A stretch of 64,000 nt of DNA from Mycobacteroides chelonae. Lineage in GTDB: Bacteria > Actinomycetota > Actinomycetes > Mycobacteriales > Mycobacteriaceae. This document shows, one piece after another, positions 1 through 64,000 of the stretch (positions within the stretch are counted from its first letter, which is position 1; every line of letters starts with the position of its first letter). The translations under genes and the position numbers were made by a program. The notes beneath the pieces are model-generated. The model did no database searches, had not been told where the DNA came from, and saw only the letters and a program-made list of their open reading frames with translations. The stretch is taken from the NCBI RefSeq assembly GCF_016767715.1, contig NZ_CP050145.1, forward strand, positions 2,232,001 through 2,296,000, in the 5' to 3' direction.

Positions 1-498
1 TTTCTGCTGTACGTGATCGTGGAGGTGTCCGCCCTGGTGGCGTTGACCTCGGCGGTGGGTATCGGCTGGACCATCATCGCCGTCCTTGCCGCCTTCGTGG
101 CCGGTCTCATACTTGCCGGCTCTCAGGCTCGACGCGCCGTTGATCAGCTGCGACGTGGAGTCAGATCCCCGGGAGGGGCCGTCGCGGACGGCGCGCTCAT
201 CGCGCTGGGAACCATTGCGGTGGTGATTCCCGGACTGGTCTCCTCGGTCATCGGACTGCTGATGCTGCTGCCCCCGACCCGAGCGGTCCTGCGGCCGGTC
301 TTGACCCTGGTCGCGGCCCGCCAGCTGAGTAGGCGTGCGCCCCTCATCACCGTCATACCCACCGGATACGGCGCCTTTCAGGGGGCTCAAACACGGGCGA
401 GCACCGTCGATTACATCGACGGTGAGGTCATCGACGTGAGTGACGAGCAAGCCGGACCGTCTCGGCGATACCGTCCCGGCCACGACCTGCCTGCGTAG
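1..498 (+). CDS. fxsA: FxsA family membrane protein (5' end outside the window)
   Basis: This is the C-terminal part of an FxsA-type small membrane protein. The reading frame is already open at base 1 (FLLYVIVEVSALVAL), so the true start lies upstream of the window; the GTG at 13 is internal. The visible part has hydrophobic segments near the N-terminus and around the LIALGTIAVVIPGLVSSVIG stretch, a Gly/Pro pattern typical of FxsA. The tail after about residue 110 is polar. FxsA was named from its effect on phage exclusion in E. coli; its cellular role in mycobacteria is not established. It precedes the amidohydrolase on the same strand by 29 bp, and in M. tuberculosis a homologue also lies close to ppm1 and rbpA. 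Confidence 0.85.
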   Translation, partial: FLLYVIVEVSALVALTSAVGIGWTIIAVLAAFVAGLILAGSQARRAVDQLRRGVRSPGGAVADGALIALGTIAVVIPGLVSSVIGLLMLLPPTRAVLRPVLTLVAARQLSRRAPLITVIPTGYGAFQGAQTRASTVDYIDGEVIDVSDEQAGPSRRYRPGHDLPA

Positions 499-527
499 AC
501 ACCGCCCGAACCCGGCAGAATTAGCGA

Positions 528-2126
528 GTGCAGACTCAACTGCTCGTCAATGCGCGCGTGCATAGCCCGTCGCATCCGGCGGCGACCGCGATGGCCGTGA
601 CCGGCGATGTCATCAGCTGGATCGGCGAGGACGACCTCGGTCGTGCCGAGTTCCCGAACGCCGACATCGTCGACCTCGAGGGTGCCTTCGTCGCGCCCGC
701 GTTCGTCGACGCCCATGTTCATCTCACCGCCATCGGACTGTCCCTCATCGGGCTCGACTTGTCCGGGATGTCTTCGCGGGAGCAGTGCCTGGCCCGACTG
801 ACCGCGTACGCCGGCGAGCACTCCGATGAGGTGATCTGGGGGCATGGCTGGGACGAATCGCGATGGCCCGAGCGGCAGCCGCTGACCACTGTCGATCTCG
901 ACGAGGCCGCGCCTGGCCGGGCCGTCTACCTCAGCCGGATCGATGTGCATTCGGCTGCGGCGTCGACCGCGCTGCGGCAGCAGGTACCCGGGCTTGCCGG
1001 GGCCACGGGATTTCATCCCGAACATCCGGTGGCCGGTGCGGCTCATCACCTGTTACGGGCACATGCGCGCGGCGCGCTCTCCGTCAATGGGCGTGCGACA
1101 GCGCGGCGCGCGGCGCTGGACAGTGCGGCATCGCTGGGTCTGGTGTCGGTGCACGAGTGCGGCGGGCCGGAGATCAGTGGTTTGGACGATTTCCGCGAGC
1201 TGTTGGCCACCGAGCATGGCGTGCAGGTCACCGGATATTGGGGCGAGCCGGCGCGCGACGCCGAGCACGCGCGCGAGCTCATCGCGTTGACGGGGGCCGC
1301 CGGTCTGGCCGGAGACCTCTTCGTCGACGGTGCGTTGGGATCGCACACCGCCTGGCTGCAGGAGCCCTATCACGACGCACCACACACCTGCGGCACCATG
1401 CATCTGGATGCCGAAACCGTTGAGACGCACCTGGACTCGTGCACACGGGCCGGTATTACCGCGGGATTCCACGTGATCGGTGACGCTGCTGTCACTCAGG
1501 TGATCGACGCGCTGGACCGCGTCGCCACCCGGCACGGCATACCGGCTGTGGCTCGGTGCGGGCACCGCCTTGAGCACCTGGAAATGATCTCGGCGGCACA
1601 GGCGGAGCAGCTCGGTCGCCTTGGGGTGATCGCCAGTGTGCAACCGGCCTTTGACGCCCTCTGGGGCGGCCCCGATGGTATGTACGCGGAACGACTCGGC
1701 GTGGATCGAGGTACTCAGCTAAACCCGCTGGCGCTGTTAGCATCCCAAGGCGTGCCCCTCGCGTTCGGTTCTGACGCCCCTGTCACGCCCCTGGATCCGT
1801 GGATGACGGTGCGGGCGGCAGCCCATCATCGCACCCCAACCAGTTCCGTCTCGGTCCGCGCGGCGTTCGGCGCCGCCACCCGAGGTGGCTGGCGCGCCCA
1901 GGGAGTTCATGACGGTGCCACGGGCACGCTGATCCCGGGAGCACTTGCCAGCTATGCGATTTGGGAGACGGGGGAGTTGACCATCAACACCAGCCAACCG
2001 GGTGTACAGCGGTGGTCCACCGACCCACGCTCGCGTGTCCCCGCCCTGCCGGACTTATCGGACGCCGCCGCTGTGCTTCCCAAGTGTCTACGAACTGTGC
2101 ACCGTGGCACGGTGATCCATGGCTGA
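528..2126 (+). CDS. YtcJ-type metal-dependent amidohydrolase
   Basis: Predicted cytosolic hydrolase of the amidohydrolase superfamily, 532 residues, the normal length for the YtcJ-like group. The metal-binding DAHVHL motif is at residues 61-66, further His residues occur in the HVIGDAAV and HRLEHLEM segments, and the late Asp of [13 protein letters not shown] lies near residue 415. These are the conserved metal and catalytic positions of the family. The chosen start is GTG at 528, giving [13 protein letters not shown], the usual short beta-sandwich beginning. The stop overlaps the start of lnt by 8 bp, so the two are probably co-transcribed. Substrates of this subgroup (cyclic amides, formamides, others) cannot be told from sequence. 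Confidence 0.9.
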
Positions 2127-3924
2127 CGAAACTGTCGACGAGTCCGTTGAGGAGATTGTCGACCAGGACGTGACCGAGCTGGCCGAGGCCGCCGACGTTC
2201 CGGCCGACGAGGAGCCGGAGGCTCCGGCGAAAACCGGGCCTTCACGTGGCGCGGCCTTCGCGGCGGCGGTGCGTGCCCGCAGTATCGCGTTCGGCCGGGC
2301 CTGGCTGCGCGCGGCGCCCCGCCAGGGTGCGGCGGTGATCGGCGGTCTCCTGTTGTGCGCGAGCTTCCCGCCCTGGGGTTTCTGGTGGGCGGCCTTCCCG
2401 GCGCTGTCCATCCTGGGTTTGGTGCTGTGGTCGTCGAACACCAGGCTGCGTGGTGGGCTGGGGTACGGGCTGCTGTTCGGTCTCGCCTTCTACGTTCCGC
2501 TGCTGCCGTGGACGGGCCAGCTGGTGGGCGTCGTCCCGTGGCTGGCGCTGTCGTTGCTGTGCGCGACCTGGGTCGCCCTGTTCGGCGTGCTGGCCGTCGC
2601 CGTGCGTCGGCTGCCGGGCTGGCCGCTGTGGTTCGCTGCCGCGTGGTCTGCCGCCGAATGGGGTAAGGCAAGCGTTCCGTTTGGCGGATTCCCATGGGGT
2701 CGAGTCGCTTTCGGTCAGGGCGATGGTCCGATGCTGAGCCTGGCTCGGTACGGGGGCGCGCCATTGGTGTCCTTCACGGTGGCCCTGGGCGCGTTCGCGG
2801 TGACCGCGCTCGGCATTGAGATGTACCGCTGGTGGCGCAGCCCCTCGGTGGGACCAGGCGGTGCGCGTCCGGTGCCCTCGGTGCTGCTGCCCGGGGCGTG
2901 CGTCTGCCTCGTGCTCTTCGCCATGGCGGTGAGCTGGCAGCAGGTTCGACACGCCAGCCACGGCGCCACCGATGGCCGCAGTGTCACCGTCGCCGCGGTG
3001 CAGGGGAACGTGCCCCGGCTGGGGCTAGATTTCAACGCACAGCGGCGCGCCGTGCTCGACTATCACGTCAAGGAAACGCTCTTGCTGGCCGCGGACGTGA
3101 AGGCGGGCAAGGCCCCGGCGCCGCAGTTCGTGGTGTGGCCGGAGAACTCCTCGGACATCGATCCGATCCGCAACGCCGACGCAGCCGAGGCAATCACCGA
3201 GGCGGCGCAGGCCATCGGCGTTCCCATCCTGGTCGGCGGCGTGCTGCGGCATCCAGATTCCACCCCCGAACAGCCCAAATCGATCAATTCGGTGATCGTC
3301 TGGGATCCCGACAGCGGCCCCGGCGAGCGTCACGACAAGCAGATCGTGCAGCCATTCGGTGAGTATTTACCGTGGCGGACCTTCTTCGCGCACTTCTCCA
3401 AGTACGCGGACCGGGCCGGATACTTCGTCCCCGGAGACGGCAACGGCGTCGTCACGGCGGGCGGCGTGAAGATCGGCGTTGCCACCTGCTGGGAGGTTCT
3501 GTTCGATCGGGCGCTGCGGCAGTCCACCCTGAACGGTGCCGAGATACTCACCGTGCCGAGTAATAACGCCCTGTTCGGTACGGCGATGAGTGAACAGCAA
3601 CTGGCCATCTCCAAGGTGCGGGCCGTCGAGCACGATCGGGAAGTCATCGTCGTCGGCACCACCGGGATCAGCGCGTTTATCTCTCCCGACGGCGTCGACG
3701 CGGGGCGCACCAAGTTCTTCGAACCGGCCTACATCGACATGCAGGTGCGGCTGCACAACGACGTGACACCGGCCACGCAATGGGGTCCGTGGGTGGAGTG
3801 GGCGCTGGCTCTGATCGCCGGACTTGCCGTCCTGGCCTCGGCTGGCCTGGCGATACTGCACAATGGAGGGCTGAAGAGGCCCAAATATGAGGTAGAACCG
3901 GCCTCACCGATTAAGGAGACCTGA
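2119..3924 (+). CDS. lnt: Apolipoprotein N-acyltransferase
   Basis: Integral membrane enzyme that adds the third acyl chain to the N-terminal Cys of lipoproteins. It is 601 residues long. An acidic, Ala-rich N-terminal extension (about residues 1-60) is followed by a bundle of hydrophobic segments (about 75-285), a carbon-nitrogen hydrolase domain (about 290-545) and one C-terminal membrane segment. The catalytic elements are visible: Glu in [11 protein letters not shown], Lys in [15 protein letters not shown] and Cys457 in [11 protein letters not shown]. It starts inside the end of the amidohydrolase gene and is followed after 5 bp by ppm1. In M. tuberculosis the Lnt and Ppm1 domains form one polypeptide; here they are two genes, as in M. 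smegmatis. The acidic N-terminal extension is longer than in enterobacterial Lnt. Confidence 0.95.
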
Positions 3925-3929
3925 CCGGA

Positions 3930-4691
3930 GTGGATCCCGTGACCGAACGTCCGAGCGCCCGGACCCTGGTGATCATTCCGACGTACAACGAGCGGGAGAA
4001 TCTCCCGCTGATCCTTAGTCGGTTGCACAAGGCGCAACCCGATGTGCACGTGCTGATCGTTGACGACGGTAGCCCGGACGGTACCGGCGAACTGGCCGAC
4101 GAGGCGGCGCTCGCCGACCCCGACCGCGTACATGTCATGCACCGCAAGGAAAAGGGTGGCCTCGGTGCGGCCTACATCGCGGGCTTCGGCTGGGGCCTGG
4201 CGCGCCAGTACTCGGTGCTGGTGGAGATGGACGCCGACGGCAGCCACGCACCCGAACAGCTGTCCCGGCTGCTTGACGCCGTCGACGCCGGAGCCGATCT
4301 AGCGATCGGATCTCGCTACGTACCCGGCGGTACCGTCGTCAACTGGCCGTGGCGGCGCCTGGTGCTGTCCCGGAGTGCGAACGTGTATGCCCGGCTGGTG
4401 CTGGGTGTGAAGCCGCACGACATCACCGCGGGCTATCGCGCCTACCGGCGTGAGGTGCTCGAGAAGCTGGATCTGGCGGCGGTGGAATCGCACGGGTACT
4501 GCTTCCAGATCGACCTCACCCTGCGCACCATCGCGCACGGCTTCGAGGTTGCGGAGGTGCCGATCACCTTCACCGAACGCGCGATCGGCGAATCCAAGAT
4601 GAGTGGGTCCATCATCAACGAAGCCCTGGTCAAGGTGACCAAATGGGGCGTCCAAAGCCGTCTGGACCGGGCCCGCGGCATCAATCGCTGA
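3930..4691 (+). CDS. ppm1: Polyprenol-phosphate-mannose synthase
   Basis: GT2-family glycosyltransferase that transfers mannose from GDP-mannose to polyprenyl phosphate. This makes the donor for lipomannan/lipoarabinomannan elongation and protein O-mannosylation. The 253 residues form one cytosolic GT-A domain: [13 protein letters not shown] at the start, the nucleotide-binding [11 protein letters not shown], the metal-binding DAD of VEMDADGSH, and GSRYVPGG. There is no transmembrane tail, so membrane contact probably depends on Lnt, with which the M. tuberculosis enzyme is fused. Start GTG 3930 follows an AAGGAG at 3913-3918; a second in-frame GTG at 3939 is possible. The gene ends 12 bp before the convergent SDR gene. 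Confidence 0.95.
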
Positions 4692-4703
4692 GGGAGTCAG
4701 TCC

Positions 4704-5429
4704 TCACGCATTGCGGGCCATCAGGCCGCCGTCGACGGGGATGACCGTGCCGGTCAGGTACGAGGCGGCCGGTAGGCACACGCTCAGCGTCATGTGGGCG
4801 ACCTCTTCGGCGCGGCCGTAGCGACGCAGTGCGGTGCGCCTGCGCGCATAGGTGTCCTTGTCCTGAGCCGAGATCGCTGCGGTCATCGCGGTATCGATGG
4901 GACCCGGGCAGATGCAGTTCACGGTGATTCCCTCCCGGCCCAGGTCGACCGCCAAACTCCTGGTCAGGCCAGCCAGACCGGCTTTGGCCGCAGCGTACGG
5001 GCTGTCGTACGGCGTGGCGCCGAGGGCTTCCGTCGAGGCGATGTTCACTACGCGCGGGGCGGGGGAGTTGCGCAGAAACGGAAGTGCCGCACGGACGATC
5101 CGTTGGGGTGCGCTCAGGTGGACGGCAAGTGAGCGATCCCAGGTGCTGCCGTAGTCGGGGTCATCAAGTGATCTGAACGCCGCGAAACCCGCGTTGTTCA
5201 CCACAATGTCCAGCCGGCCGAACCGATCGGCAACCGCCGCGACGACCTCGATGATCTGTGCCTCGTCGGTGACATCCAGTGCCCACGGCACGGCGGACTG
5301 ACCGATCTCGGCGGCAACCGCCTGCGCATCCTCCAGCCGAAGATCGGTGACCGCGACAAACGCGCCGTCTTCGGCGAAAATCCGGGCCGTGGCCTTTCCC
5401 ATGCCGCTGGCGGCACCGGTGATCAGCAC
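4704..5429 (-). CDS. SDR family oxidoreductase (5' end doubtful)
   Basis: Short-chain dehydrogenase/reductase of about 245 residues. The NAD(P)-binding TGAASGMG motif, the NAG motif (VVNNAGFAA), the catalytic Tyr/Lys of YDSPYAAAKAGL and the C-terminal PVDGGLMARNA are all present, so the enzyme looks complete from residue 1 of the first beta strand. The only start in this frame is GTG 5429, which leaves no residues before strand one and has no visible ribosome-binding site. An ATG at 5463 with a codable beginning is in another frame; removing one C from a CCC run just after it would give MSAGRSVSGSAVLITG, a typical SDR start. It lies 48 bp downstream of rbpA on the same strand. The substrate is unknown. 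Confidence 0.88.
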   Translation of the reverse strand: MLITGAASGMGKATARIFAEDGAFVAVTDLRLEDAQAVAAEIGQSAVPWALDVTDEAQIIEVVAAVADRFGRLDIVVNNAGFAAFRSLDDPDYGSTWDRSLAVHLSAPQRIVRAALPFLRNSPAPRVVNIASTEALGATPYDSPYAAAKAGLAGLTRSLAVDLGREGITVNCICPGPIDTAMTAAISAQDKDTYARRRTALRRYGRAEEVAHMTLSVCLPAASYLTGTVIPVDGGLMARNA

Positions 5430-5477
5430 GGCGGAACCCGAGACGGACCTGCCGGGCGCTCATCAGGGCGGGTGGTT

Positions 5478-5813
5478 CTAGCCCCGGCGACGGCCCTTGA
5501 TCAGTTCCAGACGCTCTTTGAGCAGCTCGTCGAGCTCCTCAACGCTGCGGCGCTCCAGGAGCATGTCCCAGTGCGTGCGCGGGGGCTTGACCTTCTTGGG
5601 CTCGGGCACGTCGCCGTCGAGCAGGGTGCCCTCCAGGCCATTGCGGCATGCCCAGTTCGCCGGGATCTCGGCGTCGTGGGCGAAGGGAACGTCGAACTCT
5701 TCACCGTTCTCGGTGCGGTAGCGAGCCATGCGGCGAGGCGCCAGGTCGTGGTCACGATCGGTTTCGTAGCTGACGGCACCGAGTCGGCTGCCTCGTAGAA
5801 CACGATCTGCCAT
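5478..5813 (-). CDS. rbpA: RNA polymerase-binding protein RbpA
   Basis: Actinobacterial transcription factor that binds RNA polymerase and primary-type sigma factors (SigA, SigB), stabilises the open complex and can modulate rifampicin sensitivity. The 111 residues match the usual size. Order: N-terminal tail (MADRVLRGSRLGAVSYETD), core domain with GEEFDVPFAHDAEIPANWACRNG, basic linker (PEPKKVKPPRTHWDML) and the C-terminal sigma-interacting helix (RRSVEELDELLKERLELIKGRR). Start ATG 5813 has a strong GAGGAGA a few bases upstream. A possible extracytoplasmic-sigma promoter lies about 65-95 bp upstream. The neighbourhood of ppm1 and fxsA is conserved with M. tuberculosis. Confidence 0.97.
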   Translation of the reverse strand: MADRVLRGSRLGAVSYETDRDHDLAPRRMARYRTENGEEFDVPFAHDAEIPANWACRNGLEGTLLDGDVPEPKKVKPPRTHWDMLLERRSVEELDELLKERLELIKGRRRG

Positions 5814-5885
5814 GTGTACTTCTCCTCTTCACTGCGGGTCTCTGCACTCGGATCCCGCGCTCAAATTGCTGGTGGCTGTCTAACT

Positions 5886-5913
5886 CAACGCCGTACCCGG
5901 GGCATTAGTTCCC
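5886..5913 (-). promoter_or_regulatory. Candidate SigH/SigE-type promoter of rbpA
   Basis: On the minus strand GGGAACT (5913-5907) is followed after 16 bases by CGTTG (5890-5886). This matches the GGAAY...CGTT pattern of oxidative and heat-stress ECF sigma factors (SigH of mycobacteria, SigR of Streptomyces). The implied transcription start is near 5880, giving a leader of about 65 bases before the rbpA ATG. Streptomyces rbpA is known to be SigR-dependent, which supports the reading; no transcript evidence is available here. Confidence 0.45.
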
Positions 5914-6002
5914 TGTTCATGCAGGTTGTGGCCCTCATTATAGCTGGTGAACGCCGTTGCGGCCGTCACCGCTCGCTTCGCGGATATGTGGCGAGCCCAC
6001 CG

Positions 6003-6935
6003 TCAGGTGCGCTGCGCTGTGGTGATCGCCGCCCGGCCGTCGGCAGGTGATCGACTGGCGTATGCCGGTGCGTAATGCCGCAGCAATTCGAGCGTGGTCA
6101 GGTGCTGGCGGCACTGGAATCCGTGCGAGGCCAGCAGCGCGTCGGCGTCTGCCGCGGTGAGACCGGTGAGGTACGGCTCGCCGAACCGTGCCGCCGCTTC
6201 GGTCCATAGCCGGGCACGCACCGACTTGTTGTCTCCGCCCGTGACGACACTGGTGTCCAGGTAGTCGAAAACCAGCAGGCTTCCGGGCGCGCAGACCGTC
6301 GCGAGGTCGGCAAGTGTCGCGTCGAGCGCGTCTTGGGTGAGGTAGGCGGTCACGCCGAGCCAGACGAACAGGCTTGGCCGGGTGGGATCGAATCCGCTGG
6401 CGAGGAGCCTTTCGCGGAGTACGTCATGTTCGAAATCGCAAGGAACCCACACGATTTCATCGCTGCTGTCGGTTAGTTGGAGCCGTTCCATGACGGCTCG
6501 TTTGTCCGCCTGGGTAGTCGGTGCGTCGACCTCGAAGATCTTGATCGGGCCGTGCGCGACGCGGCGCAAGGTAGTGGTGTCGAACCCCGCGCCCAGGAGC
6601 ACGAGTTGATCAACGCCATCATCGATGGCTTTCTTGAGGACGTCATCGGTATAGCGCACCCGCAATACCAAAAAGAAGTGACCTGCGGCGCCGAATACCG
6701 ATTTGAGTACCCCGATAAATCCGCGGGCCACCAGCGGATGAATCAAACAGGCACGTAATAGCGGGCTACGGATGAAATAGCGTGAGTAGGGATCGTTGAG
6801 GAGACGCCGGCGGGGTGATTGCATCGTCTCGGCCGCGCGTTGCGCGGCGCAGGATTGCGCGGTAAAACTCGCCCGGCGATCAAGACGGCGACTATTCGCA
6901 CTCATACCCGGTCTTCCAAATCTGGTGGACGACAA
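6003..6935 (-). CDS. SAM-dependent methyltransferase, LCMT/PF04072-like family
   Basis: Class I methyltransferase of the leucine-carboxyl-methyltransferase-like group that is greatly expanded in mycobacteria. 310 residues. The SAM-binding motif I is LVLLGAGFDTTTLR, followed by the acidic FEVDAPTTQADKR and later LVFDYLDTSV, in the order expected of the family. The N-terminal helical region (about 1-90) carries NDPYSRYF, also typical. An alternative start at ATG 6905 (MSANSRRLDRR) is possible; the upstream residues add little. It follows mmpL by 37 bp on the same strand, so it is likely transcribed with mmpS-mmpL and may methylate the product of the neighbouring polyketide synthase. That role is inference. 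Confidence 0.88.
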   Translation of the reverse strand: MSSTRFGRPGMSANSRRLDRRASFTAQSCAAQRAAETMQSPRRRLLNDPYSRYFIRSPLLRACLIHPLVARGFIGVLKSVFGAAGHFFLVLRVRYTDDVLKKAIDDGVDQLVLLGAGFDTTTLRRVAHGPIKIFEVDAPTTQADKRAVMERLQLTDSSDEIVWVPCDFEHDVLRERLLASGFDPTRPSLFVWLGVTAYLTQDALDATLADLATVCAPGSLLVFDYLDTSVVTGGDNKSVRARLWTEAAARFGEPYLTGLTAADADALLASHGFQCRQHLTTLELLRHYAPAYASRSPADGRAAITTAQRT

Positions 6936-6972
6936 TTACCAATTCTGCAATTTCTGTACACGGATTTCCTTT

Positions 6973-9900
6973 TTATGCCTGGCTCGCGCTGTGCCGCGGG
7001 CCGACCAATGCCGGATCCGTTTCCCGCAATGCGCGGCACGGCACACGCATGGGCCACCAGAACCAGCGGCCCAGAATGGTCGCGATGGAGGGGATGACGA
7101 GTGAACGGACGATGAGAGTGTCGAGCAGGAGTCCGACGCCGACGGTCGTGCCGATCTGTGCGAGTGTGCTGGAGTAGCCGGCGATCAGCGCGAACATCGT
7201 GAAACCGAAAATCAGGCCCGCTGTGGTGACCACGCTGCCGGTTCCCACCATGGAGCGGATGATGCCCGTCTTGATTCCGGCGCGGAGCTCTTCTTTGAAT
7301 CGGGCGACGAGCAGCAGGTTGTAATCGGCGCCGACCGCGACAAGAAATATGAAGGAGCATGGCGCCACCGCCCAGTGCAGGGGCAGACCGACACCGTGTT
7401 GCCAGATGGCGACACTCAGACCCCACGCGGACAAGAACGACAGCCCCACCGTGCCCACGACGGCGATCGCGGCGACGAAGCTGCGCAGCAGCAGCAGGAC
7501 CACGCAGAACACGAATGCGAAGGCCGCCACGGCGCTGGTGATGAAGTCCTCCCTGGCGAAGGCGGCGATGTTGAGCAGCGTGCCGCCGGCGCCGCCGATG
7601 CTCACCTGGCTCCCGCCGAGCGAGGTGCCCTTGAGTGCCGATTGCGCCGCGGGGATGATCTTCGCGCTGTAGTCCATGCTCTCTCTGCTGAACGAGTTCA
7701 CATCGCCCATGACGAGCATTCGGGTGATCTTGCCGTCCGGTGAGAAGAAGACGGAGAGTGCGGACTGGAACAACGGGGATTCGAAGGCCTGACTCGGAAG
7801 GAAGAAGTACCCGCTCGGGTCTCCCTTCATATAGGTGTCGGCGATCTCACGCAGGAATTGGGTCACCTCGTTCATCTGTACGAGCAGCGAGTCCGCCATG
7901 CCGCGGATGGGGGTCAGCGTTCGTTGTGCGTCGCTGAGGAAACGGTCCAGCAGCTGAACTTGTGCCACCAGGTTCGGCAATGACTCCGAGGCCACGCGGG
8001 AGGCGTCCACGAGATCCTCGAACTTTCGCCCTCCGGCCTGATTGAGTCCGTCGAGAACGGCCAGGCCGGTGAGCGCGGTATTGCAGGGCAGCAGCTGCTT
8101 ACAGTCCGGGACCATATCGACGAGCTGTCCCGCCGTGTCGATACCGGCGGCGAGCATGGGCTGCATCTCATTGTGGATGCCCTTCGCCATCTTCAACAGG
8201 TCGATGAGGCGCGCTCGGGTGGCCTGGCCCCCGCCGCCGGGCAGGTCGACGGCCCGTTGGGTGACTCGGAGGTCCTTGAGGACCACCTTGACACCGACGG
8301 AGAGCTGATCGATCTGGCCGGTGATTCTTGCGATGCCGTTGAGCTGTGTGCTGACCATCTCGGCGATTTGGGACATGCGCTCACCGATGTACCCGCCTTG
8401 ATAGGTCAGGGTTCCTTGGGGCAGTGGCGATATGAGTGGGCGGGTAATGCCCTGGACCGCTTGCACGCCGTCCACGCTGTAGACGGCATTGGTCAGCTTG
8501 GCGAGCGCGATCAGGTCGGCGGAGTTACGCATGTCGTGATCGGATTCGACGAACAGCAGGTTGGGGTTCAGCATGTTGGGCGGCAGGTGCCGGTCTGCGG
8601 CGTCCAGGCCCAGGTTCGCCTCGGTATTGGCCGGCTGTGCCGCGCGTTCGTTGTAGCTGATGACATACGTCGGTAGGACGAGAATCGCGAGCGCGAGCAC
8701 GGCGAGGCTGCCGGCGAGTACGGGGCCGGGCCAACGGACCACGTGCGTGGCGATGCGCCTCCAGCGTCGGATGGCCCGATCTCCGCGCGGCTCATACAGT
8801 CCGAGCCTGCATCCGATCGCCAGCAGCGCGGGGCCGAGGGTCAACGCCGCGGCAAGGGCGGTGAGGATGCCGATGGTGCAGGGCAGACCGGACGTGGAGA
8901 ACGCCGCGAGTCGGGTGAGTGTCATACAGGCGGTCGCGCCGGCCACCGTCAGTCCGGAGGCAAAGATGATGCGTTGCACACTCGACAGGGCGGTGAAGTA
9001 GGCGGTGGTCGGGTCCTGGCCCGCCCGCCGTGCTTCTTGATACCTGCCGAGTAGGAAGATGCCATAGTCCGTTCCCGCGCCAAGGACGATGCCGGCCAAC
9101 AGACTTGACGCAAATATGGAGATGCCGATGATCCCGCGTTCACCGAGCAGTGCGACGATCGGACGGGCCGTCACCAGAGCGACCGCCACGACCAGTAGCG
9201 GCATCGCCGCCGTGAACAGCGAACGGTAGGTCAACGACATGATGATGGTGATGCAGATGGCGCACGCGATGATGATCGGCAGGATCGAGCGGTTGATTGC
9301 GAGTAGTTCGTCATTCACGACCGCGGAAGGTCCGGTGACGTAGATCTTGACCCCGGCGGGGGGCGGGTAGGCCTTGACGATGTCGCGCACCGCTTGGGTG
9401 GATTCCATGGCCAGCGCCGTGCCCATGTTTCCGGCGAGGTTGAGGTAGCTGAAAGAGGCCTTCCGGTCCTGGCTTTCGAATGCCGGGGCGAATGACGGGT
9501 CGGACCACAGATCGATCGTCGTGACGACGTGCTTTTTGTCGGCCTTGAACTTCTCCATCAGATCGGCGTAGTAACCGTGCATCTCCGCGCCGAACGCCTT
9601 GTCTCCCTCCGCCAGCACGGCGACGAAGTTGTTGGTGCCGCCGTTTCCGAAGTACTTGCCCATGTTGGAGAGCGCCTGCACCGAAGAGGCTTCGTCGGGC
9701 AGGAAGGACAACGCGTGTCCCTCGATCACCTTCTCGAGTTGGGGCCCAGCGGCATTGAGGCCGCACGCGAGCAGCACCCACAGCACGACGATCGGGATGG
9801 ACAGCCCGTACAGCAGCCGTGCGTACAGCGGTCTGTGCTGTCCGGTGTCGTGGCTGGCGTAGGTCTCTCGGCGGAACGGCACGGAGAACTCGTTGCGTAG

Positions 9901-9996
9901 TCGCTTCCCGAATGCCCGTGATCGATCGGAGAAACCGTTACCGTCGCCGGGCGCCGGTATGGGCCCCGTAACTGCTTCGCTCTCGTCTTTTTTCAT
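6973..9996 (-). CDS. mmpL: MmpL-family RND lipid transporter
   Basis: Inner-membrane RND-superfamily transporter of the mycobacterial MmpL group, exporting lipids or siderophores to the cell envelope. It has 1007 residues, the usual size. Layout: cytosolic N-terminus of about 65 residues, TM1 (SIPIVVLWVLLACGLNAAG), periplasmic porter domain 1, a TM2-6 block (about 230-420), TM7 near 430-450, porter domain 2 with an Ala/Gln-rich helical hairpin, and TM8-12 (about 760-990). The family signatures GTDYGIFLLGRYQE and GADYNLLLVARFKEE supply the paired Asp/Tyr proton-relay positions. It overlaps the upstream mmpS by ATGA. The adjacent type I PKS suggests it exports that enzyme's lipid; the cargo is not readable from sequence. 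Confidence 0.95.
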   Translation of the reverse strand: MKKDESEAVTGPIPAPGDGNGFSDRSRAFGKRLRNEFSVPFRRETYASHDTGQHRPLYARLLYGLSIPIVVLWVLLACGLNAAGPQLEKVIEGHALSFLPDEASSVQALSNMGKYFGNGGTNNFVAVLAEGDKAFGAEMHGYYADLMEKFKADKKHVVTTIDLWSDPSFAPAFESQDRKASFSYLNLAGNMGTALAMESTQAVRDIVKAYPPPAGVKIYVTGPSAVVNDELLAINRSILPIIIACAICITIIMSLTYRSLFTAAMPLLVVAVALVTARPIVALLGERGIIGISIFASSLLAGIVLGAGTDYGIFLLGRYQEARRAGQDPTTAYFTALSSVQRIIFASGLTVAGATACMTLTRLAAFSTSGLPCTIGILTALAAALTLGPALLAIGCRLGLYEPRGDRAIRRWRRIATHVVRWPGPVLAGSLAVLALAILVLPTYVISYNERAAQPANTEANLGLDAADRHLPPNMLNPNLLFVESDHDMRNSADLIALAKLTNAVYSVDGVQAVQGITRPLISPLPQGTLTYQGGYIGERMSQIAEMVSTQLNGIARITGQIDQLSVGVKVVLKDLRVTQRAVDLPGGGGQATRARLIDLLKMAKGIHNEMQPMLAAGIDTAGQLVDMVPDCKQLLPCNTALTGLAVLDGLNQAGGRKFEDLVDASRVASESLPNLVAQVQLLDRFLSDAQRTLTPIRGMADSLLVQMNEVTQFLREIADTYMKGDPSGYFFLPSQAFESPLFQSALSVFFSPDGKITRMLVMGDVNSFSRESMDYSAKIIPAAQSALKGTSLGGSQVSIGGAGGTLLNIAAFAREDFITSAVAAFAFVFCVVLLLLRSFVAAIAVVGTVGLSFLSAWGLSVAIWQHGVGLPLHWAVAPCSFIFLVAVGADYNLLLVARFKEELRAGIKTGIIRSMVGTGSVVTTAGLIFGFTMFALIAGYSSTLAQIGTTVGVGLLLDTLIVRSLVIPSIATILGRWFWWPMRVPCRALRETDPALVGPRHSASQA

Positions 9997-10406
9997 GCGA
10001 CTTGCACCTTGCAGCTTGCGATCCCGCCGCTGGCGGTTGCGACTTGTTCATCGCGGACCTTGCCGTTGACGGTGATCCGGCAGCCAACGCCAGAGCTGTT
10101 GGACTGCACGACCATGCTCGTCACCAGCGAAGGTTCCACGGTGCGCAGTGCCTCTTGCCATGGCAGGACGGTGTTGACGTTCTGGTTGTGGCCTTCGTCG
10201 TCGAGATAGGACACCGTCGCCGGGGTTCCGTCGGGCCCGACGGCCTCGTACTGGATCGTCCGTTCGGACAGCGTGCCCAACGTGGGGAGACGGCTCACCG
10301 TCCCCGCCGCCTCATCCGGGATCTCGCTTGAGCGCAGTTTGAGGATGAACAAGGCCGCGACGGTAAGCACCGCCAGCACAACGAGATACACCCAGGCGTT
10401 TCTCAT
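9993..10406 (-). CDS. mmpS: MmpS-family accessory protein
   Basis: Small membrane-anchored partner of MmpL transporters, 137 residues. It has one N-terminal transmembrane helix (VYLVVLAVLTVAALFILKL) and an extracytoplasmic beta-rich domain. The end of that domain has the two conserved Cys (GVGCRITVNGKV and GIASCKVQVA) characteristic of MmpS proteins. The stop overlaps the mmpL start as ATGA, so translation is coupled. It is the first gene of the leftward unit and is divergent from the PKS across a 209-bp regulatory gap. Confidence 0.93.
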   Translation of the reverse strand: MRNAWVYLVVLAVLTVAALFILKLRSSEIPDEAAGTVSRLPTLGTLSERTIQYEAVGPDGTPATVSYLDDEGHNQNVNTVLPWQEALRTVEPSLVTSMVVQSNSSGVGCRITVNGKVRDEQVATASGGIASCKVQVA

Positions 10407-10474
10407 GGAGCTACTTTCGGGGGGATCAACAAAGTCATCTGAAACACCCTTCGTGTTGCCAATCAGACGGGTAC

Positions 10475-10600
10475 AGTCCGAACTCCACGGAATGACACGG
10501 CAGGCGCAGCATCGTTAGTGGTCAAGATGATTCCAGATGAGTTCGAACTGTCTCGCTATTTCGGAAAAAGTTCCATCGTCTCCCGATAGTTCAAAAACTA
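10475..10600. promoter_or_regulatory. Palindromic elements between mmpS and the PKS gene
   Basis: The 209-bp divergent gap (10407-10615) holds three related dyads: AGTCCGAACT at 10475-10484, the perfect 10-base palindrome AGTTCGAACT at 10540-10549, and TAGTTcaaaAACTA at about 10587-10600, just before the PKS ribosome-binding site. Shared AGTT/AACT arms suggest sites for one dimeric repressor serving both directions. No regulator gene is adjacent and none of the spacings is a clean multiple of a helical turn, so this is a weak to moderate call. Confidence 0.35.
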
Positions 10601-10615
10601 GGAGAGGGCCGAGCA

Positions 10616-13600
10616 TTGGTTGCAGTGGCTATCATTGGCATCGGATGCAAATTTCCCGGAGGAATTGGTGATCCGGAGAGTTTCTGGAACTTTGTGTTAC
10701 GCAAAGGCGACGCCGTCGTCGATATTCCGAAGGATCGCTGGGACGCGGATAAGTACTACGACCCAGATCCCGATACGCCGGGCCGGATGTACACGCGGCG
10801 AGGCAGCTTCCTGACCCAGAGTTTCCGACGGTTTGATGCGGATTTCTTCGGGATCTCGCACCGTGAGGCTGCCGTTCTGGACCCACAGCAGAGGCTTCTT
10901 CTCGAAACCACCTGGGAAGCCCTCGACGACGCAGGCATCGCCGGACAGGCGCTGGGCGGGAACGTGGGAACCTTCATCGGCGGTTTCATGAACGACAACA
11001 TGATCAGTCGGGGCCTGGCCCGAAACCTGGAGAAGATCAACAACTTCGCCGCCTTCAGCGCGTCGCAGACGTTGTTATCCAACCGAATCGCCCACGCGCT
11101 CGACTTCTGGGGGCCGAGCATGACCGTGGACACGGCATGTTCGTCCTCTCTGGTCACCACGCACCTGGCGGTACGGGCGGTCGCCGACGGTGAGTGCGAT
11201 GTGGCGCTTGCCGGCGGAGTGAACGTCATGTTCCAGCCGGAAACGTTCATCACCATGTGTAAGGGCAGATTCCTCGCGGCCGACGGCCGCAGCAAGTCGT
11301 TCGACGCGGCAGCAGACGGTTACGGCCGTGGCGAGGGCGTCGGAATCGTGGTGCTCAAGAACCTCGAGCAGGCACAGCGCGACGGTGACCATATATATGC
11401 GGTGATTCGCGGCAGCGGGGTCAATCAGGACGGCAGGACTATAGCGCTGCCCGTGCCAAATCCGGTGTCGCAGCAGCGGCTTGCGGATCGCGTGATCAAG
11501 GAGGCGGGCATCGACCCGGCCTTGGTGGGATACATCGAGGCGCATGGCACCGGTACCAGCGTGGGCGACCCGCTGGAGGCGCAGGCACTGGGGCACTCGT
11601 ACGGCAAGGTTCCCGGTCGCACGCAGCCGCTGGTGATCGGCTCGGTGAAGAACAACTTCGGCCATACCGAGGCCGCGGCGGGTGTCGCAGGTTTGATCAA
11701 GGCCGCGCTCACCGTGCAGCGGCGGACCATCGTGCCGCAGGTCGTCCTCGACAAACTCAACCCTGAAATCCCGTTCGACGAATTGCAGATCCGTATCCCG
11801 ACCGAGGTCGAGCCGTACCCGGACCTGCGAGCTCCCGCATACGCGGCGGTGAACAGCTTCGGCTACGGCGGGACCAACGCGCATGTCATCGTGCAGGCGC
11901 CACCCGCGGCCGCCGAGCCGCAGGCTCCCGCACGTGACAGCATTCGGATCTTCCCGGTCTCCGCCCGCAGTGGGGCAGCGTTGCACGAGGTCGCCGGACG
12001 GTACGCCGAGCTGTTGGACTCAGATCTCTCTGAGGAGGGTGCGCAGCGACTGAAGACCGCGGCCACCGGCCGTCGGGCACAGCATTATCTGCGTAAGGGC
12101 TTCATCTATCGCGATGCCGATGACCTTCTCGCGCAGCTGAACTCCTATGCGGAAAGCGAGGAAGCGGCCCCGGCGCGTGCTCTCGTCGAGGGCATCTCCG
12201 ATCCCGTGTTCGTCTTCAGCGGGATGGGCCCTCAGTGGTGGGGGATGGCGCGCGGACTGTTGCAGACCCCTGGTGTCTTCCGTGACACCGCCGCCGAGAT
12301 CGACGCGGTGTTCCAGGAGATCTCGGGCTGGTCGGTGATCGCCGAGCTGCTGCGGCCCGAAGGGGACTCTCGCGTCAGCAGCACCGAGATCGCCCAGCCG
12401 GCAAATTTCTTGGTCCAGTCGGCACTGGCAGAGCATTTGCGGCAGTTCGGGATCCGGCCCACCGCGGTAGTAGGACACAGCGTTGGTGAGGTCGCCGCGG
12501 CGTACGTGAGCGGCGCGTTGTCCTTGCGCGACGCCGCTACGGTTTCCTTCCATCGCTCCCGGCTGCAGGCCAAGACAGCGGGCTCGGGCGGCATGCTCGC
12601 GGTCGGTCTGGATGCCGAGGAAGCCCAGCGCCGGGCCGCGCGCTTTGGAACGGCAGTGTGCGTCGCGGCGATCAACAGCGCCGCGGCAACCACATTGTCC
12701 GGTGACTCCAAGGCCCTGCAGACACTGCACGATGAGCTCGCAGAAGACGGGGTCTTTGCCCGGATGCTGCACGTCGAGGTTCCGTATCACAGCCAGCTCA
12801 TGGACCCGATTCTCGGGGAGCTCGCGACCTCGCTGGCAGGCCTTGCCCCCCGGCAGGCAGACGTGCCGGTCTACTCGACCGTCACCGGTGAGAAGATCGA
12901 CAGCGCAGCATTCGCAGACCCGGACTACTGGCTCAAGAACGTGCGCGAAAGCGTCCTGTTCGCGAAGGCCATCGACACCCTCATCGAGGATCGGTACCGG
13001 GTGTTCCTGGAGCTCGGACCGCATCCGGTCCTGCTCGGGAATATTCGAGAAAGCTTTGTGCGCCACAGTGTGTCCGGTGCCGCAGTCCAGACCTTGCACC
13101 GCGACCAGAATGATGAGCAGTCGGTGCTGCAAGCCGTCACGGACCTGTATGCGGTGGGCGCCATCGACGCGCCCGGCGAGGCCGGGCTCTACGAGAACGG
13201 TTCGGTCCCGCACATGGACCTGCCGAAATACCCCTGGTCGCAAGAGGAACTGTGGGAAGAGGACGCCCTGACGTTGCGTGCGCGCTACGGCGACGCCGAT
13301 CGGTTCGCGCTCCTGGGCGACCGGGCGGAGGCGCTGACGCCACAGTGGGAGGTCACCCTGGCCGCCGCGAATCTGCCCTGGCTGCCCGACCACACTGTCC
13401 TCGGCTCGATTGTGTTACCGGGAACCGCGTACCTCGATGCCGCGCTATCGGCCGTGCGGCAACGCTCCGGCCGGGGCCAGGCGGGCTTGGACTCGGTGGT
13501 CTTCGCGGTGCCTTTGGTGGTCGCCGAACATGACGCGCCGATTACCCGTCTCACCGTGGACGAGCCCACCAAGCGGTTCACCGTCAACGGCCGCTCCGCG

Positions 13601-16600
13601 CATACCCAACTGTGGACGGCACATGCCAATGGCAGGCTGGTCGAGGCGAATCTGGGGACCTTACGGATCGAGGTTCCGGCACAGTCCGAGTTCGACAGGA
13701 TCTTTGACGGCGAAGACGTCTACAAGGGATTGGCCGCGGTCGGGCTCTCCTACGGTCCCGCCTTCCAGCGAATCCAGAGCGTGCGCATCGGGTCGGCCGG
13801 CTGCGTTGCGCAGCTGACGACTCCGGAAGCGGTAGACGCTTCGGGGTCGGCACTGCGGCACGCCGTTCATCCCGCGCTCGCCGATGCCGCCCTGCAATGC
13901 ATCGCGGTTCTCTTGGCGGCACGTCCAGAGCTGGATGTGCCTCCGACGGCGCATATCCCGGCCTCGGTGGACCGGGTACGCCTGTACCACGAGGTGCCCC
14001 AGGACCCGATAGCGTTCGTCGAGATCACCAGCACGCAGCCGCTACGTGCGAACGCCTATCTCGCTTCGCAAGACGGTGAAGTCGCCCTGGCCTTGACGGG
14101 AGTGACGCTACGGCCCGTGGGATCGGCGTCGGACCCGCTGTCCGAACTTGATCAGTACTTCTACGAGCCTCGTTGGGAGCCTTTGGAAGAGGAAGCCGAG
14201 GGACAGCCCGCCGCCGCACCTGCCCCGTCCAGAAGCGCCGCCGCGCCCGCCGCCCGGGCCGCGAATGTGATCGTCGAGATCGGCAATGTGGCAGCCGCTT
14301 TCGCAGAAGGCGCCCGCCGTGCGGCCAGCACCGGTGCCGTGATCCTGAAAGCCGACCCGGGAGCAGATCTCGCCGATGCTTTCGCGGCAGCGTTACACGC
14401 GGACACCTACCTGCGTGTCCTGGCGACCGTCGGCACCGGAAAGACGTTGGTGGAGAACTTGCATCAACTCGTCACGATCGCCCAGGCGTTACGGGTGGTT
14501 CTGGAAGCCGAGACCGAACGCGGTGTCGTGAGTCCGGATGTGCAGGTGGTCGTCGTGAGCACGCGCGCCTTCCTGGCCCCGGGCGACAGTGGCCTGGACC
14601 TCGATCAGACCGCGCTCGTGGGAGCGCGCCGGGTGTTGGCCAACGAGCAGCACCCCGCCAAATGGTCCCTCTTGGATCTGCCCGATTCAGCCACGCCGGA
14701 CGAGGTAGCGGCGGAGATCGGCGCGATGAATAGAGCCGAAGAAGTCGCGGTGCGCGCGGGTGAGCGGTGGACCCAGCGGATGCGCCGGTCACTGTCCGAA
14801 CTCGTTGCGCCGTGGGAAGAACCATTCGAGCCCACCGACCCGGAGGTGGCCTACGAGGTACAGATTCCGGACACGCGCACGCTCAAGGACATCGCGCTGC
14901 GCGCATGCGACCGTATCGAACCGGGACCCCGGCAGGTCGAGGTCCGCGTCGAAACCGTAGGACTCAACTACAAGGACCCGCTGAAGGTCCTGGGAATCCT
15001 GACGGAGCGCGAGCTCGGCGAAACATATTTCAAGCTGGAGCCCGGGATGGAGGGATTCGGTGTCGTCACACGTGTCGGCTCCGCGGTCAACGAGCTCAGA
15101 GTCGGGGAGAGCATCGCGGTGGCAGAGCGTGGGCTGCTGCGACGCTACCTGACGTTCGATCTCGATGGCGGTGCGGCATGGGAACGGATCGACGAAGAGC
15201 ACCTGCAGCGTGAGGATTTCGATCCGCTCGCGGTGGGCTCGGGTGTCCCGTTCTTCACGGCGGGTTACGCCTTCTACAAACTCGCCGATCTGCAGCCCGG
15301 TGAGACCGTCCTGATCCACGGTGCGGCGGGTGGCATGGGCATGGGCGCGGTGCAGATCGCGGTCAACATGGGCGCGGTTGTCTATGCGACTGCCGGTAGC
15401 GAGGAGCGCCGTCGCGCGGCGCTCGAGCTGGGCGCAACCGCGGCCTTCGACTCGCGCTCGGTCGGGTTTGTCGACGACATACTGCGCGTCACCGAAGGAC
15501 GCGGTGTCGACGTGATCTACAACTCGCTGCCCGGCGAGATGATCGCCCAGAACTTCGCGGTCGCCGGGGAGTTCTGCCGGATCATCGAAATCGGGAAGGC
15601 GGATATCTACTTCGGCGGCGCAGTGGATCTCAAGGCCTTCAGCGGGAACTTGTCGTTCCACGCGATCGACATGGACCGCATGCTGCGGCTGCGGCCCGAG
15701 ACCTTCCGCGAGCTCCGGCGTGAATGCACCGAGATGCTTACCTCCGGCAAGCTCACCCCGCTGCCGTTCACGAGATTCCCGATCGAAGATGTGGTGGGAG
15801 CGTTCGAAGCGGTGTTCCGGGCGGCGCACATGGGCCGGATCGTGCTGGATCTGCGGGATCAGACTCCAAAGCTACTGCCGCGCAAGCCGGATACCGCCCC
15901 GGTGCGCCCCGGCCACTCCTACCTCATCAGCGGTGGGTTCGGCGGGTTCGGGTTGGCCACCGCACGCTCGTTGGCCAGGGCCGGCGCCACCCACCTGATC
16001 CTTGCGGGTCGCAGCGGCGCCACCACGGAGGTGGCGCGGGCGCAGATCGAGGCGTTGCGCGCCGCCGACGTCGACGTGTGGGAAGAGCGGATCGATATCA
16101 GCGACTACGACCAGGTCTCGGATCTGGTCGCGAAGGTGGAAGCGTCGGGACATCCGCTGCGCGGAGTCTTCCACGCCGCCGCGGTGGCCCATGATGAGGT
16201 GCTGGCGGATATCAGCGCGGAGTCGCTGTACAAGGTCTTCGCGCCGAAGGTCGATGGTGCCCTGAATCTGGATAAGGCCACGCGCGAGCACGATGTACCG
16301 CTCGACCACTTCGTGCTGTACTCCTCGATCAGTGGTCTCATCGGCATTGTTCCGCAGGTGACGTATGCGGCCGCGAACAGCGTGCTGGACGGGCTCGCTC
16401 AGGCACGGCACGCGGCCGGGCTGCCCGCCCTGTCGGTGAGCTGGGGCGCGATGAGCGGAGGTGGGATGGCAGAGGTGGAGGCCATCGTGAAGTTCCTCGA
16501 CTCCGTCGGGTTGCGCCGTCTCAACATGGATCTCGGGGCGACGCTCATGCACGAGTGCTCCCGATTCCAGCTTCCGCATGTCGCTATCGCGGGCGTTGAC

Positions 16601-17005
16601 TGGGGAGTCTTGCGCACTCCGTTGCCCTCGACAGCCAAGAGCACACGTTTCGCTCATCTCTCCGCGGAAGCTGCTGCGGTGTCGAACGAACAGGCCGCCT
16701 TCCGTGCGGCGGTGCTGGCCCTGCCCGAGGAGGAACGCGGCCCGATGGTCACCAAGGAACTGGCCAAGGAACTCGCTAATGTCCTCAAGGTTGACGTGGA
16801 CAGCATCGATCCCACCGGGCCTATCGCCGATCTGGGTATCGATTCCCTGATGGCGGTGGAGTTCGCCGCACGGGCCGGTAAGCAGTTGAACATCCAGATC
16901 AGTGCGTTCCAGTTCACCCCGGATCTCACGCTTGAGGCCGTCGGTGCCCGCGTCGCACTACTCATTGCGCAAGGGGTCGGCGATCCCGAGCATGACGCGA
17001 TATAG
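10616..17005 (+). CDS. Type I polyketide synthase, KS-AT-DH-ER-KR-ACP
   Basis: Fully reducing single-module polyketide synthase of 2129 residues, similar in architecture to mycobacterial Pks2/Pks5-type synthases. Domains: KS about 3-430 with Cys175 in DTACSSS, HGTGT and NNFGHTEAAAG; AT about 520-830 with Ser622 in GHSVGE; DH about 905-1180 with His926 in HxxxGxxxxP and Asp1090 in DAALQ; ER about 1430-1740 with the nucleotide loop GAAGGMGMG near 1569; KR about 1770-1950 with GGFGGFG at 1773 and Tyr1917; ACP with the phosphopantetheine Ser2077 in DLGIDSLM. All catalytic residues checked are present. The AT specificity segment reads PYHS rather than YASH, which leans towards malonyl-CoA, but this is uncertain. 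Start TTG 10616 is supported by GGAGAGG nine bases upstream; GTG 10625 is an alternative. A thioesterase follows after 9 bp. There is no FadD or Pap gene nearby. Confidence 0.95.
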   Translation: MVAVAIIGIGCKFPGGIGDPESFWNFVLRKGDAVVDIPKDRWDADKYYDPDPDTPGRMYTRRGSFLTQSFRRFDADFFGISHREAAVLDPQQRLLLETTWEALDDAGIAGQALGGNVGTFIGGFMNDNMISRGLARNLEKINNFAAFSASQTLLSNRIAHALDFWGPSMTVDTACSSSLVTTHLAVRAVADGECDVALAGGVNVMFQPETFITMCKGRFLAADGRSKSFDAAADGYGRGEGVGIVVLKNLEQAQRDGDHIYAVIRGSGVNQDGRTIALPVPNPVSQQRLADRVIKEAGIDPALVGYIEAHGTGTSVGDPLEAQALGHSYGKVPGRTQPLVIGSVKNNFGHTEAAAGVAGLIKAALTVQRRTIVPQVVLDKLNPEIPFDELQIRIPTEVEPYPDLRAPAYAAVNSFGYGGTNAHVIVQAPPAAAEPQAPARDSIRIFPVSARSGAALHEVAGRYAELLDSDLSEEGAQRLKTAATGRRAQHYLRKGFIYRDADDLLAQLNSYAESEEAAPARALVEGISDPVFVFSGMGPQWWGMARGLLQTPGVFRDTAAEIDAVFQEISGWSVIAELLRPEGDSRVSSTEIAQPANFLVQSALAEHLRQFGIRPTAVVGHSVGEVAAAYVSGALSLRDAATVSFHRSRLQAKTAGSGGMLAVGLDAEEAQRRAARFGTAVCVAAINSAAATTLSGDSKALQTLHDELAEDGVFARMLHVEVPYHSQLMDPILGELATSLAGLAPRQADVPVYSTVTGEKIDSAAFADPDYWLKNVRESVLFAKAIDTLIEDRYRVFLELGPHPVLLGNIRESFVRHSVSGAAVQTLHRDQNDEQSVLQAVTDLYAVGAIDAPGEAGLYENGSVPHMDLPKYPWSQEELWEEDALTLRARYGDADRFALLGDRAEALTPQWEVTLAAANLPWLPDHTVLGSIVLPGTAYLDAALSAVRQRSGRGQAGLDSVVFAVPLVVAEHDAPITRLTVDEPTKRFTVNGRSAHTQLWTAHANGRLVEANLGTLRIEVPAQSEFDRIFDGEDVYKGLAAVGLSYGPAFQRIQSVRIGSAGCVAQLTTPEAVDASGSALRHAVHPALADAALQCIAVLLAARPELDVPPTAHIPASVDRVRLYHEVPQDPIAFVEITSTQPLRANAYLASQDGEVALALTGVTLRPVGSASDPLSELDQYFYEPRWEPLEEEAEGQPAAAPAPSRSAAAPAARAANVIVEIGNVAAAFAEGARRAASTGAVILKADPGADLADAFAAALHADTYLRVLATVGTGKTLVENLHQLVTIAQALRVVLEAETERGVVSPDVQVVVVSTRAFLAPGDSGLDLDQTALVGARRVLANEQHPAKWSLLDLPDSATPDEVAAEIGAMNRAEEVAVRAGERWTQRMRRSLSELVAPWEEPFEPTDPEVAYEVQIPDTRTLKDIALRACDRIEPGPRQVEVRVETVGLNYKDPLKVLGILTERELGETYFKLEPGMEGFGVVTRVGSAVNELRVGESIAVAERGLLRRYLTFDLDGGAAWERIDEEHLQREDFDPLAVGSGVPFFTAGYAFYKLADLQPGETVLIHGAAGGMGMGAVQIAVNMGAVVYATAGSEERRRAALELGATAAFDSRSVGFVDDILRVTEGRGVDVIYNSLPGEMIAQNFAVAGEFCRIIEIGKADIYFGGAVDLKAFSGNLSFHAIDMDRMLRLRPETFRELRRECTEMLTSGKLTPLPFTRFPIEDVVGAFEAVFRAAHMGRIVLDLRDQTPKLLPRKPDTAPVRPGHSYLISGGFGGFGLATARSLARAGATHLILAGRSGATTEVARAQIEALRAADVDVWEERIDISDYDQVSDLVAKVEASGHPLRGVFHAAAVAHDEVLADISAESLYKVFAPKVDGALNLDKATREHDVPLDHFVLYSSISGLIGIVPQVTYAAANSVLDGLAQARHAAGLPALSVSWGAMSGGGMAEVEAIVKFLDSVGLRRLNMDLGATLMHECSRFQLPHVAIAGVDWGVLRTPLPSTAKSTRFAHLSAEAAAVSNEQAAFRAAVLALPEEERGPMVTKELAKELANVLKVDVDSIDPTGPIADLGIDSLMAVEFAARAGKQLNIQISAFQFTPDLTLEAVGARVALLIAQGVGDPEHDAI

Positions 17006-17014
17006 AGGATCGGC

Positions 17015-17800
17015 GTGACTGTTGCGACTCCGCTCGAATGTTGGTGGTGGCCAAGGGCATATCAGCCGTCCCTGCCCACCGTGCTGTTTTTCCCGGGCGC
17101 CGGGGCCAATCACGCCGGCGAGCAGCACCTGGTCCCGCATCTGGCAGGGGTGAACTTCGGGGTGTGGCGGATGCCGGGGCGCAGCACCCGGTCCACCGAG
17201 CCCTCCCCGGAGAACCTGCGCGCACTGTCGGAGGACTGTGCGGCGGCGATCGTCGGGCTCGGTTGCCGTCGGCCGGTTCTCGCGGGAAAGAGCTTCGGCG
17301 GCCTGTTCGGTTACACGGTCTGTCAGGCATTGGAGTCGCGGGATTTCGCCGTGGGCCGGTTTGTCCCGGTGGTGAGTGGGCATCCGTCCTTGTGGCGCAT
17401 GGATGCTCTCTACGCCAAGACCCGGGGCCACAACCCGAAACAGCACGCACTCTGGAGGCTCACCAATGACGAGCAGCGCGGGGCGTGGCCACCGAAGAAG
17501 ATAGCGGACGAGTCATTGCTGGAGCAGGCGCGGCTGCATGCGGTGATCGATTTCAGTCTTGGCCTGCAATCGATCTCGCGCCGCCGGATCAAGACGGCGA
17601 TCACCGAGGTGAGCGCAAAGGATGACGAGGTGATCCCGAAGTTTGCGCCACCGCGCCGATGGGCCCCGTACACGAAGGGGGAGTTCACAAGCATCCTCGT
17701 GACCGGCGGGCACTACTTCTATTGGTCGAACCCGCAAGCCTTGGCGACCATTTTGACGCACGAGGCCGAGCTGGCCCTCGGCGGCTCGTACTCCTACTAG
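17015..17800 (+). CDS. Stand-alone (type II) thioesterase of the PKS locus
   Basis: Alpha/beta-hydrolase thioesterase of the TesA/type II family, 261 residues. The nucleophile Ser lies in AGKSFGGLFG, the oxyanion region in LFFPGAGANHAGEQHL and the catalytic His in VTGGHYFYWSNP. These enzymes release or edit acyl chains on the carrier protein of a PKS or NRPS. GTG 17015 is preceded by GAGGA, and the gene begins 9 bp after the PKS stop, so the two form one operon. It probably unloads the PKS product, since the PKS has no terminal thioesterase domain. Confidence 0.88.
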   Translation: MTVATPLECWWWPRAYQPSLPTVLFFPGAGANHAGEQHLVPHLAGVNFGVWRMPGRSTRSTEPSPENLRALSEDCAAAIVGLGCRRPVLAGKSFGGLFGYTVCQALESRDFAVGRFVPVVSGHPSLWRMDALYAKTRGHNPKQHALWRLTNDEQRGAWPPKKIADESLLEQARLHAVIDFSLGLQSISRRRIKTAITEVSAKDDEVIPKFAPPRRWAPYTKGEFTSILVTGGHYFYWSNPQALATILTHEAELALGGSYSY

Positions 17801-17820
17801 CCGCCGGAGCCGCCGTCGTA

Positions 17821-18186
17821 CTACGGGGTTTCGCGTTGGCAGTCCGGGCCGGTGTACTGCCAGTTCGGGTTGCTCGAGTACTCGCAGCCCGGGCCTACGT
17901 ACTTCCAGTTCGGGGCCGGAGGCGGCAGTTGTCCGCCTTCGCCGCGCCAGTTGGGTCCTGCATACCGCCAACCCCACTGGCTGAACCAGCTGTCGGGGTT
18001 GACACAGCCCTCCATGGTTCCCGGCCCCCAAGGGGGCGGGGGTGAGGGATACGGTCCGTTGAAGCACACATCCGCGGGGGCGGGGCTCGGCTGTGCCGAC
18101 GCCAGGCCCGCGTTGATGACAGCGACCGGAGCGGCGATAACACCCGCCGCTAGCACGGCCTGCCCAAGCTTGATGATCTTGTTCAT
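17821..18186 (-). CDS. Secreted Trp/Pro-rich protein with NWxYxGPxC repeats
   Basis: Small exported protein of unknown function, 121 residues. A Sec signal peptide (MNKIIKLGQAVLAAG to about GLASAQP, AxA-like cleavage near residue 31) is followed by a Pro-rich stretch. It then carries repeated units of the type W-R/K/Q-Y-x-GP: WRYAGPNW, WKYVGPGC and WQYTGPDC. Cys residues in the mature part could form disulfides. It is convergent with the thioesterase and ends 20 bp after it. No enzyme motif is visible; the repeats suggest a compact extracellular module or a cell-wall-associated protein. Confidence 0.75.
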   Translation of the reverse strand: MNKIIKLGQAVLAAGVIAAPVAVINAGLASAQPSPAPADVCFNGPYPSPPPPWGPGTMEGCVNPDSWFSQWGWRYAGPNWRGEGGQLPPPAPNWKYVGPGCEYSSNPNWQYTGPDCQRETP

Positions 18187-18443
18187 CGCACAACCTCCGA
18201 CGTTGGATGCCGCTGTGATTGGGCAAGATTAGCGCACAATTATCCGTTTTCCTTGCAATTGTGCTAATTGCGCTCGATCGCTTTGCACGACGTGGCGTCA
18301 GTCGTGTCGCACCAGCTCTCACCAGTCATGTCGTCCGTTTTGGTGATGCCGATTTCTCACATCCGCCGACGGTCAGGCGGTTCGCTGGTACCGAGCGGAC
18401 CTTGCGCGCCTGGCGTCGCGAGCCACCGCTACGCTTCCAAGAC

Positions 18444-18773
18444 GTGGCACGTCGCAAACACGCTCAACCCTGCAAATGGTGCGGGCGTGAAGTCGACGAC
18501 GCGGAACTGGGCAGGCGACGCCAGTACTGCCGACAATCCTGCCGTCAGCGCGCTTATGAGCAGCGTGCCGCCGTCAAGGGCACCTCGGTGCCCGCCGATG
18601 CCGTGGTGCTTACGGCCGATGAGGCGACGGACCTGGCCGACCGGGTGTATCAGGCGCGGTGTGCGGCCGAGGATGTTGCCACCGCGGTCGAAGAAGGTGC
18701 GACCCACGATGAGCTGCGTGAGCTGTGCGAGGAACTGCTGCGCGCCGCCAAGGCGGCAGACGGCTGGCGCTGA
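18444..18773 (+). CDS. Small Cys-containing putative zinc-ribbon protein
   Basis: Hypothetical protein of about 110 residues starting at GTG 18444 (MARRKHAQPCKWCGREV). A longer open frame reaches back to 18219, but those codons lack protein-like character. A CxxC (CKWC) and a CxxxC (YCRQSC) 19 residues apart, embedded in a very basic segment, look like a zinc-binding knuckle of a nucleic-acid-associated protein. The second half (about 50-110) is acidic and helical (LTADEATDLADRVYQARCAAEDV). It lies alone between the secreted protein and the ssu operon. No defined function can be given. Confidence 0.6.
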   Translation: MARRKHAQPCKWCGREVDDAELGRRRQYCRQSCRQRAYEQRAAVKGTSVPADAVVLTADEATDLADRVYQARCAAEDVATAVEEGATHDELRELCEELLRAAKAADGWR

Positions 18774-18852
18774 TTTCTGTCGTTTTCCCGGGATAGGGAT
18801 ACCCGTCGAATCAGCGCGATATTAATTCTTCACCGAATCCGAACGCGCCCAT

Positions 18853-18866
18853 AGTGTGTCAACACT
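18853..18866. promoter_or_regulatory. Inverted repeat upstream of the ssu operon
   Basis: AGTGT-GTCA-ACACT is an exact 5-base dyad with a 4-base spacer, 44 bp before the ssuC start and close to a TTAATTC/ATATTA AT-rich patch that could hold the promoter. A second imperfect dyad (CGGGatagggatACCCG) lies about 60 bp further upstream. It is a plausible operator for sulfur control of the ssu genes, but the cognate regulator is unknown. Confidence 0.3.
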
Positions 18867-18909
18867 GTCGATACGCAGCCGCCGACCCGTGAGGATTCCT
18901 GAGCTTTTC

Positions 18910-19743
18910 ATGACCACCCGTAATACGTTGGTGGCCACTGCGGCGACTGACACAGATGCCCCCGTTGCCACCCCGTCGCGGCGGGAGTGGGTACTCAATC
19001 GGCGGTGGGAGATCGTTCGATTTCTCTCACCGTTCGCGGTGCTGCTCATCTGGCAGGCGGCCAGCGCCTGGGGGCTGATCGACCCAGAGATATTGCCCGC
19101 CCCGTCGACAATCGCTCACGCCGGAATCGAATTGATCGGCAACGGACAGCTTGCCGCCGCACTGCGGGTATCCGGCCTCCGCGCCGCCGAAGGACTGCTG
19201 CTGGGCGGTCTGGTCGGCGTGGTACTGGGGGCGGCGGTGGGCTTGTCGCGCCTTGCCGACGCCGTGGTGGACCCGACCATGCAGATGATCCGGGCGCTGC
19301 CACACCTCGGACTCATCCCGTTGTTCATCCTGTGGTTCGGCATCGGCGAGCTGCCCAAGGTGCTGATGGTGGCTCTTGGAGCGGCTTTCCCGCTGTACCT
19401 CAACACCACCTCCGCGATCCGGCAGGTAGACCCCAAACTTTTCGAAACCGCACAGGTGCTTGGGTTTTCGTTCTGGCAGCGTTTGCGTGTCATCGTCGTC
19501 CCCAGTGCGACTCCGCAGGTGCTTGTCGGGTTACGGCAGTCCCTGGCGCTGTCCTGGCTGACGCTCATCGTCGCCGAACAGATCAACGCCGACGCCGGGG
19601 TGGGATTCCTCATCAACAATGCGCGCGATTTCCTGCGCATCGACGTCATCATCTTCGGGCTGGTGGTCTACGCGCTGCTGGGCATAGTCACGGATGCCAT
19701 TGTGCGAGTGCTGGAACGGCGCGCACTGCGGTACCGATCATGA
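18910..19743 (+). CDS. ssuC: Alkanesulfonate-type ABC transporter permease
   Basis: Membrane subunit of a SsuABC/TauABC-type importer, 277 residues. About six hydrophobic segments run from FLSPFAVLLIWQAASAWGL onward, and the cytoplasmic coupling loop with the EAA pattern (KLFETAQVLGFSFWQRLRVIVVPSATP) contacts the ATPase. ATG 18910 is chosen because the protein then begins just before the basic N-terminus; the frame is open upstream to 18856. The ATPase gene starts 10 bp after its stop. The presence of a SsuD-type monooxygenase at the end of the operon points to aliphatic sulfonates. Confidence 0.88.
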   Translation: MTTRNTLVATAATDTDAPVATPSRREWVLNRRWEIVRFLSPFAVLLIWQAASAWGLIDPEILPAPSTIAHAGIELIGNGQLAAALRVSGLRAAEGLLLGGLVGVVLGAAVGLSRLADAVVDPTMQMIRALPHLGLIPLFILWFGIGELPKVLMVALGAAFPLYLNTTSAIRQVDPKLFETAQVLGFSFWQRLRVIVVPSATPQVLVGLRQSLALSWLTLIVAEQINADAGVGFLINNARDFLRIDVIIFGLVVYALLGIVTDAIVRVLERRALRYRS

Positions 19744-19753
19744 AAGGCAGATC

Positions 19754-20503
19754 ATGACAGCGGTTTTCGAGCTCGCAGACTTGTCGCGCCAGTCCGCCAC
19801 CCCGGCGGCGGAGTTGACGTCGGTCACCAAGTGGTACGGGCGTAATCGCGTTCTCGACGACATCTCGCTGCGGGTCGACCGTGGCGAGATCGTCGCCCTG
19901 GTGGGCCGCAGCGGCTCGGGTAAGTCGACGGTGCTCAGGGTGCTGTCCGGGCTTGCCGGTGACCACGACGGTGAGCGCGTGGTGTTGGGCGCTCCCGCCG
20001 TGGCCTTCCAGGAGCCGCGACTTTTCCCGTGGCGCTCGGTGCGCGATAACGTGCTGTACGGACTCACCCGCACCAAGTTGTCCAAGGTGGAAGCGCTCTC
20101 TCGCGTTGACCGGGCCCTTGATGAGGTGGGGCTTGCCGACAAGGCGCAGGCCTGGCCGCTGACGCTCTCGGGTGGGCAGGCACAACGTGTTTCGCTGGCG
20201 CGTGCGCTCGTCGCGGAGCCGCAGCTGCTGTTGCTCGACGAGCCCTTCGGGGCACTCGATGCGCTGACACGGCTCTCGATGCACCGACTGTTGCTGAACC
20301 TATGGCGAGAGCACGAGTTCGGGGTGCTGCTGGTAACCCACGATGTGGACGAGGCGATATCACTGGCCGACACCATCCTGGTGCTGGACGAGGGGCGGTT
20401 GGTGCACACATTGCGCATTCGCAATCCGCGTAAACCGCAGGGCAAGCACGACACCGAAACCGAGAACTATCGAGGAGAGCTTCTTGCGCAGCTTGGTGTT
20501 TAA
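19754..20503 (+). CDS. ssuB: Alkanesulfonate-type ABC transporter ATPase
   Basis: Cytosolic ATPase of the importer, 249 residues. Walker A GRSGSGKST, the Q-loop region AFQEPRLFPW, signature LSGGQAQR, Walker B LLLLDEPFGALDALTR and the switch His in VTHDVDEA are all in place. The AFQEPRLFPWR segment and the ALDALTR ending are typical of the nitrate/sulfonate/taurine family. Start ATG 19754 is preceded by AAAGGCAG. Its last 20 bases overlap the start of the binding-protein gene, so translation is coupled. Confidence 0.9.
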   Translation: MTAVFELADLSRQSATPAAELTSVTKWYGRNRVLDDISLRVDRGEIVALVGRSGSGKSTVLRVLSGLAGDHDGERVVLGAPAVAFQEPRLFPWRSVRDNVLYGLTRTKLSKVEALSRVDRALDEVGLADKAQAWPLTLSGGQAQRVSLARALVAEPQLLLLDEPFGALDALTRLSMHRLLLNLWREHEFGVLLVTHDVDEAISLADTILVLDEGRLVHTLRIRNPRKPQGKHDTETENYRGELLAQLGV

Positions 20504-21509
20504 GTCCATCGTCAGCGCGACAGCGATCCTGCTGTCATTGACGGCCTGCACCTCCGGCCGCGACGATAAGGGCGATTCCGCAGTGCCGCAGCTCGTCCCG
20601 CTCTCGGAGCTGTCGAATCTCACGCTGCGTGTGGGTGATCAGAAGGGTGGCACCGAATCGCTGCTACGCGCGGCAGGGGAACTGGACAACGCGCCGTACA
20701 AGGTCGAATTCTCCACCTTCACTTTTGGCCCGCCGCAGATCGAGGCGCTGACCGCGGGCAAGATCGACTTTGCCGTCACCGGCAACACACCCCCGATCTT
20801 CGGGGCTGCGTCCAAGGCGAGAATCAAAGTGGTGTCTGGTTATACGAATGACGCCTCCGGTGACCAGATCCTGGTTTCCGACACATCCCCAATCCGATCC
20901 GTGGCAGATCTGCGGGGGAAGAAGGTCGCTGTCGGGAAGGGGAGTTCGGCGAACGGTCATCTGCTACTTCAGCTGCAGAAGGCCAATCTCACCATCAAGG
21001 ACATCCAGCCGGTGTTTCTGCAGCCCGCCGACGCGTTTACCGCACTGAGTCAGGGACAGGCCGACGCCTGGGCGATCTGGGACCCTTACACGGCGCTGGC
21101 CGACAAACAGCTGAAGGTTCGTACCCTGGTGACCGCTACCGGCGTCGCGAACGGATACGGATTCGGCGTCGCTTCGCAGGTGGCACTGCGTGATGCTCAA
21201 CGCAATACCGCACTGTCGGACCTGGTGCAGCGCATCGCGCGTGCCAGCGCATGGGCCCAAGCCCATCCACAGGAGTGGTATGGAAAGTATGCCGCCGCAA
21301 TCGGAATCGACCCCGCCGCAGCTGAGCTGGCACAGTCACGCAGCCTGCGACAACCAATACCGCTTACCGACGAGGTGACGGCCTCGGAGCAGACGCTGAC
21401 CGATCTGTTCGCGCAGTCGGGCCAGATTCAGAGCAAGCCCACGTTCTCTGATTTCGTCGATAACCGGTACAACGATGCACTCAAGCAGTACTTCACCAAG
21501 TCCCAATAA
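20484..21509 (+). CDS. ssuA: Sulfonate ABC transporter substrate-binding lipoprotein
   Basis: Extracytoplasmic binding protein of the NrtA/SsuA/ThiY-like fold, 341 residues. A lipoprotein signal (VFKSIVSATAILLSLTAC) gives an acylated Cys; the mature part carries FAVTGNTPPIFGAA, GKKVAVGKGSSANGHLLLQL and ADAWAIWDPYTA, the typical two-lobe motifs of the family. Start TTG 20484 is preferred because GAGGAG lies 5 bases upstream (20472-20477) and the signal peptide follows at once; the frame is open further upstream inside ssuB. It overlaps ssuB by 20 bp. Confidence 0.88.
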   Translation: MRSLVFKSIVSATAILLSLTACTSGRDDKGDSAVPQLVPLSELSNLTLRVGDQKGGTESLLRAAGELDNAPYKVEFSTFTFGPPQIEALTAGKIDFAVTGNTPPIFGAASKARIKVVSGYTNDASGDQILVSDTSPIRSVADLRGKKVAVGKGSSANGHLLLQLQKANLTIKDIQPVFLQPADAFTALSQGQADAWAIWDPYTALADKQLKVRTLVTATGVANGYGFGVASQVALRDAQRNTALSDLVQRIARASAWAQAHPQEWYGKYAAAIGIDPAAAELAQSRSLRQPIPLTDEVTASEQTLTDLFAQSGQIQSKPTFSDFVDNRYNDALKQYFTKSQ

Positions 21510-21530
21510 CCCACAAGGAGAGCAATTCCC

Positions 21531-22628
21531 GTGGCCGCCAAGTTCTTCTGGTTCCTGCCCACCAATGGCGATAGCCGTTCCATTGTGGGTGCCTCGCACG
21601 CGTCCTCGCATCACACCATCCCGGTGGGTTACCGCGAACCGAGCCTGCGCTACCTCGGCGAGATCGCCCGCGCTGCGGACCGTTTGGGCTTCGAGGGTGT
21701 GCTGACGCCCACCGGCACCTGGTGTGAGGATGCGTGGCTGACGGCATCGGCGCTTCTGGAGCAGACCGAACGTCTGAAGTTCCTGGTCGCCTTCCGGCCC
21801 GGCCTGGTGCCACCCACACTCGCCGCACAGCAGGCCGCCACCTTCCAGCGGTTCTCCGAAGGGCGCCTGCTGCTGAACGTTGTCAGCGGCGGCGACGACA
21901 CCGAGCAGCGCCGCTTCGGCGATTGGCTCACCCACGACGAGCGTTATGAGCGGACCGGGGAGTTCCTGCAGATCGTGCGGGACATCTGGAAGGGTGATCC
22001 CGTCGACTATTCGGGCAAGCACTACACCGTGACCGACGCGCGGGTCTCGGAGCCGCCAACACCCTTGCCGCAGCTGTATTTCGGAGGCTCCTCTCCGGCC
22101 GCGTTGCCCATCGCGGCCGATCATGTGGACGTGTACCTGACGTGGGGCGAGCCGCCTGCCGCGGCCGCGGCGAAGATCGAGACGGTGCGTGCCCTGGCGA
22201 AGGAACGCGGGCGCACCCTTCGATTCGGCATCCGGCTGCACACGATCACGCGGGATACCTCCGAGGCGGCCTGGGCCGTCGCCGATTCGCTCGTGGCGGA
22301 GTTGACCCCGGAGCAGGTGGCGACGGCCACCGCGTTGCATTCGAAGTCCGAATCCGAAGGCCAGCGGCGCATGACGGCGCTGCACGGCGGTCGGCTCGAC
22401 AAGTTGGAGATCTACCCGAACCTGTGGGCCGGTGTCGGGTTGGTGCGCGGCGGTGCGGGTACGGCGCTGGTGGGCAGTCATGAAGAGGTCGCGAATCTGA
22501 TCTCCGAGTACCACGCGCTCGGGTTCGACGAGTTCATCTTGTCCGGATACCCGCACCTTGAGGAGGCCTATTGGTTCGCCGAGGGTGTGCTCCCTCTGCT
22601 CAAGAAGCGGGGAGCGCTGGCGGCCTAG
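21531..22628 (+). CDS. ssuD: FMNH2-dependent alkanesulfonate monooxygenase-like enzyme
   Basis: Luciferase-like flavin monooxygenase of 365 residues, close in size to SsuD. It desulfonates alkanesulfonates to an aldehyde plus sulfite, using reduced FMN from a separate reductase. Visible elements: FFWFLPTNGDSR at the N-terminus, the central LLLNVVSGGDDTEQRRFGDW, the LYFGGSSPAAL phosphate-binding segment and the C-terminal FDEFILSGYPHLEEA. Start GTG 21531 follows AAGGAG. No flavin reductase (SsuE) is in the operon. The stop overlaps the stop of the convergent SCO6745-like gene by 4 bp. Confidence 0.9.
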   Translation: MAAKFFWFLPTNGDSRSIVGASHASSHHTIPVGYREPSLRYLGEIARAADRLGFEGVLTPTGTWCEDAWLTASALLEQTERLKFLVAFRPGLVPPTLAAQQAATFQRFSEGRLLLNVVSGGDDTEQRRFGDWLTHDERYERTGEFLQIVRDIWKGDPVDYSGKHYTVTDARVSEPPTPLPQLYFGGSSPAALPIAADHVDVYLTWGEPPAAAAAKIETVRALAKERGRTLRFGIRLHTITRDTSEAAWAVADSLVAELTPEQVATATALHSKSESEGQRRMTALHGGRLDKLEIYPNLWAGVGLVRGGAGTALVGSHEEVANLISEYHALGFDEFILSGYPHLEEAYWFAEGVLPLLKKRGALAA

Positions 22629-23512
22629 GTCAGATTCGCACTTTCGTTATCGAGATCGTTGCGCCGCAACCCCATTGGTGTCGACGCCGGTAGGTCGCCG
22701 CCGGCGATGACCCGCCGGGTGATGGGGGTGAGTGCGTGAAAGAGCGCCTCCACCTCGGTATCGCTGAGAATGTCGAATACCGGCAGCGATACCCGGTCGG
22801 TCCGGTTCTCGATATCGGTCTTGAGCGCGTGTCCCTCTGACGTCAGCTGGGCACCGTCGTCGAGTAGGCCGCGCCGAGTCAAGCCCTCTTCGAGTGTGGT
22901 CCATTCTGACTCGTCGTAGTCGCGGCTGCGCATGATGTCGGCCTTGGTGGCACGGCCCGCCGCAACATGAAACACGTTCGATTCACGGCCATCGATGCCC
23001 GCCGCGACCAGGGCCGCGACGTGGGCATCGCCACGCTGTTCGCGTAGCAGGGTGGCGGCGTGCCACAGCGTCGCCAGGGGTTCGTCGGGCCAGGGCACGG
23101 CGGTCAACGCGGCGTAGAGGGGACGCCCCGCGGGCGAGGCGTTGCGGGCCGCCCTGCCCAGCAGTTCCGCTGCGGCGCAAAGATTTTCGTCATCGGTCAG
23201 GCCATAGCGCCGTAACGCCGCGACAGCACCGGCCTGCCGGGCGGACAGTGCCTGTTGCGGGCTGACGGTTTCCCAGGCGCCTTCGAGTGACTTGACGACC
23301 CGGAATGAGGCGAAGTTGTAGAACACGGCCTCGACGAGCCGGGGGCACACCATGCCCAGGGGTGCCGAACGGGTGGCAAAGTATCCGCGCCAGAATCCGC
23401 GGTAGCCGAGCTCGTCGGCCGCGGCGCGCGCCTCGGGTGCGAAGTAGGTGATGCCGTGGATGGGTTCGAACCGGTCGTAGAAGCGACGGGCGAGATCGAT
23501 GGGTCGTGCCAT
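22625..23512 (-). CDS. SCO6745-family protein
   Basis: Protein of 295 residues of an actinobacterial family known only by homologues such as S. coelicolor SCO6745. A helical N-terminal region begins with RPIDLARRFYDRFEPIHGITYFAPEA, and a winged-helix-like segment (GLTRRGLLDDGAQLTSEGHALKTDIE, about 215-245) resembles the MarR-like HTH of this family. No enzyme motif is visible. The start ATG 23512 is clear. Function unknown; the HTH-like part could bind DNA. The gene overlaps the open frame of the upstream membrane protein. Confidence 0.8.
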   Translation of the reverse strand: MARPIDLARRFYDRFEPIHGITYFAPEARAAADELGYRGFWRGYFATRSAPLGMVCPRLVEAVFYNFASFRVVKSLEGAWETVSPQQALSARQAGAVAALRRYGLTDDENLCAAAELLGRAARNASPAGRPLYAALTAVPWPDEPLATLWHAATLLREQRGDAHVAALVAAGIDGRESNVFHVAAGRATKADIMRSRDYDESEWTTLEEGLTRRGLLDDGAQLTSEGHALKTDIENRTDRVSLPVFDILSDTEVEALFHALTPITRRVIAGGDLPASTPMGLRRNDLDNESANLT

Positions 23513-23916
23513 CGCTCAAGTGAATCACGCGATACCGCGGCATCAATGGGAAACACGCGCGGCTTTCTTCCCGGCTTGTCTTCTCGCCATATACATTTCG
23601 GCACCATGATGGCGATATCGCAATAGATGAGCCAAGCCAACGACTCGGCGTAAGTAATGGGTTTGCGCCGCGCATACCGAATGCCCCATCCCAGGGTGGG
23701 TAATGCGATGACGACGCACAACGCAGGAATGGTCGAAAAGCCCTCGAACGCCGAGGTCATCGCGGCGGCGCCGATGGCCACGGTACAAATCGCTGTCAGG
23801 ATGGAAAGCGCGCGGCGCAGACCGAATTGCTCGAGCACCTCGACATTTGTCTCAAATGTCTGTTTGTCCGTGAGCGGCGCAGGGCGACGATGCATGACAC
23901 GCGTGCACCACGCCAT
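23197..23916 (-). CDS. Small membrane protein with a doubtful 3' end
   Basis: Open frame of 239 codons whose first half looks real. A polar N-terminus (LTDKQTFETNVEVLEQFGLRRAL) is followed by three short hydrophobic segments (ALSILTAICTVAIGAAAM, IPALCVVIALPTLGWGI, YAESLAWLIYCDIAIMV). After about residue 130 the frame overlaps the start of the SCO6745-like gene by 316 bp and loses protein character (Arg/Pro/Ser rich). Either the protein is really about 120-130 residues and a frameshift has removed its stop, or the C-terminus is non-functional read-on. The hydrophobic part resembles the sensor N-termini of mycobacterial cyclase-type proteins, but no catalytic domain follows. Confidence 0.4.
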   Translation of the reverse strand: MAWCTRVMHRRPAPLTDKQTFETNVEVLEQFGLRRALSILTAICTVAIGAAAMTSAFEGFSTIPALCVVIALPTLGWGIRYARRKPITYAESLAWLIYCDIAIMVPKCIWREDKPGRKPRVFPIDAAVSRDSLERWHDPSISPVASTTGSNPSTASPTSHPRRAPRPTSSATADSGADTLPPVRHPWAWCAPGSSRPCSTTSPHSGSSSHSKAPGKPSARNRHCPPGRPVLSRRYGAMA

Positions 23917-23996
23917 TTCGTTTCCGCAGTGTTGGGTTCAGTGAACCATGACCCGAGTTCGGTGCGCTTGTCGGTGCGGGCTCGTAGGGTGATGCC

Positions 23997-24431
23997 ATGG
24001 GATTGAGTTTGGAAGAACGACAGGCATTTCTGGCCGAGCCCCACGTGGCGGCAATCTCGGTGAGTGCCGGTGCGGACCGCGCTCCGCTTACCGTGCCGAT
24101 CTGGTACTTCTACACCCCGGGTGGCGATCTCTGGATTCCGACGGGCAAGGGTTCGCGCAAGCATCAGCTGATCGAGGCGGCAGGTCGGCTCACGCTCATG
24201 GTCGATCGTGAGCAGCCGACGGTGCGGTATGTGAGCGTGGAGGGGCCGGTGACCAAGATCGTGCCGCTCGAACATGACCAACACCGGCAGGTGGCCGCCC
24301 GGTATATCCCGGAGCAGTTGCTCGATGGGTATCTCAAATACTCGGAGGGGTATGGCGAGCAGATCGCGGTCTATGTCTCCCCGGAGCACTGGCTCTCGGC
24401 GGACCTGGGCGGCCCGGAGAACTGGGGTTAG
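23997..24431 (+). CDS. Pyridoxamine 5'-phosphate oxidase-fold protein
   Basis: Split-barrel flavin- or F420-binding protein of 144 residues. The order APLTVPIWYFYTPGGDLWIPTGKGSRKHQLIEAAGRLTLMVD is the cofactor-binding beta-barrel of the PPOX/FDOR group, followed by a VSVEGPVTKI strand. Start ATG 23997 gives MGLSLEERQAFLAEPHVAAIS, the standard beginning. Mycobacterial members use FMN or F420 and reduce diverse substrates; which one applies here cannot be decided. It lies between divergent and convergent neighbours, probably alone. Confidence 0.85.
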   Translation: MGLSLEERQAFLAEPHVAAISVSAGADRAPLTVPIWYFYTPGGDLWIPTGKGSRKHQLIEAAGRLTLMVDREQPTVRYVSVEGPVTKIVPLEHDQHRQVAARYIPEQLLDGYLKYSEGYGEQIAVYVSPEHWLSADLGGPENWG

Positions 24432-24444
24432 CGTTCCCCGTTGA

Positions 24445-26331
24445 CTACCTGGGCAGCGGGAACTGCTCTGTTCCCGGGCTGCCTGCGGGTATGACGGGAA
24501 GCGTCAGCACGGACGGGTGCGCGGCATCGTGCAGGATTGTCTGTGTGGCGGAGCGGAGTTCATCGTTCCGCCCGAACGCCGCACCCGTATTTGGGTTGGG
24601 CGCGTACTGCGGGAAGTCGCTGCTGGAGATTTCCAGCCGGATGCGCTCGCCGGCACGGAACTGGTAGCTCACCGGCCATATGTCGATGCGGTATCTGTGT
24701 GGCTGGCCGGCGGGGATGGGCCGGCGCTCGGATAAGGATTGTGCCAGCGAGGTTCGGACAATTCCGTTGTTGAGGTTGACGGCGGTGCCATCGGATTGCA
24801 CGACAACGAGTTTCGCGGTGAAATCGGTGTCCGGCGCCGACGACGAAGCCCACAGGTCGACGGTGATCGGCCCAGTGACTTCGGTATCGGCGGTGAGTGG
24901 CTCGCCGGTGTACGTCAGCACGTCGGGGCGCTCTTCGATGGTGTTCTGGTCGTATCGGCCTTCCGGGGCGGTGTCCGCGGCACAGCACGAGTGCCCGCCG
25001 GCACTCGGCACCGGATTGGCAGGGTCGTAGCGGTAGCTGTCGGGTGGATCCCCGGGTATGGTCGAGTTACCCAGCGTTCCATGGTGTTTCGCGCCGGGAC
25101 CGCCGAGGTGGTAGACGGTCCATTGCGTCTGTGGCAGCGGCCAGGCAGGGGCGCTCTTCCATCGGTTGGCGCCCATCAGGTAGTAGTCGACGCGGGGTGA
25201 GTCGGCGGAGACACCGTTGTCGGTCCCCTTGAGAAAGTGATCGAACCACGCCAATTGCAGCTCGTTCACGGGGCTACTGGCTCCGGCCCCCAGGCCTTTC
25301 AGCAGTGGCGAGGGACTCGATGTTTCGCGGCCCCAGGCGAGGTGATCCCACGGGCCGATGACGATGCGCTGATGCTGGCGCGCCTCCGCTGAGCCGCCGC
25401 GCGAGGACATGCCGGCGAAGTTCTCCAGGCCTCCGCGCAGGAACGCGTCGTACCAGCCTTCGAAATGCAGGACGGGGACCTTCACGTTCTCGTACCGATC
25501 CCGGATGCTCCACCGCTTCCAGTAGTCGTCGCGGGTCGAATGGCGGATCCAGTCGAAGTACCAGGGAGCAACGTGTGGATTGCCCGGCTGCATCGGTGGA
25601 ACATCCTGGTACGGAAGAAACTTGAGCCAGCGCTCCGGCTCCGTGGCGGCGGCTTCCAGCTCTCGGGCGGTCGCGTCGTCGCCGCGGTTCTTCGCCGCGG
25701 TGGTGGCGATTGTCTCGATCGCCCATGGCAATACGAAGCCGAGCCGGAACGCGCCGCCCTCGTAGGTCCAGCCGTCGTAGTAGTCGGATGCGGTGTTGGA
25801 CGGGACGATGGTTGTCAGGTGCGGGGGAGTTGTCGTGGCGGCGAGCCATTGGGTCGCGCCGACATAGGAGGACCCGTACATTCCGACCTTGCCGGTGGAG
25901 CCGGGTAATCCGGCCGCCCATTCGACGGTGTCGTATCCGTCGCTACCGTCATTGCCGAATTCGGTGAATATCCCATCCGATGCGCCCTGCCCGCGAACGT
26001 CTTGCACCACCACGAGGTAGCAGTGTGAGGCGAACCAGTCGGGAGTCTGGAACCGCGACGGTTTGATCTGCGCGCTGCCTTTGCCGTACTGGGTGCGCAT
26101 CAGGATGACCGGCACGGGGTCCTTGAGCTTAGGGCGGTAGACATCGGCACGCAGTACGGTGCCGTCGCGCATGGTGGCCGGTACATCGACTTTTTTGGCC
26201 ACCGCGCAGGGGCCTCGCCCACCGGCAGGTGGCCAGGACGCAGAGCCGGGGTTCTCGTGGCCGCAGCCTGTGAGAACGAGACTCAGCGTGGCGGCGAGCA
26301 TTCCCAGACGTCTGGCCGAACCTGCGATCAC
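24445..26331 (-). CDS. CocE/NonD-family hydrolase, lipoprotein
   Basis: Secreted lipid-anchored alpha/beta hydrolase of 628 residues, of the X-Pro dipeptidyl peptidase / cocaine esterase family. The signal peptide ends in LVLTGC (lipobox, Cys near residue 23). The catalytic Ser lies in VGMYGSSYVGATQW; the catalytic His is probably in the IVIGPWDHLAWG segment. The C-terminal jelly-roll (about 470-620; YTGEPLTADTEVTGPITVDLW) is the X-Pro peptidase C-terminal domain. Acyl-peptide, ester or amide substrates are possible. It ends 13 bp from the convergent PPOX-fold gene and is separate from the ESX-3 operon. Confidence 0.88.
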   Translation of the reverse strand: MIAGSARRLGMLAATLSLVLTGCGHENPGSASWPPAGGRGPCAVAKKVDVPATMRDGTVLRADVYRPKLKDPVPVILMRTQYGKGSAQIKPSRFQTPDWFASHCYLVVVQDVRGQGASDGIFTEFGNDGSDGYDTVEWAAGLPGSTGKVGMYGSSYVGATQWLAATTTPPHLTTIVPSNTASDYYDGWTYEGGAFRLGFVLPWAIETIATTAAKNRGDDATARELEAAATEPERWLKFLPYQDVPPMQPGNPHVAPWYFDWIRHSTRDDYWKRWSIRDRYENVKVPVLHFEGWYDAFLRGGLENFAGMSSRGGSAEARQHQRIVIGPWDHLAWGRETSSPSPLLKGLGAGASSPVNELQLAWFDHFLKGTDNGVSADSPRVDYYLMGANRWKSAPAWPLPQTQWTVYHLGGPGAKHHGTLGNSTIPGDPPDSYRYDPANPVPSAGGHSCCAADTAPEGRYDQNTIEERPDVLTYTGEPLTADTEVTGPITVDLWASSSAPDTDFTAKLVVVQSDGTAVNLNNGIVRTSLAQSLSERRPIPAGQPHRYRIDIWPVSYQFRAGERIRLEISSSDFPQYAPNPNTGAAFGRNDELRSATQTILHDAAHPSVLTLPVIPAGSPGTEQFPLPR

Positions 26332-26424
26332 CCCGAAAGGGTACCGAGGCCGGGTCGCTCTTCCCGGAATCTGCCAACGCCGCAGTGGGCTAACGCACCC
26401 AGGAGCGCGTTAGCCCACATGCTC

Positions 26425-27411
26425 TCAGACCAGTGCCTGTGCCTCATTCTGCGGCGCGAGGTTGTCGAGGAACTCTACGGTGACCGGGGTCCCGGCTACG
26501 CCGAAGGAGTTGGGCGACAGCGGGTTCATCGCCTGCAGGACAGGCAGGTGCTCGCCCCAGCACAGCGTCAGCCCGCCCCATGGCGCGCGTGACTCTGGCT
26601 TCTCGTCTGTGCGCACGGCGCACACCACGGTCAGCAGCGGAGCATCGGTGGTGCCGGTGAGCTCGAGGACCGTCCAGCGCTCCGGTAGTGGGGCACTCCC
26701 GATGCTTCCGAGAGTGTTCGGCAGATCGTCGTTCACCGTGGCGCGGTAGGCGGCCAGGTATCCGTGATCGTCAGTGACGGCGCGGGAGCCCTCCTTGACT
26801 TCCTCCGGCAGCGGCGTGCCGGGGTTCTCTGCGGCATTGATCTGCCACCCCAGTTCGCGTAGGTGATCTGAGAGTCGGCGTCCCACGATATCGGCGGTCT
26901 CACGCAAAGGGATTCGGGAAGAACGTGCCTGCAATGCCGCAAGGTTGTCCGCCGCGCTCAGGGTCAGGCTCACCCAGGTCTTGTTCTCGGTGCCGGCTAT
27001 CCCGGCGGTCGTGACCCGGATTGATGAGCACCGTACGCCGTAGCGATCCAGGTATCCGGACAGGAGCCCGAGCGGGACCTCCTCATCCGATGCGGGTGCT
27101 GAGAGCTCGAGTGCCACCGTGGTGCGCGCATCGACGCCCGCTGCGGCAATCTGAGGGGTGTTCGCGGAGGACCTCCCAGAGATTCTGCGGGTCAGCAGCT
27201 TCGTGAATCGTCCGAGAATGTCGGTGAGGAAGGTGCCACGCCACCACACCAGCAGCACCAGTGCCAGCACTCCGGCGGTGATGGCGATCCAGCGGTCGGC
27301 GGGGTCCCGGCGGTAGAGGGCGAACGCACCCGCTGCGACCAGCGTCGCCACCAGGGTCAACCGCAGCGTGCACGGTACCGGGGGTCGATATAGCTTCACG
27401 TTCTTACTCAC
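26425..27411 (-). CDS. eccE3: ESX-3 membrane component EccE
   Basis: Membrane subunit of the type VII secretion core complex, about 328 residues. Two N-terminal helices (CTLRLTLVATLVAAGAFALY and WIAITAGVLALVLLVWW) are followed by a cytoplasmic/peripheral domain, as in all EccE proteins. Start GTG 27411 (MSKNVKLYRPPVPC) is preferred over an upstream GTG at 27438, because it overlaps the mycP stop as GTGA, the coupling seen at most joints of this operon. It is the last gene of the ESX-3 unit. Confidence 0.9.
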   Translation of the reverse strand: MSKNVKLYRPPVPCTLRLTLVATLVAAGAFALYRRDPADRWIAITAGVLALVLLVWWRGTFLTDILGRFTKLLTRRISGRSSANTPQIAAAGVDARTTVALELSAPASDEEVPLGLLSGYLDRYGVRCSSIRVTTAGIAGTENKTWVSLTLSAADNLAALQARSSRIPLRETADIVGRRLSDHLRELGWQINAAENPGTPLPEEVKEGSRAVTDDHGYLAAYRATVNDDLPNTLGSIGSAPLPERWTVLELTGTTDAPLLTVVCAVRTDEKPESRAPWGGLTLCWGEHLPVLQAMNPLSPNSFGVAGTPVTVEFLDNLAPQNEAQALV

Positions 27412-28757
27412 TCGTGCTCTCCTGTCTGCGACGTGCACTGAGCCCGGCGACGACGATCACCGCGATCAGACATACACCGGCGCCCAGGAAGGCGAGCTGC
27501 CGGGGAAGGGATTTTCCGCGGGTGGGGCGGCGGAACGATGGCGCGGACGCTGGGGCCTGCGGGAGCAGTTCCGTCTGCGGGTACGTCCCAGGTGAGCGCG
27601 GCTACCGGATCGACGGTTCCCGCTCCCACAAGGTTGGAGGGAGAACGGCCCGCGTCACGAGCGGTCCGCTGCAGCCGCGAGACAACCTGGTTCGCGGTGA
27701 GTTCCGGGAACCGGCTGCGCACCAGCGCTGCGACACCCGAGACATAGGCCGTCGCATAACTGGTTCCGAAGAGGGGGTGCGCCTTGCCGTCCTGGCCGAC
27801 CATTCCGTTGGCCAACCCGCCTTCCTCGTCGTTGGACAGCGACGTCACGTTCTCGCCATTTGCCGCGATGCCGACCCAGGGACCGGGCATCGTGAACTTC
27901 GAGGGTGCGCCGTCGGCGGACACCGACCCGACGGACAGTACATATGGCTGCCACCAAGAGGGAACCGAAACAGATTCCACCCCAGTCCAATTCCTCGGAT
28001 CGGTACCCGAACCGCTGAGTGGATTCGGCTGGCAGTTGGCGCCCCCGCCGCTGGTGTTACCGGCCGCTGCGATGACGACGGCGTCCTTCTCCTCGACGGC
28101 GTAACGCAACGCCGCGCCGAGTGCGGCCTGGTCGATGGGCTTGGCGGCCGGAACGCAGACGACCGAGGAAATGTTGATGATGCGTGCGCCGAGGTTCGCG
28201 GCATGCACGATGGACCGCGCCAGAGTGCTGACAAAGTGGGTGGCGCCGTTCGTGCTGGGATCGCCGCCGGTGATTCGCGGAGAGAACTTGGAGGACTCCT
28301 GGCGAATCGAGATCAGCTTGGATGCCGGCGCGATGCCCGAGAATCCATCTGGGCCGGGCTGGCCGCCGATGATTCCCGCGACCATGGTTCCGTGTCCGTC
28401 GCAGTCGGTCAGCCCGTTGGTCGACTGAACGTAGTCGCCTCCACCTTCGACACGCAGCCGCGCGCTGGGTTGTACGCCGGTGTCAATGATGGCGACGCTC
28501 TGGCCCTCACCGCGAGAGAAGCGCCACGCCTCCTCGAATTCCGGGGACGGTTTTCCGCTGGTCCCCGTACCCGGCGTCAACACGGTGGTGGTGCACGCGG
28601 CGGACTGCATACCGGCTGTTGCGCTGGGGGCCGAATCTCGAGGCAGGGCGGCGGGATCCGCCTCCGGACGTGTCACCGCGTACGCGGCCGGTGCTGTCAT
28701 AGGAGACAGCGCCAGCAGCATCGCGGCGACGGCGCCCACAGACATGAAACGGATCAT
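27408..28757 (-). CDS. mycP3: Mycosin MycP of ESX-3, 3' end frame-shifted
   Basis: Membrane-anchored subtilisin-like protease required for stability of the type VII secretion complex. Signal peptide (residues 1-27), catalytic triad Asp92 (AIIDTGVQ), His122 (DCDGHGTMVAG) and Ser333 (GTSYATAYVSG), and the oxyanion Asn in AAAGNTSGGG are all intact. The last 40 or so codons are wrong for the family: in this frame the tail is Arg/Pro rich (RLPGRRCMSDRGDRRRRAQ). The +1 frame instead encodes LPRQLAFLGAGVCLIAVIVV plus a basic tail ending at a TAA at 27404, which is the missing transmembrane anchor. A one-base insertion near 27552-27563 (short G runs) explains it. It overlaps eccD as ATGA. Confidence 0.92.
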   Translation of the reverse strand: MIRFMSVGAVAAMLLALSPMTAPAAYAVTRPEADPAALPRDSAPSATAGMQSAACTTTVLTPGTGTSGKPSPEFEEAWRFSRGEGQSVAIIDTGVQPSARLRVEGGGDYVQSTNGLTDCDGHGTMVAGIIGGQPGPDGFSGIAPASKLISIRQESSKFSPRITGGDPSTNGATHFVSTLARSIVHAANLGARIINISSVVCVPAAKPIDQAALGAALRYAVEEKDAVVIAAAGNTSGGGANCQPNPLSGSGTDPRNWTGVESVSVPSWWQPYVLSVGSVSADGAPSKFTMPGPWVGIAANGENVTSLSNDEEGGLANGMVGQDGKAHPLFGTSYATAYVSGVAALVRSRFPELTANQVVSRLQRTARDAGRSPSNLVGAGTVDPVAALTWDVPADGTAPAGPSVRAIVPPPHPRKIPSPAARLPGRRCMSDRGDRRRRAQCTSQTGEHE

Positions 28758-30139
28758 CGGTTGAGGATCCAGCTGAACAGTCCGGTGAGGTATGCGATGA
28801 CCGGCAGCAGTGAGGCATCGATGCCCGAGGCGAGGAATCCCAGGAGCCGCCGGCTGGGCAGCGAGTAGCTTTCTGCCTCAGCGATCTTCGGGTTAAACAC
28901 CACGACAGTGAGCGCGGCGACCAAGAACGCCAGCACGCCAAGCGCAGCCAGTGCGCCGGTGTAACGGCCCGCCAGGGCGAAGATCACCAGTAGTGCGGAG
29001 GTCACCACGAAGGGCACCGCCAGCAGCCAGGCCTTGCACACCGCCGAATCCCAGACGCGTGCGCGCAGTGCTGCCCCGGCGCTCACCGCGACCACCAGGT
29101 ACCAGGTCCACGGGCTCGCCTGCGCCGAACCGCCGACCAGAGCCAGTGATCCCAGGATGGCCAGAAGTGAAGCGCCCGCGATGAATCCGCTCTGATGTGA
29201 GTCACTCAGCTGAACGCGTCGCGGGAGGTCCTTGAGTACCGACATCGCCGGAGCGGAGGGAGTCGGGTCACCGGGTGCGGGAATGGTGGGCAGGGGGAAG
29301 CGGGCGGCGAAGGCCGACAGCTGTGCGGCACGCACGGTGACCAGCAGCCCCACCACGATCAGACCGCAGCCCACTGCGAGCAGCGACGGGTGCCACAGGA
29401 TTTGGGCGCCAGCGGCACCGGCGATACCGATGGACAGCACCGTGGTGGCGGTGAAGAAGGCGATCTGCTGGCGCGCCACGATCAGGTAGATCAGCGACCA
29501 CGCGGCTACCCCGGCGGCGCCCAGGAGGGCGCGCGGCGCCAGGGCATCTCCAGGGATGGCGAGAGCGAGTGCACCGGCGATGGGAGCCAGGGCGGTGATC
29601 GCCAGCTCCGCGCCCAGGCGAGGCGATCGGATATGTGCCACCAGCGCCCCGATCGCGGTGGCGACCGCGACCATTGCCAGGCCGGCAAGGCTCAACGTGG
29701 AACCGGTGCGAATGTTGTGAACGATCGCCAGAACCGTTGCCGCCACGATTAATCCGAGGACGCCCACACGGGTGACACGGGCAATGTGCTCGGCACCCCA
29801 CGGGCGCTTACGCGATTCGGAGAAGATGACGGCCGCATCCGCGATGTCCTCGACGATGCCGGGTGCGGCGGGTCCCACGGGAGTCGGACGCAGCGTCAGC
29901 AGGTCACCGTCGACGACTCCCACGGTGTCCAGGGTCGCGTCGGCACTGAACGGCGCGCCATTCACCGGGGCCAGGCTCAGCTGCTGAGGGGTGGCCTCGG
30001 TGGCGTCTGGGGCCACCAACCGGTGAACTGCGGGAATGATGTCGCGCATCGGCAGCTGGGTCGGCAAGGCGACCTCGGTCAGCTTTTCTTCACCGAGCAC
30101 GGCTACCCGGACGATGGGCATCACGGCGTTGTCAGACAT
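28754..30139 (-). CDS. eccD3: ESX-3 membrane channel component EccD
   Basis: Polytopic membrane subunit of the type VII secretion system, 461 residues. An N-terminal ubiquitin-like domain (about 1-90; PIVRVAVLGEEKLTEVALP through GVVDGDLLTLRP) is followed by about 11 transmembrane segments from VGVLGLIVAATVLAIVH to the C-terminus. Start ATG 30139 (MSDNAVMPIVRVAV) is preferred to an upstream start at 30178, because the ubiquitin-like strand follows at once. The stop overlaps the mycP start as ATGA. EccD dimers line the inner-membrane pore in known ESX structures. Confidence 0.95.
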   Translation of the reverse strand: MSDNAVMPIVRVAVLGEEKLTEVALPTQLPMRDIIPAVHRLVAPDATEATPQQLSLAPVNGAPFSADATLDTVGVVDGDLLTLRPTPVGPAAPGIVEDIADAAVIFSESRKRPWGAEHIARVTRVGVLGLIVAATVLAIVHNIRTGSTLSLAGLAMVAVATAIGALVAHIRSPRLGAELAITALAPIAGALALAIPGDALAPRALLGAAGVAAWSLIYLIVARQQIAFFTATTVLSIGIAGAAGAQILWHPSLLAVGCGLIVVGLLVTVRAAQLSAFAARFPLPTIPAPGDPTPSAPAMSVLKDLPRRVQLSDSHQSGFIAGASLLAILGSLALVGGSAQASPWTWYLVVAVSAGAALRARVWDSAVCKAWLLAVPFVVTSALLVIFALAGRYTGALAALGVLAFLVAALTVVVFNPKIAEAESYSLPSRRLLGFLASGIDASLLPVIAYLTGLFSWILNR

Positions 30140-30204
30140 GGTGTTTCGTTTGACTCTCTCGATAGGGGGGTGGAGCACACTAGGGAACTAATAGAGGGAA
30201 AGCA

Positions 30205-31068
30205 TCAGTCGAAGTCTCGGGTCAATCGCGCGTCCGGGAACCAATGCCCGTCCGGGAGCGTGGCCATCAATTGCTCGACGGCTACGGCGATCGCGAATGG
30301 GGTTCCGGGTGCGAAGGTCGACAGCCAGGTGCCGTCGCCCGCGCGGTGTGGGCTGACGAGGATGCGTCCAGCGCTGGTGTCGACCACGCTGATACCCACC
30401 TCGGAAGTCTGCTGGGTTGCGTTATCACGTTGTCCGGCAACTACTTCAACATAGTTGCGGTTTCCGATGAACGCTGATTCCACCACAGCCTGTGCGGTGG
30501 GAGGGACGCCCAGGTATCCCATGACATCGGCCAGTGAGGCGCCGGAACGCAGCTGCTCATCGGCCTTGGCGCCCACGTGGGTGGGCAGTGTGAATTCGGG
30601 GAACCGTGCGGGTGCGCGCCAGCGCAGTCCGGCGACCACACTGGGGACAAGCGCCGAAGGGTCGTCGGCGTCGACCGCCGTGAAGGTGATCAGGTGGGCA
30701 TTGCGCAGTGACACCACGGTCTGCGCACGACCCTGTGATTGTTTGTGCGCGATGATGCCGCGCATCACGTCCGGATTCTCCGAACCTGCCGCGACATAAC
30801 GCAGTTCGAGCCAACGGTCGGGGCGGCACACGGTGCGGATCCATCCCGCCACGGCAGGATCCACCGCACCGTCGGCGCTGAGCACACCTGCACGGGTGAG
30901 TTCCTGGACGCGCTGAGCATTGAAGCCGGCGCGCTGTGCCTCATCCCGGAAGGGGACCGTGATCGCCAGCACCCAGGGAAAGGTGCCGGCGCTCAAGGTG
31001 TCTGCGAGGAACCAGGCCTGGTCGACCGTCAGCTCGACGGCGTCCGGCGACCGGGTGGCCTGGTTCAT
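30205..31068 (-). CDS. espG3: ESX-3 chaperone EspG
   Basis: Cytosolic chaperone that binds the tip of the cognate PE-PPE pair and keeps it soluble for secretion. About 287 residues, the normal length. Recognisable segments are [34 protein letters not shown] and a C-terminal [23 protein letters not shown] 31068 is chosen by comparison with other EspG3 starts. ATG 31113, preceded by AAGGAG, would give [15 protein letters not shown] as an extension but overlaps the end of esxH. It lies between esxH and eccD in the canonical ESX-3 order. Confidence 0.9.
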
Positions 31069-31100
31069 CGCACGATCAGGTGCTGGAGCACCAAGGGCGT

Positions 31101-31391
31101 TTATGCGCCCCATTTGGCTCCTTCTGCCATGTCGCGGGCGTTCATGGACAGGGTGTTGGTTTCGTGGGTGGTGCCCATGGCGCGGTAGGCGCGGATGAGC
31201 TCTTCCATGGCGGTGTTCCACTGAGCCTGCCAAGCGGCCTGGCTCATGGAGGTATCACCGTGCCAGGCTGCCTGCAGGGAGGCCTGCTGGGCGGCCAGGT
31301 CTGCTCCCAGGGCGGTCAGTACACCGGAGTAGGTGTTCATCTCGCCGGCGTGGGCCAGCATGGCGGGGTAGTTGAAAGTGATCTGCGACAT
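31101..31391 (-). CDS. esxH: ESX-3 substrate EsxH (WXG100 protein)
   Basis: Small secreted helical-hairpin protein that pairs with EsxG and is needed for siderophore-dependent iron acquisition. 96 residues, the typical size. The hairpin turn holds the WXG motif ([15 protein letters not shown]), and the C-terminal helix carries the secretion-type pattern [11 protein letters not shown]. The start [18 protein letters not shown] matches the EsxH family. It follows esxG after 32 bp. Confidence 0.96.
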
Positions 31392-31423
31392 CTGCTGTGT
31401 TCCCTTCCTTGTGCGTGTGTGGG

Positions 31424-31717
31424 TTAGACGCCGATGTAGCGGCTGGCGGCGGCGGCGTCTTCGGCCACGTAGGTGGCTGCGGCATCGCCGAGGTTGAGCT
31501 GGGCGATATCGAGCAGGGCGTTGACCTTTGCGGCGACTTCCACGAACCGGGCGTGTGCGGCCTGGAAGGCCACCGAAGACTCTCCGACGTGGAAAGCCTG
31601 GGCCGACATCGCGGCCTGCTCGGCCTGCGAGATCGTCGAACGCATCAAAGCGGTCTTGGCCCCGAAAGTGCCCTCCGCGGCGATCAGCGCCGGAATGTGT
31701 GCATCAAGCAAACTCAT
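31424..31717 (-). CDS. esxG: ESX-3 substrate EsxG
   Basis: WXG100-superfamily partner of EsxH, 97 residues; together they form a secreted heterodimer that binds metal in the M. tuberculosis pair. The sequence [39 protein letters not shown] and [13 protein letters not shown] ending ([13 protein letters not shown]) is diagnostic. EsxG of ESX-3 lacks a clear WXG and instead has FHVGES at the turn, as here. Two ATGs are available; ATG 31717 is chosen because GAGGAG sits 6 bases upstream of it, whereas it abuts the ATG at 31723. Confidence 0.95.
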
Positions 31718-31772
31718 ATTCATCTCCTCAATCGTGTTGTGTTGTCGGTGATTTCTGGTTGTTCGTGGCCGC

Positions 31773-33197
31773 TCAGCTGTGAGGCCCCCCTTCGGCGCTG
31801 TCCTGGGGATCCACGTTCGCGTCGGTGCCCCAGGTGGTGGGCAGCATTGGGGCGGTACGCGAACCGTCGATGGCCTCGGCCGATGTTTCGCGTTCGATCA
31901 GACCGGCCGCGCTGGTGCTCGAGGTACTCCTGGATACCGTCCCGGAAAAGCCGAGCTGGCCAGTGCCGCGAGAAGAAGCCCCGACACCAGCGGGCTGACG
32001 AGCTGCCGGTTCCGAAAAGTCCGGGTCCACGGTGGAATTCATGTCCATGAACTGCGGGGCCGGATCTTTGATCCGCGCACCACGCTTGCGGCGGGCACGT
32101 GAACGCGCCGACGCGGCCGCTGCGGCCGCTGCGGAGATCCCCGCTGCCGGCGCCTTGGCACCTGCACCTTCATTCAATGTCGGCCCAAACCGCGCCGCCG
32201 GCGGATCCTCCTGTGCCGCGTACACCATGTAGGCAGGAGTCACCGCCGCGACAGCAGGCGAAGCCGGTGTCGCGGGGGCGGACGGTGCACCCGTACCGCT
32301 GGTAATTGCCGTGCCGCCGCTTCCGGGCATTCCGCCCATCGCAAACGGCTGCTGCTGAGGTGAGTTGCGCACGACCTGGGCTGGTTGCGGCGCGGGTTCC
32401 TCCCCGGGTACGTCGGCGTCGACCGGAACCGGGTTGATCAACTGCGCCAGTCCGATCAGGAGCAGGGGAAGCCACAGCGGAGCCGACAGCATGACGCCCC
32501 AGAAGGTGAACCCGAAGGGGATGAAGAACGCCTCGTACGCGATGAAGAACAACAGCGGACCCCACGCCACGAGCGCTTCGAGTGGGTTGCGCAGGAAGTC
32601 CTGCAAGATCCTTTGCAAGGTGCCGAGCGGGTCGGTGAAGAACTCCTGAATCTGCCGCATCAGCTTCTCGAAGAAGCTCTCGCTGTCGTCCAGCGCGGTG
32701 CCGGATTCGGCAGCCTGCGCCTGCGCGGCCAGGCCCGACATGTCGGCCATCCGTGACGTCACCTCGCCGCCCGGAGCCATGATCATCGGCGCGGGTGTCG
32801 TCGGCGCGACCGACGCCACAGCGGCCGTGGAAACCCCTTGGTAGACGCCCATGGTGGTGGCGGCCTGAACCCACATCCGGATGTAGTCCGCCTCATTGAG
32901 CGCGATCGGAATGGTGTTGATACCAAGGAAATTGGTGGCCAATAGCACGCCGTGAATCATGTGGTTGGCCGCCAGCTCGGCCAGCGTCGGCATCGCGGCC
33001 AGAGCCGTCGTGTATGCGGCGGCACTGGTTTCGTGCAGCACGGCATTGGTGGCGCTCAGCGCGCTCTGCTGGGTCAGCCAGGCCAGATACGGTGCGTGGC
33101 TGACGACGTACTGGGTGGCGCTGGGCCCCTGCCAGGGACCGGCGTTGGTGGCAGCGAGCAGCTGCGTCAACTCCGTTGCGGCAGTGGTGCATTGCAA
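31773..33197 (-). CDS. ppe4: ESX-3 PPE protein, 5' part frame-broken
   Basis: PPE-family protein of the ESX-3 locus. What is intact is 474 codons: the rest of the PPE domain (TTAATELTQLLAATNAGPWQ through about residue 150), hydrophobic segments (FFIAYEAFFIPFGFTFWGVM, LPLLLIGLAQLI) and a long Ala/Pro-rich C-terminal half. The beginning is not intact. The expected start (PIWMAFRPKVH, at about 33300-33260) ends in a stop after RRY; an AGPGPG fragment, then LLAATA in another frame, follow before the intact frame. At least four small indels would have to be reversed to restore one PPE domain. The canonical PPE tripeptide itself reads RPK. The TTG at 33197 is only the limit of the open frame, not a credible start. 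Confidence 0.8.
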   Translation of the reverse strand: MQCTTAATELTQLLAATNAGPWQGPSATQYVVSHAPYLAWLTQQSALSATNAVLHETSAAAYTTALAAMPTLAELAANHMIHGVLLATNFLGINTIPIALNEADYIRMWVQAATTMGVYQGVSTAAVASVAPTTPAPMIMAPGGEVTSRMADMSGLAAQAQAAESGTALDDSESFFEKLMRQIQEFFTDPLGTLQRILQDFLRNPLEALVAWGPLLFFIAYEAFFIPFGFTFWGVMLSAPLWLPLLLIGLAQLINPVPVDADVPGEEPAPQPAQVVRNSPQQQPFAMGGMPGSGGTAITSGTGAPSAPATPASPAVAAVTPAYMVYAAQEDPPAARFGPTLNEGAGAKAPAAGISAAAAAAASARSRARRKRGARIKDPAPQFMDMNSTVDPDFSEPAARQPAGVGASSRGTGQLGFSGTVSRSTSSTSAAGLIERETSAEAIDGSRTAPMLPTTWGTDANVDPQDSAEGGPHS

Positions 33198-33239
33198 CCG
33201 AGAGTGTTGTGACGTATGGCGGTTGCCGCCAACAGTTCC

Positions 33240-33450
33240 CGGCCCGGGTCCAGCGTTTCAGTAGCGCCGGTGGACCTTCGGGCGGAAAGCCATCCAGATG
33301 GGGCGGGACACGGAATCTAGCCCCGCGCGATCAGCTGGCGCCGCGGCTGCATACCCCTGGTGGTAGCTGGCCGCGGACTGAAATGACCCAGCCCGGCCCG
33401 GCCTAGCCTCAACAGGCCACCCCGGTGTGTTCGACACCGCGGGCACTGAA
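33240..33450 (-). pseudogene. Degenerate PE/PPE junction
   Basis: This stretch encodes recognisable pieces of the PE C-terminus and PPE N-terminus scattered over three frames. In order on the minus strand: GVEHTGVA, then LGRAGLG in a second frame, SAASYHQGYAAAAPADRAGL in a third, then PIWMAFRPKVH, AGPGPG and LLAATA. Neither gene has a usable end or start here. See the finding on this region. Confidence 0.6.
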
Positions 33451-33609
33451 ACCGGCCGCGGTCTCCAACGACACCGGATCGGCCGCCGGCGGTACCACCG
33501 CACCGATCACCGGCGCGGCAGCAGCATGTGCGGCGGCCAGACGCGCGGTCAGCGCCTCCACTGCAGCACTGGTGGCAAGCAGACCTTCCGGAATGACATT
33601 CAGATTCAT
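33409..33609 (-). CDS. pe5: ESX-3 PE protein, truncated by frameshift
   Basis: PE-family protein, normally about 100 residues, here only 66 before a stop. The start [24 protein letters not shown] with the PE dipeptide (residues 7-8) and the segment [24 protein letters not shown] are correct for PE5-like proteins. After GVEHTGVA the frame is lost; the normal continuation (LGRAGLG, SAASYHQG) appears in other frames downstream. PE proteins need their second helix to pair with PPE and carry the YxxxD/E secretion signal, so this product should be inactive if the sequence is correct. The start overlaps the eccC stop as ATGA. Confidence 0.75.
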
Positions 33610-36600
33610 CGTGGGTACTCCCTTCCTTGAGCAGCGTGCTCACTGACGAATGGATTAACGGTCTGTACATATGTCGGGACATCGTTATCTGACAACAGAA
33701 CGCCGCGGCCCGCAGGCAGACGCTCGAAGCGATGTCCACGGATACGGCCACCGTCTTGCGGGCTACCGCTGAACATCAGGGTGTTGGCCTGCAGTTCGTG
33801 GAAACGGCGCAACATGGGGTTGGTCATCAGTATGTGCCCGGAACCGGTGGCACGCGCGGTGATGATCACTCGCAGGCCGAGCTCGCGAGCCTCGGCGAGC
33901 AGGCCCGTGATCGGGTTCCAGGGACGCTGCCCGATGTATGGACCGCTGACGGCGGGCGCATCGGGAATCTGGTCGACGTCATCGATGATGAGGTAGTGCC
34001 GCTGTGCGGTCACTCCGCGTGACACCCAGTTGTGCAGTTCCTCGGGGGACAGTCCGGCCGGTGGCCGGCGCTTCTCCAGGAGGGCACCCAGGCCCATCAT
34101 CGCGGGGGTGATCCGGTCGATGTTGGGGGTGTACTCGTTGTCGGGGAACAGCGGCTCATCGACGAGATGCAGACGCCGGTCCAGGACGGTGAATGCCACC
34201 TCGTCGGGTGTCGAGTGCTCGCGGACCGTACGGATGATGTGCCGCAACAGCGTCGTCTTGCCCGATCCGGTATCGCCCAGCACCATCAGGAGCGGGTTGT
34301 GGGCGAAGTCGAGAGCCACTGGCGCCAGATCCTGCTCGCGCTGACCGATGACCACCTGCTCGCGTCCGGGGTACAGCGGACCGATGGCGTCCGGTGCCAG
34401 GTCTGCCGGCAGCAGGCGGACGGCAGGAGCCTTGGCCCCGGGGTAGTTGGCGTTGACCGATTCCACGTCCTTGGCGTCGGACGCCGCGAACAGGAAATGC
34501 TCGGCCTGCATGGTCAGGCCGCGTCCGGGCTGATCGTGCGGCACGCTCTCGGCGGGGCGGCGCAGCGCACCGGGTACCCGCACGTTGCTGTCTGCCGAGT
34601 CGTGCAGCTTGAGTTCCAGACGTAGCCCGAGAGCATCGCGCATCGCGAGCGGCACTTCGATCCAGTTCGGTGTCGTGATCACGACGTGGATGCCGTATGA
34701 CAGCCCGGCGTTGGCCAGTTCGGTAAGGCGGGCCAGCAGCGGATTCCGGGTGTTGAACTGATCGGTGTTGTCGCGGCTGAACGCGTACAGGTTGTCCACG
34801 ATCAGGAACGTCTCGCCGTACCCGTCGTCCAGTGTGCGATCGCTGTCACGCAGTGTGCGCAGCTGACTCACCGAGGCGATGCCGCGGTCGCGGAACAGAC
34901 GCTGGCGATAGGCCAGAAGCTGCTCCAGCTCACCGAAGGTGCGCCGGATGCGCTCGGGCTCCAGGGCGCTGGCGACGCTGCCGACATGTGCCAGTCCTTC
35001 GAGCGCGTGCAATTGCCCGCCGCCGTAGTCGATGCAGTAGAACGTGACATCGCGGGGGGAGTGCGACGCGGCTGCCGACAGCATGAATGTCTGCAGGGCA
35101 GTCGATTTCCCGGACTTCGGGCCACCGTGAATGATCACGTTTCCGGCCGCCGAGGTCGCGTCGAAGATCAGCGGATCGCGACGCATCTGGAACGGCTTGT
35201 CGATCTCGCCGAGCGGCCAGCGCAGCTGGCGTGCCGGGATGCCGGTCTGGCTCAACACACTTGCCAACGGGATCGCGGTGTCCAGCGGCGGCAGCCACAG
35301 CTCGGGTGCACGCGGACCCACCTTGGCCAGCTGGGCGCCGACGGTGGAGATCAGCTTGCGTGCCGGTTGTTGTGGCTGGTCGGATCCACCCTTGACGATC
35401 ACTGTGGTCGGATCGGTGGCCACCGGCAGCGCCGTGAACGGCTTGGGCTGCGGAGTGGCGTGGATCTCGATGGTCGTGGTCCTGGACGGTGGCTCGTAAA
35501 CGCCGTCGACATAGGTGCTGCGGAACTTGATGGGCACCGCCCCGGGGGCGGGCACCAGGAAACCAACGCCCTTGTGGTCCTTGCCCGATTCGATGTGATA
35601 CGCGTCCTCGGTTCCGATGATCTGCCGAGATGCGCTGGGGCTGGCCACCTTCAGACCAATGCGGTACGAGGTGTTCTTGTCGATGTCCTTGATCTTGCCG
35701 ACGTCGAGGGTCTGTGACGCGAACAGGATGTGAATCCGGAACGAGCGCCCCTTGCGTGCGACGTAGTCGAACAGTTCGGCGTACTCCGGATGATCCTGGA
35801 GCATCAGGGTGAATTCGTCGGCGACCACGAACAGCGTGGGGATGGGGGGCAGGTCGTGACCGGCCGCGATCGCATCCTCGTACTCGCGGACCGAGTTGAA
35901 GGCACTGCCCTGTACATCGCGGCCGGCCTGCTTGAGCAGGTTCTCGCGCCGGGCAACCTCGCCACGCAACGTGTCGGCGAAACGATCCGCCAGAGAGCGC
36001 TTCTCGGCCATGTTCGAGATCACGGCGACGACTTGTGGGAAGTCGCGGAAGATATCGGCTCCCGCTTCACCCTTGAAGTCCGCGTAGATCACGATGAGAC
36101 GGTCGGCCGAATGCGTTGTCAGCAGTGACAACAGAATCGACATCAGGCTCTGGGACTTACCGGAGCCGGTCATGCCGATCATCAGTCCGTGCGGTCCCAT
36201 GCCGCCCTCGGCCTCGTCCTTGAGGTCGAACATCAGCGGCTCGCCGGAGGCGGTCACGCCGATCGGCACGCGAAGCTCTTCGTCACGCGTACGCGGCGAC
36301 CACAGGGCAGGCACATCCAGCTGGGACGCGTCTTCGATACCGAGCAGCGATGTAAAGGTTGCACCACCGGTGGCGGCCGATCGCAGGCCCGGATGCGTCG
36401 GATTGGAATCCCAACGGGAGAGCCGCCGGGACACGTGCGATGCGGTTCCGAGCGTGAGCTGATCGGCCTCGTCGATGTACGGCTGCCAGTCGTTGCCGTT
36501 CCACCGGGTGATTCGTGCGCTCACGCCGTTCCGATTGACCTGCAGCACAGGACGTTCCGGGTTGAGGTACTCCGGAAGCTTGGTGGCGCCGTCACTTCCG

Positions 36601-37637
36601 TCCGCCCGCTGAATGACGGTGACGCCGTCCAGTCCGGTTGCCGGGATCGGCGAGTTCACGCCGTTCAGATCGTAGGTCGGGTCGTCGAGAATGATCAGCA
36701 GATGCTTGTGGGCGCCGGATTCAGCCCCGAACAGCGCGCGCTCGGACAGCACCGGCTTCAGTGCCTCGAACAGCTCGGCACCTGTGCGGCGCAGGTAGCG
36801 CGCCGGGCCAACGCCGTCGACCTCACCGCTGATGTCCACGTGGGGAAGCCATTTGAGCCACGACCAGTCGCTGTCCTCCACACCCGGGCCGGCCATCGCC
36901 ACGGTCAGCAGCGTCGGATCATGGAAAGTGGCTGCCTGGGTCACCCAGGATCGGATCGAGGCGCGGACGATGTCGTCATCGCCGAGCACCGTGATGCGCG
37001 AAACCTTGTTCAGGTCGATGCCCAGCGGTGCGCTGCGCACCGTGCGCTGGGTGTCCAGCAGTCCGCGTAACGCGCTGTGGCTCACCGGCTCCAGATCGAT
37101 CTCGTCGGCGATGTCCTTGACGCGTACCGGACTGGCCAGGGGGAGATCATGACGTCCGGCGCGCACTACCAGGTAGTCGTCATCGCCGGGGTCGCGTTCC
37201 CACTGACGCCGGGTGCCGGGAACAGTGGTGAGCTCTTCGGGATCCGGGTGCGACCATTCCAGCGCCTTGCGCTGCTGTGTGGCGTGGGTGCGCAGATTTT
37301 CACGAATCACCGACAGGTACCGCAGGTAGTCGGCGCGCTCGGCGTCGACCTCCTCGGTGCGGACCTTGTCACCGCCTCCGCGATACAACGCGGTCGCGGC
37401 CAGCAGGAGCACGAACGGGAAGAACAGCGTCTGCGGGGAGATGAGCCGGATCCCGGAGGCGACCAGTGCGACCACCATCCCGACGATCAGGATCACGATC
37501 ACAACCGGCATGGCGCGGCGCAGGAACGATGGCGGAATCACCCGAGGCAGTTGTGGTGGTGCCTCTACGGTCACCGTGGCATCGGGTATCGCGGGAGGCG
37601 CTACACGCCGATGGGGTTCGAAAATGAGACGGCTCAA
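33606..37637 (-). CDS. eccC3: ESX-3 ATPase EccC
   Basis: FtsK/SpoIIIE-type motor of the type VII secretion system that recognises substrates and powers export, 1343 residues. Two N-terminal membrane helices ([34 protein letters not shown]) and a DUF domain precede three nucleotide-binding domains. Their Walker A motifs are GMTGSGKSQ (about 489), GGPKSGKST (about 839) and GDTGSGKTT (about 1124). Start TTG 37637 ([15 protein letters not shown]) has AGGAG 5 bases upstream and overlaps the eccB stop as TTGA; a longer open frame upstream lies over eccB and is rejected. It is an uninterrupted single chain, as in ESX-3 generally. Confidence 0.96.
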
Positions 37638-39184
37638 CGGGACTCCTGTGCCTGAGCAGATGGGTTGTCGGTCTGGATGCGCGTGGCCGGCCGATCGGTC
37701 GGAGCCAGGCTGTCGTGCGCGAGCAGGGCATCGGCACGTGAGAGCGATGGCCCGGAGGCGAACAGATCCAGAATCGACGAGGGGATGGTGAGTGCGGGCT
37801 TGTGCAGGCCGAGTGCCTCGAGGGTCTTGTCGCCCTCGGCCTCGGTATCGATGCCGTAACGCACACCGGTATCGGATATCCACTGGTACCCACCGCCACC
37901 GCCGGGCTGCACCAGGTATCCGATGCCGGGAGTGATGGCGACCCGCGTCGGGGTGGACGCGGAGGAGATCAGCTGCACGGTGTGCACCGAATCAGAAAGG
38001 GGCAGAACCGAACCCGCAAGTAGCGACCACGAATCCGAGGAGGCATCGGCCGTCCTGGTGAACCGGGAGCACAGCACCGGATCCTCGTTGGCGGCCAGCG
38101 GCTTGATGGCGGCGCTGGGGAACACCCTGGTATCGATCGCCGAGGACGTCGGCAAGTGCGCCGTCTGGTCGGCGGTCAGCCGCGGTGGCTGTTCCAGACC
38201 ATATGAATTCGCGTTGCGCAGTACCGATGCGATCACCGGTGAAACCTGTTGCACGCCATCGGCTAGCACCGCGTAGTACACCGGAGTGTTGTCGGTTGAG
38301 GAGCTCACCAGCACCGAGCCGATGGGCGCCGCGACCGGCAATGGATAAGCGGTCGGCGTCCCGGCTCCCTGGATGGGGGGAACCACGAGTGCCGGAGCCT
38401 CGGGAACGGCGTTGAGCAGGCGGGTGGTCACGGGGCGCACGGCCGGTGGCGCGGTGAGGCCCAGAGCGCTCGTGACGGCGATATCGCCGAGGTTGAGCGC
38501 GCTGCGCTTCCCATCCCACAGCAGCCAGGTACCCGCGTCAGAGGACACCACCGCGGCACGGTCGCGGGGGAGGTCGAAGGCCTTGTCCCCACTGGTGTCC
38601 AATGCTCCGGCGATCACGGTCACGGCGCGGTTTTCGGTGGACTCGCACACCGCCCAGGCGGCGTCGGTGCTCTTGGCCTGCACCATGCGCTCCGGTGCGC
38701 CCGGAATACCGATCAGGTTTCCGCGCGGAAACTGGTCGAGCTGAGTGCTTTTGACCATCGTCGGATCCACGGACTTGCCTGCGATGAGACGGGCCGAGGT
38801 GAGGTTGAGCACCGGGTGCAGGTTGTCACCCACCCGGACATAGAGCGCCGCGGTCGACCGGTCGGCAAGCACCGGATCGGTACCGGCGATACCGGAGGGG
38901 CGCAGCAGGCTGAAGACGAAGCACCCGACAAGTCCGGTGACGACGATGACGGCGCCCATGCTGAATGCGCGGGATTGGGTACGCAGCGGATCAACGAGCA
39001 TCCGGGCGTCGTGTAGTGCAACGCCAGATGCTATGCGACGCATGACAAATCGCCATCCGGTGACCTGATGCCCGGTGACGAACCCGCGACGGTACTTCAG
39101 TGGTTCGGGGTTCTCACTGGCCGGAGTGCGTGATGCGAAGGCCCGGCGCTCGGAGTTCGCGTTGTTGTCTCGGTTATCGCTCAT
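37634..39184 (-). CDS. eccB3: ESX-3 membrane component EccB
   Basis: Single-pass membrane subunit with a large periplasmic part, 516 residues. The N-terminal cytosolic segment contains the family signature [25 protein letters not shown], followed by one helix ([19 protein letters not shown], about 75-95) and the repeat-rich periplasmic domain with the Cys pair ([18 protein letters not shown]). It overlaps eccA and eccC by four bases at each side. It forms the periplasmic arm of the secretion complex. Confidence 0.95.
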
Positions 39185-41043
39185 TTCTGGACCGGCGTCC
39201 CGGGAGCCGACAGCCCGAGGCCGGCGACGATGGCCTCCACCGATGCCTGCACGTCCTCGACGGTGACCGTCATGAGGTCGTCATCGCTGAATTCTTCGGC
39301 GCCTGAGTTGTCAAGGCGGTGTTCACGTTCCTCCTCGGAGCGTTCCACGACGTTACGGACGAATCGACCGTTACCGGCGACGTCGATGCTGCGGCGTGCG
39401 ATGCCGCGGGTATCGGGAGCCTCTGCGGCACACATCGCCGAGAAGGCGGTGAGCAGCGCGTCAGCGGCGCCCTCGTCGAACTTGCTGTCGCGCACGGACG
39501 CCATGGCCGATGCGATTTCGACGAGCTCCGGCGGTGCGTACGAGGGAAATTCGATGGACCGCGTGAAACGGGAGCGCAGACCTTCGTTGGTGTCGAGGAA
39601 CTGGTCCAGCTCGGCGCGGTATCCGGCGACGATCACGACCAGGCGGTCGCGGTCGTTTTCCATGCGGGCCAGCAGGGTGTCGATGGCGACGAGACCGAAG
39701 TCATTCTTGGCGCCGGTGGACACCAACGCGTATGCCTCATCGAGGAACAGCACACCGTCGAGCGCGCTGTCGATGACAGCGTTGGTTTTGGCTTCGGTCT
39801 CACCGATGTGCTGACCGATGAGGTCGGCGCGGTGCACCTCGCGGACGTTCTCGCGCTTGAGAAGCCCCAAGCCGCAATAGATCTTGGCGACCACACGCGC
39901 GATGGTGGTCTTACCGGTGCCGGGAGGGCCCGCGAACACCAGGTGGTGGGTGCGGTGGCCAACGGCAAGTCCGCGATCCTGGCGCCGCAGCGCCATCGCC
40001 ACGGAACTCTTGAGTCGTGAGACCTGGTCTTTCACCTGCTCCAGGCCGATGAATTCGCTGAGCTGTTGCTCGGCCTCGGCCAGCAGGATCGCCTTGCGCT
40101 CGTGAGCCTCAGGATCGATGAAATCCTCTTCGGTGGGCTCGGTTTCGGGGTCCCAGGGATCGGTACGGGCAGCGATGCGCGCGGCGGTCGTGGTGTGCAG
40201 ACCCACACTCGGATCGGTGAGCGCATGCTCGATCTCGGTGTTCTCCGGATTGGCCGCGTACAGATCCTGGAGCACCTCGGTCGCGGTCTCTTCGTCACCG
40301 TGGTGGCGCAGGTTGAGCGCCTTGGCCAGTGCGCCGTCGGTGGCTGCCACCTCGATGGGACCACTGGGGTCTTCGAGGTAGGAGAGGGCGGGATTGACCA
40401 TGCCGAGCTTGGCGAGGGCAATACCCAGGGTGATCCGTACGGCGTGGGACGTGGTGGGGTCCAACGACGCATCGGTGACAACTGGGGTCAGCAGCGTGAC
40501 GACATCGGACCAACGTTCGGCCCGATTCTGCATGGCGACAGCGGCCCAGCGGGCGTTGAACCATCCGGGGCGTCGCTCGGTTACGGCGGCGATCAGCTCG
40601 GCAGCCTTGACGTAGTCACCCTTGTCCACGAGGGCCGCCGCGTAGGCGAGGTGATAGTCGTCGGGGCCGCTGGCACGGAATTCGAGGTAGAGCCCGGTGT
40701 CGTAGAGGAAGGTGAGGTCGCCCGGGTGCAGGTTCACCGCATGCTGAAGATGCCCAGCGGTCGCCGCGGTCTCGGAGATCGCCTCCAGCACGTCGACGGT
40801 GGCGCCCCCGGAGGCGGCCAGGCCGACCCAGACATCACAGTGATCCTGAGCCGTTCGGCACAGCGACGTGAAGCCGTAACGTGCTGCTGGCAAATCTGCA
40901 GGACGCCGCCTGTCATTAACGGACAGACCGAGCGCGCGGCAACAGGTTGCGAATCGGCTCTCTAGTTCCGGGTCGATGCGGGCTGACGGATTCACCGCCG
41001 GCGCCGCACGGTCCAGCTGGCCAACTCGTTCACGAATATCCAC
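39181..41043 (-). CDS. eccA3: ESX-3 AAA+ ATPase EccA
   Basis: Cytosolic CbxX/CfxQ-type AAA+ ATPase of the ESX-3 locus, 620 residues. The N-terminal half (about 20-280) is a tetratricopeptide-like helical domain (VTERRPGWFNARWAAVAM, LQDLYAANPENTEIE). The ATPase domain has Walker A GPPGTGKTT near residue 371, Walker B VLFLDEAYAL, and the RSRFTRSIEFPSY sensor region. Start GTG 41043 comes directly after the TAA of a small upstream frame; codons MDIRERVGQLDRAAPAV lead into the conserved RFATCCRALGL. It is the first gene of the leftward operon, whose promoter region carries IdeR-like boxes. Confidence 0.95.
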   Translation of the reverse strand: MDIRERVGQLDRAAPAVNPSARIDPELESRFATCCRALGLSVNDRRRPADLPAARYGFTSLCRTAQDHCDVWVGLAASGGATVDVLEAISETAATAGHLQHAVNLHPGDLTFLYDTGLYLEFRASGPDDYHLAYAAALVDKGDYVKAAELIAAVTERRPGWFNARWAAVAMQNRAERWSDVVTLLTPVVTDASLDPTTSHAVRITLGIALAKLGMVNPALSYLEDPSGPIEVAATDGALAKALNLRHHGDEETATEVLQDLYAANPENTEIEHALTDPSVGLHTTTAARIAARTDPWDPETEPTEEDFIDPEAHERKAILLAEAEQQLSEFIGLEQVKDQVSRLKSSVAMALRRQDRGLAVGHRTHHLVFAGPPGTGKTTIARVVAKIYCGLGLLKRENVREVHRADLIGQHIGETEAKTNAVIDSALDGVLFLDEAYALVSTGAKNDFGLVAIDTLLARMENDRDRLVVIVAGYRAELDQFLDTNEGLRSRFTRSIEFPSYAPPELVEIASAMASVRDSKFDEGAADALLTAFSAMCAAEAPDTRGIARRSIDVAGNGRFVRNVVERSEEEREHRLDNSGAEEFSDDDLMTVTVEDVQASVEAIVAGLGLSAPGTPVQK

Positions 41044-41289
41044 TTACAGCCCTTCACCCGATCGACACGCTCGCTGACTGGAGTAGTCGGGTCGCGAACG
41101 TGAATAGTTCCTCGCCTCTATGTCCGGAGCAGCTGGCAAACTTGAAGCACATCGCCCACCCTCGGCACCGCCACTCCATATTTGGTAGCGGTGATCACTT
41201 CGGTGTTCTAACCCATCAGCAATGAACACTGGTGTGACTGTGGCCACACCCGGGCGTTCGAGTTGATTAACTCGTTCGCGAGTGCTCAT
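41044..41289 (-). CDS. Small frame before eccA resembling its N-terminus
   Basis: An 81-codon frame starting ATG 41289 and ending in TAA immediately before the eccA GTG (no spacer). Its first residues MSTRERVNQLERPGVATV parallel the eccA beginning MDIRERVGQLDRAAPAV, with an identical nine-base core GAACGAGTT. The rest does not resemble EccA and has lower GC content and less codon bias than its neighbours. It could be a leftover of a partial tandem duplication, a translated leader, or chance. No ribosome-binding site stands out. Confidence 0.3.
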   Translation of the reverse strand: MSTRERVNQLERPGVATVTPVFIADGLEHRSDHRYQIWSGGAEGGRCASSLPAAPDIEARNYSRSRPDYSSQRACRSGEGL

Positions 41290-41332
41290 CTACCGCCTTT
41301 GTTCATGGCACCGTTGCCTGCTCGGCAAGAGA

Positions 41333-41351
41333 TTAGCATTCCCTTACCTAA
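41333..41351. promoter_or_regulatory. Weak IdeR-like iron box on the ESX-3 side
   Basis: TTAGCATTCCCTTACCTAA matches 13 of 19 positions of the IdeR consensus TTAGGTTAGGCTAACCTAA, with both outer half-sites well kept. It lies closer to the ESX-3 operon than the strong box at 41392 and could serve the leftward promoter. ESX-3 is iron- and zinc-regulated in mycobacteria. Confidence 0.4.
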
Positions 41352-41391
41352 GTGTCGATGGCTAACCCTAGCCCTGCGCAGGTCGGGATGG

Positions 41392-41410
41392 TTAGGCTAG
41401 CCTAAACTAA
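41392..41410. promoter_or_regulatory. IdeR iron box between ESX-3 and the siderophore-interacting protein
   Basis: TTAGGCTAGCCTAAACTAA matches the 19-bp IdeR consensus at 16 positions. It is 31 bp before the ATG of the siderophore-interacting protein gene, followed by GAGGAGGG as ribosome-binding site, so iron-loaded IdeR should block this promoter. It lies in the 397-bp gap upstream of eccA (41044-41440), which otherwise holds only the small frame next to eccA and a second weaker box. Confidence 0.8.
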
Positions 41411-41440
41411 AAGCGCACTCAGCGAATCGAGGAGGGTGTA

Positions 41441-42154
41441 ATGCCGAGCACAGTGACGCAACCGACACGTGGGTGGCAGGGCGCGGTTCTCAAATTGTTC
41501 CGGGCCGGCGATTTCCAGCTAACAGTGACCGGCCGGCGCGAGCTGACCGACAACTATGTGAGGCTCAGCTTCTCCGCGGGCGGCCTGCTGCAGGACCGGG
41601 ACATTCACCCGACTATGTGGATCCGGTTGTGGTTCTCGGACGGGGAGAAGCTGCACCAGCGCGGATACACGCTGGTCAACCCGGATCCGCAGGCCGACAC
41701 CGTCGATATCGAATTCGCGCTGCACGACGGGATGGCGGCGCGCTGGGCGCAGGCGGCCCTGGTGGGAGACACCATCGAGGCCACGGTGTTGGGCAGCCAC
41801 TTCGAGCTGCCCGTTCCGGCTCCGCGCGGATACATCATCGTCGGCGACACCGCGTCCCTGCCCGCGATCAACTCCCTGCTGGAAGTCATCGGCGACAGCC
41901 CGGCCACGGTTTTCCTGGAGGCCGCGCATGAGAGCGACAAGACGCTGCCGGTGAATGGGAATGCGGTCTGGATAGATCGCCACGGCGACCCATCGCTGGT
42001 CCAGGTGGTGCGTGAGGCTGCCTTTGATGCCCCCGATTTCTTCGGATGGGTGGCGTGCGACACCCGGACCACTCGCGAGGTGGCGCAAGTTCTCAAGGAT
42101 CACTACGGCATTCCGCGCAGGGCGATGAAAGCCCAGGCCTACTGGATGGCCTGA
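41441..42154 (+). CDS. Siderophore-interacting protein (FAD-dependent ferric reductase)
   Basis: SIP/ViuB-family flavoprotein of 237 residues that reduces ferric siderophores so that iron is released in the cytosol. The FAD-binding motif RGYTLVNPDP (about residue 71), the NAD-domain start RGYIIVGDTASLPAINSLL and the conserved C-terminal tail YGIPRRAMKAQAYWMA are all present. Most SIPs carry a similar aromatic end (YW). Start ATG 41441 follows a GAGGAGGG and the IdeR box. It probably works with the mycobactin and IrtAB genes further right. Confidence 0.92.
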   Translation: MPSTVTQPTRGWQGAVLKLFRAGDFQLTVTGRRELTDNYVRLSFSAGGLLQDRDIHPTMWIRLWFSDGEKLHQRGYTLVNPDPQADTVDIEFALHDGMAARWAQAALVGDTIEATVLGSHFELPVPAPRGYIIVGDTASLPAINSLLEVIGDSPATVFLEAAHESDKTLPVNGNAVWIDRHGDPSLVQVVREAAFDAPDFFGWVACDTRTTREVAQVLKDHYGIPRRAMKAQAYWMA

Positions 42155-42187
42155 GGGAACGGTGCCGCCGAAACGGGTCGATCGGCT

Positions 42188-42502
42188 CTAGGAGGCGAGC
42201 CGCAGTCGCGGCATGTGCCGGCCCGCGGCAGCATCCAGAATCGTGGTGACGGTGCCGAAGCGGTCGGTCGCGCGCCGGCACAGCTCGCGTAGCTGGCGCG
42301 GGTCGGTGGCATCGGCGGCGATGGCCATGACCTCATCTGCACCATAGCCGTGCAGCATCCTCGTCAGATCGGTGGTGTGCCTGCCGCAGATGACCACCCG
42401 GTGCCCGTTGCGCACAAGTATCCGCACAATTTCACGTCCGCTCTGATCGTCGGCGTTGAGGACGACGACAACATCGGGGCCGGGGGTCGTGTCGATCTGC
42501 AT
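42188..42502 (-). CDS. Short Rossmann-like protein, possible SDR remnant
   Basis: A 104-residue protein that looks like the first half of a short-chain dehydrogenase. It has VVVVLNADDQSGREIVRILVRNGHRVVICGR (nucleotide-binding strand-helix-strand with a weak glycine pattern), an AADATDPRQLREL strand and TILDAAAGRH at the NAG position. The catalytic Tyr-Lys part is absent and the gene ends at residue 104. The downstream sequence does not supply it on this strand. It may be a truncated enzyme or a small nucleotide-binding regulator. Confidence 0.55.
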   Translation of the reverse strand: MQIDTTPGPDVVVVLNADDQSGREIVRILVRNGHRVVICGRHTTDLTRMLHGYGADEVMAIAADATDPRQLRELCRRATDRFGTVTTILDAAAGRHMPRLRLAS

Positions 42503-42605
42503 GTCCTCATTGAGCCAGCGATTCCTGGATTTCGGGTGTGAGCGCCATGTGGATTGGTTGGATGACCTCCGCCGTTGATTCCATTCACACCGAGTCCGCC
42601 GCGGA

Positions 42606-43751
42606 TCAGGCCCTTGTGCGCTGCCGGTAGGACTGCGCCAGCTTCTGCAGCCCCTCCGCCGACTCTTCGCCCCAGGATTTCAGCATCGCGCGATTGGCCA
42701 GCACCACATCGCGGGTGGCGGTGATCCGCTGAGACTCGTATTCGGCCAGACCGCGTGCGGGATCGTCGCGGAATTCGGACAGTGCCTGTGCCAGCGAACG
42801 GGCGTCGACCACGGCCTGCGATCCGCCATTGGCTCCCAAGGGATACATGGGGTGGGCGGCATCGCCCAGCAGGGTGACGTGTCCCTGACCCCAATGGGTC
42901 AGCGGGTCGCGGTCGACCATCGGGTATTCGACGATGCGCTCGGTAGCGCGAACCATTCGGTCGAGGTTCAGCCAACCAAAGTCCCAGCCCGGGAAGTGAT
43001 CTAGCACCTCATCGGGGGTGACGGGGTCGTTCCAGCGCGCCCCGGCCGGTAGTTCGCCGGAGGGATCGGTGCGTGCCAGGGCTACCCAGTTCACAGTGCG
43101 GTCGCTGATTGGGTAGGCGATGAGTTCGTGGTTGGTGTCGTCGTGGGCGGCGATCATGGCCTTCCCGGTCAGGAAGGGGCCGACATCGGAGGCGCCGCGC
43201 CACATCCGCACGCCTGACCAGCGCAACGGATTGACCGGATGCAGCTGTGTGCGTATCACCGAGTTCACGCCGTCGGCACCGATCAAGACGGTGCCGGTGA
43301 TGTCCCGGCCAGTGGTGCGCACGCGGACTCGGTCTCCGTCGCTGTCGAATCCAAGAACTCGGTTGCCGGTCTGAACTGCTTGGGGGCCAATGCGTTCCCT
43401 TACGGCGTTGAGAAGCATGAGTTGCAACTGGCCGCGGTGCACCGAGATCTGTGGATGGAGGTAGTCGCCCGCCAGGCCCCGTGGTTCGGTGTACAGGATG
43501 GTGCCGCGCTTGTCGCAGAATCTGATCTCTGTGGTGGCGATGCCCATACCCATCAACTGCGCACCCAAGCCCAGTTCGGTGAGCGCACCTACCGCGTGCG
43601 GAAGCATGTTGATGCCCACACCCAACGGCTTGACTTCACGTGCACCCTCGAGCACCTTCACATCAAACCCTTTGGTGTGCAAGGCTAATGCTGAGGTGAG
43701 TCCACCGATGCCGGCTCCTGCGATCACGACTGATGTCTCATTTGTGCTCAT
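42606..43751 (-). CDS. FAD-dependent aromatic-type monooxygenase
   Basis: Class A flavoprotein monooxygenase of about 381 residues. FAD-binding GAGIGGLTSALALHTKG is at residues 12-28, the DG motif region is IGADGVNSVIRTQL, and GDAAHPMYPLGANGGSQAVVDA is the second FAD-binding motif. The family includes salicylate hydroxylases and PhzS-type enzymes; an aromatic substrate is likely but unspecified. Start ATG 43751 (MSTNETSVVIAGAG) is chosen over an upstream start at 43817 because it begins just before the FAD motif. It is divergent from a LysR regulator, with a 71-bp gap. A link to salicylate, the mycobactin precursor, is possible but unproven. Confidence 0.88.
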   Translation of the reverse strand: MSTNETSVVIAGAGIGGLTSALALHTKGFDVKVLEGAREVKPLGVGINMLPHAVGALTELGLGAQLMGMGIATTEIRFCDKRGTILYTEPRGLAGDYLHPQISVHRGQLQLMLLNAVRERIGPQAVQTGNRVLGFDSDGDRVRVRTTGRDITGTVLIGADGVNSVIRTQLHPVNPLRWSGVRMWRGASDVGPFLTGKAMIAAHDDTNHELIAYPISDRTVNWVALARTDPSGELPAGARWNDPVTPDEVLDHFPGWDFGWLNLDRMVRATERIVEYPMVDRDPLTHWGQGHVTLLGDAAHPMYPLGANGGSQAVVDARSLAQALSEFRDDPARGLAEYESQRITATRDVVLANRAMLKSWGEESAEGLQKLAQSYRQRTRA

Positions 43752-43794
43752 GTATTCCAGCATCGGATGGCTTCTTGCAGAAGTCCAAGATCTA

Positions 43795-43805
43795 TTAGTT
43801 GCTAA
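43795..43805. promoter_or_regulatory. Candidate LysR operator
   Basis: TTAG-TTG-CTAA is an exact dyad within a longer imperfect one (AGATctaTTAGttgCTAAATCT). It lies in the short AT-rich gap between the divergent monooxygenase and LysR genes, where LysR regulators normally bind. Confidence 0.45.
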
Positions 43806-43822
43806 ATCTATAATCAAATCTT

Positions 43823-44692
43823 ATGGAGATTCATCAGCTGCGCTACCTGCTAGCGGTCGCGGACGCATCGAGTTTCACCAAAGCCGCCGCCGCCATGCAT
43901 GTCGCCCAGCCGGGTGTGAGCGCTCAAATCCGGCTTCTGGAGCGCGAACTAGGGCAGGATTTGTTTGATCGATCGGGGCGTCGGGTCCGCCTTACCGATG
44001 CGGGCGAGGCGGTAATTCCTTATGCGCGAGCCGCTCTCGCTGCGGTTGCCGGGGTGCGTGAGGCGGCAGACGAGATTGGCGGACTCCTCCGCGGGCATAT
44101 CGCGTTCGGCACCGTGACGTCGCATGGCGTAGACCTATCATCGCTGCTCTCCGCGTTCCATCGTGATCACCCGGCCATCACCATCACCCTCACCGAGGCG
44201 GTGCGCGAGGACCTTGTTACCGGGTTGCGCGATGGCAGGCTGGACGGGGCGATTGTGGCGCTGGGGGCGCAGCAGCTTGAGGGGCTGGGATTACAGGTCA
44301 TCGACGATCAGCCCTTGGTGGCGGCGTTCGCGGCCGATGACCCGTGGGCGAAACGGCGCACGGTCACGCTCGAGAGGCTCTGTGAACGCACCCTGATCTG
44401 CCTGCCCACCGGCAGTGGTGTGCGGTCGATCCTGGAAACCGCGTGTCGATCGGCAGGCCTCACCCCGAATGTGGCCTTTGAAGCGAGCTCACCGCGAGCG
44501 TTGGTAAGCCTTGTTGAGCAGGGACTCGGAGTGGCGGTGGTACCTGCCCCGTACGTCCGGAGCCGGCACGGGGTGGCGGCATCGGATATCCGGCCCGCGC
44601 TGCGCGGCAGACTTGCACTGGCCTGGCGCCTCGGCGGTCCGGCCGGCCCTGCGGCGCGGGTCTTCCTGGAACGGGCCCGCGCCGCTCTCTGA
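43823..44692 (+). CDS. LysR-family transcriptional regulator
   Basis: LysR regulator of 289 residues. The N-terminal winged HTH (MEIHQLRYLLAVADASSFTKAAAAMHVAQPGVSAQIRLLERELG, residues 1-44) has the family pattern, followed by a linker helix and a two-lobe effector domain (IAFGTVTSHGVDLSSLLSAF onward). It is transcribed divergently from the flavin monooxygenase and most likely controls it, using an aromatic effector. The effector cannot be read from sequence. Confidence 0.92.
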   Translation: MEIHQLRYLLAVADASSFTKAAAAMHVAQPGVSAQIRLLERELGQDLFDRSGRRVRLTDAGEAVIPYARAALAAVAGVREAADEIGGLLRGHIAFGTVTSHGVDLSSLLSAFHRDHPAITITLTEAVREDLVTGLRDGRLDGAIVALGAQQLEGLGLQVIDDQPLVAAFAADDPWAKRRTVTLERLCERTLICLPTGSGVRSILETACRSAGLTPNVAFEASSPRALVSLVEQGLGVAVVPAPYVRSRHGVAASDIRPALRGRLALAWRLGGPAGPAARVFLERARAAL

Positions 44693-44895
44693 CTGCCGTT
44701 CCGATCACTCTGAATCCAATCCGGCGCCGCGGGCGACGGTGGCGCAATGGTGCGCATGCGACCGTCCGTTGCAGGTAGGGGCGGGTAGGAACCGGCGCAT
44801 TGAAGCCGACCTGACAGATATCGAATTCATCCGCCAGATGGCCACTGAGCTGGCCTTTAGCGTGTTGGCGAGGTTATCTCACGTCAGGAGGACTG

Positions 44896-45639
44896 GTGGC
44901 TGCTGCCGAGCCCACGCCATTGCGCCGCCCGCGCGCCGATCAGGCGCGACTGGTGGCCGATGTGCTGCGTCACCAGATCCACGCCGGCGCATACGCCGAC
45001 GGCGGCCTGCCGAGCGAGCACGACCTGGCCGCGGAGTTCTTCGTTTCGCGCAACACCGTCCGCGAGGCGCTCACGACGCTGAAAGAGGAAGGCCTCATCG
45101 AGCGGGGTCCGCGTACCGGTACCCACGTGGCGCTGCGGAAGTACGAGCACGGCCTGGACGCGTTGCTGGGGCTGAAAGAAACATTCAAGGGATACGGCGA
45201 GGTCTGGAACGAGGTTCGCGTCATTCAGGAGGTGAACGCGCCTCCCGCGGTCGCGCACAGGTTGCGCCTTGATCCCGGCGCGCGGGTCATCTTCATCGAG
45301 AGGTTGCGATACCTCGGAGACCTACCGCTGAGCCTGGACAAGACCTATCTGACCTCGGATGTGGGGGAGGCGGTCATCGAGCACCAGCTCGAGAGCAACG
45401 ACGTCTTCGCCCTGATCGAGCGCGTCACCGGACACAGATTGGGATCGGCCAACTTGGCCCTGGAGGCGGTCTCGGCGGATTCGCATTCGGCCGCGACGTT
45501 GCAGGTACCCGATAACGCACCGCTACTGCTCCTGGAACGACTGACCCACCTCGACGACGGGACCCCCGTCGACCTCGAGTACATCCGAATGCGCGGTGAT
45601 CGAATCACTTTGCGCAGCAATCTACTAAGGGATATCTGA
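44896..45639 (+). CDS. GntR/HutC-type transcriptional regulator of the ABC-flavoprotein operon
   Basis: GntR regulator with a UTRA effector domain, 247 residues. The winged helix (LVADVLRHQIHAGAYADGGLPSEHDLAAEFFVSRNTVREALTTLKEEGLIERGPRTGTHVA, about 20-80) is followed by the chorismate-lyase-like UTRA domain (VIFIERLRYLGDLPLSLDKTYL, LLLLERLTHLDDGTPVDLEYIRM). GTG 44896 follows a perfect AGGAGG. It is the first gene of a tight unit; ferredoxin starts 8 bp later. The operon ligand probably binds the UTRA domain. The upstream 203-bp gap holds no other gene. Confidence 0.9.
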   Translation: MAAAEPTPLRRPRADQARLVADVLRHQIHAGAYADGGLPSEHDLAAEFFVSRNTVREALTTLKEEGLIERGPRTGTHVALRKYEHGLDALLGLKETFKGYGEVWNEVRVIQEVNAPPAVAHRLRLDPGARVIFIERLRYLGDLPLSLDKTYLTSDVGEAVIEHQLESNDVFALIERVTGHRLGSANLALEAVSADSHSAATLQVPDNAPLLLLERLTHLDDGTPVDLEYIRMRGDRITLRSNLLRDI

Positions 45640-45647
45640 GGCTTCGC

Positions 45648-45875
45648 ATGACATTGGTCAACAACCGTATCGACGTTCCGGTCACCATCGACGAGTCGCT
45701 GTGCATCGAGGGCTGCACGTTGTGTGTCGACATCTGCCCCCTGGACTCGCTGGCCATCAATCCCGAGAACGGCAAGGCATTCATGCATGTCGATGAGTGC
45801 TGGTACTGCGGACCGTGCGCGGCCCGCTGTCCCACCGGTGCGGTCACCGTCAACATGCCCTATCTCATCCGTTAA
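45648..45875 (+). CDS. 2[4Fe-4S] ferredoxin, AprB-like partner
   Basis: Small iron-sulfur protein of 75 residues with two cluster motifs: Cx3Cx2Cx3CP (CIEGCTLCVDICP) and Cx2Cx2Cx3CP (CWYCGPCAARCP). The extra residue in the first motif and the position next to an AprA-like flavoprotein recall the electron-transfer subunit of adenylylsulfate reductase. It is likely the electron donor or acceptor for the flavoprotein at the end of the operon. ATG 45648 is 8 bp after the GntR stop. Confidence 0.9.
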   Translation: MTLVNNRIDVPVTIDESLCIEGCTLCVDICPLDSLAINPENGKAFMHVDECWYCGPCAARCPTGAVTVNMPYLIR

Positions 45876-45888
45876 GTCAGGACAGCTC

Positions 45889-47286
45889 ATGAAGAGAACA
45901 GCCCTTCTCTCCGCACTTCTTCTCACCGTCGTCACCGGCTGCTCGCTGGATTCCGGGTCCGGCTCGGCCAATGAAGTGACAGTCGTCGTCGGATACCAAT
46001 CAAAGACCATCAACACCGTGACCGCGGGCACGCTGCTGCGGGCGCAGGGCTACCTCGAGAAGCGGCTCGCCGAGGCCGGATCGCGCACCGGGACCAAGTA
46101 CACGGTGCAGTGGCAGGACTATGACACCGGAGCGCCGATCACCGCGCAGATGCTCGCCGAGAAGATCGACATCGGCTCGATGGGCGATTACCCGCTGCTG
46201 ATCAACGGATCCAAGACCCAGACCAACGAGAAGGCACGCACCGAACTCGTGTCGATCACCGGTTACAACGCCAAGGGCGCACTCAACATGGTTGTAGTGC
46301 CACCGAATTCACCGATCACCACGCTGCCCGAGCTGAAAGGGAAGAAGGTGTCCGCCAGTGTGGGCTCGGCGGGGCACGGCACGTTGGTGCGCGCGCTGCG
46401 CAACGAGGGTCTGGACCCGGCCAAGGATGTCGAGGTGTTGAACCAGCAGCCGCAGGTCGGTGCCTCTGCGCTGGAATCCGGTCAGGTGCAAGCGTTGTCA
46501 CAGTTCGTGGCGTGGCCGGGGCTGCTGGTCTTCCAGAAGAAGGCCAAGCTGCTCTATGACGGTGCCGAGCTGAACGTTCCCACCTTCCATGGGGTGGTGG
46601 TGCGCCGTGACTACGCCAAGCAGCATCCGGAGGTGCTGGACGCCTTCCTGCAGGCTCAGCTTGATGCAACCGATTTCATCCACGAGAAGTCTCTGGAGGC
46701 GGCGCGCCTCGTGGCCGAGGGCAGCGGCCTGCCGCAGGAGGTGGTGTACCTCTACAACGGGCCCGGTGGTACATCGTTCGATACCACCCTCAAGCCCTCT
46801 CTCATCGAGGCCTTCAAAAGCGATGTGCCCTACCTGAAATCGATCGGTGACTTCGCCGATCTGGACATCGATCAGTTCGTGCAGGATGGACCGCTGCGCC
46901 AGGCCTACACGACGCGCGCCAAGAACTACGAGACCGAACTGGCGGCCAAGGCCAATCCGCTGGTGCTGCAACCGGACGCCGGGGCAGATCCGGGCCAAGC
47001 CGCCGAAATCTGGTTCGATGGTAAGGATTCCACGCAGGTATATGCGACGGCGCAGGAGCTGTTGAAGGCCGTGAACGCGGCGAACGCGTCCGGCCAGAAG
47101 ATTCGCGCCGCCTATATCTCCGATGCCGAGTTGGGTACGCGGTGGTTCGCCGATCATGCCTGGTGGGTTCGCGACTCGGCCGGGCTACGTCCGTTCACCA
47201 CGAACGCGGGTGCCACCCGGTACATCTCTACTCATCCCGGCGCGACACCCTTGGATTACGCACAGGCTCTGGCGGCGGCATCATGA
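45889..47286 (+). CDS. ABC substrate-binding lipoprotein with a NosL-like C-terminal domain
   Basis: Extracytoplasmic lipoprotein of 465 residues (signal MKRTALLSALLLTVVTGC). Residues about 25-350 are a SsuA/NrtA-type two-lobe binding protein (VVVGYQSKTINTVTAGTLLR, KVSASVGSAGHGTLVRALR). Such proteins normally end near 330 residues. Here a further 105 residues (about 360-465) have a pattern like NosL, the copper-binding accessory protein of nitrous-oxide reductase: an IWFDGKDSTQVYATAQELL strand-helix, IRAAYISDAELG, and WWVRDSAG ending in a Thr/Gly-rich segment. I saw no free Cys in this tail, so metal binding is uncertain. The start ATG 45889 is supported by the lipobox, and the stop overlaps the permease start as ATGA. 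Confidence 0.85.
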   Translation: MKRTALLSALLLTVVTGCSLDSGSGSANEVTVVVGYQSKTINTVTAGTLLRAQGYLEKRLAEAGSRTGTKYTVQWQDYDTGAPITAQMLAEKIDIGSMGDYPLLINGSKTQTNEKARTELVSITGYNAKGALNMVVVPPNSPITTLPELKGKKVSASVGSAGHGTLVRALRNEGLDPAKDVEVLNQQPQVGASALESGQVQALSQFVAWPGLLVFQKKAKLLYDGAELNVPTFHGVVVRRDYAKQHPEVLDAFLQAQLDATDFIHEKSLEAARLVAEGSGLPQEVVYLYNGPGGTSFDTTLKPSLIEAFKSDVPYLKSIGDFADLDIDQFVQDGPLRQAYTTRAKNYETELAAKANPLVLQPDAGADPGQAAEIWFDGKDSTQVYATAQELLKAVNAANASGQKIRAAYISDAELGTRWFADHAWWVRDSAGLRPFTTNAGATRYISTHPGATPLDYAQALAAAS

Positions 47287-48161
47287 GCAGCCTGCCCATC
47301 TTGGAGGCGCGACCGCGAGCGATCGCGGTGCCCCCCGCCGGTGACCGGATCGGCGAGGCCGCGCGTACCCGTCGGCTGGGTTCTCGCTACCTGGCCTGGG
47401 GTATCCGGGCCTCGTCCGTGGCTGCGGCGGTACTGCTCTGGCAACTTTTGACGGTCAACAAGGTGCGTTTCGGTCTGCGATTCGACACTCTTCCCACGGT
47501 CACCGAGATCGTCTCGGCCCTCGCTAAACATATTGGGACCGAGCAGTATTGGCTGGATCTTGGCCAGTCCACCATTCGGATTCTCACCGGTTTCGGCCTG
47601 GCGGCGGTGTTCGGCGTCATCACCGGAATCTGGCTGGGGCGTTCTCCGCTGTTCGCGAACATCGTCGGCCCGTTCACCGAGTTGGCTCGCCCAATTCCGG
47701 CGATCGCGATCGTGCCGGTGGCCATCCTGCTGTTTCCCAGCGATGAGGCAGGGATCGTGTTCATCACATTTCTCGCGGCCTACTTCCCCATCATGGTGAG
47801 CACGCGGCACGCGGTGCGTGCTCTGCCCACGCTGTGGGAGGACTCGGTCCGCACCCTGGGCGGCAGCCGCTGGGATGTGCTGCTCCGGGTGGTGTTGCCC
47901 GGCAGCCTTCCGGGAGTCTTTGGCGGTCTCTCGGTAGGCATCGGTGTCGCGTGGATATGTGTGATCTCCGCCGAAATGATCTCGGGTCGTTTGGGTGTCG
48001 GGTACCGGACGTGGCAGTCGTACACGGTGCTGGCCTATCCCGATGTGTTCGTCGGGATCATCACCATCGGCGTTCTCGGATTCCTGACCTCGGCGGCCGT
48101 CGAGCTGATCGGTCGCCGGGTGACGCGGTGGTTACCCCGCGCCGAGGAGGCGCGCTCATGA
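47283..48161 (+). CDS. ABC transporter permease of the flavoprotein operon
   Basis: Membrane subunit of a nitrate/sulfonate/taurine-type importer, 292 residues. After a polar N-terminus come about six helices (YLAWGIRASSVAAAVLLWQLL onward) and the EAA coupling loop (PTLWEDSVRTLGGSRWDVLLRVVLPGSLPG). Start ATG 47283 overlaps the binding-protein stop, and its stop overlaps the ATPase start, so the three transport genes are translationally coupled. Confidence 0.9.
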   Translation: MSSLPILEARPRAIAVPPAGDRIGEAARTRRLGSRYLAWGIRASSVAAAVLLWQLLTVNKVRFGLRFDTLPTVTEIVSALAKHIGTEQYWLDLGQSTIRILTGFGLAAVFGVITGIWLGRSPLFANIVGPFTELARPIPAIAIVPVAILLFPSDEAGIVFITFLAAYFPIMVSTRHAVRALPTLWEDSVRTLGGSRWDVLLRVVLPGSLPGVFGGLSVGIGVAWICVISAEMISGRLGVGYRTWQSYTVLAYPDVFVGIITIGVLGFLTSAAVELIGRRVTRWLPRAEEARS

Positions 48162-48901
48162 GTGCCTCCACCCTCGTCCTTGACGGGGTCACCCTCGGAT
48201 ACGGCGGCCGCACCGTCGTGAACCGTCTGAGCCTGACGGTGCGCCCCGCGGAAATTCTTGTCCTGACCGGACCGTCGGGTTGTGGCAAGTCCACCGTGCT
48301 GCGCGGGCTGGCCGGGCTGCTCGCACCCGACTCGGGCACCATTCACGCCGACGGCGAGAAGGTTGTCACCACCTCCCGGCACCGTGCCATGGTGTTCCAG
48401 GACAACGCGTTGTTGCCCTGGCGCACAGTGCAATCGAACGTGGAGCTGGCCCTCAAGCTGGGCGGTGTGCCGCGTGCGGGGCGGCGCCAGGCGGCACAGA
48501 CCTGGATCGATGACGTCGGTCTGACGGGCTTTGAAGACTACCTGCCCAAGAGCCTCTCGGGTGGCATGCGCCAACGTGTTCAGCTGGCCCGCGGCCTGGC
48601 TGGTGCTCCGCGTGCGGTCATGATGGACGAGCCGTTCGGAGCACTCGACGCTCAGACTCGCGCCAGCATGCAGCGCCTGCTGATCGATACCTGGCGCAGC
48701 CATCCCACCACGGTGGTGTTCGTGACACATGATGTGGACGAGGCGCTGCTACTCGGCGACCGAATCGCCGTCCTGGGCCGCGCTGGTCAGCCGCTGCGTG
48801 CGCTGCTGGATGTTCCCGATCCCCGTGAGGCCGACAGCGATCGGAGCGCGCTGCGCGCCGAAATCCTGGCCGCACTGAACCATACGGAGCTTGTCGCCTG
48901 A
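48158..48901 (+). CDS. ABC transporter ATPase of the flavoprotein operon
   Basis: ATPase subunit of 247 residues. Walker A GPSGCGKST, the Q-loop segment MVFQDNALLPWRT, signature LSGGMRQR, Walker B AVMMDEPFGALDAQTR and switch VTHDVDEA are complete. The stop shares one base with the ATG of the flavoprotein gene (TGATG), showing coupling of transport to the oxidoreductase. Confidence 0.92.
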   Translation: MSASTLVLDGVTLGYGGRTVVNRLSLTVRPAEILVLTGPSGCGKSTVLRGLAGLLAPDSGTIHADGEKVVTTSRHRAMVFQDNALLPWRTVQSNVELALKLGGVPRAGRRQAAQTWIDDVGLTGFEDYLPKSLSGGMRQRVQLARGLAGAPRAVMMDEPFGALDAQTRASMQRLLIDTWRSHPTTVVFVTHDVDEALLLGDRIAVLGRAGQPLRALLDVPDPREADSDRSALRAEILAALNHTELVA

Positions 48902-51582
48902 TGCAGATCCCTGAACTTGACAGTGCCATCCGGCTGGACTGTGACGTCCTGGTCATCGGCGGTGGAACCGCCGGAACCATGGCGGCGCTGACCGCGGCCG
49001 AGAACGGCGCCCAGGTGATTCTTCTCGAGAAGGCACATGTGCGGCACTCCGGTGCGCTGGCGATGGGTATGGATGGTGTGAACAACGCCGTCATCCCCGG
49101 CAAGGCCGAACCCGAGGACTACGTCGCGGAGATCACCCGCGCCAACGACGGCATCGTGAACCAGCGCACCGTGTATCAAACGGCGACACGCGGTTTCGCG
49201 ATGGTGCAGCGCCTCGAGCGCTACGGGGTCAAGTTCGAGAAGGACGAGCACGGTGAGTACGCCGTACGGCGCGTGCATCGGTCGGGCTCCTACGTGTTGC
49301 CGATGCCCGAGGGTAAGGACGTCAAGAAGGCGTTGTACCGCGTGCTGCGGCAGAAGTCGATGCGAGAGAAGATTCGCATCGAAAACCGCGTCATGCCGGT
49401 GCGGGTACTCACCGATGAAGGCAGAGCTGTCGGCGCCGCGGGTTTCAACACCCGTACCGGTGAATTCGTCACGGTCGGCGCGAAAGCGGTGATCCTGGCC
49501 ACGGGGCCGTGCGGCCGCCTAGGTCTGCCCGCCTCGGGTTACCTGTACGGCACGTATGAGAATCCGACCAACGCGGGGGACGGGTACGCGATGGCGTACC
49601 ACGCCGGGGCCGAGCTGTCGGGCATCGAGTGCTTCCAGATCAATCCGCTCATCAAGGATTACAACGGTCCGGCCTGTGCGTATGTGGCCAACCCATTCGG
49701 CGGCTATCAGGTGAATGCCCGGGGAGAGCGCTTCGTCGACTCCGACTATTGGTCCGGCCAGATGATGTCCGAGGTCAAGAACGAAATCGAGTCCGCACGC
49801 GGTCCCATCTACCTCAAGGTGACTCACCTGCCGGATGAAACGTTGTCGGCGCTGGAGAGCATCCTGCACACCACCGAGCGGCCCACCCGCGGCACCTTCC
49901 ACGCCAACCGCGGACATGACTACCGCACCCATGACATCGAGATGCACATCTCCGAGATCGGTTTGTGTAGTGGTCATTCGGCGTCGGGCGTGTGGGTGGA
50001 TGAGCATGCGCGCACCACGGTGCCCGGCCTATATGCGGCCGGAGACCTGGCCTGCGTGCCGCACAACTACATGATCGGCGCCTTTGTGTATGGAGATCTG
50101 GCCGGCGAGCATGCGGCCTCGACGCTGTCGAAAACGCCTGCACCGCTGGAGTTCCCCGTCGACCAGGTCAAGGAGGCTCATGAGCTGATCTACCGTCCGT
50201 TGCGCCACCCGGACGGGCCTCCGCAGCCTCAGGTCGAGTACAAGCTTCGCCGCTTCGTCAACGACTATGTGGCCCCGCCGAAGACGGCGGCCAAGTTGTC
50301 ATTGGCGGTGCAGACATTTGAGCGAATGGCCGACGAGGTAGGTCAGATCGGCGCGCGCACCCCGCATGAGCTGATGCGGGCGGCCGAAGTGTCGTTCATC
50401 AGGGACTGCGCTGAGATGGCGGCGCGCTCGTCGCTGACTCGCACCGAATCACGGTGGGGCCTCTACCACGACAGGGCAGACCTGCCGGACCGTGATGACG
50501 AGAACTGGCGCTATCACCTTAACCTGCGGAAGACCTCTGACGGCGCCATGGACTTCGTGAAACGGCCCGTCGCACCCTATTTCGTCCCGGTCCCGGGTCT
50601 CGACGACCTGCCGTCGGGGGAGACCGATCCGATCCCAGTGCATCAGCCCGAACTGCTGGGCGGAAAGGCGCCCGCCGCTCGTCTCTTGAACGTGATCGCC
50701 GCCGAGGCCGAGCAGCCGCCGTCGCCGCGGATCGCCGCGGTGTTGTCCTTGGAGGCGCCCACCGTCGAGGAGCTGCTGCAGTACCTCGTCGACGACGATC
50801 CGGGCGTGCGCCGCACTGCCATCGCCTCGCTCACCGAGCACATCCCCGCGGGTTACGAGGGGGCCCTGTTGAATGCGTTGGGGGACAGCGATGCGTCCGT
50901 GCGCCGCACCGCCGCCGACGGAGTGCGCGAGCTTGTCGAGGTACTCGAGGATCCCGCCGCGATTGGCGATCATGTCAGCGCATCCGATCCGTTGGTGCGT
51001 AGCACCGCGCTGTACGTGGCGAGTGCCCGGAAGGTCGGTGACCCCGCCGCCTACGTCGCGTCGGTGCGCGACTCAGATCACCGGGTCCGGATCGAGGCCG
51101 TACGTGCCCTGGTGTCAGTGGACGACGCGGTGTCCATCGCCACCGCTGCCGAAGATGAGAACCGTGAGGTGCGGATTGCCGTAGCCAACGGGCTTGCGAA
51201 GTTGGCTGCCGGTAGCGCGACGGTGCGGATGCTGGTGCGTGACCGCGACCCCTTGGTGCGGGCCGCGGCGTTGACGGCTGTTGGTGCGCTGGGCGTCGAC
51301 GACCAGATCTTCGATGCCGTACGGGAGGCGCTGAAGGCTCCGGCCTGGCAGATCCGTCAGGGTGCGGTGCGTGCGTTGGCCGGAGCGGATCCGGGGCAGG
51401 CCGTACCGCCGCTGGCGCGCGCCCTGGACGATCCACATCTGGATGTACGGAAGTCGGCGGTGTTGAGCCTGAGTCAGTGGGCCTCCACGGAGCCCACCGT
51501 CCGTGACGCGCTGACCGGTGCGTTGCAAGATGGCGACGCTGACGTGAGAGCCTATGCGCGACAAGCACTTGCGGCCGGCTGA
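48901..51582 (+). CDS. AprA/fumarate-reductase-type flavoprotein fused to HEAT-like repeats
   Basis: Predicted FAD oxidoreductase of 893 residues. Residues about 15-580 match the fumarate reductase/succinate dehydrogenase/adenylylsulfate reductase alpha family: FAD motif VLVIGGGTAGTMAALTAAENG, the HSGALAMGMDGVNNA isoalloxazine region, and the FAD-binding LYAAGDLACVPHNYMIGAFVYGD. The adjacent ferredoxin and the MGMDGVNNA segment are closer to AprA than to fumarate reductase. The C-terminal 290 residues are a solenoid of HEAT/PBS-lyase-like repeats (units such as LVDDDPGVRRTAIASLTEH, LGDSDASVRRTAADGVREL). This fusion is unusual for the family. The substrate is unknown; it may be the compound brought in by the ABC system, or sulfite or a related oxyanion. 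Confidence 0.88.
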   Translation: MQIPELDSAIRLDCDVLVIGGGTAGTMAALTAAENGAQVILLEKAHVRHSGALAMGMDGVNNAVIPGKAEPEDYVAEITRANDGIVNQRTVYQTATRGFAMVQRLERYGVKFEKDEHGEYAVRRVHRSGSYVLPMPEGKDVKKALYRVLRQKSMREKIRIENRVMPVRVLTDEGRAVGAAGFNTRTGEFVTVGAKAVILATGPCGRLGLPASGYLYGTYENPTNAGDGYAMAYHAGAELSGIECFQINPLIKDYNGPACAYVANPFGGYQVNARGERFVDSDYWSGQMMSEVKNEIESARGPIYLKVTHLPDETLSALESILHTTERPTRGTFHANRGHDYRTHDIEMHISEIGLCSGHSASGVWVDEHARTTVPGLYAAGDLACVPHNYMIGAFVYGDLAGEHAASTLSKTPAPLEFPVDQVKEAHELIYRPLRHPDGPPQPQVEYKLRRFVNDYVAPPKTAAKLSLAVQTFERMADEVGQIGARTPHELMRAAEVSFIRDCAEMAARSSLTRTESRWGLYHDRADLPDRDDENWRYHLNLRKTSDGAMDFVKRPVAPYFVPVPGLDDLPSGETDPIPVHQPELLGGKAPAARLLNVIAAEAEQPPSPRIAAVLSLEAPTVEELLQYLVDDDPGVRRTAIASLTEHIPAGYEGALLNALGDSDASVRRTAADGVRELVEVLEDPAAIGDHVSASDPLVRSTALYVASARKVGDPAAYVASVRDSDHRVRIEAVRALVSVDDAVSIATAAEDENREVRIAVANGLAKLAAGSATVRMLVRDRDPLVRAAALTAVGALGVDDQIFDAVREALKAPAWQIRQGAVRALAGADPGQAVPPLARALDDPHLDVRKSAVLSLSQWASTEPTVRDALTGALQDGDADVRAYARQALAAG

Positions 51583-51656
51583 CAGGAGCGCCGAAGCACA
51601 CTGGATTGGGCTTGGCAACGTGGCGGAGGTCATGTACGGGCGGGTACCAGGGCCAC

Positions 51657-53042
<1,386 letters not shown>

Positions 53043-53060
53043 TCGTCTGCCGCCGGTCGC

Positions 53061-53077
53061 GCACGCACAACGCGTGC
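53061..53077. terminator. Hairpin between convergent mbtI and mbtA
   Basis: GCACGC-ACAAC-GCGTGC is a 6-bp GC-rich stem with a 5-base loop in the 71-bp gap between the two convergent stops. A second small dyad, GATCGG-CAC-CCGATC, follows at 53090-53104. There is no T-run, as is usual for mycobacterial terminators, so the function is inferred from position. Confidence 0.45.
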
Positions 53078-53113
53078 TTGAGTGGCTGAGATCGGCACCC
53101 GATCGGCTGAGGC

Positions 53114-54778
53114 TTAGCCCGTCAACGAGGCGAGCAGGGCGCGTTTGTCGATCTTGCCCACTGCGGTGAGGGGCAGCGAGGGGACCGCCACCAGTTTGTC
53201 GACTCGCGAGTGTGCGGCGGCACCGCGGTCCTGTAGGTGCTGATTCAGCTCGGCGGCCGCAACCGGCTTTCCCTTGAACACAATTGCGGCACAAACAATC
53301 TCACCGAGATACTGATCCGGTAATCCGACTGCGGCGGCAGCGTAGACCGCCGGGTGAGTCTGTAGGTGCGATTCGAGGTCCAATGCGGCGATGGACTCCC
53401 CGCCGCGCAGGATGACGTCCTTGATGCGACCAGTGACTTCCAGATAGCCACCCGGTCGCGCCCGTACCCGATCGCCGCTGCGGTAGAAGCCGTCGGCGGT
53501 GAAGGAGCGCATGTTGTCGGCCTCAGCCCGGTAGTACCCGTTGAGTGTGTACGGACCGCGGACCAACAGCTCACCTGCCTCACCCGGGGCCACCTCGGCG
53601 CCGTCCTCGTCGACGATGCGAACCTCGTCGGCCTCACACATGGGTCGGCCCTGGGTGTTGTCGAGGACGTCCGAGGGGTCTCCGGGACGGGTCAGGCACA
53701 GTAGGCCCTCCGCCATACCGAAAACCTGCTGCAATCCCGGGGTGAGTGATTCTCGAACCGTGCGTGCGTCCTCGGCGCCGAGCTTCGCACCGCCCACCTG
53801 AAGCAGCCGCAGTGTTTCCGGCAGCACGGGCTCCCAGGCGGTGGCCTGTGCCCAGAGCTGGGCGAGCGATGGCACCAGCGCCGTCACAGACACCCGGTGG
53901 CGCGTGATGGTCTCAAATGCCGACTCCGGGCTCGGATCCGAAAGGAAAACCGTAGTGGCACCTGTGCTTATCGCGCCGATGAGACCAGGACATGCCAGTG
54001 GGAAATTGTGACCGGCGGGCAGCGCCACGAGGTAGACATCGTCCTCGGTGAGGCCGCACACCTGTGCGGCCCGCGACGCGTTGTAGACGTAGTCCTCATG
54101 GGTGCGGGGGATGAGTTTGGGTGCCGCGGTGGTGCCACCCGAGACCAGCAGCAACGCCGGGTGGTCCGTCTGCGCTGTCGGTAGGTCACCTTGAACCTCA
54201 ACGCTTTCCAGCAACCCTGACCAGGCGGTGAAGCGGTCGGGGGCATCGGCCGGTACGTCACCATCGATCACGATGTGGCGCAGGCAGGCATGCTTTGTGG
54301 ATAGCTCGACGGCCAGTGCGCTGTAGTCGAACCCGCCAGCGGAATCGGTGATCACCAGGGCGACGGCATCGGCAACCTCGATGAAATGAGACAACTCAGC
54401 GGCGCGGTGTCCCGGCAGGCACATGATCGGTATCGCGCCAGCACGCATCAAACCGAAGAATGCGACCGCAAATGATGTCCGGTTGGGAAGCTGCAGCAGT
54501 ACACGGTCGCCGGGGACGATGCCCAGTCGGGTGAAGGCATGCGCCGCGCGGTCGGCGGCCACGTCGAGCTCGCGGTAGGTCATCGCGTGGTGCTCGTCGA
54601 TAACCGCGGGATGATCGGCACGTCTGGCGGCGGTCGTGCGCAGCAGCGACTCGACGGTCCTTCCGGTCCAGTACCCGGCCGCGCGATATGCGTCGGCACG
54701 CGCCGCGGGAAAGGGTACAAAGCCTTCCGCCGCGGCCGCTTCAGCCGAAGGGATGGGGGTCGATGTGGCCTGAGTCAT
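53114..54778 (-). CDS. mbtA: Salicyl-AMP ligase MbtA
   Basis: Adenylating enzyme that activates salicylate and loads it on the first mycobactin carrier protein. 554 residues, of the DhbE/EntE/MbtA class. The nucleotide motif is LLLVSGGTTAAPKLIPRTH, the aromatic-acid pocket region GHNFPLACPGLIGA, then QVFGMAEGLLCLTR, FYRSGDRVRARPGGYLEVTGRIKD and the C-terminal catalytic Lys in TAVGKIDKRALL. Start ATG 54778 leaves 25 residues before the family core. It is divergent from the NRPS gene across a 99-bp IdeR-type control region. Confidence 0.96.
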   Translation of the reverse strand: MTQATSTPIPSAEAAAAEGFVPFPAARADAYRAAGYWTGRTVESLLRTTAARRADHPAVIDEHHAMTYRELDVAADRAAHAFTRLGIVPGDRVLLQLPNRTSFAVAFFGLMRAGAIPIMCLPGHRAAELSHFIEVADAVALVITDSAGGFDYSALAVELSTKHACLRHIVIDGDVPADAPDRFTAWSGLLESVEVQGDLPTAQTDHPALLLVSGGTTAAPKLIPRTHEDYVYNASRAAQVCGLTEDDVYLVALPAGHNFPLACPGLIGAISTGATTVFLSDPSPESAFETITRHRVSVTALVPSLAQLWAQATAWEPVLPETLRLLQVGGAKLGAEDARTVRESLTPGLQQVFGMAEGLLCLTRPGDPSDVLDNTQGRPMCEADEVRIVDEDGAEVAPGEAGELLVRGPYTLNGYYRAEADNMRSFTADGFYRSGDRVRARPGGYLEVTGRIKDVILRGGESIAALDLESHLQTHPAVYAAAAVGLPDQYLGEIVCAAIVFKGKPVAAAELNQHLQDRGAAAHSRVDKLVAVPSLPLTAVGKIDKRALLASLTG

Positions 54779-54832
54779 CGCAGCTCCTCGTGGGTGACCC
54801 CTCGCAGTCTAGATAGGGTAGCCTCCTCGTAG

Positions 54833-54851
54833 TTAGGGCAGCCTGTACTAA
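54833..54851. promoter_or_regulatory. IdeR-like iron box between mbtA and the NRPS gene
   Basis: TTAGGGCAGCCTGTACTAA matches the IdeR consensus at 13 of 19 positions with both ends (TTAGG, ACTAA) good. Another similar but poorer segment, ATAGGGTAGCCTCCTCGTA, lies about 20 bp to the left, next to mbtA. Two adjacent boxes between divergent mbt genes are common in mycobacteria. Confidence 0.6.
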
Positions 54852-54877
54852 GAGCGAAAACGCGAGGTGAGATCGAG

Positions 54878-57800
54878 TTGCGCACCGTGAGCGATGGTGG
54901 CGTCGAGGTGGACGTCACCAGCCGAAGGGCGTCGGCAGGCCTCGACCCCGATGCCGCGCCACGGCTGTCCGCAGGGCAGCACCGCATATGGTTCGCCCAC
55001 GGGGTGACGCCCGCGCTGATGAACCTGTGCCGTTCGTACCGGCTCAGCGGTGAGGTGGATATCGAGAGATTGCGGGCCGCTGTCACCGCGGTGGTGGCCC
55101 GCCACGAGACCTTGCGCACGACGTTTCGCGCCGGCCCTGACGGCGAACCGGTGGCCGTGCTGCACGAAGACCTACCGGTCCGATGGGTCGAGCACGATGT
55201 CAGCGACCTTGCGGGCACCTCGCAAGAGCTCCGGCTGGGCGTGCTGGCGCAGCGTGAATTCGCGACTCCGATCGATCTCACCGTGGACTCGCCGCTGCGT
55301 GTCACGGTCATCCGCACCGGCGCCGCGGAACATGTGATGCTCGTCGTCGCCCACCTCATCGCATGGGACGACGACTCCTGGTCGGTATTCCTTGCCGATC
55401 TGACTACCGCGTACGTACACGGCGTGATTGCGGAACCGCTACCGGTACGGCCTCCGCACGATGGGGCCGATCAGGCGGATCTCGAGTACTGGCGTGACGA
55501 GATGGCCAATCCTCCTGAGCCGCTGGAGCTTCCGGGCGTCAATGGCTCGGTGGCTGCGAGCGACTGGAAGGCCGCACGTTGCACGGCGCGTCTTTCGGCC
55601 TCGGTCATGGGCCGCGTCGAGCAACTTGCGCAAGAGTCAGGCACCACACCGTATGTGGTGTTGTTGGCCGCGTATTCAGCGCTGCTGCATCGGTATACAC
55701 ATGCCGAAGACTTCCTGGTGGCCGCGCCGGTTCCCACACGGGAAGCTCACGCACAGGGCAGCATCGGGCACTTCGGGCACACCGTCGCGCTCCGCATGCG
55801 TCCGCACAGCGGTGAGAGCTTCCGGGATCTGCTGGCGAATGCACATCGGACCACTCTGAACGGGTTTGCCCACCAACGGGTGAGTCTGGACCGCGTGGTT
55901 GCGCGCGTGGGCTTCGCGATGGGTGCCGATTCCGCCGCCCGGTTCTGCCCACCTGGAATCCACTGTGAAAGAACATCATTGGAAGGGCAGGTGGCATACG
56001 TGCCGCTTGGCCTGCGGATCGAAACCGGGCTCGATGGCGCCGAGGTGGTGGCCGAGTACCTGGTGGACGTGTTGGATGAGCGTTTGACCACGCAGATGCT
56101 CCGTCACTTCGCCAATCTGCTCGACTCCGCGCTCGCCGATCCGAACCGCCCGCTGGCCAGTCTGGATCTCATGGACGGTCGCGAAGCCCAGTGGCTGCGG
56201 GAGGTGTCGTCCGGAGAACTATTTGAGGCGGAGCCGACGACGCTCGGCGAGCTGGTGGCCGCCCGCGCGGCCGCACAACCGGATGCCACCGCGCTCGTCT
56301 ACGAGGGGCGGCACTACTCGTATCGGAAGACCAACGAACTCGCGAACCAGCTGGCGCACTGGATCATTGGGCAGGGGATCGGTACCGAAGATCATGTCGC
56401 GGTGCTGCTGGACAAGTCGCCGGATTTGATCATTACCGCGCTCGCCATCGCCAAGGCCGGTGCCGTCTATGTCCCCGTTGATCCGAATTACCCCGCTGAT
56501 CGCATTGCGCACATCCTCAGCGATGCGCAGCCGAAGTTGGTCATCCGGGAGCCGGTAACCGGTGTTGAGCAGTTCGACCCCCGTGAGCCGGTCGATGCGG
56601 ACCGGGTGCGGCCGCTGACCGCCGACAACGCCGCCTATCTCATCTACACATCGGGTTCGACGGGCCTGCCCAAGGGTGTGACGGTCACGCATCGTCCGCT
56701 GACCGAGTACTTCAACTGGTTCCGTGCTGAGTATCGGGTCAGCGGATCCGATCGGGTACTGCAGGTGGCTTCGCCGAGCTTCGACGTATCAGTGGGCGAG
56801 ATTTTCGGCATCCTCAGCTGCGGTGGCCGGCTGGTCATCCCGCGTCCGGGCGCACTCGGTGACGTCGCGTATTTGACGGAACTGTTGAACAGCGAGGGCG
56901 TTACCTCGATGCACATGGTGCCCTCGTTGCTGGGGCTGGTGCTGTCTCTACCCGGAGTCACGCAATGGAAATCGCTACGCCGGGTGCCGGTGGGTGGTGA
57001 GGCGTTGCCCGGTCCGGTCGCGGACAAGTTTCACGCCACTTTCGATGCGTCGCTTCATAATTTCTATGGTCCCACCGAGACCGTCATCAACGCCTCACGG
57101 TACAAGGTGCGCGGAATTCAGGGGACGCGGACCGTTCCGATCGGTACCCCCAAGATCAACACGCAGATTCACATCCTGGACCAGACGCTGCGACCGGTGC
57201 CGGTGGGGGTCATCGGCGAGATCTACATCGGCGGAACGCATGTGGCGCGCGGCTATCATCGGGCCGCCGGTCTTACCGCGCAGCGCTTCATCGCCGATCC
57301 CTTCGTTCCCGGGCAGCGGATGTACCGGTCCGGTGATCTTGCGCGGCGTAGCGCGAACGGAGACATCGAGTTTGTCGGTCGCGCCGACGAGCAGGTGAAG
57401 ATCCGAGGGTTCCGTATCGAGCTCGGTGAAATCGCCTCGGCCATCGAGGTAGACCCGAGCGTGGGCCAGGCGCTCGTGGTGGTTGATGAGCTGCCGCACG
57501 TCGGCAAGCGTCTTGTTGCGTACCTGACTCCGGTCGGTGGACACGTAGTCGATCTCGATCGAATCCGTGCCAGGATTTCGGCTGCCCTGCCCGACTTCAT
57601 GATTCCCGCGGCGTATGTCGTGCTCGACGAGATGCCCATCACCCGGCACGGCAAGATCAATCGGGACGCTCTGCCGGCACCGGAGGTCGGGTCCGTGACC
57701 AGACGCCGGGAGCCGGAAACCGCGACTCAGCGACAGGTAGCGGCTCTTTATGCGCGCTTGCTCGGGGTTGCGACTGTGGGTGCGGACGACTCGTTCGTCG

Positions 57801-59254
57801 ATCTAGGGGGCCATTCGCTGCTGGCGAGCAAGCTATCGGCGGCGATCCTGACCGAGTGTGGAGTCGGGGTGGACATCCGCGAGATCTTGGAGCGGGGCAC
57901 TGTCGCAGGCTTGGCCAAGTTGGTCGACCAGCGTCGTAGCGGGCTCGTCGCGGATGACGAGGATCGCGAGGGCGAGCCAATCCCGTTGCTTCCCAGCGGT
58001 CGTCGCCTCTATGAGCATGGAAACCCGCGTAGGCTGGCCGAAACTCACGTCTTCTGGCTGCCCGAGGGCATTACCCGATCCACGCTCGAGGAACTTCTCA
58101 ATGCGGTGGTCGGGGAGCACGAGGTGCTGCGCAGCCGGCTTGACCGCGAGCGCCTGGAGCTGGTTCCGCGCACGCGGCAGTCTCTCCGGTTGGTCGAGAT
58201 TCTTACGGAGGATCCGTCCGATGCGGCCGGTGCCGAGATCGGCCGTGCGGTGGACCGACTCGATCCTGAACAGGGCTGGATGCTCTCGGCGGTATGGCTG
58301 CACCCTGAAGGCGAGCCCGGAGTCCTCATCCTCGTGGTGCATCAGCTCGCCGCTGACCCCACCTCCTGGCGAGTCATCATGCAGGAGCTGGAATCTCGAT
58401 GGCAGTCGCTGGTGGCGGGTGCTGTGCCGCCCAACTCTCAGACCGGTGGTGGCTACCGCCGTTGGGCCAATGCGTTGGTCGCCGAGGCTCGGGATGTGGG
58501 CAGCCTGCCGTTCTGGATCGCCCAGCTGGACGGTGAGGATCCCCCAATTGGTTCGCGTCGAATAGAGCCCGAACTCGACAGGGAGGCCGATGTGGCGGTC
58601 ACCGTCGAGTCCGCGCCGGCCGATGTCAGTGCGGTCCTGCTGAACTCGGGGATTCCGATGGAGCAACTGCTGGTGGCGGCAGTGGCACGCACCGTGGCCC
58701 AGTGGCGTCGCCGCCGCGGGCAGGCCGCGGTCGAGACGCTGCTGGCGGTGCAGGTCTCCGGACGCGGGGACGCGACTGCTGAGACTGTGGGTCTGCTCGG
58801 TACGGCGTATCCGCTACGCGTGGGTGGCACCGATCCGCTGGGGATCGGACCGCGCGGTTTGGTGGAGCGAGTCGCCCGGCAGCACAGCGCGGTGCCAGGG
58901 CGGACCATCGACTACGGGCTACTGCGATACCTGCGTGCCGACACCAGCGCGGTGCTGCGGCAGTATCGCGATCCGCAGATCCTGTTGAACTACCTCGGAC
59001 ACGATCGTGGATTCGAGGGCGACCTCCTACGCCGCGATGGCTTGCTTTCGGTATCGGGTTCGCCTGTGCCCGAGCCGGAATCGGCGGTGCGTCACGAGCT
59101 CAGCATTGCGGTGCTGATCATGGGGACCACCGAGGGGCCGTCCATCGGAACGCTGTGGCAGGCGGTCCCGGAGGTGCTCGAGCGCTCGGAGATTACCGAG
59201 CTGCAATCGATTTGGCACGAACAGCTGGGGATTCTGGCGAAGGAGCTATGGTGA
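54878..59254 (+). CDS. mbtF: Mycobactin NRPS, MbtF-type (C-A-PCP-E)
   Basis: Nonribosomal peptide synthetase of 1458 residues, nearly the length of M. tuberculosis MbtF (about 1460), which installs the terminal hydroxylysine of mycobactin. Domains: condensation about 25-450; adenylation about 465-950 with TSGSTGLPKG near 590, FDVSVGEIF, NFYGPTETVINAS, YRSGDLARR and HGKINRDALP; carrier protein with Ser980 in DLGGHSLL; and an epimerase-like terminal domain about 1035-1458 with HQLAADPTSWR at 1155 and ILLNYLGHDRG. The condensation motif at His159 reads HLIAWDDDSW instead of HHxxxDG, so the usual second, catalytic His is Leu. The Gly in FDVSVGEIF is found in codes for basic amino acids. GTG-type upstream region carries IdeR boxes; the stop lies inside the mbtG start. 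Confidence 0.92.
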   Translation: MRTVSDGGVEVDVTSRRASAGLDPDAAPRLSAGQHRIWFAHGVTPALMNLCRSYRLSGEVDIERLRAAVTAVVARHETLRTTFRAGPDGEPVAVLHEDLPVRWVEHDVSDLAGTSQELRLGVLAQREFATPIDLTVDSPLRVTVIRTGAAEHVMLVVAHLIAWDDDSWSVFLADLTTAYVHGVIAEPLPVRPPHDGADQADLEYWRDEMANPPEPLELPGVNGSVAASDWKAARCTARLSASVMGRVEQLAQESGTTPYVVLLAAYSALLHRYTHAEDFLVAAPVPTREAHAQGSIGHFGHTVALRMRPHSGESFRDLLANAHRTTLNGFAHQRVSLDRVVARVGFAMGADSAARFCPPGIHCERTSLEGQVAYVPLGLRIETGLDGAEVVAEYLVDVLDERLTTQMLRHFANLLDSALADPNRPLASLDLMDGREAQWLREVSSGELFEAEPTTLGELVAARAAAQPDATALVYEGRHYSYRKTNELANQLAHWIIGQGIGTEDHVAVLLDKSPDLIITALAIAKAGAVYVPVDPNYPADRIAHILSDAQPKLVIREPVTGVEQFDPREPVDADRVRPLTADNAAYLIYTSGSTGLPKGVTVTHRPLTEYFNWFRAEYRVSGSDRVLQVASPSFDVSVGEIFGILSCGGRLVIPRPGALGDVAYLTELLNSEGVTSMHMVPSLLGLVLSLPGVTQWKSLRRVPVGGEALPGPVADKFHATFDASLHNFYGPTETVINASRYKVRGIQGTRTVPIGTPKINTQIHILDQTLRPVPVGVIGEIYIGGTHVARGYHRAAGLTAQRFIADPFVPGQRMYRSGDLARRSANGDIEFVGRADEQVKIRGFRIELGEIASAIEVDPSVGQALVVVDELPHVGKRLVAYLTPVGGHVVDLDRIRARISAALPDFMIPAAYVVLDEMPITRHGKINRDALPAPEVGSVTRRREPETATQRQVAALYARLLGVATVGADDSFVDLGGHSLLASKLSAAILTECGVGVDIREILERGTVAGLAKLVDQRRSGLVADDEDREGEPIPLLPSGRRLYEHGNPRRLAETHVFWLPEGITRSTLEELLNAVVGEHEVLRSRLDRERLELVPRTRQSLRLVEILTEDPSDAAGAEIGRAVDRLDPEQGWMLSAVWLHPEGEPGVLILVVHQLAADPTSWRVIMQELESRWQSLVAGAVPPNSQTGGGYRRWANALVAEARDVGSLPFWIAQLDGEDPPIGSRRIEPELDREADVAVTVESAPADVSAVLLNSGIPMEQLLVAAVARTVAQWRRRRGQAAVETLLAVQVSGRGDATAETVGLLGTAYPLRVGGTDPLGIGPRGLVERVARQHSAVPGRTIDYGLLRYLRADTSAVLRQYRDPQILLNYLGHDRGFEGDLLRRDGLLSVSGSPVPEPESAVRHELSIAVLIMGTTEGPSIGTLWQAVPEVLERSEITELQSIWHEQLGILAKELW

Positions 59255-60540
59255 CGTCCACATTGGCAGTGATAGGCGCGGGAGCCAAGGCGGTGGCGGT
59301 TGCCGCGAAGGCGGCCGTGCTGCGTGAATGCGGGGTCGACGTACCCGATGTGGTGGCGATCGAACGTCAGCAGGTCGGTGCCAACTGGCAGGCGTGCGGT
59401 GGCTGGACGGATGGACAGCACCGGCTGGGTACCAGCCCCGAGAAAGATGTGGGTTTCCCGTATCGATCCGCCGTGGTGCCGGGGCGTAACGCCGAGATCG
59501 ACGCCCGGATGATGCGTCTGAGCTGGCAGTCCTACCTCATCGCCACCGGCCAGTTCGCCGAGTGGGTTGACCGCGACAAGCCCGCGCCAACGCACAAGCG
59601 CTGGGCTGACTACCTGACGTGGGTGGCCAACATGGTCGATATGGAGGTGGTTCAGGGCGAGGTAACCAGTCTGTCTATCGATGACGACAGATGGGTTGTG
59701 GGTACCAACGACTGTTCCATTGCCGCCGACGCGGTCATGGTGACGGGGCCCGGGCAGCCGGAGCGTTCTGTGCTACCCGAGCACCCGAATGTCTTGTCGA
59801 TCGCCGAATTCTGGCGCCGCTGCGCCGGATCAACACGCCTGACCGCAGAACGTGTCGCCGTGATCGGCGGAGGTGAGACAGCCGCCTCAGTGCTCAATGA
59901 GCTTTTCGGACACCGGGTTTCGACGATCACCGTGATCTCTCCCGGCGTCACACTGTTTACCCGTGGTGAAGGGTACTTCGAGAACGCGCTGTTCAGCGAT
60001 CCGACCGGGTGGTTGCACCACACCATGGAGGAACGGCGCGACGCGTTGAACCGTACCGATCGCGGCGTGTTCTCGGCCCGTGTCCAGGAATCACTGTTGG
60101 CCGACGACCGTATCCGCCATCTGCGTGGCCGCGTGGCCCATGCCGTCGCCCTGGAAGACCGGATCAGATTGACGCTGCGCAGCGACCGTGCCGGCGAACC
60201 CTCCGAAACCGTCCATGGCTTCGATCTGGTGATCGACGGGGCGGGTGCCGACGCATTGTGGTTCCTACCACTATTCGACCAGAGCGCTCTTGACCTCATG
60301 GAGCTCAAACTGGGGGCCCCCGTGGACGGTAACGTCTTGCAGGAATCCCTTGGCCACGACCTGTCCGTCAATGGTCTGACTCCTAAGCTCATCCTTCCGA
60401 CACTCTCGGGTCTGACCCAGGGCCCGGGGTTCCCCAATCTCAGCTGTCTCGGATTGTTGTCCGATCGAGTGCTCGGCGGACACAGCAGTACCGAATCGGC
60501 TCGTCGCGAAAGGAAAACAAGTGAGTACCAACCCATTTGA
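59248..60540 (+). CDS. mbtG: Lysine N6-hydroxylase MbtG
   Basis: FAD- and NADPH-dependent N-hydroxylase that makes the hydroxamate lysines of mycobactin. 430 residues. FAD motif [17 protein letters not shown], the substrate region [29 protein letters not shown] with the Trp/Gly pattern of this family, the NADPH motif [17 protein letters not shown] and the FAD-closing segment [20 protein letters not shown] is 2 bases before ATG 59248 and 5 before GTG 59251, so GTG 59251 may be the true start; it overlaps the NRPS stop as GTGA. It overlaps mbtH at its 3' end. Confidence 0.95.
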
Positions 60541-60736
60541 TAACGAGAGCGGCGTCTTTTACGTACTGGTCAACGACGAGGAGCAGCACAGTCTGTGGCC
60601 GACGGCCATTGAGGTGCCGGCGCAGTGGCGCGTGGCCTTTGGCGAGGCCTCGCGTGCCGATTGCGTCGAGTACATCGAGGCCCACTGGACCGACATGCGG
60701 CCTAAGAGCCTCCGCGACGCGATGGCGGGCAGCTAG
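60521..60736 (+). CDS. mbtH: MbtH-like NRPS chaperone
   Basis: Small protein of 71 residues that binds and activates adenylation domains of NRPSs. The family signature is complete: [48 protein letters not shown]. Start GTG 60521 is inside the end of mbtG. It is the last gene of the rightward mbt unit; its stop abuts the stop of the convergent irtB. Confidence 0.96.
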
Positions 60737-62485
60737 CTAGTTTGTAGCTGCGGTGATGCGCCATCCGGTGGTGGATTCTTGTTGGCGCCAGAATTGTGAG
60801 AAACGGCCTGCGAGAGAGCTGAGTTCGGTGATGGAGCCTTGTTCGATGATGTGGCCGTTGTCGATGAAGAGGACGTGATCGGCGTTGCGGATCGCGCTGA
60901 GCCGGTGGGCGATCATGATTTTGGTGCGGGGGCGTGGGTCGTTGTTGATGGCGTCGGTGATTGCGGTTTCGTTTTCGGTGTCCAGGGCGCTGGTGGCTTC
61001 GTCGATGAGCAGGACGGGGGCGGGTTTGATGAGTGCGCGGGCGATGCTGACGCGTTGGCGTTCACCGCCGGATAGTGCGGTGCCGGCTTCGCCGACACGT
61101 GACTGTTCGGCATCGGGCAGCCGTTCGATGATTTCGTCGACGCGAGCCAGTGTCATGGCTTGGTGTGTTTCGTGGTCTGTGGCGTTGGGGTGTCCGGCTA
61201 GGACGTTGTCGCCGATGGGTGCATCGAAGAGGTAGGGGTGTTGGAAGACCATGCTGACCAGGGCGCGGCGGCTGGCGGTGTCTAATGTGGCGACATCGGT
61301 TCCGTCGATGAGGATTTGGCCGCTTTCTGGTTGTTGCAGTCCGGCGATGAGGGCGAGGATGGTGCTCTTCCCGGATCCAGATGGCCCAACGATCGCCGTG
61401 GTGCTCCCTGGTTCCAGGATGAAGTTGATGTCGTTGAGGACGTGTTCGCTGGTGCTGTCGTAGCGGAAGGTGACGTTGCGGAATTCGATGCGTGGGGCGG
61501 GGGTGTGGGCGGATGCGACGGCATCCCCGGGTTGATCGGCGGCGTCGGTGGTGATGATGGTGTTGAGGCGCTCGAATACGCCACGCGAGTTTTCGACCGC
61601 CCCGCCCAGGCCCGCTAGGACGGTGAATGGTTCCAGGAATCGGACCACGATGACCATGAGTGCGACGGCTTCGGGTGCTCCGATCTCGCCGCGTACCGCC
61701 AAAACCGTGGCGGTGCCGGCGAGCAGGATGAGGGTGATTTGGCTGACGATGCTGAACAGCAGCTGACCGGGGATTTGAAAGAGCAAGAGCCGCATGGTCG
61801 CACCACGTGCTGTCGCGACGGCTTGGCCGGCCTGGCTGCGGGCGGGGTTCACGCGTCGGCTGGCTCGTAGGGCGGCTTGGGTGCGTGCGAATTCCAGGAT
61901 GCGTTCGGTCAGTGCGCTGTGCGCCTTGGTGTCTGCTTCGTCGGCGGTGCGCACGATGCGGATACTGGCCAGTAGCGTACCCAGGAGCAGCGGCAGGGTA
62001 ATGAGCGCTGCAACACCGAGCTTCCACGAGATGAAAAACAGCCCGATGGTGATGGCTGCCGGTAACAACACCGCGCCGATCATTGGGGTCAGGAGGTTGG
62101 CGATGAATCCGACGAGGTCGGGGCCGCCGGAGGAGATGGCTTGGCGGGCCATGGCGGTGCGTTCGGCGGTGAACCAGCTCAGTGGGATGTGGGTGAGCCG
62201 GTCGGCGACTTGGTGTTGTGAGTCGTTGAGTAGGGCGAATCCGATGCGGTAGCCGATGCGGGCCAGCGCGGTGTCCACGATCCAGCCGCCGATGGTGACC
62301 GCGGTGAGCACGGCGAGCCAGGGCAGTGCGTGGGTGGGGGTGGCGGAGAACAGGGCACCGAGCAGCGGCACCAGCAGCAGGCAGCCCGCGGCGCGAAGTA
62401 CTACGGATAGCACTGAGAGTGCGCTGTAGGTGTAGAGGGAGTTGCGGTGTGCGGGGGGGATGAGGCGGATCAGGTGGGTCAGCAT
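60737..62485 (-). CDS. irtB: ABC transporter IrtB, siderophore import half-transporter
   Basis: Half-transporter with a transmembrane domain (six helices, about 1-320) and an ATPase domain (about 340-582). Together with IrtA it imports ferric (carboxy)mycobactin across the inner membrane. It resembles IrtB rather than drug exporters: LIRLIPPAHRNSLYTYSALSVLSVVLRAAG, LLVPLLGALFSATP, and WLAVLTAVTIGGWIVD. The ATPase carries [17 protein letters not shown] and VLLIDEATSALD. Its codons end often in C or A (many CAA, GAA, ACC, CAC), unlike most neighbours. ATG 62485 is chosen; it shares one base with the irtA stop (TAATG). Confidence 0.9.
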   Translation of the reverse strand: MLTHLIRLIPPAHRNSLYTYSALSVLSVVLRAAGCLLLVPLLGALFSATPTHALPWLAVLTAVTIGGWIVDTALARIGYRIGFALLNDSQHQVADRLTHIPLSWFTAERTAMARQAISSGGPDLVGFIANLLTPMIGAVLLPAAITIGLFFISWKLGVAALITLPLLLGTLLASIRIVRTADEADTKAHSALTERILEFARTQAALRASRRVNPARSQAGQAVATARGATMRLLLFQIPGQLLFSIVSQITLILLAGTATVLAVRGEIGAPEAVALMVIVVRFLEPFTVLAGLGGAVENSRGVFERLNTIITTDAADQPGDAVASAHTPAPRIEFRNVTFRYDSTSEHVLNDINFILEPGSTTAIVGPSGSGKSTILALIAGLQQPESGQILIDGTDVATLDTASRRALVSMVFQHPYLFDAPIGDNVLAGHPNATDHETHQAMTLARVDEIIERLPDAEQSRVGEAGTALSGGERQRVSIARALIKPAPVLLIDEATSALDTENETAITDAINNDPRPRTKIMIAHRLSAIRNADHVLFIDNGHIIEQGSITELSSLAGRFSQFWRQQESTTGWRITAATN

Positions 62486-64000
62486 TAGATGTTTTCTCCG
62501 GCAAGGACGCTCGAGGGTTCTTGTAGGCGTGCGTCCCATAAGCGCCGGTAGCGTCCGTTGTTGTTCAAAAGTTCGGTGTGGGTGCCGGTTTCTACGAGGT
62601 GGCCCTGATCGAGGACCACGATCTGGTCGGCGTCGGCGATGGTGTGTAGTCGGTGGGCGATGACGAGCACGGTGCGGTTGTGAATCAGCCGGCTTAGGGC
62701 TTGTTGCACTAAATATTCTGATTCGGGGTCGGCGAAGGCGGTGGCTTCGTCCAGGATCAGGATGGGGGTGTCGGCCAGCAGGGCGCGGGCGATGGTGAGG
62801 CGTTGTTTTTCGCCGCCGGACAGTTGGGTGTTGGTGTCTAGGACGGTGTCATAGCCGTTGGGTAGCCGCAGGATTCGTTCATGGATTTGTGCGTCGCGGG
62901 CGGCGGTGTGGATGTCGGTGTCGGTGGCTTCGGGGCGGGCTAGTGCGATGTTGTCGCGGACGGTTCCGGCGACCAGTTGTACGTCCTGGAATACGAATCC
63001 GACTTTGGTGTAGAGCTCATCGGCGCTCAGGGCGCGGATATCGGTGCCATCGATACAGATAGCACCGCCGTCGACGTCATGGAATCGTGCCAGCAGCGAA
63101 GCCAGCGTCGATTTACCCGAGCCGGACGGGCCCACCAGCGCCGTCACAGTGCCCGGCCGCAGCGTCAGATCCACACCATGAATAACCGGCACCCCCGGCC
63201 GATACCCAAACGTCACCGCATCAAACGAGACGGACGTCTCTCCGGCATGCCCCTCGGAAGCCTGCTCGGTCAATTCGGTCTCGCCGAGGGCAACCGCGAT
63301 ATGCCGCGCGGCCTCCACACCACCACGAATACCGCCGAGGCCGTATGCGATTCCCAGTAGGCGGGTGCCGAAGGTGGTGCCGAGCACCAGGAATGGCAGT
63401 AGGGTCGTGGGCTCCATGGCCCCCGCGACGACCAACAGCGTTCCGGCCCCGGCGATCAACCACAGGAACGTCGTTGGCCGGGTAACAAGATCCATAAAGG
63501 TCTTCTTCCCGATGAACGGCCGTTGCCATTCATTGAGGAAGGACAGGTATCCGTCCAGCCTGCGTTTGAACGAGGACGCCGCCGAGCCGCCGAAGATCCG
63601 GATCACCGGCTGGCCTTCAAGATAGGCGGCCGATTCTCCGCTCATCCGCTCGCTCCAGCGCGAGGCCTCGATGATCTTCGGGCCGCTCTGGAACATCATG
63701 GTCGCCGTCGTCACGAGGTAGATCAGGATGGGGATGAGAAGCACCAGCGCCAGGTGCCAGTCGACGACGAAGAGGTAGATCAGCACCGCCACCGGCCCCA
63801 CGACGGCCGCCACCGCATCGGGGATCGCGTGAGTGATCAGATAGTGCAGCGACAGGGTGTCGTCCTGAATCAGCTTCTTGACCGATCCCGAACCGCGTTG
63901 CGTGAACCACCCCAACGGAACCCGGGAAAGCTTCGACAGGAGCCGTTGCCGAACATCGGCGCTGAACCGTATTTCGACGACATGCATCCAGACGGTGAGG
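62485..64000 (-). CDS. irtA: ABC transporter IrtA, C-terminal part (5' end outside the window)
   Basis: ABC half-transporter whose start lies beyond 64000: the frame is still open at the window edge ([23 protein letters not shown]). The visible 505 codons hold the transmembrane domain from about its second helix and the ATPase domain with [33 protein letters not shown] and [12 protein letters not shown]. IrtA of mycobacteria has an N-terminal siderophore-interacting (FAD) domain; whether this copy does cannot be seen. It pairs with IrtB, one-base overlap. Codon choice changes about 63050: before it (upstream in the gene) codons often end in G or T, after it in C or A. Confidence 0.88.

Follow-up and report, generated by a model that had tools for sequence, protein, structure and literature searches.

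Which reaction is served by a bacterial operon that joins the genes of an ABC importer to those of a small ferredoxin and a flavoprotein with HEAT repeats, all behind a GntR regulator? The locus that raises this question lies in Mycobacteroides chelonae, whose genome is a single contig of 5.06 Mb, within the window, i.e., the entire stretch of 64,000 nucleotides that was analysed. When the ORFs and their junctions were read, six genes were found in a single tight run on the + strand, from 44896 to 51582, with gaps of 8 bp and 13 bp, two 4-bp ATGA overlaps and one 1-bp overlap (TGATG), which is exactly the spacing (no gap above 13 bp, three overlaps) that an earlier note on this DNA had described. 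The run opens with a GntR-UTRA transcriptional regulator (44896..45639; PF00392 and PF07702), followed by a 75-aa ferredoxin with two [4Fe-4S] clusters (45648..45875; domain search), a substrate-binding protein of the SsuA/TauA fold with a C-terminal extension (45889..47286; family and structure matches), a permease of the NrtB/TauC/SsuC type (47283..48161) and an ATPase of the TauB/SsuB type (48158..48901), both assigned by family models, and an 893-aa fusion protein (48901..51582; domain search). The fusion consists of an AprA/PAPSR-alpha-like FAD enzyme (the PRK08275 part, 48901..50580) and a C-terminal HEAT-repeat domain (50725..51576) with about nine helix pairs in the structural model. 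All domains that had been claimed for the GntR protein, the ferredoxin, the binding protein (SsuA/NMT1) and the flavoprotein (FAD_binding_2, Succ_DH_flav_C and HEAT) were recovered by family models. For the binding protein, a longer mechanical ORF starts at 45724 and overlaps the ferredoxin gene in a different frame.

The 58 Mycobacteriales loci examined represent all matching genomes besides the source genome, and in 50 of these, the genes for GntR, ferredoxin, binding protein, permease, ATPase and flavoprotein are kept in this order on the same strand, so the operon is not a chance assembly. Among the eight exceptions, two (L157 and L209) lack the importer, one (L210) has a binding-protein match and a same-strand ATPase match without a permease, one (L158) shows neither GntR nor ferredoxin in the fetched stretch although the genome has the ferredoxin farther away, one (L171) has a different order with a separate HEAT match, one (L187) has additional DNA between the permease and the ATPase, and two (L193 and L201) are situated at the ends of contigs. 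In 56 of the 58 loci, the frame of the flavoprotein is longer than 800 aa, the others being L171 and L189, in the latter of which an extrapolated start led to a misreading of the frame. Of 151 genomes from the family, 35 have the flavoprotein at E<=1e-100, and a comparison of the lists by eye showed that the ferredoxin, at E<=1e-15, is present in exactly these 35; at E<=1e-60, the binding protein was found in 36, namely, 34 of the 35 flavoprotein genomes and two with paralogues of 48-50% identity. This linkage across loci and genome profiles supports both the conserved co-occurrence of the six genes elsewhere and their reading as a single module for import and redox chemistry. The source flavoprotein shares 93% identity with the proteins of Mycobacteroides franklinii and M. 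saopaulense; in the similarity search, at least 6735 of 7999 scored candidates passed, a number that includes superfamily relatives and so is not the family size.

Beyond Actinomycetota, the best 80 of at least 581 confirmed relatives of the Cupriavidus pinatubonensis protein were examined in Proteobacteria, and 67 of these loci have the order GntR-flavoprotein-ferredoxin-binding protein-permease-ATPase-HEAT, with HEAT as a separate gene. Seven of the 13 remaining loci (L044, L046, L053, L055, L097, L110 and L113) lack the importer but retain GntR, flavoprotein, ferredoxin and HEAT; GntR was not detected in three (L045, L068 and L101), and for three more (L065, L089 and L095) the fetched stretch is short. 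Three cyanobacterial plasmids carry the flavoprotein, the ferredoxin and a separate HEAT gene together with Mrp/NBP35, in Nostoc interrupted by other genes, and the same trio of flavoprotein, ferredoxin and HEAT is found on plasmids of Rhizobium, Sinorhizobium, Methylobacterium, Methylocystis and Acidithiobacillus, in several of which Crp/Fnr or other regulators replace GntR. That the module is a local curiosity is not supported: the gene set is widespread, and the fusion of the flavoprotein with HEAT is already modelled as NCBIfam PRK13800. By our own reading and as a raw count, loosely sulfur-linked neighbours adjoin seven of 13 annotated plasmid loci (L037, L040, L271, L272, L275, L276 and L279) that were chosen by hand from 65 matching plasmid records, and are absent from the other six (L038, L041, L042, L273, L274 and L278). 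Recurrence of a closely similar gene set in three bacterial phyla makes it probable that the operon represents a real, still unnamed way of obtaining sulfur.

The flavoprotein is a full-length member of PRK13800 (residues 1-891, 1755.8 bits with a cut-off of 1196). When it was compared with the AprA and FrdA groups, as had been proposed, PAPS reductase (PAPSR) alpha was the nearest profile in the PDB and AprA the next, in accord with the likeness to AprA/AprB suggested in the earlier note; in the fold ranking, PAPS reductase came first and AprA tied with FrdA for second place, the predicted model being weak around the substrate site. The NCBIfam cut-offs for AprA proper were missed (PRK06854, 279.5 of 557 bits; TIGR02061, 145.1 of 641.75). 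The ferredoxin matches in the PDB include AprB and PAPSR-beta, and its Trp52 lies beside the second cluster; by sequence, then, the two-part design of APS reductase AprAB, an FAD alpha subunit and a ferredoxin-like beta subunit with two [4Fe-4S] clusters, is present. In an alignment of 15 flavoproteins drawn from three phyla, the mean column identity is 72%. In A. fulgidus AprA, we take Glu141 to bind APS and Arg265 and His398 to be catalytic. The position aligned with Arg265 is an invariant leucine (Leu250) in the window flavoprotein, and His398 falls outside the printed alignment with 2fja. The APS-binding residues are absent from the aligned loop, which reads VHRSGSYVLPMPEG after a 5-residue insertion, with V132 in the place of Gln145, an APS-binding residue of the A. 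fulgidus enzyme (PMC10322725). The PAPS-loop residues Lys120, Arg121 and Ser122 of the Methanothermococcus thermolithotrophicus enzyme (MtPAPSR, 8a8o) align with S130, Y131 and V132, adjoining the insertion, and are not kept either; the histidine of the PAPSR GGH motif aligns with His359, invariant in all 15 sequences. Thus, the window enzyme shares with MtPAPSR and AprAB an FAD alpha component of the fumarate-reductase family, a two-[4Fe-4S] beta component and a tryptophan beside the second cluster, and with MtPAPSR, its top match by profile and fold, also the GH histidine, but differs from both in the replaced nucleotide-recognition residues, the leucine at the Arg265 position, a ferredoxin of just 75 aa, and the added HEAT domain and importer.

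As for the importer, TauA and SsuA are closest to the binding protein by both sequence and structure, in agreement with the sulfonate type claimed previously, and the resemblance to SsuABC and TauABC extends to the types of the permease and the ATPase. Compared with SsuA and TauA, however, the binding protein is about 140 aa longer and scores below the family cut-offs. In most relatives scanned, the C-terminal extension (about 47002-47262) resembles NosL: PF05573 matched seven of nine at E<=1 (best 1.3e-6), and the window copy had no match. Met, His and Cys are all missing from the conserved extension columns listed, and a NosL structure was absent among the 50 structure matches listed, a search that barely tests the tail.

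Of the roles considered, the liberation of sulfite from a sulfonate brought in by the importer is the most likely, in view of the sulfonate-type importer, the affinity of the enzyme to a family acting on sulfur oxyanions, and the neighbours, and the operon quite possibly encodes a so far uncharacterised flavin-ferredoxin enzyme of the AprAB/PAPSR type with this activity. Under such a scheme, the importer would be dedicated to a sulfonate-like compound, and the flavoprotein and the small two-cluster ferredoxin would pair up in the cytoplasm as AprA does with AprB, or as the alpha subunit of the methanogen PAPS reductase does with its beta subunit. Electrons of low potential would then reach FAD by way of the two [4Fe-4S] clusters and the tryptophan, and the reduced flavin would attack the sulfur of the imported compound to form a flavin-sulfite adduct from which sulfite is released for assimilation, with the HEAT domain, perhaps, as a docking or assembly surface. 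We infer the formation of the complex, the direction of the reaction, the sulfite product, the sulfonate substrate and, likewise, the factor that binds the upstream element discussed below. A bolder version, which we consider possible but rather unlikely, is that of a third branch of AprAB/PAPS reductases, an assimilatory, ferredoxin-driven, O2-free reductive desulfonase that acts on an imported organosulfonate (or an N- or S-sulfonate) via a flavin N5-sulfite adduct and has become distributed among Actinomycetota, Pseudomonadota and Cyanobacteriota while labelled as fumarate reductase. Known bacterial desulfonation relies on oxygenases, glycyl-radical enzymes and lyases; if the proposed activity is real, a conserved and mislabelled flavin-ferredoxin enzyme would add reductive release of sulfite to this repertoire. 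Because sulfonates make up a major share of soil sulfur, according to the available part of PMC4267179, such a widespread unknown route would matter for sulfur cycling and would affect how a large protein family is annotated.

Alternatively, the pair could be an auxiliary electron supply that feeds a monooxygenase or another desulfonating enzyme encoded elsewhere in the genome, as Asf is described to do for Ssu. This reading has a precedent in asf, which the accessible text of PMC4267179 describes as an electron-transport tool-kit of reductase and ferredoxin that complements ssu, and also a candidate partner: the separate Ssu operon noted earlier in the 64-kb window is indeed present about 22 kb upstream (18856-22628), where family models identified SsuC- and SsuD-type proteins and ORFs resembling SsuB and SsuA were recognised by eye. 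We nevertheless regard it as unlikely, given that the strong conservation of the flavoprotein is what would be expected of an enzyme with a substrate site of its own, that the likely AsfA of C. metallidurans CH34 is a distant homologue, and that no neighbour common to most of the mycobacterial loci was seen; in the latter comparison, neighbours were clustered, not annotated, from the output of a simple ORF caller, the largest cluster covers 18 of the 58 loci, and some clusters are antisense artefacts.

Import of a non-sulfur ligand of the nitrate, bicarbonate or cofactor-precursor type, to be reduced or oxidised subsequently, has a similarly low probability in our estimate. The fold of the binding protein additionally matches CmpA, NrtA, Thi5 and PqqT, and the best model for the permease is that of nitrate permease, with a score below the cut-off; against this stand TauA and SsuA as the nearest binding proteins and sulfur oxyanions as the substrates of the closest profile families of the enzyme.

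In the open-access literature searched, we found no printed description of a flavoprotein-ferredoxin-importer system of this kind. The operon genes were not identified in the available portions of PMC7661421, PMC8557817, PMC2996968 and PMC12892962, and nothing on the operon was noticed in the titles and abstracts of the 15 of 35 papers listed for guessed M. abscessus locus tags. Bphy_7232-37 of P. phymatum, located beside SoxCD (PMC8305402, partial text), was considered as an expression lead and discarded: in the stretch examined there, the importer is weakly similar and the flavoprotein was unmatched. The earlier view that the operon corresponds to no named pathway therefore holds within this literature, where the nearest described system, AsfAB, differs in regulator type and, as judged by the likely AsfA of CH34, in sequence.

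That the operon is itself the AsfAB system for desulfurisation of aromatic sulfonates, with a different regulator, seems improbable to us. The same types of parts recur, i.e., flavoprotein, ferredoxin, SsuA-type binding protein and ABC genes: asfRABC, known from P. putida S-313 and CH34, comprises a reductase/ferredoxin pair, a binding protein, an ABC transporter and a LysR regulator and is required for aromatic sulfonates, as stated in the part of PMC4267179 at hand, and asfA is reported in Rhodococcus and Williamsia (PMC4267179 and PMC9694294, both in part). However, the regulator of the operon is GntR-UTRA instead of LysR, the NCBIfam affinities are different, and C. metallidurans CH34, credited with asfRAB and with AsfA/AsfB as Rmet_4334/5 in the accessible text of PMC2864759, has no close relative of the family: a search of its genome with the C. 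pinatubonensis member gave a best match of 28% identity (E 5e-14) and none above 29%. It is for this reason that the identity with AsfAB was dropped. The AsfA sequence is not given in the available parts of PMC3506598, PMC4070957, PMC10441942 and PMC9694294, and a homology search for the CH34 protein returned generic names only among the best 120 of 4610 matches. Tag spacing from czcA and cusA, itself an inferred assignment, places Rmet_4334 near 0.91-0.93 Mb of CHR2, and within the 680-980 kb stretch of this replicon, the single small two-cluster ferredoxin that was found adjoins a 549-aa flavoprotein of another clade, with fumarate reductase as its best score, just 37 bits with 8a8o, about 28% identity to the family member, and no HEAT protein noticed beside it in the ORF list. 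As judged from the tag spacing, this pair is probably Rmet_4334/5, an identification that is probable rather than proven because no LysR gene was found to adjoin it.

Superfamily membership, the NCBIfam name of PRK13800 and PRK08275 ('fumarate reductase/succinate dehydrogenase') and the second place of FrdA by fold would suggest a genuine fumarate reductase or succinate dehydrogenase. This reading is hardly credible, given that the scores are far below the cut-offs of the FRD/SDH models and that the active-site residues do not support the name: at the positions compared, which we take to hold the catalytic Arg and the substrate-binding His and Arg, the SdhA Arg preceding the DVVAR segment falls in an insertion and has no counterpart (Ser or Cys precedes the aligned Asp), Asn248 stands in the place of SdhA His242, and the Arg carried by the RLGGN loop (the Arg399 loop) is missing. 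In these alignments, the specificity residues of SDH/FRD and those for APS/PAPS alike are replaced.

Under the proposed scheme of sulfonate import and sulfite release, the GntR protein might sense the compound or its product and control the operon through a paired GGCGYAAT site. A candidate operator that GntR could bind lies at 44739..44801 (+ strand), where GTGGCGCAAT (44739) is followed 53 bp on by a second, imperfect copy, GGCGCATT (44794). The motif GTGGCGYAAT occurs upstream of GntR in 39 of 56 regions of 300 bp (mean of 0.04 in mononucleotide shuffles), and paired GGCGCAAT-like copies, 53-55 bp apart with at most three mismatches in all, in 38 of the 56, the window included (shuffle mean 0.18), although shuffles overstate the significance because the loci are related by descent. 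At the promoter, the only Rfam match was at chance level (13.9 bits against 39). In a genome-wide search, the exact pair GGCGYAATN{44,47}GGCGYAAT was found in 15 of 151 genomes, in 11 just upstream of the GntR gene of the operon and in four that lack the operon, compared with two matches for the reversed control pattern, so that the pair is largely specific to the operon; the pair in the window has one mismatch and is not among these. A LysR-like gene (43823-44692, recognised by eye) lies upstream of the operon, outside the conserved set.

In the proteobacterial locus L056, where HEAT is encoded by a separate gene, the gene located 3' of it (15254-15535) encodes a GBBH-like_N (DUF971) protein, and the cluster containing this gene is present in 43 of the 80 proteobacterial loci (the best 80 of at least 581 relatives), with the family match checked, and the DUF971 assignment hence covering, the L056 member alone. 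In three cyanobacterial loci, Mrp/NBP35 is encoded close to HEAT. The DUF971 gene after HEAT, together with the proximity of Mrp/NBP35 to HEAT, suggests a dedicated Fe-S maturation helper.

The SsuA-type binding protein of the window carries an extra C-terminal domain (47002-47262, + strand). In a Pfam scan, this domain showed a NosL-like match in 7 of the 9 relatives scanned but not in the window protein itself, and Met, His and Cys are absent from the conserved columns listed. Long paralogues of the binding protein, with 47-52% identity, were found in genomes G049 and G052 and as second copies in G022, G099 and G146; two of these paralogues belong to genomes without the flavoprotein.

In Cupriavidus metallidurans CH34 (locus L252, CHR2, 921000-937500), a pair formed by a flavoprotein of 549 aa and a ferredoxin of 111 aa is accompanied by nearby uptake genes, namely, an SsuA-family binding protein and ABC genes; this is a second, distant clade that shares the overall design of the window operon.

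The window also contains a separate ssu operon (18856-22628), in which SsuC- and SsuD-type proteins were recognized by family models, and SsuB- and SsuA-like ORFs between their genes by eye. Directly 3' of the flavoprotein operon, mycobactin-type siderophore genes (51681-59254) include a salicylate synthase (TIGR03494), a protein resembling (2,3-dihydroxybenzoyl)adenylate synthase, with a score below the cut-off, and an NRPS-like ORF.
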